Assembly (NCBI GenBank): GCA_013286315.1
Contig: JABDFX010000017.1
Span: 1-39,636 of the forward strand
Reading direction: 5' to 3'
DNA length: 39,636 nucleotides
Source of the DNA: Bacteroidota bacterium
GTDB taxonomy: Bacteria > Bacteroidota > Bacteroidia > Chitinophagales > Chitinophagaceae
Of this stretch, positions 1 through 39,636 are shown piece by piece (position 1 is the stretch's first letter; the number at the start of each line of letters is the position of its first letter). A program made the translations under genes and the position numbers. Under the pieces are notes generated by a model. The model ran no database searches and was not told the origin of the DNA. It was given only the letters and a program-made list of their open reading frames with translations.

Positions 1-1584
1 CGTACTGGTGGTAGCACCCGCTACATAAATGTCACCAGTCAAAGGATTCAGTTTTAAGACGAAGCAGGCATCTTCTCCCGGGCCACCCAGAAAGCTGGCA
101 AAGATCAGCGACTTACAGTCAGGAGATAATTTCACGATTACGCCGTCCTGTATTCCGCCTCCGAATGTTGTTTGAAAAGCGCCGGGAGTAATCGGAAAAT
201 CATCTTTTGAACGTGTGCAGGATGCTATGTAAATATTATTAGATCCATCCAGGATCACTTCGCTTCGGGAATCGTCTCCATAATTTTTTATGAGCAGATT
301 GGATACTTCGTGCGGACCATTTTCCTGGTTTAACTGATCTTCTATATTCACTGCGTCGTATTTGGATCCCGAAATACAGGCTGAGCCGATCAAATCAGTA
401 CCGGTTGCATTCAGTTTAACAACAAACATATCACATCCGCCCCTTTTGCCGAACACATTCAGAAAAGGAAAATCGGGGGAATAGGTGCGGCCCATAACGA
501 CCAGGTTTCCCTGGGGGTCACTGAACATGCTATGGGGGCATTCCACACTATTGCCGCCGATATAGGTAGCAAACATTCTTGTGCGGCCATTGCTGTTGAA
601 TTTGATGATACCCACATCGTTGGTACCTCCCTGGAAGTTTGCCTGAAAAGCGCCGGTCAACACCGGAAACCCATCTCCAAACACAATACCGCCGGCAAAA
701 AAAGTCCCATCCGGCCCGGGGGTTGCTGTAAAACCCCAATTGGAAGCCCGGCTGCCCGAGAAAGTGGAAAATACAAGTGTGGGATCTATCACGAGTACAC
801 GGTTATTATTATAGTGTTTGATGTCGAACCGGACTACCCTGTCTTTCGAAACACGATAACGAACGGGAATGGATTCCCTACCGTTATCACCCGCCTGGTA
901 CGAATTGGGTTCCATCTCATTGACATCGCCTACGGATGTACTTAATACCAGTCGGTTGTCGGTCACCGTTAGATTGTTCAGTCCTTCATATTGCATCGCA
1001 ATGTTTTCGGGATGGGCGCCCGGATGAACGATCAGGTCGTATTTCAGTTTTCCGTTATCGGTATAATACCGCAGATCTATACCCGGGTAAATATTTTTAT
1101 ACGTGACACCCTGGAACACACGACAATGTCGCGCCCATTTTGTGGAATCATTTCCGATGAAATAATTATTATAGGTATCGAGCGGTTTATCCGGAATTAT
1201 TTCGGCAGCCCCATTCATATTCAGAAAGCTGACAGAATAAGCATGCGAACGCAATGCAGCGGGTCTGCCGGAAAAACTTCTTTGAGCGGATTTTGGATTG
1301 GAAGTATCAGACCGGATCACCCCACCATGTGTTGAAACCGAAACAGCCATTTCCTTTTCATCGTGTAATACGACCCGGATGCCTTTTTTATGAAAAAATA
1401 AACTCCCGTTGCCGATATCCGCTTTCAATATCGCCCGCGCATCCCACTGTCCCTTGTTTTCTATAAATTCCAGATTGGGAGATTCTGTTTGGGCTGAAAC
1501 ATGCAGGCAAACAAAAGTAAAGAAGCTCAAAGCGTAAAGCGTAAAGCGTAAGGGCTGAAGTTTATTAGTGTTAAAGTTTAACAA
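1..1584 (-). CDS. DUF7948/SBBP-repeat T9SS surface protein, 5' part only
   Basis: The reading frame is open on the minus strand from a TTG at 1584 to the window edge (528 codons), so the 3' end is missing. The N-terminus is a signal peptide (hydrophobic stretch, then VSA followed by QTESPN). It continues with the DUF7948 signature NLEFIENKGQWD, the block DTYNNYFIGNDS and then SBBP beta-propeller-like repeats (for example QDGVIVKLSPD, ASFLGG). It is a clear paralogue of the protein encoded at 1840-5628, with the same domain order, so the missing end probably carries PKD domains and a T9SS sorting tail (inference). There is no in-frame ATG before the mature region. TTG at 1584 or 1590 is the only plausible start, and an in-frame TAA lies just upstream. 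Part of the signal-peptide coding sequence consists of a 7-bp tandem array. Likely secreted and surface exposed; ligand unknown. Confidence 0.85.
   Translation of the reverse strand, partial: MLNFNTNKLQPLRFTLYALSFFTFVCLHVSAQTESPNLEFIENKGQWDARAILKADIGNGSLFFHKKGIRVVLHDEKEMAVSVSTHGGVIRSDTSNPKSAQRSFSGRPAALRSHAYSVSFLNMNGAAEIIPDKPLDTYNNYFIGNDSTKWARHCRVFQGVTYKNIYPGIDLRYYTDNGKLKYDLIVHPGAHPENIAMQYEGLNNLTVTDNRLVLSTSVGDVNEMEPNSYQAGDNGRESIPVRYRVSKDRVVRFDIKHYNNNRVLVIDPTLVFSTFSGSRASNWGFTATPGPDGTFFAGGIVFGDGFPVLTGAFQANFQGGTNDVGIIKFNSNGRTRMFATYIGGNSVECPHSMFSDPQGNLVVMGRTYSPDFPFLNVFGKRGGCDMFVVKLNATGTDLIGSACISGSKYDAVNIEDQLNQENGPHEVSNLLIKNYGDDSRSEVILDGSNNIYIASCTRSKDDFPITPGAFQTTFGGGIQDGVIVKLSPDCKSLIFASFLGGPGEDACFVLKLNPLTGDIYVAGATTST
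1524..1558. repeat. Heptanucleotide array A (AGCGTAA)
   Basis: Three perfect AGCGTAA units (1531-1551) are flanked by degenerate units AGCTCAA (1524-1530) and GGGCTGA (1552-1558). The array lies inside the coding sequence of the partial T9SS protein. Read on the minus strand it encodes residues of the signal peptide (the LRFTLYALS segment). The unit length is not a multiple of three, so gain or loss of one unit would shift the start codon out of frame with the mature protein. Confidence 0.85.
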
Positions 1585-1619
1585 ATACAAATTACATAGT
1601 TTTTATAAAACTGACTCCG

Positions 1620-1818
1620 TAGTGTGGTGAATATGCAAAGTGTGATGAGTGTGGGAATGTGAAAGTTAAATTTGAAAATATAGTGTGAAAGACACTTACC
1701 AAATGATAAGTGAAAAACACCTGGCAAATGATCTGTGAAAATCACATTAACTCATTGTCATTTTCAAATTTAACTTTCACATTCTCACTTTTATCACGCT
1801 CCCTCATTCACCACATTA
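1620..1818. repeat. Long inverted repeat enclosing three 25-nt tandem units
   Basis: The left arm (1620-1679) and right arm (1760-1818) are imperfect reverse complements over about 60 nt. They include a perfect 25-bp core (1655-1679 against 1760-1784). The space between holds three units of exactly 25 nt: 1685-1709, 1710-1734 and 1735-1759. Each starts GTGAAA; the first two also share CAAATGAT, while the third diverges after its first 12 nt. The element sits between the stop of one T9SS gene and the start of its paralogue, both on the minus strand. It could be a MITE- or REP-like element, or a large structured RNA in the 5' leader of the downstream gene. It contains no ORF. Confidence 0.8.
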
Positions 1819-1857
1819 CTTTAATTCGTTAAGCAAGGCTTAACGAATTAAAGTAAT
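1815..1857 (-). terminator. Perfect 20-bp stem with 3-nt loop overlapping the stop codon
   Basis: Positions 1815-1834 and 1838-1857 are perfect reverse complements around the loop AAG. The upstream half of the stem is the coding sequence for the last residues (ITLIR) and stop of the T9SS gene at 1840-5628. No clear U-tract follows on the minus strand, so this may be a termination or mRNA 3'-end stabilising stem rather than a classical intrinsic terminator. Confidence 0.7.
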
Positions 1858-4800
1858 ATCTCCCTTTTTCTTTGTCTTCGTACCATCCGAAAAAGTTGCG
1901 TCGAGCGTGTATGCATATACCCCAATGGGTTGGGGAGCGCCATTAAATGTTCCGTCCCATCCAATAAACGGATTATTTGATTCAAAAACAATCTGCCCCC
2001 AGCGATTATAAATTTTCCAGTCCATCGAAGCAATGCCAAATCCCTTGACCATGATAATACTATTCTGGCCAAACCTTCCGGGCGTAAATGCATTGGGCAC
2101 ATCCAGCAGCGGATTGATCAGGCTTTCCACCGGATGACAGATAGTATCGGCGCATCCAAACAGATTAATGGCAACCAGACAGGCGTTAAACGTATTGGTC
2201 TGTTCATATTGATGAATAACGGTATCAGCTGAATTTTTTTGCGTTGAATCACCGTCCCCAAAGAACCAGACATAGTGTGTCGCCCCGGTGGAAGCATTGG
2301 AAAAAATAGTGGGCGTATTATACTGGGCCGGCAATGGCTGTGTTGTAAAATCAGCTGCCGGTTTCGGATAAACATGAATGGTTCGCGAAGTTGAATCAAC
2401 AATATTACAGGTACTCGAGTCCGTCGCAACCAATGTGATGACATAAGTGCCGGTATCTGCATAGGTATAAACCGGATTGATATCGGTTGAGGTATTTCCG
2501 TCACCGAAATTCCATAAAAAACTTTTTCCCGCGAGAGAAGTATTGTTGAACATCGCATTATACGGAGCACAGCCGTCTGATATTTCGAATTGTGCTTTTA
2601 CCACGGGCGATACACGCAAGGTCTGGGTGGTCGTGTCCGGATAATTACAATAATTGGTATCGGACAAAATCAATTGTACCAGGTAGGCTCCCGAAGCCGC
2701 ATAGGTATGTGTGACCGGACTGGTGCCGGGTGCCATGGTACCGTCTCCGAAATTCCAGGTAAATGAACCGGGCTGAAATGGCTTGCCGGCGGGAGGTGTG
2801 GATGTATTCGTAAACATATAATTGAGTGACTGGCAGGGGGGGAGTTTGCTGATATCGAAATTCAGAATTGCTTTATCTGTACGCACCCGGATTGTCAGAT
2901 AAGCTGTATCGGCAATATTACAGGTGGTAGAATCGATGGCAATCAGGCGAACGGTATAGGTACCAATGGATGTATAAGTATGTACCACCTGGAATGCAGT
3001 GGTCGTCGTATCCGGGCTGCCATCTCCAAATTTCCAGACATATAATTTTGCATTGTGTACGGTGTCTTTAAAAAGCACATCCAGCGGCACGCACCCGGAG
3101 CTGTCCAGACGCCCATCTATAAATGGTCGTGGATCTGCAGCTACCCCGGCAAAGTTGAATGAAATTTTTACGGCGGCGAGATTGCATCCGTTTGCACCGG
3201 CCCCGTTTCTGGGAGACCATACGTTCAGTGTTGTCGGGAACGTTCCCATTCCATAACAATTCGCACAAATGGCTTCATAAATAACGCCCTGTTTGTCGAA
3301 CCGGCTGGTTCCGCCATCTACATGATTGCCGAGCCCTCCGGTTTGTCCAAAGAAGCTTCCATACAACTGGCTGACTGCATTTTTTTGCATGACGAAAAAG
3401 TAGAAATCATTTCCGTCTGTGGTCTTTTTTATCGCATTATTTGTAACGGTCAGGCCCGTTGTTTTCGAATTATTGTAAACAGCCTTTCCACCCCCTTCCA
3501 CTTCAATCCCTCCGCCCCAACCGGCTACATACACATTTTCACAGCGGTCAACGAGAAATGCCGTTGGTGAAATATCCGGATAGTTGGCACCTTTGCCAAA
3601 TGTGGTTGAATAGATAAAGGCAGAAATATCCGGTTTCAGTTTGGCAATAAATTGTTTGCCCTTTGCCTGATTGAAAGTCGCATTGATAACCGGCCACACA
3701 CCCGTGGTAGTTCCCATGATATATGGAAAACCCAGGTTGTCAAACTGAACGCCATACAGAACCTCTGTGCCGTTGGTTCCGAAATAAGAGGTTTTTACCA
3801 GCGTACCGCCATCATTACTTACAATGGACAAGAACCCGTCAATGCCTCCCTGATTGGCAGCGTAAACTACGGGTCCGTTGGAAGTGCCCTGCAGATTGTT
3901 GCTGGATGTGCCGCCGACAACATACACATTGTTATCGCTCGGATTCAATGCCAGTGCAAAAGCGGCATCGTCATTATTTCCACCCAGATATGAACTGGCG
4001 AGGATCGTGCTGAGATCCGGGTTGGTCTTTATAAAAACACCATCCTGTTTGCCACCATTGGTTTTTTGAAAGGCATTACCCGTAACCGGAAAATCTGTAG
4101 AAGAAGTGCAGGATGCCAGGTATACATTACCCGTTTTATCGAGGATCACTTCACTGCGGCCATCGTCTCCATAATTTAAACGAAGGGAGCTCTGACCCAT
4201 GGGAACAATATTACTTGAATATTTTGGTGCGATATTCACCCCGTCGTTAGCAGTTCCACCGATGATCCGGGATCCGATCAGGCCTGTTCCGGAAGCGTTT
4301 AATTTTGTCAGGATGATATCATAACCACCTTTCCATACGTCTTTGGCACCGGTGCTATTTACATTTGGAAAATCAGAAGAGCTGGTTCTGCCGGCAATCA
4401 CCAGATTTCCTGCCTGGTCCACCACCAGGCTGTGGGGTTGCTCGTTCCCCTTTCCACCCAGGTAAGTGGCATATACACGATTCACTCCGTTGCTGCTGAA
4501 TTTCATGATGGTAATATCATAATGATAGCTACCGTCTGTAGCATCTCCTCCCTTGAACGTTGACTGATATGCACCGGGACTTACCGGAAACAAATTACCA
4601 TTACTGATCGGGTCGGAGTCTAATGTTATACTTCCGGAATAAAAACTACCACTTTCATCATAGGTGGCTGTATAACCCCAATTGTCGGAATGTGATCCGG
4701 TAAAAGTTGAAAATATAAGCGTGGGATCAATAATAAGTGTAGCAGAAGGAGAATAGTTGCTGACATGAAAAAGCACCGTATTGTCAGGACCCGCCCTGTA

Positions 4801-5628
4801 ACTGCATTCGACATCTTTATTGCCATCTTTTGAAAACTGATATGTGTGCGGTATCATTTCTTTTACATCTCCCACTGATGTGTGAATGGTAACTTGAGCA
4901 GCTTTAACCATGAGCTTGTCGGCACCCCTGTATTTCATCACGATATTATCCGGATTTCCTCCCGGGTGCACAACCAGATCGTATTTCAATTGGTTGTTTT
5001 CCGTATAATACCTCATATCGATGTTGGGATAAATATTTTTGTAGATGATCGCCTGGTAAATTTTACAATTCGATTTCCAGCGGGAAGAATCGTTGCCAAT
5101 AAAATAATTATTATACGTATCGAGACTTTTATCTCCCTGGATTTCCACTTGTTCAGAACTGTTCAGGAACTCCACCTGGTAAACATGGGAATGCATGATG
5201 ATATTGATCGATGAACCATTCGGATTAGAAGGTCCTCCCCCCGGGTTGGATTGAACGGGCGGAAGAGAAGCGGCCAGATCGGACGCAGAGGATGCCTTAT
5301 TTGATGGGGAAGCGGCTGCGTTGGATACAGCTGTTGAATTAGCTGTTGTGGCGGGAGCCGCAGATTGACCGGTAGCCTTATTGCCGTTTGGTATACCATG
5401 CATTGCATTCCTTAAAGCCTCCATATCTGAAGGACTTTGCATTAAAACTGAAAATCCGTGTTTTTGCAGGTAGAAAGTACTATTCGGCATATTGGCCCTG
5501 AAACGGATGGAATTATCCCATTGTCCCTTGTTTTCTATAAACTCCAGGTTGCCGATCTCTGACTGCGCATGGAGCAAGGATAAGCAAGTGTTCAGAAAAG
5601 CAAAAAATAAGAATAACTTCTTTTTCAA
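1840..5628 (-). CDS. DUF7948/SBBP/PKD protein with type B T9SS sorting domain
   Basis: A 1262-residue secreted protein. It has a signal peptide (KKKLFLFFAFLNTCLSLLHA then QSEIG), then a DUF7948 region (NLEFIENKGQWD, DTYNNYFIGNDS). A Ser/Ala/Pro/Gly-rich insertion follows at about residues 80-140, then SBBP beta-propeller-like repeats to about residue 850. Four PKD domains come next (VWKFGDGS, TWNFGDGT, LWNFGDGN, VWFFGDGD), and the gliding-motility-associated C-terminal domain closes the protein (NAFTPGRFG, IYNRWGQIVFES, WDGTFNG, ending KKGDITLIR). By family knowledge this tail directs export through T9SS and surface attachment. The start is TTG at 5628; an in-frame TAA lies a few codons upstream and no ATG is available. 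recG ends 21 nt upstream, so the two are probably cotranscribed. The product is likely an adhesin or matrix protein (inference). Confidence 0.93.
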   Translation of the reverse strand: MKKKLFLFFAFLNTCLSLLHAQSEIGNLEFIENKGQWDNSIRFRANMPNSTFYLQKHGFSVLMQSPSDMEALRNAMHGIPNGNKATGQSAAPATTANSTAVSNAAASPSNKASSASDLAASLPPVQSNPGGGPSNPNGSSINIIMHSHVYQVEFLNSSEQVEIQGDKSLDTYNNYFIGNDSSRWKSNCKIYQAIIYKNIYPNIDMRYYTENNQLKYDLVVHPGGNPDNIVMKYRGADKLMVKAAQVTIHTSVGDVKEMIPHTYQFSKDGNKDVECSYRAGPDNTVLFHVSNYSPSATLIIDPTLIFSTFTGSHSDNWGYTATYDESGSFYSGSITLDSDPISNGNLFPVSPGAYQSTFKGGDATDGSYHYDITIMKFSSNGVNRVYATYLGGKGNEQPHSLVVDQAGNLVIAGRTSSSDFPNVNSTGAKDVWKGGYDIILTKLNASGTGLIGSRIIGGTANDGVNIAPKYSSNIVPMGQSSLRLNYGDDGRSEVILDKTGNVYLASCTSSTDFPVTGNAFQKTNGGKQDGVFIKTNPDLSTILASSYLGGNNDDAAFALALNPSDNNVYVVGGTSSNNLQGTSNGPVVYAANQGGIDGFLSIVSNDGGTLVKTSYFGTNGTEVLYGVQFDNLGFPYIMGTTTGVWPVINATFNQAKGKQFIAKLKPDISAFIYSTTFGKGANYPDISPTAFLVDRCENVYVAGWGGGIEVEGGGKAVYNNSKTTGLTVTNNAIKKTTDGNDFYFFVMQKNAVSQLYGSFFGQTGGLGNHVDGGTSRFDKQGVIYEAICANCYGMGTFPTTLNVWSPRNGAGANGCNLAAVKISFNFAGVAADPRPFIDGRLDSSGCVPLDVLFKDTVHNAKLYVWKFGDGSPDTTTTAFQVVHTYTSIGTYTVRLIAIDSTTCNIADTAYLTIRVRTDKAILNFDISKLPPCQSLNYMFTNTSTPPAGKPFQPGSFTWNFGDGTMAPGTSPVTHTYAASGAYLVQLILSDTNYCNYPDTTTQTLRVSPVVKAQFEISDGCAPYNAMFNNTSLAGKSFLWNFGDGNTSTDINPVYTYADTGTYVITLVATDSSTCNIVDSTSRTIHVYPKPAADFTTQPLPAQYNTPTIFSNASTGATHYVWFFGDGDSTQKNSADTVIHQYEQTNTFNACLVAINLFGCADTICHPVESLINPLLDVPNAFTPGRFGQNSIIMVKGFGIASMDWKIYNRWGQIVFESNNPFIGWDGTFNGAPQPIGVYAYTLDATFSDGTKTKKKGDITLIR

Positions 5629-5649
5629 TAGCTGGAATTTGAATTCACG

Positions 5650-7758
5650 TTAAGAAATCCGGCTCCAGGGTGTTTTACCTTTTTCCTGTTTCAATTGTTG
5701 GCGCAAAAGATTGTTATCAGGTAGATCCAGTTCGGGATCCACGTTTAAAATATCCTGCGCCTCCTGCACGGCTAACTGCAGTATCTCACGGTCACGGACA
5801 ATGTCGGCTAACTTAAAATCCAATAAGCCGCTCTGACGGGTACCTGCAATATCTCCCGGACCTCTAATCTCCATATCTTTTTCCGCAATTTTGAATCCAT
5901 CGGAGGTTTCGCACATTATCTTTAATCTTTCCCTGGCTTCGCTGCCCAGTTTATTGCCGGCTAAAAGAATGCAATAACTCTGGTCAGCGCCTCTTCCGAC
6001 ACGTCCGCGTAACTGGTGAAGCTGGGACAGACCGAATTTTTCAGCACTTTCAATTAACATAACGGTTGCGTTGGAAACGTGTACTCCCACTTCAATAACG
6101 GTGGTAGCTACCATAATCTGAGTATCTCCCGAAACAAATCTTTTCATATTGGTTTCCCGGATCGCCGTTTTCTGCCTGCCATGTACCATACTGATATAAT
6201 ACGCAGGTTCAGGAAAATAGGCTTTTACATTTTCATAACCCTTCATCAGGTTTTCATAATCGAGTTTTTCCGATTCTTCGATCAGCGGGAAGATGATATA
6301 GGCCTGCCTTCCTTTTTTTATCTCAACCTTGATGAAATCCATCACTTTAGGCCTGTCATATTCATAACGCTTTACAGTTCTGACGGGTTGCCTTCCGGGC
6401 GGCAACTCGTCGATAACGCTATAGTCAAGATCGTTATAGGCCGTCATAGCCAGGGTACGGGGGATGGGTGTTGCGGTCATCACGAGTACATGGGGAGGCA
6501 AAACGGCTTTTTTCCAGATCTTGGCGCGCTGCGCCACGCCAAAACGATGTTGTTCATCTATGATGGCCAATCCCAGATTCTTAAATAATACGGGATCTTC
6601 CAGGATGGCGTGAGTACCGATTATAATATTTATAGATCCATAGGCAAGTTCTTCGAGGATCTTTCTCCGTGCAGCTGATTTAACAGAGCCGGTAAGCAGT
6701 TTTACCGATACGGGCAGGTCCTTCAACATCTCCTGGAAGTTGATGAAATGCTGATTACTAAGGATTTCAGTAGGCGCTATCAGGCAGCTCTGGTAGCCGT
6801 TGTCGGCTGCCAGGAGCATGGTCAGGAGGGCCACCATGGTTTTCCCGCTGCCCACATCACCCTGCAAGAGCCGGTTCATCTGATGCCCCCTGGCCGTATC
6901 CTGACGAATTTCCCGTATGACCCGTTTTTGGGCGCCCGTGAGTTCAAAGGGGAGGGATTTTGTATAAAAATCATTGAAAAGCCGGCCAACCTGGCCGAAA
7001 ATGAGACCACGCGATTGTTTCTGGCGTTGCGTTTTTATCATACGTGTTCTCACCTGGTTGAAAAATAACTCTTCAAACTTCAAACGGAATAAGGCGCATT
7101 GGTAATTCTGGGGCGAGCTTGGAAAATGTATGGATTGAAAAGCCTCGAAACGGGACATCAATCCGGATTTACGAACGGTAGTCGTGGGTATAAACTCCGG
7201 AATATCTTTTTCCTTTAACTGGGAAAGCAACTGCTGTGTCAGTTTAGCTATTTGCCGTCCGCCCAGGGATCTTGCTTTGAGTTTTTCTGTACTCGGGTAG
7301 ATCGGCTGTAAGGGTAAGCCGCCTTTGACCTCATCATAGGCTTCCATTTCAGGATGTGTCAATTGCATCAGCCCGTTAAAAAAACCAACACGGCCGTATA
7401 CCCGGTATCTGAATCCGGGGTTTAGATTTTTCTCCATCCAGGATATTCCCTGAAACCAAATCAATTGCAGAACACCCGTTGCATCTTTGACTGAAGAAAC
7501 GAGCCTTTTTGAATTTCCGGTACCTAAAATCTGAAGTGAACCGAGGTAACCTGCCACCTGAACAAATTCGGTGTCAGGAGAAATGTCAGCAATGGATGTT
7601 ATTTGGGATTTATCCAGGTGACGGTATGGATACAATTCGAGCAGATCCTGAAAGGTATCGATTCCGAGTTCTTTGCGTAATAAAATCGCCCGCTGCGGAC
7701 CTACACCTTTCAGGTACTCTATCGGGCTTGATAATATCTCCGTGGAATTCCTGTTCAT
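5650..7758 (-). CDS. recG: ATP-dependent DNA helicase RecG
   Basis: This is the double-stranded DNA translocase that remodels stalled forks and Holliday junctions. About 702 residues, full length for the family. It has an N-terminal wedge/OB region (SPIEYLKGVGPQRAILLRKEL), Walker A GDVGSGKTMVAL, the DEQH box (IIDEQHRFGVAQRAK), motif III TATPIPRTLAM, and motif VI QLHQLRGRVGRG. The frame could be extended to a TTG at 7770, but that codon overlaps a TAAATTTG promoter box. The ATG at 7758 (MNRNSTE) is therefore the better start. It is divergent from the UbiA-family gene at 7855 and followed closely by the T9SS gene at 5628. Confidence 0.97.
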   Translation of the reverse strand: MNRNSTEILSSPIEYLKGVGPQRAILLRKELGIDTFQDLLELYPYRHLDKSQITSIADISPDTEFVQVAGYLGSLQILGTGNSKRLVSSVKDATGVLQLIWFQGISWMEKNLNPGFRYRVYGRVGFFNGLMQLTHPEMEAYDEVKGGLPLQPIYPSTEKLKARSLGGRQIAKLTQQLLSQLKEKDIPEFIPTTTVRKSGLMSRFEAFQSIHFPSSPQNYQCALFRLKFEELFFNQVRTRMIKTQRQKQSRGLIFGQVGRLFNDFYTKSLPFELTGAQKRVIREIRQDTARGHQMNRLLQGDVGSGKTMVALLTMLLAADNGYQSCLIAPTEILSNQHFINFQEMLKDLPVSVKLLTGSVKSAARRKILEELAYGSINIIIGTHAILEDPVLFKNLGLAIIDEQHRFGVAQRAKIWKKAVLPPHVLVMTATPIPRTLAMTAYNDLDYSVIDELPPGRQPVRTVKRYEYDRPKVMDFIKVEIKKGRQAYIIFPLIEESEKLDYENLMKGYENVKAYFPEPAYYISMVHGRQKTAIRETNMKRFVSGDTQIMVATTVIEVGVHVSNATVMLIESAEKFGLSQLHQLRGRVGRGADQSYCILLAGNKLGSEARERLKIMCETSDGFKIAEKDMEIRGPGDIAGTRQSGLLDFKLADIVRDREILQLAVQEAQDILNVDPELDLPDNNLLRQQLKQEKGKTPWSRIS

Positions 7759-7767
7759 GTAGGAGAA

Positions 7768-7775
7768 CAAATTTA
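7768..7775 (-). promoter_or_regulatory. Bacteroidota -7 box TAAATTTG for recG
   Basis: It reads TAAATTTG on the minus strand, matching the TAnnTTTG consensus, and ends only 9 nt before the recG ATG. A convincing TTTG -33 element was not found. If it is used, the mRNA leader would be only a few nucleotides long. Confidence 0.5.
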
Positions 7776-7854
7776 ATTCAATTATGGTTTACGCTATCAT
7801 ACTCATCTTGCAGAAAACAGATTATGGTTGTATATTGAAGTTAGTTTTCCATGA

Positions 7855-8748
7855 ATGAAATATTACTTACAGTTGCTAAGACCCAAAGACTGGGCAAAAA
7901 ATCTTTTTTTAATTGTTCCCTCCTTTTTTGCAGGTCAGTTTTTTGTTCGCGCCCGGTTTCTTCATTTAATGGAAGGAATTGTTTCATTTTGTTTTATTGC
8001 CTCGGCCATTTATATCATAAATGATTACCGGGATATTGAAGACGACAGAAAACATCCCGTAAAATGCAACCGCCCGCTGGCTTCGGGAAAAGTAGAAAAA
8101 CCGGCAGCTGTCGGTATCTGTATCGGATTGCTTTTATTGGGTACCATTCTGGGCCTGCTGGCGGACCCGCATTATCAATTTCTGTTTATCCTGATCCTTT
8201 ATTTTTTTATCAACCTGTTTTATTCATTCGGGCTTAAAAATTTTGCTATCCTGGATATCCTGATGCTTTCCTCGGGCTTTGTACTCCGCGTAAAGGGAGG
8301 GGCGATCATATCCAGCGTGGAAGCCACGGAATGGCTGATTATCATGACATTTCTATTGTCCCTTTTTATGGCCATTGCCAAACGGCGGGATGACCTTTTA
8401 CTGAAAGTAACAACAGGAACGGATATGCGAAAGTCGATGAGGGGCTATAATCTCGACTTTCTGAATACAATGCTGGGATTATCCAGCGCCATCGTGATCG
8501 TCGCTTACATTAATTATACCGTTTCACCGGTAACGGTGGCCCGTTTGGGTACACACAGCCTGTATTATTCAAGCCTATTTGTTATTGCGGGCCTGATGCG
8601 TTACCTGCAGATCACATTTGTACTGAAGAAATCAGGATCTCCTACAGAGATCCTGTATAAAGATCACTTTATACAGGTTACCCTGGTTTTATGGGTTTTA
8701 AGCATTTATGCCATATTATATTTGAGGAATACGACAATATTTGCGTGA
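7855..8748 (+). CDS. UbiA-family polyprenyl-phosphate transferase (DPPR synthase-like)
   Basis: A 297-residue integral membrane prenyltransferase starting MKYYLQLLRPKDWAKN. The first Asp-rich motif NDYRDIEDDRKHP (residues 56-68) is followed by KCNRPLASGK. This pattern is characteristic of the decaprenyl-phosphate phosphoribosyltransferase branch (Rv3806c-like) rather than of quinone or heme enzymes. A second conserved region, YSFGLKNFAILDILMLSSGFVLRV, follows. Several hydrophobic segments are visible. It likely transfers 5-phosphoribosyl from PRPP to a polyprenyl phosphate in the inner membrane, giving a lipid-linked pentose donor (inference from family). It opens the polysaccharide cluster. 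Its TGA stop lies inside the first unit of heptanucleotide array B. Confidence 0.85.
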   Translation: MKYYLQLLRPKDWAKNLFLIVPSFFAGQFFVRARFLHLMEGIVSFCFIASAIYIINDYRDIEDDRKHPVKCNRPLASGKVEKPAAVGICIGLLLLGTILGLLADPHYQFLFILILYFFINLFYSFGLKNFAILDILMLSSGFVLRVKGGAIISSVEATEWLIIMTFLLSLFMAIAKRRDDLLLKVTTGTDMRKSMRGYNLDFLNTMLGLSSAIVIVAYINYTVSPVTVARLGTHSLYYSSLFVIAGLMRYLQITFVLKKSGSPTEILYKDHFIQVTLVLWVLSIYAILYLRNTTIFA

Positions 8749-8922
8749 GGCGTGAGACGGGAGGCAGGAGGCGGGAGGCGTGAGGCGTGAAGCGGGAAGC
8801 GGGAGGCTTGAGGCCAAGGCGAAGGCGTAAGGCATGAGGAGTAAGGCTCAACTCATTTGGCGTTCAGCGTCCCGCGTCCAGCGTCCCGCGTCCAGCATCT
8901 GGCGTCCAGCATCCAGTGATGC
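8743..8922. repeat. Heptanucleotide array B (GCGTGAG / GCGTCCA), fills the intergenic gap
   Basis: From 8743 to 8812 there are ten consecutive 7-mers of the type GC(G/T/A)(T/G)GA(G/A). Two 6-mers and four 7-mers follow to 8852, then a 7-nt spacer TCATTTG. From 8860 to 8915 there are eight units alternating GCGTCCA and GCGTCCC with variants GCATCTG, GCATCCA and GCGTTCA. Essentially the whole gap between the UbiA-family gene and the HAD gene is made of this array. The stop codon of the UbiA-family gene is within unit one. Confidence 0.9.
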
Positions 8923-8930
8923 CGTTATGA

Positions 8931-9557
8931 ATGTTCAAGTTTAAACTTCAGCAGGTGAATGAAAAGAAGATTGCCTTTTTTGATTTTGACGGCACAATCA
9001 CAACCAAAGACAGTTTGCCGGAAATTATAAAATTTCTGAAGGGGAGAACTGCATATTATACCGGGATCTTATTGAATATGCATTGGTTCATGGCTCATCA
9101 GATCAATCTCATATCGGGCGACCTGTTAAAAGAAAAAATACTTTCTTATTTTTTTTCCGGGACGCTGGAAAATATTTTTCAGGAGCAATGTGACCTGTTT
9201 GCGGACCGCGTACTGCCTGGTTTGATCAGACAGGGAGCTATCGCCGAAATGGATCAACTCCGGAAAGAAGGTTTTGAGATGGTCATTGTTTCGGCGTCCG
9301 CAGAAAATTGGATCAGGAATTTTGCGAAGCGGCTGTCCCTGGAATTAATTGCCACCAAACTGGAAGTGAAGAATGGTGTGGTCACGGGGAAAATTGAAGG
9401 AAAGAATTGTAAAGGCGGCCAGAAAGTACTTTGCATAAAGGAGCGATGGGATCTGGCGGCTTATGAAGAAATTTATGTTTATGGTGATACAGCTGCTGAC
9501 AAACCCATGATGGCACTGGCAACCCGATCATTTTATCAGCCATTCAGAAAAGCATGA
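8931..9557 (+). CDS. HAD-IB family phosphatase
   Basis: A 208-residue haloacid-dehalogenase hydrolase of the SerB-like IB type. Motif I is FFDFDGT (Asp18 nucleophile, Asp20), motif II is VIVSASAENW, motif III is in the KGGQK region, and motif IV is YGDTAADKPMM. The cap is alpha-helical and short, as in phosphoserine-phosphatase relatives. The gene lies directly after the UbiA-family transferase and overlaps the next GT2 gene by 4 nt (ATGA), so translational coupling is likely. In mycobacteria the phosphoribosyl-lipid is dephosphorylated by an unrelated PAP2-type enzyme. This HAD protein may do that job here (inference), although free phosphoserine or another phosphomonoester cannot be excluded. 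ATG at 8931 was chosen; a GTG at 8955 is an alternative. Confidence 0.85.
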   Translation: MFKFKLQQVNEKKIAFFDFDGTITTKDSLPEIIKFLKGRTAYYTGILLNMHWFMAHQINLISGDLLKEKILSYFFSGTLENIFQEQCDLFADRVLPGLIRQGAIAEMDQLRKEGFEMVIVSASAENWIRNFAKRLSLELIATKLEVKNGVVTGKIEGKNCKGGQKVLCIKERWDLAAYEEIYVYGDTAADKPMMALATRSFYQPFRKA

Positions 9558-10768
9558 TTTTTTTTTACCTGATATGTCATATCATCACCTGGGCGGTATT
9601 TATTTATTTCGCTGCAAACACGCTGTATCTTTTTGTTATGGCGCTTTTTGGCCGGCTGACCAGGGCGAGGAAATATATTATACAAAGTGAAAAACACCGT
9701 ATTGCAGTGCTTATTCCCAGTTTCAGGGAGGATCAGGTTATTGTAGATACAGCGCTTCAAACCAGGGAACATGATTATCCCGGATCCCGGTTTACAATCA
9801 CTGTTATAGCTGATAAGCTGAAACCGGAAACGATGCAAATGCTAAAGCAGATTCCGGTGAATGTTTTAGAAGTAAATCTGGGTATGAAGTCACGTTCTCT
9901 TCATGCAGCACTTGAATCACCGGAGATCAGAGATTCCGAAATCGTCATGATCCTGGACGCAGACAATATCATGGCGCCCGGCTGTCTGGAAAAAGTGAAT
10001 GCAGCATTCCATGCAGGGATCAAGGCTATGCAATGTCACCGCACGGCAAAAAATAAAAATTCCGAGGTAGCCCTGCTGGATGCGATGAGTGAGGAAATCA
10101 ATACAAACCTGTTCCGGCGCGGTCCGGCGCTTGCGGGTTTATCAGCTACACCGAACGGTTCCGGGATGGCTTTTGATACGACGCTTATACGTGATATATT
10201 TTCATCCCGGGAAATTCTCGAAAATCCGGGAGAAGACAGGGAGATTGATATGCAACTGATACAACGCAAAATAAAAATGGAATTTCTGGATGATGCATTT
10301 ATCTATGACGAAAAAGTTGCTACTGCAGGCGTATTTGAAAAACAACGTATCCGCTGGCTGGAAGCACAGGTAAATCATGTGCGGCGGTTTTTTGACGGCG
10401 ATATGAAGACAGGCCAGAAAACCATTGTTTTCATCAACAAGTTTTTTCAGAATTTATTGCTTCCCCGCGTGTTGACCCTGGTGGTTTTTTCCATTATCAT
10501 GGTCATACTTCTAATTCAGCATTTATTTCAACTGCCTTTGATCAGGCCGGTGTTCGTTGTATGGGCATCCATGATGGGCCTTTATTTATTAACACTGCTG
10601 ATTTCCATACCCCGCATATTTTATAGCACCAAAACATTATGGGCCATGAGCCGGCTTCCGTTACTCATGTTTGCGATGATGCGTGCAGTTCTGCAAATGA
10701 AAAAAAAACGAAGAGAGTTTATTCATACACCGAAGACTTTTGTAGAAAGCCAAAAGCCTAAAGCCTAA
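9554..10768 (+). CDS. Membrane GT2 glycosyltransferase
   Basis: A 404-residue family 2 glycosyltransferase. One transmembrane helix precedes the catalytic domain and two or three follow it (LTLVVFSIIMVILLIQ, VVWASMMGLYLLTLLISI). The catalytic signature includes IAVLIPSFRED, the DxD motif MILDADN, a GED-like EDREIDMQL, and QRIRWLEAQ (QxxRW), as in processive, cellulose-synthase-like GT2 enzymes. The start overlaps the HAD stop. The last residues (SQKPKA) and the TAA stop are encoded by heptanucleotide array C, so the native C-terminus may have been replaced by repeat expansion. Role: polysaccharide synthesis or export at the inner membrane; sugar unknown. Confidence 0.88.
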   Translation: MIFFYLICHIITWAVFIYFAANTLYLFVMALFGRLTRARKYIIQSEKHRIAVLIPSFREDQVIVDTALQTREHDYPGSRFTITVIADKLKPETMQMLKQIPVNVLEVNLGMKSRSLHAALESPEIRDSEIVMILDADNIMAPGCLEKVNAAFHAGIKAMQCHRTAKNKNSEVALLDAMSEEINTNLFRRGPALAGLSATPNGSGMAFDTTLIRDIFSSREILENPGEDREIDMQLIQRKIKMEFLDDAFIYDEKVATAGVFEKQRIRWLEAQVNHVRRFFDGDMKTGQKTIVFINKFFQNLLLPRVLTLVVFSIIMVILLIQHLFQLPLIRPVFVVWASMMGLYLLTLLISIPRIFYSTKTLWAMSRLPLLMFAMMRAVLQMKKKRREFIHTPKTFVESQKPKA

Positions 10769-10780
10769 AGCCCAAGACAA
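10746..10780. repeat. Heptanucleotide array C (AAAGCCT)
   Basis: Units AAAGCCA, AAAGCCT, AAAGCCT and AAAGCCC, then a degenerate AAGACAA. They cover the last codons and the TAA stop of the GT2 gene that ends at 10768. Confidence 0.85.
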
Positions 10781-10814
10781 GTGTGGTAAATGTGGAAGGC
10801 CACATTCACCACAC
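10781..10814. terminator. Bidirectional hairpin between convergent GT2 genes
   Basis: GTGTGGTAAATGTGG (10781-10795) pairs with CCACATTCACCACAC (10800-10814) at 14 of 15 positions around the loop AAGG. It sits between arrays C and D in a convergent junction, so it could terminate both genes, although no strong T-tract follows. The stem sequence GTGTGGTGAATG is also present in the arms of the inverted repeat at 1620-1818. Confidence 0.65.
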
Positions 10815-10825
10815 TACAAAGTCCG

Positions 10826-10874
10826 GCGTTACGAGTTAAGCGTTAAGCGTTAAGCGTTAAGCGTTCAGCTTACA
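10826..10874. repeat. Heptanucleotide array D (GCGTTAA)
   Basis: Units GCGTTAC, GAGTTAA, three GCGTTAA, GCGTTCA and GCTTACA in one register. The last unit contains the TAA stop (minus strand) of the GT2 gene at 10870. Confidence 0.88.
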
Positions 10875-11787
10875 CAGGGGATTTACTGGAATGAGTCAGA
10901 TTGTAAGTTATTCCCTTCAGGAACCATTTTAGTTTTATAAAATGACCGCTGATCAGACAGGCGATAATTGTTTTGGGAATCGTAAACAGAATAAAAAAAA
11001 GGCCGAATACCAGCAAATTAAATGCTGAACTATTTCTACGCATATACAAAATGCGGTTTCTCGTAAGATAATATGTTTTCATAGGGTTTTCCTTGCCCAC
11101 CGTCATCGATTCTTTATGCAAAATGGTGGCGTCAGACTGATACCAGATAAGGTATCCCGCTTTTTGCACCCTTGCCGACCAATCCCATTCCTCGTAATAA
11201 AGGAAAAAATTCTCGGGGAACAGACCGGTTTTTTCAATCACTTCTTTTTTTACCATCATCGCACAGCCATGCGCGCCATTCGTGACACCTGACACATTGT
11301 ATTGTCCGTTATCTGTTTCATGATCGCCGATGGAGGATGTTCTTCCGGTAAATGGATTCATCGGCCGGAAGCCCGCGTATTGAATAATGCGGGGGTCGTC
11401 GAAATATTTTATTTTGGGACAAACAATCCCGATAGAGGGGTTTTGGTAAAATGGCTGAATCAGGCGCTGGATGATATCGGGCGTGAGATCGGTATCGTTA
11501 TTTACTATAAAAACAAATTCGCCCCGGGCCTGTCGTATTCCCCAGTTATTTCCCCCCGCGAATCCCAGGTTCTTTGTACTTACCAGAAGTCTTGCATTCG
11601 GATAATCGACGCCTTTGAAGATGGTCCCGGGATCCTCACTGGAAGCCATATCACATATCAGTATTTCGAAAAAGGGATAAAGCAGTCTTTTGCTGGATTC
11701 CAAAAATTCCGCCGTAACGGCCGCCTGATTATAATTCAGCGTAATGATGGAAACAAGGGGTTGATAACCTGCTTCGGATAAATTCAT
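10870..11787 (-). CDS. GT2 glycosyltransferase, rhamnosyltransferase (WbbL-like) type
   Basis: A 305-residue family 2 glycosyltransferase. The N-terminal nucleotide-sugar fold begins VSIITLNYNQAAVT. Then come NLGFAGGNNWGIRQA and the DxD-type motif FIVNNDTDLTPD, and later FFLYYEEWDWSARVQKAGY, a pattern common in WbbL/RfbF-type rhamnosyltransferases. One hydrophobic segment lies near the C-terminus (LLVFGLFFILFTIPKTIIA). It probably adds one sugar to a lipid-linked repeat unit on the cytoplasmic face. It lies 37 nt downstream of the priming sugar transferase, so it is probably in the same operon. Donor specificity cannot be read from the sequence. Confidence 0.88.
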   Translation of the reverse strand: MNLSEAGYQPLVSIITLNYNQAAVTAEFLESSKRLLYPFFEILICDMASSEDPGTIFKGVDYPNARLLVSTKNLGFAGGNNWGIRQARGEFVFIVNNDTDLTPDIIQRLIQPFYQNPSIGIVCPKIKYFDDPRIIQYAGFRPMNPFTGRTSSIGDHETDNGQYNVSGVTNGAHGCAMMVKKEVIEKTGLFPENFFLYYEEWDWSARVQKAGYLIWYQSDATILHKESMTVGKENPMKTYYLTRNRILYMRRNSSAFNLLVFGLFFILFTIPKTIIACLISGHFIKLKWFLKGITYNLTHSSKSPV

Positions 11788-11824
11788 TCCGGGAAGATAA
11801 TACGGAATGCCGGTCTGTAAAATC

Positions 11825-12994
11825 TTAAGCGCTTGATTTTTGAATAATAGCAGAAGGCGTATTGGCCATTATCCAAAGGTCGTACATGAAATTATACTTG
11901 TTGGCATAATCAATATCCAGACTGATTCTTTCTTCCACAGACATGTCTTCGCGACCTCTTTTTTTGATCTGCCACAGACCGGTCATACCGGCCGGCGCGA
12001 GAAAGCGCTGGGCGCACTGGTCTGTTGTCAGCGTTGCTGCTTCGTAAAGCGGAAGAGGGCGGTTACCAACCAGCGACATATCTCCCATCAATACATTCAG
12101 CAACTGGGGTAATTCGTCCAGACTGGTATTTCTCAGAAATTCACCTACTCTGGTAACACGGGGATCGTTATTGAATTTGAAGAAAGTCGGTTCCTTTTTT
12201 TCATCTTCTGTATATTGATTCAGATGTGAAAGTTCCTGCACACGGCTTTCCGCCCCGGTGAACATGGTTCTGAATTTAAAGAAGTCAAATATTCTGTAAC
12301 CACGGCCCGCTCTTTTTGAGATATAAAAAGTGGGTCCTTTGGATTCAATCCGGATGGCCAGTGCAATCAGAAAAAACAGTGGACTTAATAGAATCAAGGC
12401 GGTCAGCGAAACCAGTATATCAAAACTGCGTTTCAAAATACTATGCAGATTAGTAGTGGAAACAACCCTGGCTTCGTCTTCTTTGAGGCTGACGTTCATT
12501 TCGATGGCTTTCGATTTCACCTTATTCAAAAAACGCACTTTGCCCAACAGTGAATTATGTTCAGAAGCTTCTATCAGCATGATATCGTCGGCCAGCATAT
12601 GCTTTTTATACAGAGCCATATCTGCTTCGCCCAGATGCGCTGAATCCATTATAAAGGGGATGCTGTTAAACTGTGGGGTGCTCTGAAGGAACTGAACGAA
12701 TTTTTTTACAGTTGAAAAATCAAAACTCGATTCACAAAAAATAACTTCGGGCAATGTATTTTTTTCCTGCTCAATAGAACGTTTTAATTCAGCACGCGCG
12801 TTATCGATGCTGTCGGAGGCATAACCACGTTTGAAAAGTTTAACTAATTTTTCAATATTGGCAGGATTTTTGCCGATATAATAAAATCCGCTGTGAACAA
12901 TACTTATGCTCGCGCAAACCTCTTTTGCGGGCAGGCTATATCTTACAAAAACTTTTGCTTTGTAAGCAGATTTGGGTAGAATTGTAAAATCCAT
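11825..12994 (-). CDS. Priming sugar-phosphate transferase with receiver-like N-terminal domain
   Basis: The C-terminal half is a bacterial sugar transferase domain (WcaJ/PglC family). It has a membrane-entering segment (RSFDILVSLTALILLSPLFF), then KFRTM, DELPQLLNVLMGDMSLVGNRP and GMTGLWQI, and it should load the first sugar-1-phosphate onto undecaprenyl phosphate. The N-terminal 190 or so residues lack the usual transmembrane helices. Instead they resemble an alpha/beta receiver-like fold (PEVIFCESSFDFSTV, IPFIMDSA, DDIMLIEA) without a clear phospho-acceptor Asp. A genuine CheY-like gene ends 39 nt upstream of this ATG. A TTG at 13018 would add eight residues; ATG at 12994 (MDFTILPKS) was preferred. 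Confidence 0.9.
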   Translation of the reverse strand: MDFTILPKSAYKAKVFVRYSLPAKEVCASISIVHSGFYYIGKNPANIEKLVKLFKRGYASDSIDNARAELKRSIEQEKNTLPEVIFCESSFDFSTVKKFVQFLQSTPQFNSIPFIMDSAHLGEADMALYKKHMLADDIMLIEASEHNSLLGKVRFLNKVKSKAIEMNVSLKEDEARVVSTTNLHSILKRSFDILVSLTALILLSPLFFLIALAIRIESKGPTFYISKRAGRGYRIFDFFKFRTMFTGAESRVQELSHLNQYTEDEKKEPTFFKFNNDPRVTRVGEFLRNTSLDELPQLLNVLMGDMSLVGNRPLPLYEAATLTTDQCAQRFLAPAGMTGLWQIKKRGREDMSVEERISLDIDYANKYNFMYDLWIMANTPSAIIQKSSA

Positions 12995-13033
12995 ATTCAG
13001 GTTAACATTAATTTTCAAAAGTACCGTCAGCGA

Positions 13034-13438
13034 TTAAACTGCTTTCATCGGGTAATAGGTATCCAGTGATTTATTCTCTATCAATTGTTGTACCGCGTTC
13101 ACCAGGTATACCGGATTAAACGGTTTCAGAAAATATTTTTGAACTGAATAAGCTGAACATTTTTCTTCCGTTTCCTCGGCATTCAAACCAGATAAAACCA
13201 TCACCGGAATATTTTTATAAATTCCACTGGATGATAACTGTTGTATCAGTTCCCAGTTTTCCAGGTCCGGCAATTGCGGATCAGCAATAATCAGATGTGG
13301 AAAGTTTCTCTTCGACAACCAGTGCATTGCTGAACAACCATCTGGTACTGTTATTACCTGATAAGATTTTCCGAGTACTGTTTGAAGCAAAAACCGAATC
13401 GCCTTACTGTCGTCTACTGCTAAAATTTGCTTTTTCAT
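13034..13438 (-). CDS. Single-domain CheY-like response regulator
   Basis: A 134-residue stand-alone receiver domain. The acidic pair is Asp9/Asp10 (ILAVDDS), the phospho-acceptor is Asp53 (LIIADPQLPD), the switch residue is Ser83 (VMVLSG), and the conserved Lys is Lys105 (YFLKPFNP). All catalytic positions are present, so phosphorylation is expected. There is no output domain and no kinase gene in the window. It sits directly upstream of the priming transferase, whose N-terminus looks like a degenerate receiver, which suggests post-translational control of polysaccharide initiation by protein contact (inference). A GTG at 13468 would extend it by ten residues; the ATG at 13438 aligns with the normal start of receivers. 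Confidence 0.93.
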   Translation of the reverse strand: MKKQILAVDDSKAIRFLLQTVLGKSYQVITVPDGCSAMHWLSKRNFPHLIIADPQLPDLENWELIQQLSSSGIYKNIPVMVLSGLNAEETEEKCSAYSVQKYFLKPFNPVYLVNAVQQLIENKSLDTYYPMKAV

Positions 13439-13764
13439 GGGCAGAAGTCCTTGATTTAAATTTGACACTATTCCTCAGTAGGCTGGAATTTTTGGTACAC
13501 GGCTACAAACGGTATTGGCATCTAAGGTTAGACTTTAGATATGGATGAACATCAGGAATTATAAGAAATGAATCAGCAATCTTGTGGGGATTTCAAGGAT
13601 GGATGGCTGATTATACCCGAATGAATGGGAATTTGAGGGCTTCAGAGGAATTGAACGGATTATTAGAAATTCTACGATAAAAGTAGGTATTTTTTCCTAA
13701 GATCCAAATAATGCCTGCCCTTTTTTTAACCAGCTGTATAATACAATCAAAAAATCGTGCCGGG
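13439..13764. other. Intergenic region upstream of the response regulator
   Basis: 326 nt without a supported gene on either strand. It holds a short inverted repeat, ATCTAA (13520-13525) with TTAGAT (13535-13540). It must contain the promoter of the regulator/transferase/GT2 unit, but no clean TAnnTTTG box was found on the minus strand (closest: TACCGTTTG near 13507-13515, one base too long). Confidence 0.5.
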
Positions 13765-15015
13765 TTATGGATGAATATCCCTTGATGATTTATCCCATGT
13801 TACAGGCTGTTTGCGGCCGATGAACCGGAAGAAGCCCAGGAACATCGACAAGTTCATAAAAAAGAAGTAATAAGGTATGTAGAAAGCCTTGATTTTCAAG
13901 TTTCGGCGGGCGAATAACCATCCGGCGACTGCGATTGAGTAAAATACGATCTGGGCTAGTAAAAAGATCTCGTAAAAGCTCCTTTGCCCATTCACAACCA
14001 GTGAAACGTTTGTAAAAAAACAAATGAGCAGGCAAACAGGGCATAGTGTCCATCGCAGGATTCTGTGCGAAATAAATTGAAAAGATAAAAGAGGATACTT
14101 ATACACGTTAAAAAGCTTTTTAAGTATGATCATGGCCTGAAAGGCCCCTGCAGCAATTCGTACTTTTCGCTTTTGTTCCTCCCTGATTGAAACGGAAGCA
14201 GACTCCGTAGCATAAGCTTTTGGTTCATACCGGACAAGATATCCATCCAAACATATTTTCAGCGACTGAACAAAGTCTTCAATGATGATATCTTCGGCGA
14301 TCTGGTGAAAATGGGAGGTCTTTACGGAAAATAATTCTCCCGCCGCACCCACAACGGAATACAATTCCGAATCCAGTTTTTTGAGAAGGGATTCATATTT
14401 CCAATAAATACTTTCTCCGGATCCAACGGCATTGTCTCTCCCTTCGGAGATTATTTTTTTTTCTCCGGCCACAGCAGCTACCAATGGGTCGGCATAGTGT
14501 TTCAGGATTTCCCGCACAGCGGTTTTATTAATCAGGGTATTCGCGTCAGAAAATATTACATAGGGGGTTTCTACATATTTCATCGCCCGGTTTATTGCCG
14601 CCACTTTTCCCTTTCTTTCTGTTTGGTGCAATAATAACACGCTGCTATATCCGCGAATGATATCAGCTGTCGCATCTGTTGAACCATCCGTTATGAAGAT
14701 CCACCTGAGTTTGCCTGCAGGATAATCCAGATCCAGACTGTTTCTCAATTTAATTTCTATGCAATCAGCTTCATTATAGGCAGCAACGACGAGTGTTACG
14801 TCGGGTTCAAAAATGATTGGCGGGTCGACAGCTGACGGTTGACAGTTGACAGTTTTTTCGTTGTCCGATGATCCCGGGCTAGCGTTAAGCGTTAAGCGTT
14901 GAGCGTTCGGCTTAAAAAGTCTTTTTAGTTTTATAATCAGGTAAATGAGTAAACCGTATCCGATATAACTATAGAAAATAATAAACAGGCTGAAAAAAAA
15001 CAGAAACTTAACCAT
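13765..15015 (-). CDS. Membrane GT2 glycosyltransferase with heptad-repeat insertion
   Basis: About 416 residues. An N-terminal transmembrane helix (residues 4-29) is followed by a linker and the GT2 catalytic domain: VTLVVAAYNEADCIE, ITDGSTDATADI, FSDANTLINK, IIEDFVQSLKI, and the Q/RxxRW-like EEQKRKVRIAAGA. At least two C-terminal transmembrane segments follow, so it is probably processive (poly-N-acetylglucosamine-synthase-like). The linker (residues 34-64) is encoded by two heptanucleotide arrays (feature at 14827-14915) and is probably not part of the ancestral enzyme. ATG at 15015 (MVKFLFFF) was preferred over TTG at 15021. It is separated from the downstream regulator by 326 nt. Confidence 0.88.
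   Translation of the reverse strand: MVKFLFFFSLFIIFYSYIGYGLLIYLIIKLKRLFKPNAQRLTLNASPGSSDNEKTVNCQPSAVDPPIIFEPDVTLVVAAYNEADCIEIKLRNSLDLDYPAGKLRWIFITDGSTDATADIIRGYSSVLLLHQTERKGKVAAINRAMKYVETPYVIFSDANTLINKTAVREILKHYADPLVAAVAGEKKIISEGRDNAVGSGESIYWKYESLLKKLDSELYSVVGAAGELFSVKTSHFHQIAEDIIIEDFVQSLKICLDGYLVRYEPKAYATESASVSIREEQKRKVRIAAGAFQAMIILKKLFNVYKYPLLSFQFISHRILRWTLCPVCLLICFFTNVSLVVNGQRSFYEIFLLAQIVFYSIAVAGWLFARRNLKIKAFYIPYYFFFMNLSMFLGFFRFIGRKQPVTWDKSSRDIHP
14827..14915. repeat. Two heptanucleotide arrays E inside a GT2 coding sequence
   Basis: Array E1 (14827-14854) has GACAGCT, GACGGTT, GACAGTT and GACAGTT. Array E2 (14881-14915) has AGCGTTA, AGCGTTA, AGCGTTG, AGCGTTC and GGCTTAA. Both are read through in the GT2 frame (minus strand), encoding residues about 34-46 (NAQRLTLNA) and 54-64. 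Two TAA triplets already present in E2 lie in the two unused frames. By simple arithmetic, adding one more identical AGCGTTA unit would put a TAA in the coding frame. Confidence 0.88.
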
Positions 15016-15377
15016 TGTCAACCATTGGTGGGCGCTAATTTAAAAGATTCAACCGAGGGGGCGGCCGATATTCATTTTATTCTTTTATTGCGAACCGTAA
15101 AAACGACGGATCATGGCTGTCATTTAATTTTGGTTTCTGGATTTAATTATTATTTTTGACCGGATTGGTTCTTCTAATCAGTTGATTGCCTGTATATAAT
15201 CACATTTTTAAGCTTTCCTGGGCAGAAGAATCATACCATGGGCAAAATGATCACGCAACGTGATGACCGGCGGTGAAAGCATTGACTTCTTCTGATTCCT
15301 TTCTGAAAATAACCCGTTCGAATATCTGAAAAACATTCACATGCAGAACTGTTATCCCAGATCTGTTTATATCGAAA
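15016..15377. other. Divergent intergenic region with promoter and palindrome
   Basis: 362 nt between the minus-strand GT2 gene and the plus-strand GT1 gene, with no supported ORF. It holds a good Bacteroidota promoter at 15129-15158. In the GT1 leader there is a perfect small palindrome, ATCACG CAA CGTGAT (15250-15264), which could be an operator or a hairpin. The implied leader of roughly 210 nt before the GT1 ATG is long for this group. Confidence 0.6.
15129..15158 (+). promoter_or_regulatory. Bacteroidota promoter TTTG-N18-TATTTTTG
   Basis: TTTG at 15129-15132 and TATTTTTG at 15151-15158, spaced 18 nt. This is a near-ideal match to the TTTG / TAnnTTTG sigma-ABfr consensus. It points toward the GT1 gene at 15378. 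Confidence 0.65.
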
Positions 15378-16589
15378 ATGGCGCACCAATTCATAAAAAA
15401 CAGGGATATTGTCTTATTCAGTTTTCAGCCATGGAACCTGGGGATTGCCTTCAATTTTAAGGATATGGCGTTTGAACTTGCCCGTTATAACCGGGTATTG
15501 TTCATAGATCGTGCCCACGACAGGCGTTCGATCCTGAAAAGAATCTTTGTCCCGAAAAAGCGGGAAACGGAAAACAGGGGAACACCCGAGCTGATCCAGG
15601 ATAATATGTGGATACTTCATCCCAGGTCGATGCTGGAATCGGGCAATTGGTCACCTACATATAAACTTTTTGATTTCTTCAACAGAACGAATAATAAAAG
15701 ACTGTCAGCGGAGATCAAAAAAGCGATTCGTGATTTGAATTTCACTGATTGCCTGATGATCAATGACAATGATTTCTTCAGGGGTTTGTATCAGAAATCC
15801 CTCCTGCCGATCCGTGATTACATTTTTTATATACGGGATGCGCTGACCAGCCAGCCCTATTTTAGAAAATATGGTCCCCGCTGCGAAATGGAAATGATTC
15901 AAAAAGCGGATCTCGTTGTGGCCAATTCCGCCTGGCTAGCGGAATATGCCGGGCAATGGAACCCAAATAGTGTCGATATTGGTCAGGGTTGTAACCTGGA
16001 AGGTTTTATAAAGGAAGATCTGCCCGAGCCCATAGATATGAAATCGATTCCAAGGCCCATTGCAGGCTATTGCGGCGCCGTGAATTCCATGAGACTGGAT
16101 GAGCAGCTTCTCATGGATATTGCGCGCTCCCTGCCTGAAATAAGCCTTGTATTGGTTGGGCCTGCGGACAGCCGGTTCGCCAATAGTCAGCTCAGACTCC
16201 TGAACAATGTATATTTTCTCGGATTAAAACCACCGGATCAGGCTGCAGCTTATGTACATCAGTTCACTGTATGCATAAATCCCCAATCCGTAAATCCGTT
16301 GACGATGGGCAATTACCCGAGAAAAATAGATGAATACCTGGCCTCCGGCAAACCGGTCGTTGCCACAGCAACGGCAGCGATGGAAATGTTTCGCGCATTC
16401 ACTGAATTATGCAATTCAAAAGAAGAATTTATAAAGGCGATCCGGAAGCTGGTGAATCAGCCGGACACCGACTCCGGAAAATCAAGGGATGAAAGAAGAA
16501 ATTTTGCGCTGACCCATAGTTGGGAGAATTCGATCGGCGCACTGGGAGACGCATTTTATTCCACAGAAAAAAAGTATAGTACAACATAA
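15378..16589 (+). CDS. GT1-family (GT-B fold) glycosyltransferase
   Basis: 403 residues with no signal peptide or clear transmembrane helix. The N-terminal half (FSFQPWNLGIAFNFKDMAFELARYNRVLFID) looks like the acceptor-binding Rossmann domain of GT-B enzymes. The C-terminal half carries IAGYCGAVNSMRLDEQLL, ISLVLVGPADSRF, VYFLGLKPPDQAAAY and the donor-site segment PRKIDEYLASGKPVVATAT, typical of family 1/4 transferases. It probably acts in the cytoplasm on the same polysaccharide as the neighbouring GT2 enzymes (inference from context). ATG at 15378 was chosen; the upstream ATG at 15341 is in another frame. Substrate unknown. Confidence 0.82.
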   Translation: MAHQFIKNRDIVLFSFQPWNLGIAFNFKDMAFELARYNRVLFIDRAHDRRSILKRIFVPKKRETENRGTPELIQDNMWILHPRSMLESGNWSPTYKLFDFFNRTNNKRLSAEIKKAIRDLNFTDCLMINDNDFFRGLYQKSLLPIRDYIFYIRDALTSQPYFRKYGPRCEMEMIQKADLVVANSAWLAEYAGQWNPNSVDIGQGCNLEGFIKEDLPEPIDMKSIPRPIAGYCGAVNSMRLDEQLLMDIARSLPEISLVLVGPADSRFANSQLRLLNNVYFLGLKPPDQAAAYVHQFTVCINPQSVNPLTMGNYPRKIDEYLASGKPVVATATAAMEMFRAFTELCNSKEEFIKAIRKLVNQPDTDSGKSRDERRNFALTHSWENSIGALGDAFYSTEKKYSTT

Positions 16590-16657
16590 ATACAAATTGT
16601 ATCGTTTTGCCCATTATGATAAGTAAAGGAAGCATAACCGGTTACGACACATTTTGT

Positions 16658-16665
16658 ACCTTTGG
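16658..16665 (+). promoter_or_regulatory. -7 box TACCTTTG upstream of the T9SS mini-protein
   Basis: It matches TAnnTTTG and lies 45 nt before the ATG at 16711. No TTTG -33 element was found at the right spacing. The same core, GTACCTTTG, recurs in the grpE promoter. Confidence 0.5.
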
Positions 16666-16710
16666 CAAAATTTTGGTATATTGTATCCCTGGAACCTTAT
16701 CCAGTAAACT

Positions 16711-17058
16711 ATGAGGATTTTTTACTTTGTTCTCCTTATGGTGCTTTTTTCTGCGGCCGGGGCTCAGGCCCAGAACCGCCCGGTTGGCTTTGCGGATAAC
16801 GCAATTCCATCCACCGTTCACTTTTATCCAAACCCTGCGACATCGATTATTACTTTCGAAGATTTCGCAAAAAAATACGACAAGAATTATACGATCCAGC
16901 TATTTAATTTTCTTGGTAAAAAAGTTTATGAATTCAATCTGGCTGACCAAAAAAATATAGTAAACCTCTCCGATTTTTTCCGGGGTATTTATATCTACCA
17001 GCTCCGGGATCCTACAGGCAAAATTGTTGAAAGCGGCAAATTTCAGGTAAACAAATAA
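16711..17058 (+). CDS. Cargo-less type A T9SS sorting-domain protein
   Basis: 115 residues. A signal peptide (FYFVLLMVLFSAAGAQA then QNRP) is followed after only about 15 residues by a complete type A sorting domain: VHFYPNPATSIITFE, then IQLFNFLGKKVYEFNL, then LSDFFRGIYIYQLRD, ending ESGKFQVNK. In known T9SS substrates this domain is a C-terminal tail on a large enzyme or adhesin; here there is essentially nothing else. The protein should be exported and processed by T9SS. Its function is unknown: it could be a small surface or periplasmic protein of its own, or the relic of a larger gene. It converges on the rRNA methyltransferase gene with a 20-nt gap. Confidence 0.85.
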   Translation: MRIFYFVLLMVLFSAAGAQAQNRPVGFADNAIPSTVHFYPNPATSIITFEDFAKKYDKNYTIQLFNFLGKKVYEFNLADQKNIVNLSDFFRGIYIYQLRDPTGKIVESGKFQVNK

Positions 17059-17078
17059 TCTACTCTTTTATTTTCTGA

Positions 17079-18254
17079 CTAGTCAGATACTTCGATAATC
17101 AGGAATTTCAAATAATGTGTATTCTCCAGCCCCCAGGCGATCGGATGGTCCGGTGACTGCGCCTGATATGTTACCTGTCTTATTTTTTTGCCGGCATCCT
17201 TTGCCGCAGACCGGATGGTGTCCAGGAACAGTTGCGGTGGCACCAGGTTGGTACAGGAAGAACTGACAAGGAATCCACCTGAACGCAGCAATTTCATTCC
17301 TCTCAGATTGATTTCCTTATAACCGCTGACGGCTTTTCCGATATTTTCCCGGCTCTTTGTAAAAGCAGGCGGATCCAGCATAACTACGTCGAATTTCTTA
17401 TTTTCCTTTGCCCATTTTTTTAAAACGTCGAATGCATTCACTGCTTCAAAACGCACCCTGTTTTCAAGTCCGTTCAAATGAGCGTTTTTCCTGGCAGCGG
17501 CAATTGCATTTTCCGATATGTCCAGTCCGAGTACAGATTTTGCCCCATAATGCCCGGCATGTAACTCAAAACTTCCCGTATAGCAAAACGCACCCAATAC
17601 ATCCGCATCTTTTACAATATGCCGGATCGCACGGCGGTTATCCTGCTGATCCAGAAAATACCCGGTTTTTTGTCCGTTTTCCAAATCCACCTCCATTTTG
17701 ATCCCGTTTTCCTGAATAATAATTTTTGTGTCAAAAGGAGTGGATAAAAATCCCTTTTGCTGAACCATTCCTTCCAGTTCCCTGACCGGTACGTCATTTC
17801 GTTCATATATTTTATCTGTAAGAAATATTAGCTCCAGGGCAGATACAATAGCGGGTTTCCAAACGTCGATTCCCAGTGCAAGGGTCTGAATTACAAAGTG
17901 TTCACCAAATTTGTCGATGATCAGGCCGGGTAAACCGTCTGCTTCACCGAAAACCAGCCGGCAGTTTTCTGTATAGCCAATTTTTTTTCGATAATTCCAG
18001 GCAGCTTCCATGCGTCCGTGGATAAAACGGGAATCCACCAATTCGTTTTCATTCCGGGTAAGCAAACGGATGGCAATCTGTGACCGTGGATTAAAAAAGC
18101 CCTTTCCGAGAAATTTTTTGTCCCCGCTGAAAACGGTTACTATATCGCCCGGTTTTACAGCCTCGTCGGCTTCGGCAATTTCATTGCCGAATATCCAGGG
18201 ATGGCCATTTTCAATGCGCAGGCCGATTTTTTTCTTTAGTATGACTGGAATCAT
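17079..18254 (-). CDS. Class I SAM-dependent rRNA methyltransferase, RlmI family
   Basis: 391 residues. The N-terminal PUA RNA-binding domain (about 1-75: HPWIFGNEI, VKPGDIVTVFSGDKKFLGKGFFNP) is followed by a middle domain with GEADGLPGLIIDKFG. The Rossmann methyltransferase domain carries the SAM motif VLGAFCYTGSFELHAGHYGA, the acidic motif VLGLDISENAI, the catalytic VMLDPPAF and the conserved SSSCTNL. Members methylate cytosine in 23S rRNA (RlmI makes m5C1962 in E. coli). Length matches the family. Its TAG stop lies at the centre of the perfect 12-nt palindrome CTGACTAGTCAG (17075-17086), in the gap shared with the convergent T9SS mini-gene. Confidence 0.92.
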   Translation of the reverse strand: MIPVILKKKIGLRIENGHPWIFGNEIAEADEAVKPGDIVTVFSGDKKFLGKGFFNPRSQIAIRLLTRNENELVDSRFIHGRMEAAWNYRKKIGYTENCRLVFGEADGLPGLIIDKFGEHFVIQTLALGIDVWKPAIVSALELIFLTDKIYERNDVPVRELEGMVQQKGFLSTPFDTKIIIQENGIKMEVDLENGQKTGYFLDQQDNRRAIRHIVKDADVLGAFCYTGSFELHAGHYGAKSVLGLDISENAIAAARKNAHLNGLENRVRFEAVNAFDVLKKWAKENKKFDVVMLDPPAFTKSRENIGKAVSGYKEINLRGMKLLRSGGFLVSSSCTNLVPPQLFLDTIRSAAKDAGKKIRQVTYQAQSPDHPIAWGLENTHYLKFLIIEVSD

Positions 18255-18313
18255 GGCGCAAAATTACCGGAGCCGGATCAGTTCAAAGAAGACAATTTGT
18301 CTCAAATAAGCAG

Positions 18314-18343
18314 TTGGCAAAATAATTGACAATTGTACCTTTG
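18314..18343 (+). promoter_or_regulatory. Promoter of grpE-dnaJ
   Basis: TTGG at 18314-18317, an 18-nt spacer, and TACCTTTG at 18336-18343, a good TAnnTTTG box. The grpE ATG follows at 18360. No CIRCE-type inverted repeat was seen next to it. Confidence 0.65.
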
Positions 18344-18359
18344 CCAGAATTTCCTATAA

Positions 18360-18941
18360 ATGCAAATGAATATTGAAAATATGTCGGAAGAAAGGGATTT
18401 TGATACTGTAAATGGCAGAGAATCAACGGTTGACATAAATACCGATGAGAATGTGGCCGGCACCCATCACCTGAACCAGGTGCTGGACGAAGACGATCTG
18501 CTGGAAAAAGCGAATGCTGAGCTACAGGAGCAAAAGGATAAATATCTGCGCCTGATGGCTGAATTTGACAATTATAAACGCCGCAGTGCCCGTGAAAGGG
18601 TAGAATTGAGCCAGACTGCCGGAAAGGAAATTATCATTTCCCTGCTCGACGTTCTCGATGACTGTGACAGAGCGGAGAAGCAATTACAGCAGGAAAACAA
18701 CACAAAGGATCTGAGTGGCGTTTTGTTGGTATTCAACAAACTTCGTAACCTGCTGCAAAGCCGGGGACTGAGGGCTATGGAAAGTCTCCATACAGAATTT
18801 GATGTGGAGAAACACGAAGCTATCAGTGAAGTACCGGCGCCTTCTCCCGAACTCAGGGGTAAGGTGATCGCAGAAGTTATGAAGGGTTATTATTTAAACG
18901 ATAAAATTATCCGTTTCGCGAAAGTGATCGTTGGAAAATAG
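18360..18941 (+). CDS. grpE: Nucleotide exchange factor GrpE
   Basis: 193 residues. An acidic, variable N-terminus (about 1-45) leads into the long dimerisation helix (AELQEQKDKYLRLMAEFDNYKRR), a four-helix region (ISLLDVLDDCDRAEKQL), and the C-terminal beta domain (EFDVEKHEAISEVPAP, ending YLNDKIIRFAKVIVGK). It releases ADP from DnaK in the heat-shock cycle. dnaJ begins 9 nt downstream, giving a grpE-dnaJ operon as is usual in Bacteroidota; dnaK is not in the window. ATG at 18360 follows the promoter closely; a second ATG two codons later is possible. Confidence 0.97.
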   Translation: MQMNIENMSEERDFDTVNGRESTVDINTDENVAGTHHLNQVLDEDDLLEKANAELQEQKDKYLRLMAEFDNYKRRSARERVELSQTAGKEIIISLLDVLDDCDRAEKQLQQENNTKDLSGVLLVFNKLRNLLQSRGLRAMESLHTEFDVEKHEAISEVPAPSPELRGKVIAEVMKGYYLNDKIIRFAKVIVGK

Positions 18942-18950
18942 GAAATCTGA

Positions 18951-20105
18951 ATGAAAAGAGATTATTACGAAATACTGGGCATTACTAAATCTGCCTCCGC
19001 GGAAGAAATAAAAAAATCCTACCGAAAGGTAGCGATGCAATATCATCCGGATCGCAACCCGGGTGATAAACCTGCTGAAGAAAAGTTCAAGGAGGCTGCC
19101 GAAGCCTATGAGGTTTTAAGCAACTCTGAAAAACGTGCCCAATACGATCGGTACGGACACGCAGCAGTTAATAACGGCCGGGGTGGATTCAATGGCGGCG
19201 GGATGAACATGGATGATATCTTCAGCCAGTTCGGTGATGTTTTCGGCGATGATATTTTCGGTAGTTTTTTCGGAGGTCGCAGAGGGGGCGGTGGTAACTC
19301 CCGTTCGCATGGTATTCGCGGCTCCAACCTTCGCATAAAAATCAAACTCACTTACGAAGAAATCGCCCGGGGGGTAAACAAAAATATCAAAGTAAAAAAA
19401 CACGTACCCTGTGGAACCTGCCATGGCAGCGGTGCCAGGGATAAAGCAAGTGTTCAGACCTGCGGTACCTGCGGCGGCAGCGGACAGGTAAGGCGGGTTA
19501 GCAATACATTCCTGGGTCAGATGCAGACGGTAACAACCTGTCCGACCTGTAACGGGGAAGGAACGACGATCACAGCAAAATGTACTGTATGTAAAGGGGA
19601 GGGAAGAGTGTTTGGGGAAGAAGTTGTCAATATTGATATCCCGGCCGGCGTACAGGAAGGTATGCAGTTAAGCGTTTCAGGAAAAGGAAATGCAGGAGAG
19701 CGGGGTGGATCTCCCGGAGACCTGATTATCCTGATTGAGGAAGAAGCACATCCAGAATTACAGCGCGACGGATTAAACGTTGCGTTCGATTTATACATTT
19801 CCTTCACGGATGCCGTCTTTGGTCTGCAGGTTGAAGTACCTACCATCGATGGAAAAGCCAAGATCCGTATACCGGCAGGCACACAGAGTGGAAAAATATT
19901 CCGGTTAAAAGGAAAAGGATTTCCTTCCGTGAATTCCTACGAGAAGGGGGACCAGCTCATTCACGTCAATGTATGGACGCCGCAACAGGTTTCTGTGGAA
20001 GAAAAGGTCATTCTGGAAAATCTCAGTGACTCTCCGAATTTCCAACCCAAGCCCGATAAAAACGAGAAGAGCTTTTTTGATAAGGTTAAAGAGATGTTCT
20101 CTTAA
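18951..20105 (+). CDS. dnaJ: Chaperone DnaJ (Hsp40)
   Basis: 384 residues, full length. The J-domain carries HPD at residues 32-34 (YHPDRNPGD). A Gly/Phe-rich linker (about 75-125) follows. Four CxxCxGxG zinc motifs are present: [24 protein letters not shown] and CTVCKGEG. The C-terminal substrate-binding domains ([38 protein letters not shown]) complete the protein. It stimulates the DnaK ATPase and delivers unfolded clients. The TAA stop is the first triplet of heptanucleotide array F, and a strong intrinsic terminator follows about 60 nt downstream. Confidence 0.98.
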
Positions 20106-20151
20106 GCCTAAAGCCCAAGGCCTAACGCCTAAAACTTTTTTTAAGCCTAAG
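20103..20151. repeat. Heptanucleotide array F (TAAGCCT) at the dnaJ stop
   Basis: Units TAAGCCT (containing the dnaJ TAA), AAAGCCC, AAGGCCT and AACGCCT cover 20103-20130. A T-run and a relic TTAAGCCTAA (20141-20150) follow. Confidence 0.85.
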
Positions 20152-20163
20152 CAATTAAAATAT

Positions 20164-20197
20164 AAGGTCCTACTGACAAATCAGATGGACCTTTTTT
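20164..20197 (+). terminator. Intrinsic terminator after dnaJ
   Basis: AAGGTCC (20164-20170) pairs with GGACCTT (20187-20193). An inner stem CTGA/TCAG closes a CAAA loop, and the hairpin runs into a T-tract ending at 20197. This is the clearest intrinsic terminator in the window. It lies between arrays F and G at the dnaJ/PorP convergent junction. Confidence 0.88.
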
Positions 20198-20218
20198 ATT
20201 GATTAATTTTTTTTGCAT

Positions 20219-20267
20219 CAAGCCTCAAACCTCCCGCCTCCTGCCTCCCGCACCTAAAACCTGGGAC
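20219..20267. repeat. Heptanucleotide array G (CCCGCCT) at the PorP/SprF stop
   Basis: Units CAAGCCT, CAAACCT, CCCGCCT, CCTGCCT and CCCGCAC, then degenerate CTAAAAC and CTGGGAC. The TAG stop of the minus-strand PorP/SprF gene (20254-20256) falls inside, so the last codons of that gene come from the array. Confidence 0.82.
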
Positions 20268-21297
20268 ATAGCATTTTATTCTTGGCCGAGTTTTCCCGGT
20301 CAAGAAATCCCTTATAACAAATGGAAAGTTCAAAACCTCCCTGGCCCTGGCTGACCGTATTTAAAGTAGATATATTCACATCATAACTAATGGCGATGGA
20401 CAATGGCAGCATATCCAGTTTTACGACAGGAATAAATGCATCCCCGACCCGCATAAACGCCCCGATACCCAGAACATATTTTGGATCATCGGTAAACTCA
20501 CCCAGCTTGTAACCATACATCACCCCACCGATTAACTCGCGGGCAGTACCCTGGTAAGAGTAATCCGCCTGTATGGTAAACTCCGACCTTTCGTCCACAT
20601 TGAATCTGGCTCCCCCCGAAGCAACCCATTTTGGCTGTAATTCAACAGCTGTGTTCTGATAAAAAGAATTCATCGGCCTGTTCAAATGATGATAAGCCAA
20701 TCCGAAAAACAGGCTGTTCTGCTGGAATTCACCAAAGGTTCCGTTATAACTCATACCCACACTGGCATCCCAGTAGTGTATATCCGGGGAGGGAAAAGTT
20801 TCTCCACTTCCCAGAGAAGGATTGAATGCCGCTCCGTCGAACTGGCTGTTGGTCGTTATTTTTGAAAGGTCAATTCTTTTTTCCACGTATCCCCCCATAA
20901 AACCCAGGGAGAGGTAACTGGAATGCCTATTCGAAAGGGATTTGCTGTAATTAAGCGCGGGAAAAACCTGCGTTGACGTAAGGCCGGCACTACCGGCCTT
21001 GTCATATAGAACCTCGAGCCCGATGGTCAGGTAATCATCCGTACGGCCAACCGGTAATTTATATTCGGCATTGAAAGATCCGGTCTTATATGCATTGGTA
21101 AAGCTGTTCCATTGATCCCTGTAAACGCCCTGAATGCGATAGTCTCCTGTAAAAATGCCGGCCAGGGCAGGGTTCCTCAACAGGGGAGCTTCGAAGAATT
21201 GTGAGAAGTGCAGGTCCTGTGCATATGCCGAAGCAAAACCAGCCAGGAAGACCAGCGGGGTTAAATAATATTTTATTATGGGAGTTAGTTTTTTCAT
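20254..21297 (-). CDS. PorP/SprF-family T9SS outer-membrane protein
   Basis: 347 residues. A signal peptide (ending FASAYA then QDLHF) is followed by the family hallmark QDLHFSQFFEAPLLRNPALAG and VYRDQWNSF. Many amphipathic strands follow, as in a small outer-membrane barrel (YLTIGLEVLYDKAG, SSYLSLGFMGG, VLGIGAFMRVGD). By family knowledge these proteins pair with giant type B T9SS substrates and anchor or receive them at the outer membrane. The adjacent 1634-residue PKD protein ends 4 nt upstream of this ATG, so they are almost certainly cotranscribed partners. ATG at 21297 was chosen over an in-frame GTG at 21300. Confidence 0.93.
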   Translation of the reverse strand: MKKLTPIIKYYLTPLVFLAGFASAYAQDLHFSQFFEAPLLRNPALAGIFTGDYRIQGVYRDQWNSFTNAYKTGSFNAEYKLPVGRTDDYLTIGLEVLYDKAGSAGLTSTQVFPALNYSKSLSNRHSSYLSLGFMGGYVEKRIDLSKITTNSQFDGAAFNPSLGSGETFPSPDIHYWDASVGMSYNGTFGEFQQNSLFFGLAYHHLNRPMNSFYQNTAVELQPKWVASGGARFNVDERSEFTIQADYSYQGTARELIGGVMYGYKLGEFTDDPKYVLGIGAFMRVGDAFIPVVKLDMLPLSIAISYDVNISTLNTVSQGQGGFELSICYKGFLDRENSAKNKMLCPRF

Positions 21298-21301
21298 CAC
21301 T

Positions 21302-24300
21302 TTATCGGATAAGGGTTACGTTTCCATGATAAGGAATCAGGGTTGCATTATCACAAAGAATTTGTATGGTATAAATATATACATCCGAAGGAGCCGGTTG
21401 CCCGTTGAATGTACCATCCCATGCATCTGCTGCTGAATTCGGAGCGAAATTGCTTTTCTGGAATACAATCTGTCCCCAGCGGTTATATATAATAATAGAA
21501 GGGATCACATTCAATCCGACACCATTTATGATGAAATGATCGTTTACACCGTCACCGTTTGGTGAGAAGGTATTGGGAACAAAGAAATTGGCGCCATCAC
21601 AGATCACCTTGATGCGGATACTATCTGTGGTCGAACAACCTCCGTCGTTCGTCGCCGTGAGATTATATTTAGTGGTAATAGTTGGTTTGGCAACCGGGGA
21701 CAGACAATTGGTACAGCTCAGGTTGTTTGCAGGCGTCCAGCTATATGAAATAACATTCGTGGAAACAGTCGGATTTATCTGATAGGTACTACCGACATTA
21801 ATAGTAACATTCGGCGTCAGATCGATGAAAGGATAGTTAAATACGGTAACGTTTACTGTTTTTGTATCAGAGAAACATCTTTTGCTGTCGTAACCGGTTA
21901 CCTGATAGGTGATCACGGTACTCGGAGCTGCTCCGGCCTGTGATGCATCCGGCTGTGCAAGAGGATTCCCGATATTCGGATTATTCAGTCCCTCGGCAGG
22001 CGTCCAGGAATATATGGCGGCACCCGTTGCTGTTAATTGTGCACTCTGACCCAGACATACGGAGTCCGGTCCGCTGATACTAACTGTTACCGGTACATTT
22101 ACGGTTACCTGAATCGTATCCTTCGCCTGACATCCGTTGATACTTGTTCCGTTTACAACAAAATAGGTACTCGTCGGCACCGGATCTGCAACGGGGTTCG
22201 GACATGGAAGACAACTCAATGCGGAGCCGTTGACCGGCGCAAGCCAATTGTATGTTGTAGCGGTGCCAGTGGCATTTAACTGAAGTGGTGTGCCAAGACA
22301 TATTGTTGTATCCGCCCCTGCATTCACAGCAGGTATCGGATAGATGAACAGATGCGAAGGAGGGGTTGTATCGGTCGTATCCTTGCAACCGACTGTATTC
22401 GTTGCGATCAGTCTGACTACATATTCTCCTGCTTTCGGATAACTGACCGGAGCCGGATTCTGGCCCGTTGCCGTTTGATTATTTCCAAAATCCCATGACC
22501 AGGTTAGGGGTCCGTAAGGATTTGGAACTGTTTCAGTTCCTGAGAAAGTCAACACCGCGGGTTCGCATTGGGAAATGAGTCCGTTTATAGCCACTTTCGG
22601 TGACGGTGAAATAATGAGCGGCTTCGTGAAGCTGCCTGTGCAACCCCCGAAAGTTGTTATACTCAAAGATGAATTATACAATCCGGTAACAGGATAATTA
22701 TGTGAGGCAGTCGCGCTGGGTCCACTCGAAATCGGTGACCCATCCCCAAAATCCCATGCATAATTCGTGATATTGGTACCGAAACCTACCAGGGAAGTAT
22801 TTGTGAAATTGATTGTTCCGTTATCACAAAGCACCGAATCGTCTACTGAAAAATCGGTTTTTGTGATATGATCGATTTCAATCTGGTTTAAACCGAAATT
22901 GGTCACATGACAACCAGCGGCATCCACCAGCGTTACAAATGGTGTAAAGCTTCCGGGTATGTTGTAGTGATGTGTAATGGTGTCCCGTGGCGCATAGGTT
23001 GTATCCACCTGGCCATCATTATAATTCCATATAAATGAAATGACATTGGAAGTCGTCACTTTGAAAAGCACATCAACGGAATCGCATGCGGCGAATGGTG
23101 AATAGGTGAGCGCCCCGATCGGACCGTCAATATGTATATGATGTGTTGCCGAAGCAACGCAACCTCCCGGACTTGTAATCGTTAGTTTCGGATCGTAGTC
23201 TCCGGGTTGTGTATAAATGCTTCCCGGATTTGCGATGATGGCTGAGCCACCATTATCAAAATTCCAGGTATAGGTTGCCGCATAACTTCCGGTAAAAGTG
23301 AATGCTTCATTTAACGGTGGGCAGGCAGAAAAAGCGGCGCTCATCGTGAATGAAGCAACCGGAACGTCTATATTGATTGGTGAAAGAGCTGAGTAAGTAC
23401 TCGTACAGCTATAAGCATCCTTAATAGACAGGCTCACCGGGTATTTTCCAACCAGCGGGAAATTATGGAGAGGGGGATTGGCGCCCGTATACGTTGTTCC
23501 ATCCTTAAAATCCCAGGTATAAACCGGGTTGAAACCTCCGGTTGAAAGATTATTGAATTTTATGTTCGAAGCCGGGCAATAATCGCTATCACTCGTTGTA
23601 AACTGCGCAACCGGTATGGATACGGTGATATAATTTGGAATCAAGAGACTGTCAGAACATCCATTATTATCGGTCACACTCAGTTTGACTGAGAAAATTC
23701 CCTGAAAAATATATGGATGAGGAGCCGGATTGGCACTTGTTGATGTACTGCCATCTCCAAAATCCCAGGCCCATGATATGATCGAGGAACCGGCAGAAGC
23801 TGTTGACTGGTCAGTGAACGCAGCATTTAAAGCGCTACATGATAGAACAGTCGGCGTTGTAAATTTAGCTGTAGGTCCGTTTACTACCATTGGAAAAGCG
23901 CTGGATGAATCCACACAACCAGTAGCCTGATCGGTTGTGATTACTTTAACCTGGTAGGTGCCTGGTTTCTTATAAGTATATCCGATTGAGAGACTCGACC
24001 CTGTTATTGAATTACCGTCTCCAAATTCAAATGTATAAGTATAAGTACCAGGCGGCGGAGCCACTGTCATGAATATTTGTGTATTATTACAAACCGGGTT
24101 TTGGCTAAAAGAAATAGTAGCTCCCTGATTTGCGGTAACCGGATATGATTTGGTATTCGAACATGCACCATTGGTTACTGTAAGAGAAACATTATATATC
24201 TGTGGGCTTCCTGCAGGAAATACGTGAGCGGGTGGCGTTTGCCCGGGATAGGTCGGGGAGCCATCTTTGAAATCCCAAAGCCAGGTGGATACCGGCCCGA

Positions 24301-26209
24301 TGGACATATCTGTGAAAGTAAAATTATTGTTCTGACCACAGGCGGCGGTGTATTTAAAATCTGCCAGTGGAGGATTAATCGTGATAAATGCTGTTTTTTT
24401 CAACGACTGTAAACAGCCCTGATTATAGGCAGTCAAAGTAACATCATACGTGCCGGGTTTTGTATATGTATAAGTCGGGTTCTGCAGTGTAGAAGTACTT
24501 CCATCGCCGAAATCCCAGAGCCATTGATCGGCTCCTCCGGTTGATTGATCTGTAAACTGTATGGGTTGTCCTACGCACTGTGTGGTAGGAGTAGCCGTAA
24601 AAAGGGGTGTAGGTTTCGTTGTTCCCACTTTAACGGTACCCGTAGCCGTGGCCTGGCATCCCCCGCTGGATGTAACGGTAAGCGAAATATTATACATGCC
24701 TGCCGCATAGGTCTGGGGCGGAGGTGTAGTTCCATTGTAAGTAAAACCATTTCCAAAATCCCATGCATAGGTTATAACGGCGTCAACGGCCGTTACGGTT
24801 ACGGTTGGCGTATAAGTAAAGGGAGCACAGCCATAGGCCGGCGCATTTGAAATCGAAACGGTCGGCGGCGCAATATTAATAAAAGCAGGCTTTGTTATGG
24901 TACTCGGGCAACCACCACCGATACTCGTGGTTAACGTTACGTCGAAAGAACCTAATGAAGAATAGTTATGAACCGGATTTTGTAAAGTAGACGTCGATCC
25001 GTCACCAAAATTCCATAACCACGTGGTGGAACCTACTGACAGATCCGTAAACTGGGTGGTCAAAGGCGGCTTGCAAGAAACGGTATTTGTAGCCGTAAAA
25101 TCAGCAGACGGCGCATTTATGACGTTAACTGTTTTTGAAACTGTTCCACTACATCCTGCAAAAGTATTTGTCAATGTAACCGTGTAGGTTCCCGCTGTTG
25201 TATATGTATGCTGTCCATTCCTGGAATTATCCACTGGGCTGCCGTCACCATAATCCCAGGTCGCACTATTTGGAGACGGAGAAGAGGTATTCTTAAAATT
25301 GACCACCGAATTGATGCATACACTACCCGCGCCCGTAAAATCGGAAATATTACCATTGGCCGAAATATTAACTATCTGACTAAGAGTATCCTGACAGCCC
25401 TGGCTGCTGGATGCTGTAAGCAAGACCTTATATGACCCGGCACTCACATAATTGTGGGTAGGAGAACCGGTAATATCGGGTCCGGAGCCATCTCCAAAAT
25501 CCCATGTATAGCTCATTAGAGCGGGCCCAGTCGTCTGATTTGTAAAAGTTGCCGACACCGGAAGTGTACAGGTGCTGTTTACGGCAGTGGTGAAATCGGG
25601 GAAAACACCGCCGCTGAGTGTAATGGCGCCGGCCACATTCTTGACCTGTGCCTTACCATTACAGCCAAAATTATTTCTAACAGCCAGGGTAACAGGAAAA
25701 CTACCTCCTGAAGTATACACATGGCTCGGATTACTTACGGTCGAATCGAGATGGCCATCTCCAAAATCCCATATATAACTTGCAATGACTGCTCCCGCTC
25801 CCGGGGTTGATGTATTCGTAAAATTGACGGTAGTTGGGAAACAGCCTGTTGTTTTATCTTCCGTGAAATCCGCCGTCGGTACCGGATAAACCGTAATGGT
25901 AACGGTTACAGGCAGGCTTGTTCCACTGGCATTTGAAGCAGTATGAGTTACGGTATAGGTTCCCGGAACCAGATATAGTGCAGCCGTGTTCGCCTGAGTA
26001 CTATTAGTAGGTGTTACCTGGGCTGCTGTCCCCCCAAAATTCCATGTCCAGGCGTTCGGACTATTTGAGGAGACATCTGTAAATGAAACGGCCAGTGGTG
26101 CACAGCCTGAAAGAGGTGTTGCAGTGATGCCCGCCACGGGCACCTGTGCGAAGCCGTTAAAAACAACGGCTAACAGTAAAAAAGGTAACAAACTCAGTTT
26201 TCTGAACAA
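21302..26209 (-). CDS. Giant PKD-repeat protein with type B T9SS sorting domain
   Basis: 1635 codons. The signal peptide (FRKLSLLPFLLLAVVFNGFA then QVPVAG) is followed by about fifteen PKD-like domains with the WxFGDG signature: for example WDFGDGHLD, WDFGDGSGP, WDYGDGSPV, WNFGDGSTS and WDFKDGSPT. Three Ig/adhesin-like repeats follow (AGADTTICLG, SGPDSVCLGQ, TPNVTINVG), then the gliding-motility C-terminal domain (VPNTFSPNGDGVNDHF, IYNRWGQIVFQ, WDGTFNGQPAPSDVYIY, ending HGNVTLIR). It is probably a surface adhesin or stalk attached through the PorP/SprF partner encoded next. The start is TTG at 26209: an in-frame ATG-ATG-TAA lies just upstream, so no ATG start is possible. The 261 nt upstream hold no gene and no clear TAnnTTTG box. 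Confidence 0.93.
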   Translation of the reverse strand: MFRKLSLLPFLLLAVVFNGFAQVPVAGITATPLSGCAPLAVSFTDVSSNSPNAWTWNFGGTAAQVTPTNSTQANTAALYLVPGTYTVTHTASNASGTSLPVTVTITVYPVPTADFTEDKTTGCFPTTVNFTNTSTPGAGAVIASYIWDFGDGHLDSTVSNPSHVYTSGGSFPVTLAVRNNFGCNGKAQVKNVAGAITLSGGVFPDFTTAVNSTCTLPVSATFTNQTTGPALMSYTWDFGDGSGPDITGSPTHNYVSAGSYKVLLTASSSQGCQDTLSQIVNISANGNISDFTGAGSVCINSVVNFKNTSSPSPNSATWDYGDGSPVDNSRNGQHTYTTAGTYTVTLTNTFAGCSGTVSKTVNVINAPSADFTATNTVSCKPPLTTQFTDLSVGSTTWLWNFGDGSTSTLQNPVHNYSSLGSFDVTLTTSIGGGCPSTITKPAFINIAPPTVSISNAPAYGCAPFTYTPTVTVTAVDAVITYAWDFGNGFTYNGTTPPPQTYAAGMYNISLTVTSSGGCQATATGTVKVGTTKPTPLFTATPTTQCVGQPIQFTDQSTGGADQWLWDFGDGSTSTLQNPTYTYTKPGTYDVTLTAYNQGCLQSLKKTAFITINPPLADFKYTAACGQNNNFTFTDMSIGPVSTWLWDFKDGSPTYPGQTPPAHVFPAGSPQIYNVSLTVTNGACSNTKSYPVTANQGATISFSQNPVCNNTQIFMTVAPPPGTYTYTFEFGDGNSITGSSLSIGYTYKKPGTYQVKVITTDQATGCVDSSSAFPMVVNGPTAKFTTPTVLSCSALNAAFTDQSTASAGSSIISWAWDFGDGSTSTSANPAPHPYIFQGIFSVKLSVTDNNGCSDSLLIPNYITVSIPVAQFTTSDSDYCPASNIKFNNLSTGGFNPVYTWDFKDGTTYTGANPPLHNFPLVGKYPVSLSIKDAYSCTSTYSALSPINIDVPVASFTMSAAFSACPPLNEAFTFTGSYAATYTWNFDNGGSAIIANPGSIYTQPGDYDPKLTITSPGGCVASATHHIHIDGPIGALTYSPFAACDSVDVLFKVTTSNVISFIWNYNDGQVDTTYAPRDTITHHYNIPGSFTPFVTLVDAAGCHVTNFGLNQIEIDHITKTDFSVDDSVLCDNGTINFTNTSLVGFGTNITNYAWDFGDGSPISSGPSATASHNYPVTGLYNSSLSITTFGGCTGSFTKPLIISPSPKVAINGLISQCEPAVLTFSGTETVPNPYGPLTWSWDFGNNQTATGQNPAPVSYPKAGEYVVRLIATNTVGCKDTTDTTPPSHLFIYPIPAVNAGADTTICLGTPLQLNATGTATTYNWLAPVNGSALSCLPCPNPVADPVPTSTYFVVNGTSINGCQAKDTIQVTVNVPVTVSISGPDSVCLGQSAQLTATGAAIYSWTPAEGLNNPNIGNPLAQPDASQAGAAPSTVITYQVTGYDSKRCFSDTKTVNVTVFNYPFIDLTPNVTINVGSTYQINPTVSTNVISYSWTPANNLSCTNCLSPVAKPTITTKYNLTATNDGGCSTTDSIRIKVICDGANFFVPNTFSPNGDGVNDHFIINGVGLNVIPSIIIYNRWGQIVFQKSNFAPNSAADAWDGTFNGQPAPSDVYIYTIQILCDNATLIPYHGNVTLIR

Positions 26210-26470
26210 CGGATAGTGTTTAAGGTTTATTTACATCATGGTTTACAAGGGGTAAGGATATTCCTTTCAGCTTACGCTTTAAGAAAACATCACTGGGTAT
26301 CCGGATTTGCAGGAGATATTCAGATGCAGGAAATATCTTTTCTACGAATTGCATAACGTGGCGCGAGGTTCAAAATTGTTTTACAATCGAAACTGACTGG
26401 AATTTATTGGATTTTATCCCCCGGGTGTACTTATTAAATACTGGCTCAATCCGGCAAACAGTGTCTGAAA

Positions 26471-26902
26471 TCAGTTCTTGTGGAGATTCAGGATATTAAA
26501 TGATGAGTCTACGGGTGTTTTTGCCGCCACTGAATCCGTATAACTGTCGGTAATGGTCCAGGTATGATTCAGCAGAGTGATCGGGTAGGTGGCTGTGGGA
26601 AAATTAGAGGTTATGGATTTTGCTGATACGTTGGCCGACCAGGTCCCGTTGGTCTGCTGACCAAATCTGACCCCATACACGGTTCCATTTGCGTTGAACT
26701 GAAACAAATAGCCGGCAAAATCATTGGTTAGTGTATCTGTCTGATGCTCAATATATCCGGTAACGCGCCATTGGCCGTTGGTAACGAGGTTAACGATCGC
26801 ATTTTGTTCCTGTTGTTGTATAAATTTTTTACACGAATAAGTAATCGTAAAAAAGAACAGTAACAATATAATATACAGGGTTGATTGTTTCATAGGTTTC
26901 AT
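26471..26902 (-). CDS. Small lipoprotein of unknown function
   Basis: 143 residues. A lipoprotein signal ends with TYSC; Cys24 is followed by KKFIQQQ. The rest (VNLVTNGQWRVTGYIEHQTDTL, FAGYLFQFNANGTVYGVRFGQQTNGTWSA, YPITLLNHTWTITD) has the alternating pattern of a small lipocalin-like or META-like beta-sandwich as found in many Bacteroidota lipoproteins, but I do not recognise a named family. It starts 12 nt after the M32 carboxypeptidase stop and is probably cotranscribed. Likely anchored in the membrane facing the periplasm. Confidence 0.75.
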   Translation of the reverse strand: MKPMKQSTLYIILLLFFFTITYSCKKFIQQQEQNAIVNLVTNGQWRVTGYIEHQTDTLTNDFAGYLFQFNANGTVYGVRFGQQTNGTWSANVSAKSITSNFPTATYPITLLNHTWTITDSYTDSVAAKTPVDSSFNILNLHKN

Positions 26903-26914
26903 CTGGATAAGTAC

Positions 26915-28426
26915 TCAAATTTCGTAAATTTTGCTGTATTTTTCAAACAAATAATCCAGAAAATACCGGACATTCAGGGTTTCTCCCGTTGCAATTTTAC
27001 ATATTTCCTCACTGTTCCAGATACGGCCGGATCCATGGATTCGTTGCCTCAGCCATTGTAAAAGACCCTTTGTTTCCCCTCTTTCCATTTTTTCATTTAT
27101 ATCGGGTTCTTCCTTTTTTGCCTGCGCAAAAAACTGGGCTGCATAAAAACTTCCCAGGCTATATGTTGGAAAATATCCAAAACTGCCATGGCTCCAGTGT
27201 ACATCCTGCAGGCATCCCCTGGTATCATCGGGCACCTCCACATCCAGCCATTTTCTGTATTTCTCTTTCCAGCAGGCGGGAATATCATTTGTCTGCAAAT
27301 CTCCGCTGATGAGCATTTTTTCAATTTCATAACGAATCATGACATGAAAATGATATGTGAGTTCATCCGATTCCGTTCGAATGAGTGATGGTTTTACTTT
27401 ATTTATCGCTTTGTAAAACTGTTCTTCTGATATTCCGCTAAATGCTTCCGGAAATTTCTCCGTGACGAGCGGATAATTAAACTTCCAGAATGCGCGGCTT
27501 CTGCCCACATGATTTTCCCATAAGCGGGATTGGGATTCGTGTATACCGAGCGAAGCAAATTCTCCGGAAGGCAATCCATATTCTGATTCCGGCAATCCCT
27601 GTTCATATAATGCGTGCCCCGTTTCATGAATGCAGCTGAACAACATACTGCTGAAATCATTTTCATCAATTCTCGTGGTAATCCGGACGTCAAATTTGTT
27701 AAAGCTGGTACTAAAAGGATGACTTGAAATATCCTGACGTCCTGCTTCAAAATCGAATCCCAGTTCCGCGATCACCTGCATTCCAAGCCCCCATTGAATT
27801 TTCTTATCGAATGAATTAAAAAGAAAAAAATCGTCCGGAGATTTTGCCTCCTGGATTTTTTCATGCAGCCCCCGCAGTTTTGGGAGCATGTTTTCGAAAA
27901 TATTATCCATCAGCCGCACAGTACAGCCTCTTTCGAACTCATCCATCAGGGCATCATAAGGATGTTCCTTATAACCAAGTATTTCTGTTTCTTCTTTTTT
28001 CAACTGAACCAGTTCAGCCAGTTCTTTTTCAAATAGAGAAAAACGGTTTTCTTTTTTTGCCAGGTTCCAGGCATTAAAACTTTTGGATACAGTTTCACTC
28101 ATTTTCCGAACAAAGGCCGCGGGATATTTTTTCTGTTTAAGAAAATCTTCCCGGGTCAATGAAATATTTTTTCTTTCTATATCATTTAAATCCGTGGCGC
28201 CGTCGAGAGAATCCAATAAGGATTCCAATTTTTCTGCAGTAACCATTTCATGTGCCATTTCAGAAAGGGTGGCCACCTGCTGGGCGCGAAATCCGGATCC
28301 CCTGACAGGCATATACGTTTCCTGATCCCATTGCATCAATGCCAGTGCCGCCCTGACGTCTGCCAGTTTGCGCATATGCTGCCGGTATAGCCCATATGAT
28401 GCCCTGACTCCTTCTATATTTGTCAT
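26915..28426 (-). CDS. M32 family metallo-carboxypeptidase
   Basis: 503 residues, the normal length for the thermostable carboxypeptidase Taq family. The zinc site HETGH is at residues 267-271 (SCIHETGHALYEQGLP), and the third ligand and support motif is in IHESQSRLWENHVGRS. Other conserved blocks are LMQWDQETYMP, PYDALMDEFERG, and the C-terminal SHGSFGYFPTYSLGSFYAAQ. There is no signal peptide, so it is cytoplasmic; it removes C-terminal residues from peptides, with broad specificity in the family. It is divergent from the plug-domain gene at 28502, with a shared 75-nt promoter region in which no clear consensus promoter was found. Confidence 0.96.
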   Translation of the reverse strand: MTNIEGVRASYGLYRQHMRKLADVRAALALMQWDQETYMPVRGSGFRAQQVATLSEMAHEMVTAEKLESLLDSLDGATDLNDIERKNISLTREDFLKQKKYPAAFVRKMSETVSKSFNAWNLAKKENRFSLFEKELAELVQLKKEETEILGYKEHPYDALMDEFERGCTVRLMDNIFENMLPKLRGLHEKIQEAKSPDDFFLFNSFDKKIQWGLGMQVIAELGFDFEAGRQDISSHPFSTSFNKFDVRITTRIDENDFSSMLFSCIHETGHALYEQGLPESEYGLPSGEFASLGIHESQSRLWENHVGRSRAFWKFNYPLVTEKFPEAFSGISEEQFYKAINKVKPSLIRTESDELTYHFHVMIRYEIEKMLISGDLQTNDIPACWKEKYRKWLDVEVPDDTRGCLQDVHWSHGSFGYFPTYSLGSFYAAQFFAQAKKEEPDINEKMERGETKGLLQWLRQRIHGSGRIWNSEEICKIATGETLNVRYFLDYLFEKYSKIYEI

Positions 28427-28501
28427 TTTTTAAAAGTCTTAACTAAAATTCTGTTTTATTATAAAGGCAAGATAACAGAGATTTGCCCTAATTTTTACCA
28501 T

Positions 28502-30901
28502 ATGAACCGGAAACTTCTGCTCATTTTTGTGATCGCTTTTTATATTTCTCCCCTTTTCAGTTCTAGCCAGATGATTGACTCCATGATGAAAGTATATGCG
28601 GCCAGATTCCCACAGGAAAAACTCTATCTGCAATTCGACAAAAAAGCATACAACCCTGGTGAGCGTATCTGGTTCAAAGCTTATCTGTTCAGTGGATTTG
28701 ATCCTTCGCCTTTCAGTAAAAATCTGTATACCGAATTGTATGACGCGAATGGCAACATGATTTTACGCAATACTTCACCTTTGGTTGAATCTACATCGGT
28801 CGGAAGCTTTGATCTTCCGTCTTCATTTGAGGGAACAAGGGTTCGTATTAAATCATATACAAGCTGGATGCTGAATTTCGATACGACATTTATTTATGTC
28901 AAGGATCTGCGCATCATCGGCAGTGCACAGGATTCAGCGATACACGGACCATCTTCACCTGTCAGCCTGTTTTTTTTTCCTGAAGGCGGCGACATGGTAG
29001 CCGGATTGGAAAATAACGTTGCGTTTAAAGCGGAGGACGGATTTGGCCAGCCAAAAAAAATATCGGGTATTTTATATGACCAGTCGGGTAAATCACTATT
29101 CAATTTCACATCGTCCCATAACGGTATGGGAAAGTTCCTGCTGGTTCCCGAAAAGCAGGATGTGTTTTATGCCGTCTGGAAGGATGAAAAAGGCATAGAG
29201 CACCGCACCGACCTGCCTGCCGTACATTCCTCCGGCATTGCTTTACGTATTCTGACCATAAAAGAGAAACTGGTTTTTTCGGTAGCCAGACCGGCGGAAA
29301 GTCAGGCCAATCAGCAGGTGATCGTGATTGCCCACATGAATCAGCAAATGGTTTACCGTGCGGTTGTAAATCTCAGAGATGTGCCCATGAGCGGGGGGAA
29401 TATTCCTACAGCAGACCTGCCAACCGGTGTTATCCAGGTAACCGTTTTCGACATGAATCAAATGCCCCTGGCCGAGCGTGTTTGTTTTGTCAATAATCAC
29501 GAATTCGGATTCAGCGGGAATTTGACGGTGAGTGCCAAAAGTCTTCAGAAAAGAGGAAGAAATGTAGTTGATATCGATCTGATGGATACTTCAAAGTCGA
29601 ACCTTGCCATTGCTGTCACAGATGCGGAAGTGGACGGCAACCGGCCGGGCGACAATAATATTATTACGGGTTTGTTGCTTACCGGAGATTTGCATGGTTA
29701 TGTGAAAGATCCTTATTATTATTTTAAGAATGAATCGGATTCATTGGTACAGCAACTCGATTTGGTGATGCTGACGCACGGATGGCGAAGATTCAAATGG
29801 GAGGACCTGGCCCAGGGGAAGGTTCCGGTCATAAAGTATCCACTTGCTAATTATATTTCTTTAAACGCCGAAGTACTCGGCGTGGTGAGTTCTAAAATTG
29901 CAAAAGATGAAAGTTTGAACGTCATCTTTCAGGGCAAGGATTCGGCGACCAATATGCTCACCGTTCCTTATCTTAATAATGGGAAATTTAGTATCTCCGG
30001 CCTGATTTTTTATGATACGGCCAAGGCCTTTTATCAATTTAATACAAACCGGAATCTGTCGAATGAGGCCGCTGTCATCTTTAAAAACGGGTTATATACC
30101 GCACCGAAGAAACTCAAACCCTTTAATATGACCATGCCGGTTTGGTCGCCGGACGATAGTTCGCTGATCAGGAAAAGCCAGCAGGTATTCGTGGAAATTG
30201 CACGGATTCATTCCCAGGACAAGAGAGTGCAGAACCTGGCCGCTGTGACCGTAAGAAGACGGGTGAAATCTGACAAAGAAAAACTGGATGAGGATTATGC
30301 GTCCGGGCTTTTCAGCGGAGGGAATTCAACCATTTTTGACCTGATGAATGAAACCTTCGGAGCCCAGGATATATTCTCATATCTGCAGGGACGGGTGGCT
30401 GGTCTGCAGGTGACGATCAATGGTCCGACTCCATCGCTCAGTTGGCGCGGATCAACACCGTCGGTTTACCTCAATGAAATGCTGACGGATCCCAGCCAGG
30501 TAAAAAATATCAATATCAATGATATCGCCATGATAAAAGTTTTTTCTCCGGGATCAGCCGGAGCGATTGGCAGCAGCGGTGGTGGCGTGATCGCCGTGTA
30601 TACTAAAAAGGGCAGGGACAAGAAAGCGGATCCTTCCATTAAAGGACTGGAAATGGCGCGCATTCCCGGCTATACAGCTACCCGTGAATTCTATTCTCCG
30701 GATTATCTGATAAACCCGGAGCCGGAAACAGATGATATACGCACCACTTTATACTGGAATCCATATATTCTGGGCAGCAGCAAGGAAAAAAAATTCAGCT
30801 TTACTTTCTATAACAGTGATGTTACACACCATATCCGGATAATCCTTGAGGGAATTGACGAAAACGGGAAACTGATACATCTGGAAAAGACGATTGATTA
30901 A
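28502..30901 (+). CDS. MG2-like surface protein ending in a TonB plug domain
   Basis: 799 residues. The signal peptide is RKLLLIFVIAFYISPLFS. The N-terminal part resembles an alpha-2-macroglobulin MG2 domain (KLYLQFDKKAYNPGERIWFKAYL, YTELYDANGNMI). The middle is several beta-sandwich-like segments. A TonB-receptor plug-like domain lies near residues 615-705 (FDLMNETFGAQDIFSYLQGRV, GLQVTINGPTPSLSWRG, IAMIKVFSPGSAGAIG, GGGVIAVYTKKG). About 90 more residues follow but no 22-strand barrel, so it is not a transporter by itself. This architecture is common in Bacteroidota but its function is not established. It probably works in the periplasm or at the outer membrane. It heads a tight gene run; the next ATG is 9 nt downstream. 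Confidence 0.85.
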   Translation: MNRKLLLIFVIAFYISPLFSSSQMIDSMMKVYAARFPQEKLYLQFDKKAYNPGERIWFKAYLFSGFDPSPFSKNLYTELYDANGNMILRNTSPLVESTSVGSFDLPSSFEGTRVRIKSYTSWMLNFDTTFIYVKDLRIIGSAQDSAIHGPSSPVSLFFFPEGGDMVAGLENNVAFKAEDGFGQPKKISGILYDQSGKSLFNFTSSHNGMGKFLLVPEKQDVFYAVWKDEKGIEHRTDLPAVHSSGIALRILTIKEKLVFSVARPAESQANQQVIVIAHMNQQMVYRAVVNLRDVPMSGGNIPTADLPTGVIQVTVFDMNQMPLAERVCFVNNHEFGFSGNLTVSAKSLQKRGRNVVDIDLMDTSKSNLAIAVTDAEVDGNRPGDNNIITGLLLTGDLHGYVKDPYYYFKNESDSLVQQLDLVMLTHGWRRFKWEDLAQGKVPVIKYPLANYISLNAEVLGVVSSKIAKDESLNVIFQGKDSATNMLTVPYLNNGKFSISGLIFYDTAKAFYQFNTNRNLSNEAAVIFKNGLYTAPKKLKPFNMTMPVWSPDDSSLIRKSQQVFVEIARIHSQDKRVQNLAAVTVRRRVKSDKEKLDEDYASGLFSGGNSTIFDLMNETFGAQDIFSYLQGRVAGLQVTINGPTPSLSWRGSTPSVYLNEMLTDPSQVKNININDIAMIKVFSPGSAGAIGSSGGGVIAVYTKKGRDKKADPSIKGLEMARIPGYTATREFYSPDYLINPEPETDDIRTTLYWNPYILGSSKEKKFSFTFYNSDVTHHIRIILEGIDENGKLIHLEKTID

Positions 30902-30910
30902 AATGTAAGC

Positions 30911-31696
30911 ATGAAAATCAGCGATATCATTCATCACCTGGAAACCGTTGCCCCCGGGAATTACCAGGAAGAATATGACAACAGTGGTTTAATTGCCGGT
31001 GATATTACAAATGAATGCAGTGCTGTGCTGGTCACTCTGGATTGCACGGAAGAAATAGTGAAGGAAGCATCTGAGAAAAAATGCAATCTGATTGTTTCGC
31101 ATCACCCGTTGATTTTTCGTCCCATACGCCGCATTCATCCGTCGGATGAAACCGGCAGGACGCTGATGGCCGCTATTAAATCAGATATTGCGATATATGC
31201 GATCCACACCAACCTGGATAATATCATTTCCGGGGTAAATGCAACCATTGCCGATCATCTGGGATTGATAAACCGTGAAATATTACTCCCCAGGGCCAAT
31301 CAGACAACCATTGGTTCCGGATTGATCGGAGACTTAAAAAAGGCAGTTCCGGAACGGCAATTATTAAGCGATCTCAAGGACAAATTTAACATCCCCGTCA
31401 TACGCCACAGTCCGCTGACCGGAAAACCGGTTTCGCGGGTCGCCCTCTGTGGTGGATCTGGTAGTTTTTTGATTTCCAGTGCTTTGCAAAAGGGCGCCGA
31501 CTTCTTTATCAGTGCTGATATTAAGTATCATGCATTTTTTGAAGGGGAGAAGGAAATGGTCATAGCGGACATCGGTCATTACGAAAGTGAGCAATTTACA
31601 ATCGATCTTCTATATCAGGTTATCCTCGAAAAATTTCCTAACTTTGCCGTCCTTAAATCGGGTATAGTCACAAACCCGGTCAATTATTATATCTAA
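30911..31696 (+). CDS. Nif3-like dinuclear metal-centre protein
   Basis: 261 residues. The metal-binding motifs of the Nif3/YbgI family are visible: VSHHPLIFRP, IYAIHTNLDN and, near the C-terminus, DIGHYESEQF. The protein has the short form of the family; the roughly 100-residue insert found in many Bacteroidota and Firmicutes members is absent. Family proteins form hexameric rings with a two-metal centre; GTP cyclohydrolase type 2 annotation is by homology only and the role is uncertain. The next gene begins 3 nt downstream and also recurs as a neighbour of nif3 in this phylum (established knowledge, not checked here). Confidence 0.93.
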   Translation: MKISDIIHHLETVAPGNYQEEYDNSGLIAGDITNECSAVLVTLDCTEEIVKEASEKKCNLIVSHHPLIFRPIRRIHPSDETGRTLMAAIKSDIAIYAIHTNLDNIISGVNATIADHLGLINREILLPRANQTTIGSGLIGDLKKAVPERQLLSDLKDKFNIPVIRHSPLTGKPVSRVALCGGSGSFLISSALQKGADFFISADIKYHAFFEGEKEMVIADIGHYESEQFTIDLLYQVILEKFPNFAVLKSGIVTNPVNYYI

Positions 31697-31699
31697 ACT

Positions 31700-32455
31700 A
31701 TGGCCAACGTCAAAGAATTTTCAGTAGAAGAAAAATTAGCCTCTCTGATCAGTCTTCAGAAGATAGAATCCAAACTGGACGAATATAAAGTATTGAAAGG
31801 CGAACTTCCGATGGAAGTGAGTGACCTGGAAGATGAAATTCAGGGTTTATATGCCAGGCAAACCCGCATTGAAGAAGAAATCAATGGTATCCAGGAATTC
31901 ATCAGCCAGAAGAAACAGGGCATGAAGGATTCCGAAGAGTTGATTAAGAAATACGAAAAACAGAGCGAGAACGTAAAAAACAGCCGTGAATTCGAAGCCA
32001 TAAACAAGGAAATTGAAATGCAGCAGCTGGAAGTAAAACTTTCAGAAAAACATATCAAGGATGCGCAGGAAGAAGTGGCAGAAAAAGTGCTGTTACTGGA
32101 GAAAGCAAAAAAAGCCCTTTCCACCAAAGAATCGGTTCTGAAAAATAAAAAAGACGAGCTCGATAAAATCATCACAGCAACTGAAAAAGAGGAACGTCAC
32201 TTTGCGAAATTATCAGCAGAGGCCCGTGAAAAAATCGAACCCCGGTTATTGCATTCTTATGACCGTATCCGGACTAATTACCGCAATGGACTGGCTGTAG
32301 TGCCGGTCGTACGCGACGCCTGCGGAGGTTGTTTCAACGCGATCCCCCCTCAGCGGCAAAGTGAAATCCGCCAGCACAAAAAAATTATTGTTTGTGAAAA
32401 TTGCGGACGTATCCTGGTCGACAACGAACTGAATGATGGTGTGGACGTGAAATAA
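31700..32455 (+). CDS. Coiled-coil protein with C4 zinc ribbon
   Basis: 251 residues. A long charged coiled coil (about 10-185) is followed by a zinc ribbon in which CGGC and CENCGR provide four cysteines (about residues 210-236), separated by NAIPPQRQSEIRQHKKIIV. This is the C4-type zinc-ribbon family (zf-RING_7 / YbgI-neighbour type), related in form to CdsZ and FlgZ-like proteins. It is cytoplasmic, with a possible nucleic-acid or protein-scaffold role that is not established. It is placed between nif3 and the TPR gene in the same transcription unit. Confidence 0.9.
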   Translation: MANVKEFSVEEKLASLISLQKIESKLDEYKVLKGELPMEVSDLEDEIQGLYARQTRIEEEINGIQEFISQKKQGMKDSEELIKKYEKQSENVKNSREFEAINKEIEMQQLEVKLSEKHIKDAQEEVAEKVLLLEKAKKALSTKESVLKNKKDELDKIITATEKEERHFAKLSAEAREKIEPRLLHSYDRIRTNYRNGLAVVPVVRDACGGCFNAIPPQRQSEIRQHKKIIVCENCGRILVDNELNDGVDVK

Positions 32456-32490
32456 CTTTTACCGGATGCATGGGTCGATTAACTTGCATC

Positions 32491-34002
32491 ATGAACCGTC
32501 GGGCTCATCAGTTATCAGGTACCGTTTTTTTTATTTTTTTCTTATCGTTTGTACTCCCCGCGCAGGCGCAGGTTCCCTATCCCTTCGATTTCAATGCAGA
32601 ATGCAGGAAGGCATACCAGGAAATCATTGAGCTTAAATTAAACACAGGTAAGCAAATTCTGGAGTCGGAAAAAAAAGCGCACCCCAATAATCTCATTCCC
32701 TATTTTCTCGATAATTACATAGATTTTTTCACTTTATTTTTTAATGAGGATCCTGCAGAGTACCGGCGAAGAAAACCTTTTCTGGAACAAAGGCTTGCCA
32801 TGTTGAAGAAAGGTGATCCTGCCTCCCCGTTTTATCTTTTTACGCGTTCTGTTATCTATTTTCAATGGGCCGCCGTAGAAATCAAATTCGGAGAACGATG
32901 GGATGCTGCCTGGTCGTTCAGAAGATCTTTTCTGACGGGAAAGGAAAACCTGGTTAAGTTTCCCGGATTTCAGCCCTCCATCATGCTTCAGGGATCCATG
33001 CAGGTAGCTGCCGGTACGATCCCGCCAGGATACGAGTGGCTAAGCAGTTTATTGGGAATTCATGGAACCATCGACAACGGGATGCATAATCTCGAGGCCG
33101 TTTTGAATAGTACGGATCCTTATGCCATCATATTTCATGACGAGGCTTCATTTTATTATCTGTATCTGCAATTTTATATCCTGAACCAGCGGGATCAGGT
33201 GTTCCGTTATATTAAACAGCAAAATTGGAATACGCGGGATAATCATCTTTTTGCTTACCTCGTGGCCAACCTTTCCCTTAATAACCAGGACGCGTCCATA
33301 ACGGAGCAGGTGATCAGTCAGTTAAACCGGGATCCGGGCTACCTGGATATGCCCATCTGGGATATGCAGATGGGTTATGCAAAAGCCGACCGTCTCGATA
33401 AAGAATCCATCATATATCTGGATCGTTTTCTGCTTCGGTTTAAAGGGAATTTTTATGTAAAGGATGTTTTGCAAAAAATAAGCTGGATTTATTTTCTGAA
33501 TCAGGAGCCGGAAAAAGCAGAAGCGGTCCGCGTCAGGATCCTGGCCTCTCCCAACTCTGAAACAGATGCTGATAAACAGGCGGTAAAAGAAGCAGAATCG
33601 GGCCGGTGGCCCAATGAGGCACTATTAAAGGCGCGGTTGCTCGATGATGGCGGTTATTATAGCCAGGCCCTGCAAGTGTTGACAGGCAAACAGATTTCTT
33701 CATTCCCGGATATTCAGGACCGCCTGGAATACAGTTACAGGATCGGAAGGATTTATGATGCCCTCGGAAGAAAAACCGAAGCCATTACTTCCTATCAGCA
33801 AGCCCTGGCCCTGGGTCAGGACCGCAGGGAATATTATGGAGCACGTGCTGCGCTGCAGATAGGATATATTTATGAAAGTCAGGGTGACAAAAAAACAGCA
33901 CTTATCTATTTCAGGAAAGTGCTGGATATGAAATCACACGATTATAAAAATGCACTTGATCAAAAGGCGAAAGCGGGTATTGAACGCTGTACGGAAGGTT
34001 AG
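32491..34002 (+). CDS. Secreted TPR-repeat protein
   Basis: 503 residues from ATG at 32491 (MNRRAHQLSG, giving a clean signal peptide ending FVLPAQA then Q). An earlier ATG at 32470 would add seven residues that spoil it. The N-terminal half is helical, with no named family recognised. The C-terminal third has TPR-like repeats (YRIGRIYDALGRKTEAITSYQQAL and IGYIYESQGDKKTALIYFRKVL). It probably sits in the periplasm as a protein-interaction scaffold. Its neighbours are the zinc-ribbon gene upstream and recN 31 nt downstream. Function unknown. Confidence 0.82.
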   Translation: MNRRAHQLSGTVFFIFFLSFVLPAQAQVPYPFDFNAECRKAYQEIIELKLNTGKQILESEKKAHPNNLIPYFLDNYIDFFTLFFNEDPAEYRRRKPFLEQRLAMLKKGDPASPFYLFTRSVIYFQWAAVEIKFGERWDAAWSFRRSFLTGKENLVKFPGFQPSIMLQGSMQVAAGTIPPGYEWLSSLLGIHGTIDNGMHNLEAVLNSTDPYAIIFHDEASFYYLYLQFYILNQRDQVFRYIKQQNWNTRDNHLFAYLVANLSLNNQDASITEQVISQLNRDPGYLDMPIWDMQMGYAKADRLDKESIIYLDRFLLRFKGNFYVKDVLQKISWIYFLNQEPEKAEAVRVRILASPNSETDADKQAVKEAESGRWPNEALLKARLLDDGGYYSQALQVLTGKQISSFPDIQDRLEYSYRIGRIYDALGRKTEAITSYQQALALGQDRREYYGARAALQIGYIYESQGDKKTALIYFRKVLDMKSHDYKNALDQKAKAGIERCTEG

Positions 34003-34010
34003 TATTTTTG
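34003..34010 (+). promoter_or_regulatory. Possible internal promoter box TATTTTTG before recN
   Basis: It matches TAnnTTTG, and recN ATG follows at 34034. It could allow recN to be transcribed independently of the upstream genes. No matching -33 TTTG was identified. Confidence 0.35.
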
Positions 34011-34033
34011 TTATATTTCAGATACATTAATAT

Positions 34034-35686
34034 ATGCTTCTTCATTTACATATACAGAATTATGCAATTATTGAAGAGATCTCAATAGACTTTTCTGACG
34101 GTCTGCAGGTAATTACAGGAGAAACCGGAGCCGGTAAATCCATCATTGCCGGCGCCTTATCCCTTGTGCTGGGAGAAAGGGCTGATACATCCATTCTTCA
34201 GCGCCGCGACCGGAAAGCCGTGGTGGAAGCCAGCTTTCGGGTAGATCATTTGAAAGAAGTGGAAAGGTTTCTTGCAGAGGAAGAACTGGACCGGGAACAG
34301 GAACTTGTTTTGCGTCGCGAGATCAGCCCCAACGGCAAATCCAGGGCATTTGTCAATGATACACCTGTTAATCTTGACCAGCTCCGGCATCTCTCCAGTA
34401 TGCTGGTGGATCTTCATCAGCAATTTGATATCCTTTCATTGGGAGAAACAGGATTTCAACTGGCTGTTGTAGATGCCCTCTCATCGAATGCAAAATTGCT
34501 CAGTCAGTATCGACTCGTTTTTCTGCAATTACAAAAAGCCCGTCAGGAACTGGAGCAGCTAAAAGCGAAACAGATTGCTGCAGATAAAGAAAATGATTAC
34601 AATAAATTTCTCTTCAATGAACTGGATGAAGCCGCTCTGACAGAAAATGAATTTGAAGAGGCGGACATTCTATTAAAGAGGCAAAGCCATTCAGAAGCAA
34701 TCAAATCGGCTCTTACCGGAATCTACTTCCATCTGGAGACTTCGGATTTTCCGATGGTGAATCAGCTCAGATTATTTTCGCAGCAACTGGAACCATTCCG
34801 CATCTATCATGAAAAGTTTCCTGAAATACTGCAGCGATTGTCTTCTCTTCATATTGAAATGCAGGACCTCGCAGGTGAAATTGAATCGGTGAACGAACAA
34901 ATTCAATTTGACGCGGCACAGATTGAAAAATTAAATGAACGAATTCATACCGGGTATAAACTTTTCAAAAAGCATCATGTGAACTCGACATCCGAACTGA
35001 TCAGGCGCCGTGACGAACTCGGGAATAAATTATCAGAATCCGTCAGCATCGCGGAAAATATCCACGCCAGGGAAAAAGTAGTTGAATCACTCGTTAAAGA
35101 GGCGACAGTGATTGCCCAACAATTATCTGTAAAACGCAAAGCACAATTAGGAACGCTGGAAGAAAAAGTGAATGGCCTTCTGAAAAAAGTAGGCATGCCC
35201 AATGCCCGTATCCGTGTGGTATGCAACGCCATGGCTTTAAACGAGCAAGGCATTGACAACATAGAATTTTTATTTGATGCCAACCGGAACGATCGGTTTG
35301 AACCCCTGAAAAAAGTGGCATCCGGTGGTGAACTGAGCCGACTGATGTTATGTATCAAATCCCTGGTAGCCCAATCGATGGATATGCCGACTTTATTATT
35401 TGACGAAATTGATTCCGGTATTTCAGGGGAGGCAGCGAAGCAGGTTGGAATTATTCTGAAAGAACTTTCTGACAGGAGACAGGTTATTTGTATTACCCAC
35501 CAGCCACAGATAGCCGGGAAGGGGGACACTCATTTTTATGTATTTAAAGAAGCGAAAGGCGAAACTGTTAATACAAAAATCCGTCTCCTGGAGGGAGAAT
35601 CCCGGATAGTGGTTATTGCAAAGATGTTGTCAGGTGAAAAACCTACAGCTGCGGCAATTGAAAATGCGCGTGAACTGGTTAATTAA
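34034..35686 (+). CDS. recN: DNA repair protein RecN
   Basis: 550 residues, full length. An SMC-like ATPase with Walker A GETGAGKS at residues 29-36, a long central coiled coil (about 150-350), the ABC signature ASGGELSRLML, Walker B TLLFDEIDSGISG, and the H-loop region QVICITHQPQIAG. It is recruited to double-strand breaks and promotes homologous repair. Its TAA overlaps the ATG of pbpC by one base (TAATG), so translational coupling is likely. ATG at 34034 is the natural start (MLLHLHIQNYAIIEE). Confidence 0.97.
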   Translation: MLLHLHIQNYAIIEEISIDFSDGLQVITGETGAGKSIIAGALSLVLGERADTSILQRRDRKAVVEASFRVDHLKEVERFLAEEELDREQELVLRREISPNGKSRAFVNDTPVNLDQLRHLSSMLVDLHQQFDILSLGETGFQLAVVDALSSNAKLLSQYRLVFLQLQKARQELEQLKAKQIAADKENDYNKFLFNELDEAALTENEFEEADILLKRQSHSEAIKSALTGIYFHLETSDFPMVNQLRLFSQQLEPFRIYHEKFPEILQRLSSLHIEMQDLAGEIESVNEQIQFDAAQIEKLNERIHTGYKLFKKHHVNSTSELIRRRDELGNKLSESVSIAENIHAREKVVESLVKEATVIAQQLSVKRKAQLGTLEEKVNGLLKKVGMPNARIRVVCNAMALNEQGIDNIEFLFDANRNDRFEPLKKVASGGELSRLMLCIKSLVAQSMDMPTLLFDEIDSGISGEAAKQVGIILKELSDRRQVICITHQPQIAGKGDTHFYVFKEAKGETVNTKIRLLEGESRIVVIAKMLSGEKPTAAAIENARELVN

Positions 35687-38055
35687 TGCATATGCAGCTT
35701 TTGCGTCACTTCTCCAATCCTTTTCTCCCGGAAAAGCAAATTTCCTTTGTAAGGAAGCTGGCCATTTATTTTCTTTCCGGAATTTTTGTCACGGGTGTAT
35801 GTTTTATTCTTGTTTTTGGGATGCTCTGCCTGATATTTCCCTTACCGGATAAGATAGAATATGCAACCTGCATCGTTGATGACCACGGACAGGTTGTGCA
35901 TGCATTCCTTCCCAGGGACCAGCAATGGCGGATGAAACTGGATAGCAATGAACTCAGTCCTTTACTTAAGAACACCATTTTATTTAAAGAAGACAAGTAT
36001 TTTTTTTATCATCCCGGGATAAATCCCTTCGCCATACTGAAGTCGCTGGCCGGAAATATTGTTCATGGTAAAATCCGTTCCGGTGCTTCCACCATTTCCA
36101 TGCAGGTTGCCCGTGCGCTGGAACCCAAAAGGCGAACCTGGTTCAATAAGTTACGGGAGGTGTTTCGCGCTGAACAACTGGAATTGAAATATTCAAAACA
36201 GGAAATACTCGGGCTCTATCTCAACCTGATACCTTATGGCGGGAATATCCAGGGTGTAAAGGCAGCGTCCCTTTTTTATTTCGGAAAGAACCCGGATCAT
36301 CTTTCACTGGCTGAAATAACGACCCTGTCCATTATTCCGAACCGCCCCTCGTTCCTTGTCATCGGAAAAACCAACGACCGGATCATGCATGCCAGAAACC
36401 GCTGGTTGAAAAAATTCGCGGCACAGAAATTATTTACCGTAAAGGAAATTGAAGACGCGCTGCTCGAACCACTGACAGCCACAAGGCATAGCCCGCCGGA
36501 TTTTATTCCACAGTTGAGTCTTAAATTGAAAAAATCAGGCAGGGATCATATCGCAACCTGGATTGATATGAATAAACAATTCAAGTTGGAAAAACTGGTA
36601 GCCGACTATATCCAGGCCAGTCGTTTGAAAAATATTCAAAACGCAGCGGTGGTTGTAATTGATAATGAGACGCATCAGGTAGTTTCTTACATAGGGTCGG
36701 CTGATTTTCGGGACACCACGGATGGCGGGCAGGTTAATGGAGCTGCCGCTATCCGGCAACCGGGATCCACGCTGAAACCTTTGCTCTATAGCCTTTGCAT
36801 GGACGAAGGCTTACTTACACCCAAACAAACCATCAACGATGTGGCGGTTAACTACCAGGGATATGCACCCGAAAACTTCGACAGAAAATTCAATGGGTCT
36901 GTGACCATGGAATTTGCACTCGAACATTCACTTAATATTCCTGCGGTACGGAGCATGCAAATGCTGGGGAAGGACCGGCTGGTGCAGGCTTTGGCGATTT
37001 GTGATTTTGAATCGATCAGGAAAGACCAGGCCAGGCTGGGCCTGTCCATGATACTTGGCGGATGTGGAGCAAATTTGGAACAGCTGACCGGGCTCTTCAG
37101 CATTTTTGCCAATCAGGGACTTTATTACAAGCCTTCTTTTCAGCAAAATGATCTCTCGCCCAAACCGCAACGGGTTTTAAGCGCATCTTCCACCTTTATG
37201 ATTAATGAGATTCTCTCCAACGTAAACCGGCCGGATTTTCCGCTCAACTGGCAAAGCACCACGCACCTTCCAAAAATTGCATGGAAAACGGGTACTTCCT
37301 ATGGAAGAAGGGATGCCTGGAGCATTGGATACAACCGGCATTATACCATTGGTGTCTGGTGCGGGAATTTTTCAGCGCGCGGCGTACCCGGTCTAAGTGG
37401 GGCAAATACCGCAACGCCCCTGCTATTTAAAATTTTCAATAGCATCGATTATGATGCCGATGAGCAGTGGTTCACAAAACCAGCTTCTCTGGATACGCGG
37501 ATGGTTTGCGCGGAAACCGGTCTGCTTCCGGGACCGCACTGCGATCACCTGATTACAGGATATTTTATTCCCGGGGTTTCCCCGGCAAAAACCTGTTCTC
37601 ATTTACAGGAAGTCATTCTTTCTGCAGACGAAAAAATATCTTACTGCCGTAGTTGTATGCCGTTGAATGGGTATAAGAAAAAATTATTCAGGATCATACC
37701 TCCCGAGATGCAGAGATATTATGCGGAGAACAATATTGTTTACCAGAAATTACCTCCCCACAATCCGGCATGCGAAAAAATATTCCTGGAAGATGGCCCG
37801 GTCATCACTTCTCTTTCATCGGGATTTGAATACCTGATAAGCAGGAAAGACCCGGAACCATTGCAACTGAGTTGTCATAACAGCAATGACGTGAGCAGGA
37901 TTTACTGGTATATCAACAACAGATTTTATAAAGCCGCAACAGCAGGTTCCAAACAATTTTTTATACCGGACGAAGGTCCGGTGAAAATCTCCTGTACAGA
38001 CGATAAGGGTCGAAACCGTGACATCTGGATCAAGGTCAGGTATGTAGTTCTATAA
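35686..38055 (+). CDS. pbpC: Penicillin-binding protein 1C
   Basis: 789 residues, bifunctional. A transmembrane anchor (about 25-52) precedes the GT51 peptidoglycan glycosyltransferase, with catalytic Glu102 in EDKYFFYHPGINP and the block GASTISMQVARAL. The transpeptidase domain has the nucleophile Ser361 in STLK, the SLN motif at 415-417 and KTGTS at 534-538. A C-terminal BiPBP_C-like domain starts near residue 690. It polymerises and crosslinks glycan strands in the periplasm. All catalytic motifs are intact. It overlaps recN by one base and converges on the DUF2807 gene with only 3 nt between stops. MHMQLL allows a second start two codons later. Confidence 0.96.
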   Translation: MHMQLLRHFSNPFLPEKQISFVRKLAIYFLSGIFVTGVCFILVFGMLCLIFPLPDKIEYATCIVDDHGQVVHAFLPRDQQWRMKLDSNELSPLLKNTILFKEDKYFFYHPGINPFAILKSLAGNIVHGKIRSGASTISMQVARALEPKRRTWFNKLREVFRAEQLELKYSKQEILGLYLNLIPYGGNIQGVKAASLFYFGKNPDHLSLAEITTLSIIPNRPSFLVIGKTNDRIMHARNRWLKKFAAQKLFTVKEIEDALLEPLTATRHSPPDFIPQLSLKLKKSGRDHIATWIDMNKQFKLEKLVADYIQASRLKNIQNAAVVVIDNETHQVVSYIGSADFRDTTDGGQVNGAAAIRQPGSTLKPLLYSLCMDEGLLTPKQTINDVAVNYQGYAPENFDRKFNGSVTMEFALEHSLNIPAVRSMQMLGKDRLVQALAICDFESIRKDQARLGLSMILGGCGANLEQLTGLFSIFANQGLYYKPSFQQNDLSPKPQRVLSASSTFMINEILSNVNRPDFPLNWQSTTHLPKIAWKTGTSYGRRDAWSIGYNRHYTIGVWCGNFSARGVPGLSGANTATPLLFKIFNSIDYDADEQWFTKPASLDTRMVCAETGLLPGPHCDHLITGYFIPGVSPAKTCSHLQEVILSADEKISYCRSCMPLNGYKKKLFRIIPPEMQRYYAENNIVYQKLPPHNPACEKIFLEDGPVITSLSSGFEYLISRKDPEPLQLSCHNSNDVSRIYWYINNRFYKAATAGSKQFFIPDEGPVKISCTDDKGRNRDIWIKVRYVVL

Positions 38056-38058
38056 AAA

Positions 38059-38778
38059 CTAATCTGCTTTGTTTACACTTCCGGCACCCGAAATCTGTTG
38101 CGATACCGAGGCGTTCCCTTTGTAACTGATATTGCCGGCACCACTTACTTCTGCCGTGAGCTTAACACTTGCATAAACCTGGGCGCTTCCCGCTCCTGAA
38201 ATATCTACCGATGTATTTTCTGTCAGCAGTTCATAGCAATGAGCATGACCTGCCCCGGTTAAATTGATTTCCAGGTCCCTGGCCTGGCCTTTGAGATTAA
38301 TTGAACCCGATCCGGAAATGCCCGCTATAATTTTTGGTGCATCCACTTCCATTTTGATATCCCCGGCACCACTGGCTTCCAGAGAAAGTTCTTCCGTACT
38401 CGTAATCCTGGTCTGCCCTATAATATCGCTGGAGCCCGAAACCTCTATGCTTTTATAGGTGGGTGAAGTGACATACACTTTGAGATCGCCGGACGGGATC
38501 AGGTTTACACCCTCCTTTGTTTTTATAGTGATCCGTTCTCCTTCCTGAATGACTTCAATATAAGTGAGGATATTCTCATCCCCTTCGAGTCTGACCGGTT
38601 TCAGGTCTCCCTGTATGACAATCAGTTGAATATTCCCGGCAGCTTCTACTTCCCTGAAAGATGACACAGCTCTTTCTTCTGTTTTGATTACACCGTTTCC
38701 ACGTATGCGTTTTCCCATAAACCGGCAGGACCCCAGTCCTATAAATGCTATCAGAGCAAGAAAATAGTATTTTCTCAT
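38059..38778 (-). CDS. DUF2807 (head-GIN) lipoprotein
   Basis: 239 residues with lipobox GLGSC (Cys18). The remainder is a right-handed beta-helix-like repeat domain rich in SGxG motifs (VSGSSDI, ASGAGDI, GSGSINL, TGAGHA, SGAGSA, SGAGNI, ending SGAGSVNKAD), matching the DUF2807/putative auto-transporter adhesin head-GIN family. It is probably anchored to the outer or inner membrane in the periplasm or on the surface. Function in Bacteroidota is not established; adhesin is a name by similarity only. It is divergent from guaA (81-nt gap) and convergent with pbpC. Confidence 0.9.
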   Translation of the reverse strand: MRKYYFLALIAFIGLGSCRFMGKRIRGNGVIKTEERAVSSFREVEAAGNIQLIVIQGDLKPVRLEGDENILTYIEVIQEGERITIKTKEGVNLIPSGDLKVYVTSPTYKSIEVSGSSDIIGQTRITSTEELSLEASGAGDIKMEVDAPKIIAGISGSGSINLKGQARDLEINLTGAGHAHCYELLTENTSVDISGAGSAQVYASVKLTAEVSGAGNISYKGNASVSQQISGAGSVNKAD

Positions 38779-38845
38779 GATTGGTTTTTAAACTGAAAAG
38801 ATCGGTTTTTATGCCGATCAGACAAAAAAAAGGCCATCCTTTCTT

Positions 38846-38853
38846 TATCTTTG
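38846..38853 (+). promoter_or_regulatory. guaA -7 box TATCTTTG
   Basis: It matches TAnnTTTG and ends six bases before the guaA ATG. If it is the true promoter, the mRNA would be leaderless or nearly so. There is no good TTTG -33 element. Confidence 0.55.
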
Positions 38854-38859
38854 CGGCTC

Positions 38860-39636
38860 ATGAATGAAAAGATTCTAATCCTCGATTTTGGTTCCCAATA
38901 CACCCAGCTGATAGCCCGTTCTGTTCGTGAAGCCAATGTCTATTGCGAAATCATTCCCTATCATAAAAAAATTGAACCGGATCCTTTCCTGAAGGGTGTT
39001 ATTTTATCCGGATCCCCATTTTCGGTAAATGATCCACAGGCGCCCGAGGTAAACGTAAAAGCTATCCATCAGATAATACCGATACTCGGAATTTGTTATG
39101 GGGCACAGCTGACTGCCAGGGAATTTGGCGGCCGGGTGGCAAATAGCAGCAAAAGGGAATATGGCCGGGCATTATTGAGCAAAACAAAAGACGATGTGAT
39201 ACTGCATGGCGTAAGTGACTTATCACAGGTATGGATGAGCCATGCTGATACGATACTGGAGCTGCCCGCAGGTTTCGATGTGCTGGCGACCACAGATTCG
39301 ATTCCATATGCCGCTTTCAGAAATAATGGCGAAGGGTATCCATTGTACTGTTTACAATTTCATCCGGAAGTATATCATTCCATTGAAGGGAAGAAGATTA
39401 TCCGAAATTTCCTCGTAGATGTTTGTGGCTGCAAACAGGATTGGACAGCGGCCCATTTCATCAGTGATACGGTGGCCGCGCTTAAAAAATCCATTGGCGA
39501 TAAAAAGGTAATTATGGCCCTGAGTGGCGGGGTGGATTCCACCGTAGCCGCCACATTGATTCATCAGGCGATTGGGAAAAGACTCTATGGTTTTTTTGTT
39601 GATAATGGTGTTCTCCGCAAGGATGAATTTGAACAG
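38860..39636 (+). CDS. guaA: GMP synthase (glutamine-hydrolysing), 5' part
   Basis: The first 259 codons are present and the gene runs off the window. The class I glutamine amidotransferase domain has nucleophile Cys79 (ILGICYGAQ) and the partner residues His168 and Glu170 (LQFHPEV). The ATP-pyrophosphatase domain starts with the PP-loop SGGVDST at 222-228. The enzyme converts XMP to GMP in the cytoplasm, the last step of guanine nucleotide synthesis. The C-terminal dimerisation domain is outside the window. The ATG at 38860 (MNEKILILDFGSQYTQ) follows the -7 box immediately. Confidence 0.97.
   Translation, partial: MNEKILILDFGSQYTQLIARSVREANVYCEIIPYHKKIEPDPFLKGVILSGSPFSVNDPQAPEVNVKAIHQIIPILGICYGAQLTAREFGGRVANSSKREYGRALLSKTKDDVILHGVSDLSQVWMSHADTILELPAGFDVLATTDSIPYAAFRNNGEGYPLYCLQFHPEVYHSIEGKKIIRNFLVDVCGCKQDWTAAHFISDTVAALKKSIGDKKVIMALSGGVDSTVAATLIHQAIGKRLYGFFVDNGVLRKDEFEQ

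What the first reader, a model, noticed from the sequence alone, without database searches (positions are those of the whole stretch)
8743..20267. A family of 7-bp tandem arrays whose intergenic members all cover a stop codon
Intergenic arrays B, C, D, F and G (8743-8922, 10746-10780, 10826-10874, 20103-20151, 20219-20267) share unit length 7 and a GC(G/C)T core with three variable bases (GAG, CCA, AAA, TAA, CCC). In all five, the stop codon of the adjacent gene (UbiA-family TGA, GT2 TAA, GT2 TAA on minus, dnaJ TAA, PorP TAG on minus) is inside a repeat unit. Different arrays have different unit sequences, so they are not copies of one element; each seems to have expanded locally under a common rule. 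This is unlike REP or STRR elements with a fixed sequence. Possible roles: 3'-end processing or termination, protein binding, or replication slippage at gene ends.
Basis: seen in the sequence. Interest (0 to 1): 0.78.

Follow-up and report, generated by a model that had tools for sequence, protein, structure and literature searches.

The report
Mirrored short-repeat arrays at gene ends
Runs of 7-letter DNA repeats really do sit against gene stop codons in this Bacteroidota genome; they look like parts of fold-back repeats that entered gene ends after related species split, a richer form of something already described in Xanthomonas and Nostoc.

Summary
The arrays are real and the stop-codon link extends beyond the window. 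In a 440-kb sample (window plus 400 kb of the own genome), 42 of 93 gene 3' flanks of intergenic 7n-period arrays lie within 3 nt of the array, against 12.8 (sd 2.0) for random placement in the same gap; starts give 7 of 77 against 5.3. 'All intergenic members cover a stop' is too strong: B, C and F overlap one, D and G end 0 and 2 nt short, A covers none, E lies in a coding sequence.

'Expanded locally' is not supported. A few word families recur across the genome. At stops they mostly read one way on the adjacent gene's coding strand (32 of 48; 3 opposite, 1 tie, 12 unassigned). Many form mirrored arms. Sister species often carry other words at the same gene end. Array-abutting genes usually stop where their relatives stop (26 of 32), so repeats do not supply the stops. 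At dnaJ/PorP the two stops overlap in four relatives; here 148 bp of array-hairpin-array separates them.

Best reading: dispersed fold-back elements with species-specific words, growing in 7-8-bp steps and halting at coding sequence. Function unproven. Closest precedent: Xanthomonas/Nostoc heptamers (PMC4692102).

The parts
1529..1551 (.). Array A, unit AAAGCGT, at the 5' end of a minus-strand gene; covers no stop
1619..1819 (.). Mirrored element: arms GTAGTGTGGTGAATATG (+, 1619-1635) and GTAATGTGGTGAATGAG (-, 1803-1819), one of 36 copies within 2 mismatches in the genome
   Evidence: sequence
8743..8916 (.). Array B: left half GAGGCGT-type words, right half GCGTCCA-type words in opposite orientation; UbiA TGA at 8746-8748 overlaps its start; in G015 and G007 two genes lie here instead
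10746..10772 (+). Array C, unit AAAGCCT, over the GT2 TAA (10766-10768); reaches about 20 nt into the coding sequence
10780..10815 (.). Hairpin between arrays C and D (AGTGTGGTAAATGTGG / CCACATTCACCACACT)
   Evidence: C-D region z -4.17
10826..10869 (-). Array D, unit GCGTTAA (TTAACGC on the coding strand of the minus GT2 gene), ending at that gene's stop (10870-10872)
14823..14907 (.). Arrays E (GACAGTT and AGCGTTA), inside the open reading frame of a minus-strand GT2 gene; not seen at this place in G015 and G007
20104..20133 (+). Array F, unit AAGCCTA, starting in the dnaJ stop codon (20103-20105)
20164..20197 (.). Hairpin AAGGTCC/GGACCTT followed by a run of T between arrays F and G (terminator-like)
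   Evidence: seen; paired in the fold
20230..20251 (-). Array G, unit CCTCCCG, 2 nt from the PorP stop (20254-20256, minus strand)

Best explanation
The arrays are parts of dispersed fold-back elements built from short words of 7 (sometimes 8) bp. Each array-bearing species uses a few words, shared between many loci. Elements enter the small gaps behind genes, most often between convergent genes. Their arms grow and shrink in steps of one word (inferred: replication slippage plus fold-back copying of one arm from the other), and spread is checked where coding sequence begins, so an arm ends at or just over the existing stop codon. The word is usually read in a fixed direction on the coding strand of the gene it abuts, so two convergent genes give mirrored arms that can pair. 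Shown: period, recurrence of words, stop abutment, mostly fixed orientation and polarity, insertion relative to relatives at several loci, different words in sister species at several loci. Inferred: slippage, fold-back copying, dispersal between loci (mechanism unknown), and that most elements are tolerated rather than needed. If they act at all, the likeliest effect is a hairpin in the mRNA 3' end between opposing genes.
For: Stop abutment 42 of 93 vs 12.8 sd 2.0, starts 7 of 77 vs 5.3. Orientation on the coding strand 32 sense, 3 antisense, 1 tie, 12 unassigned of 48; the three main words together 24:0. Listed opposite-strand neighbours within 250 nt always in one order: ATGTG word 23 of 23, GTAGTGTGG word 12 of 12, GCST word 7 of 7 (from lists). 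Neighbouring arrays are inverted copies more than expected: own genome 10 of 32 vs 2.3, G014 12 of 12 vs 1.1. Significant inverted repeats in gaps of 40-400 nt: G014 convergent 26 of 32, tandem 46 of 93, divergent 8 of 23; G007 7 of 13, 5 of 66, 4 of 25; own 9 of 30, 16 of 125, 4 of 42; four array-poor congeners 0 of 13, 0 of 86, 0 of 24. dnaJ and PorP stops overlap in G015, G007, G005 and G019 and are separated by 148 bp of array-hairpin-array here. Other words at the same gene ends in sister species: C1:23566, C1:28641, window C/D. In G007 the C/D gap holds an inverted repeat whose two arms both contain GAGAATTGA, the last two codons and stop of both genes, as expected if one arm was copied from the other.
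Against: Mirrored arms are not the rule everywhere: G015 has significant inverted repeats in only 1 of 9 convergent and 2 of 26 tandem gaps, and most own-genome neighbour pairs (22 of 32) are not inverted-similar. Stop enrichment is weak in G014 (7 of 48 vs 5.1). Words are not always replaced: at C1:21156 and C1:21661 own genome and G007 both carry GGTTG-type words. Fixed polarity and shared words are more than simple slippage predicts. Column-wise clustering of mismatches (65.1 vs 30.1 sd 3.6) could reflect selection on a core or merely duplication of variant units. Own genome is a 58.8%-complete short-contig assembly. No mutation or expression data.
Confidence: 0.55

Rival explanations
1. 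Functional 3'-end elements: the paired arms end or protect transcripts and keep convergent genes from interfering; words change freely as long as arms pair.
For: Bias to convergent and 3' positions; window regions fold better than shuffles (z -4.17, -1.97, -3.19); a terminator-like hairpin lies between F and G; in Xanthomonas transcripts started or stopped more often at quadruplex-capable repeats than at controls (PMC4692102, section read).
Against: Only 3 of 34, 7 of 98 and 2 of 19 flanks past the 3' arm carry TTTT or at least 6 T in 10 (no background computed), so the arms are not canonical intrinsic terminators. Many orthologous gene ends lack any element (3-26 nt gaps). Four congeners examined lack them.
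Confidence: 0.25
2. A transposase-driven miniature element (REP/REPIN or MITE-like) that lands at stop codons.
For: Many copies of fixed pieces (36 of a 17-mer; 8 of a tail), inverted ends, intergenic location, insertion against relatives.
Against: The REP-type transposase family Y1_Tnp (PF01797) was not found in G000, G005, G007, G015, G017 or G019, and is in 2 of 8 array-rich but 13 of 16 other same-genus genomes. Lengths and words vary from locus to locus. Other transposase families were not tested; no target duplication was demonstrated.
Confidence: 0.12
3. Back-up stop signals: a 7-bp word holding a stop triplet gives stops in three frames within 21 nt, catching read-through.
For: Coding-strand words such as TAACGCT, TAAAGCC, TGAGGCG, TGACGGT contain stops; the stop codon matches the array register slightly better than random stops do (48 of 105 vs 40.5 sd 2.6).
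Against: The common GGAGGCA word and GGTTGGC have no stop; 8-bp ATGTG words are used in sister species; the native stop is older than the array in 26 of 32 cases.
Confidence: 0.04
4. Assembly artefact or chance.
For: Metagenome assembly; runs of N inside some arrays show that copy numbers are unreliable.
Against: Reversed-pattern controls 2 and 0 against 189; the same kind of arrays in several independently assembled congeners.
Confidence: 0.03

Closest known systems
GGGAATC / GGGGA(C/T)T heptamer repeats of Xanthomonas and Nostoc (Rehm et al. 2015, PMC4692102; abstract, sections 10, 13-16 read)
   Different: There one G-rich word per lineage, often the same gene context in two species (83%), and a quadruplex interpretation; here several words per genome, 8-bp words too, other words at the same gene ends in sister species, and many words without G-runs
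TAACTGA heptamer repeats of marine Beggiatoaceae, Cyanobacteria and five Bacteroidetes (MacGregor 2015, PMC4679880; abstract, sections 3, 9, 10, 24 read)
   Same: 7-bp tandem words, intergenic, mixed with other heptamers in some Bacteroidetes and Microcystis; the paper already notes that a stop-containing word can overlap a gene end by no more than 18 nt
   Different: Mostly upstream of start codons in the main species; direct, not mirrored, arrays
Repetitive extragenic palindromes, GTAG/CGTC types (PMC3733652; abstract and outline seen)
   Same: Palindromic, downstream of genes, between convergent or unidirectional genes, pairs in opposite orientation
   Different: Fixed 20-40-bp sequence, many linked to a Y1 transposase; here tandem words and no such transposase found in most array-rich genomes
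BrickBuilt minisatellite-in-MITE of Porphyromonas gingivalis (PMC4596501; abstract and outline seen)
   Same: Bacteroidota, intergenic tandem repeats with inverted ends
   Different: 23-bp unit, 19 copies, 49-591 nt from genes
Borg tandem repeats (PMC9879509; search listing and start of abstract only)
   Same: Fast-evolving tandem repeats arising independently
   Different: Archaeal extrachromosomal elements

Membership tests
Heptamer simple-sequence repeats of the Xanthomonas/Nostoc kind (PMC4692102) | Unit of 7 bp repeated head to tail, degenerate at some positions | tested here: met
Heptamer simple-sequence repeats of the Xanthomonas/Nostoc kind (PMC4692102) | Mostly intergenic; close to or over stop codons on the coding strand | tested here: met
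   85 of 96 arrays intergenic; 42 of 93 vs 12.8; 32 sense, 3 anti, 1 tie, 12 unassigned
Heptamer simple-sequence repeats of the Xanthomonas/Nostoc kind (PMC4692102) | Inverted pairs in one orientation | tested here: met
   42 of 42 listed opposite-strand neighbours in the order typical of their word; but only 10 of 32 own-genome neighbour pairs inverted-similar
Heptamer simple-sequence repeats of the Xanthomonas/Nostoc kind (PMC4692102) | Runs of three or more G able to form quadruplexes | tested here: not met
   main words AACGC, AAAGCC, GGTTG, TTGTCAA lack GGG
REP / REPIN | Fixed short palindrome, high copy number | tested here: inconclusive
   GTAGTGTGGTGAATGTG: 36 copies within 2 mismatches, paired, but the arrays themselves vary in word and length
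REP / REPIN | Y1 transposase (RAYT) in the genome | tested here: not met
   PF01797: none at E <= 0.001 in G000 (58.8% complete), G005, G007 (99% complete), G015, G017, G019; present in G014 and G020
MITE | Terminal inverted repeats with target-site duplication | tested here: inconclusive
   mirrored arms yes; at dnaJ/PorP both overlapping stops are kept on either side of the insert, but duplication was not tested across sites
Intrinsic (rho-independent) terminators | Hairpin followed by a T-run | tested here: not met
   12 of 151 flanks in three genomes with T-run past the arm (no background computed); the separate hairpin at 20164-20197 does have one
DNA uptake sequences | Recognition by the uptake machinery | not testable with these tools
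   analogy only (species-specific words, inverted pairs behind genes), recalled

The most novel reading that the evidence does not exclude
A word-based gene-end system: each species maintains its own small vocabulary of 7-8-bp words, placed in a fixed direction behind genes and mirrored between convergent genes, recognised as DNA or RNA by a lineage-specific factor, with the vocabulary replaced between sister species at the same gene ends.
Probability: 0.12. Interest if true: 0.82.

Novelty: new variant of a known kind. Interest (0 to 1): 0.52.

Why it matters
Heptamer arrays in bacteria have been noted since at least 2007 without an agreed cause (per the introductions of PMC4679880 and PMC4692102). 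Here one genus offers species with and without them, bare and filled versions of the same gene end, and different words at one site, so origin by local growth, by copying between loci or by selection can be told apart directly. It also warns that stop-codon overlap of repeats can follow from insertion behind an existing stop.

Tried and rejected
Stops supplied by the repeat (any frame entering a stop-bearing 7-mer array stops within 21 nt): rejected as the main cause, since 26 of 32 array-abutting genes stop where the relative stops. Six of 32 do differ.

Stop codon strictly in register with the array: weak support only (48 of 105 positions vs 40.5 sd 2.6, maximum of 500 draws 48).

REP-transposase origin: Y1_Tnp is commoner in array-poor than in array-rich congeners. 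Loss of the SbcCD hairpin nuclease as a permissive cause: SbcD above its cut-off in 1 of 24 same-genus genomes (G006), so it cannot separate array-rich from array-poor.

Canonical terminators at the arms: no T-run excess seen (no background computed). Rfam: 0 matches in the window at gathering thresholds. Mismatch clustering by column: significant but ambiguous. An earlier count said that the two C/D stops overlap in G015; rechecking one search shows them 7 nt apart, and the report uses the corrected value.

Literature: nine searches. None listed a description of these arrays in Chitinophagaceae (searches returned 0 papers); the library is open-access only.
Full report
What was asked. The window is contig C17 of a 3.31-Mb, 202-contig, 58.8%-complete genome; its nearest named relatives by dnaJ are mostly Chitinophagaceae metagenome assemblies.

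The arrays. Tandem Repeats Finder gives period-7 rows at A 1529-1551, B 8743-8847 and 8867-8893, C 10746-10772, D 10826-10869, E 14827-14854 and 14881-14907, F 20104-20133 and G 20230-20251. Only period 7 and its double stand out between 4 and 14. B, C and F overlap a stop; D and G end 0 and 2 nt from one; A is 288 nt from a gene 3' end; E is in a coding sequence.

Wider sample. I took 400 kb of the own genome and called genes with a simple codon-usage script; its starts are approximate, its stops firm. Merged 7n arrays: 96, of which 85 intergenic and 11 in coding sequence, while 11.8% of the sample is intergenic. Array edges lie within 3 nt of a stop in 42 of 93 flanks (random placement in the same gap 12.8, sd 2.0, maximum 18 of 1000) and of a start in 7 of 77 (5.3). 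Arrays of other periods show a weaker excess (17 of 46 vs 7.2, sd 1.4). The test is not met equally elsewhere: G014 7 of 48 vs 5.1, G017 4 of 7 vs 0.1.

Words and direction. Aligned on the stop, the coding-strand words are AACGC, AAAGCC, GGAGGC (and GGATGC/GGACGC), GGTTG, TTGTCAA and others. Within a family the direction is nearly constant: AACGC 7:0, AAAGCC 5:0, GGAGGC 8:0, GGATGC/GGACGC 4:0, TGACCG 1:0, TTGTCAA 4:1 and one tie, GGTTG 3:2; 12 of 48 unassigned. Sense was defined by the majority, so this shows consistency, not an absolute direction. The stop matches the array register a little more than random stops (48 vs 40.5 of 105); the codon before it does not (29 of 105).

Mirrored arms. 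Neighbouring arrays within 200 nt are inverted-similar in 10 of 32 own-genome pairs (null 2.3) and 12 of 12 in G014 (null 1.1), while direct similarity is 3 (2.1) and 0 (1.1). Significant inverted repeats are commonest between convergent genes (G014 26 of 32, G007 7 of 13, own 9 of 30, G015 1 of 9). In convergent and tandem gaps of the four genomes the 5' arm has more G than C in 83 elements and fewer in 24 (summed; ties left out). Opposite-strand neighbours come in one order only: 23 of 23, 12 of 12 and 7 of 7 for three words (cut and thinned lists).

Relatives. GCST(N3) arrays are found in 6 of 39 genomes searched, among them own, G014 (308), G015 (91), G017 (342) and G020 (16). The 8-bp word ATGTG(N3) is found instead in G005 (53), G007 (86) and G019 (51), with 0 in own, G015 and G017. 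Samples of G009, G010 and G013 have no intergenic period-7 or period-8 rows, G002 has 2.5 period-7 rows per 100 kb, and the four have no significant inverted repeat (0 of 13 convergent, 0 of 86 tandem, 0 of 24 divergent gaps); own genome has 20.0 period-7 rows per 100 kb.

Same gene ends compared. Placing 15 protein segments and fetching the matching stretches gave 25 array-bearing gaps with both neighbours in G007 or G015. In 8 of 25 a relative has only 3-26 nt between the aligned coding ends, stops included. No matching figure for array-free gaps was computed. Of the 6 convergent ones, 4 are of this bare kind in a relative, and the other 2 hold mirrored arrays of other words in the relative. 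Window F/G: dnaJ and PorP stops overlap in G015, G007, G005 and G019 (alignment edges 3 nt apart; sequences of three), and both are kept here on either side of 148 bp. Window C/D: stops 7 nt apart in G015; in G007 a 108-nt insert whose inverted arms both hold GAGAATTGA, ending both genes. Window B: in G015 and G007 two genes, one with a FAD-binding domain, stand where array B stands; loss here or misassembly cannot be told apart. Against constant replacement: two loci carry GGTTG-type words in both own genome and G007.

Gene ends are old. Of 48 stop-abutting arrays, 32 had a relative in the fetched stretches; 26 of 32 genes end within 2 codons of the relative's end.

Mechanism. Shared words, fixed polarity and bare sister sites point to elements that spread between loci and then vary in word number. 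The GAGAATTGA case points to one arm copied from the other. Arrays stop at coding sequence because longer arms would alter proteins; at several loci they do intrude by a few codons (array C, UbiA tail). Slippage and fold-back copying are inferred. The window regions fold better than shuffles, but the arms lack T-runs. A REP transposase is absent from most array-rich genomes.

Known work. PMC4692102 describes nearly the same syndrome for one G-rich word in Xanthomonas and another in Nostoc, including inverted pairs and stop overlap on the coding strand; PMC4679880 describes TAACTGA words. So this is a new variant of a known kind, with a richer vocabulary and turnover at the same sites.

Noticed in passing
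8749-8930: In G015 and G007 two genes (a FAD_binding_4 protein and a 243-aa ORF that I read as a short-chain dehydrogenase) lie between UbiA and the HAD gene; here only array B is present.
   Followed up: partly
1619-1819: Mirrored GTAGTGTGG element with a 25-bp tandem repeat (1685-1745) between its arms.
   Followed up: partly
14823-14907: Two arrays within the open frame of a GT2 gene, near its 5' end, absent at that place in G015 and G007.
   Followed up: no
L109 (G020), downstream of dnaJ: Another vocabulary (GGGAGTC-type, mirrored) between dnaJ and its neighbour.
   Followed up: no
G014 convergent gaps: Long near-perfect palindromes from words such as CTTTGCG, at many gene ends.
   Followed up: partly
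same-genus genomes: SbcD above cut-off in only 1 of 24 genomes of the genus; an SbcC-type domain in 9 of 24.
   Followed up: no
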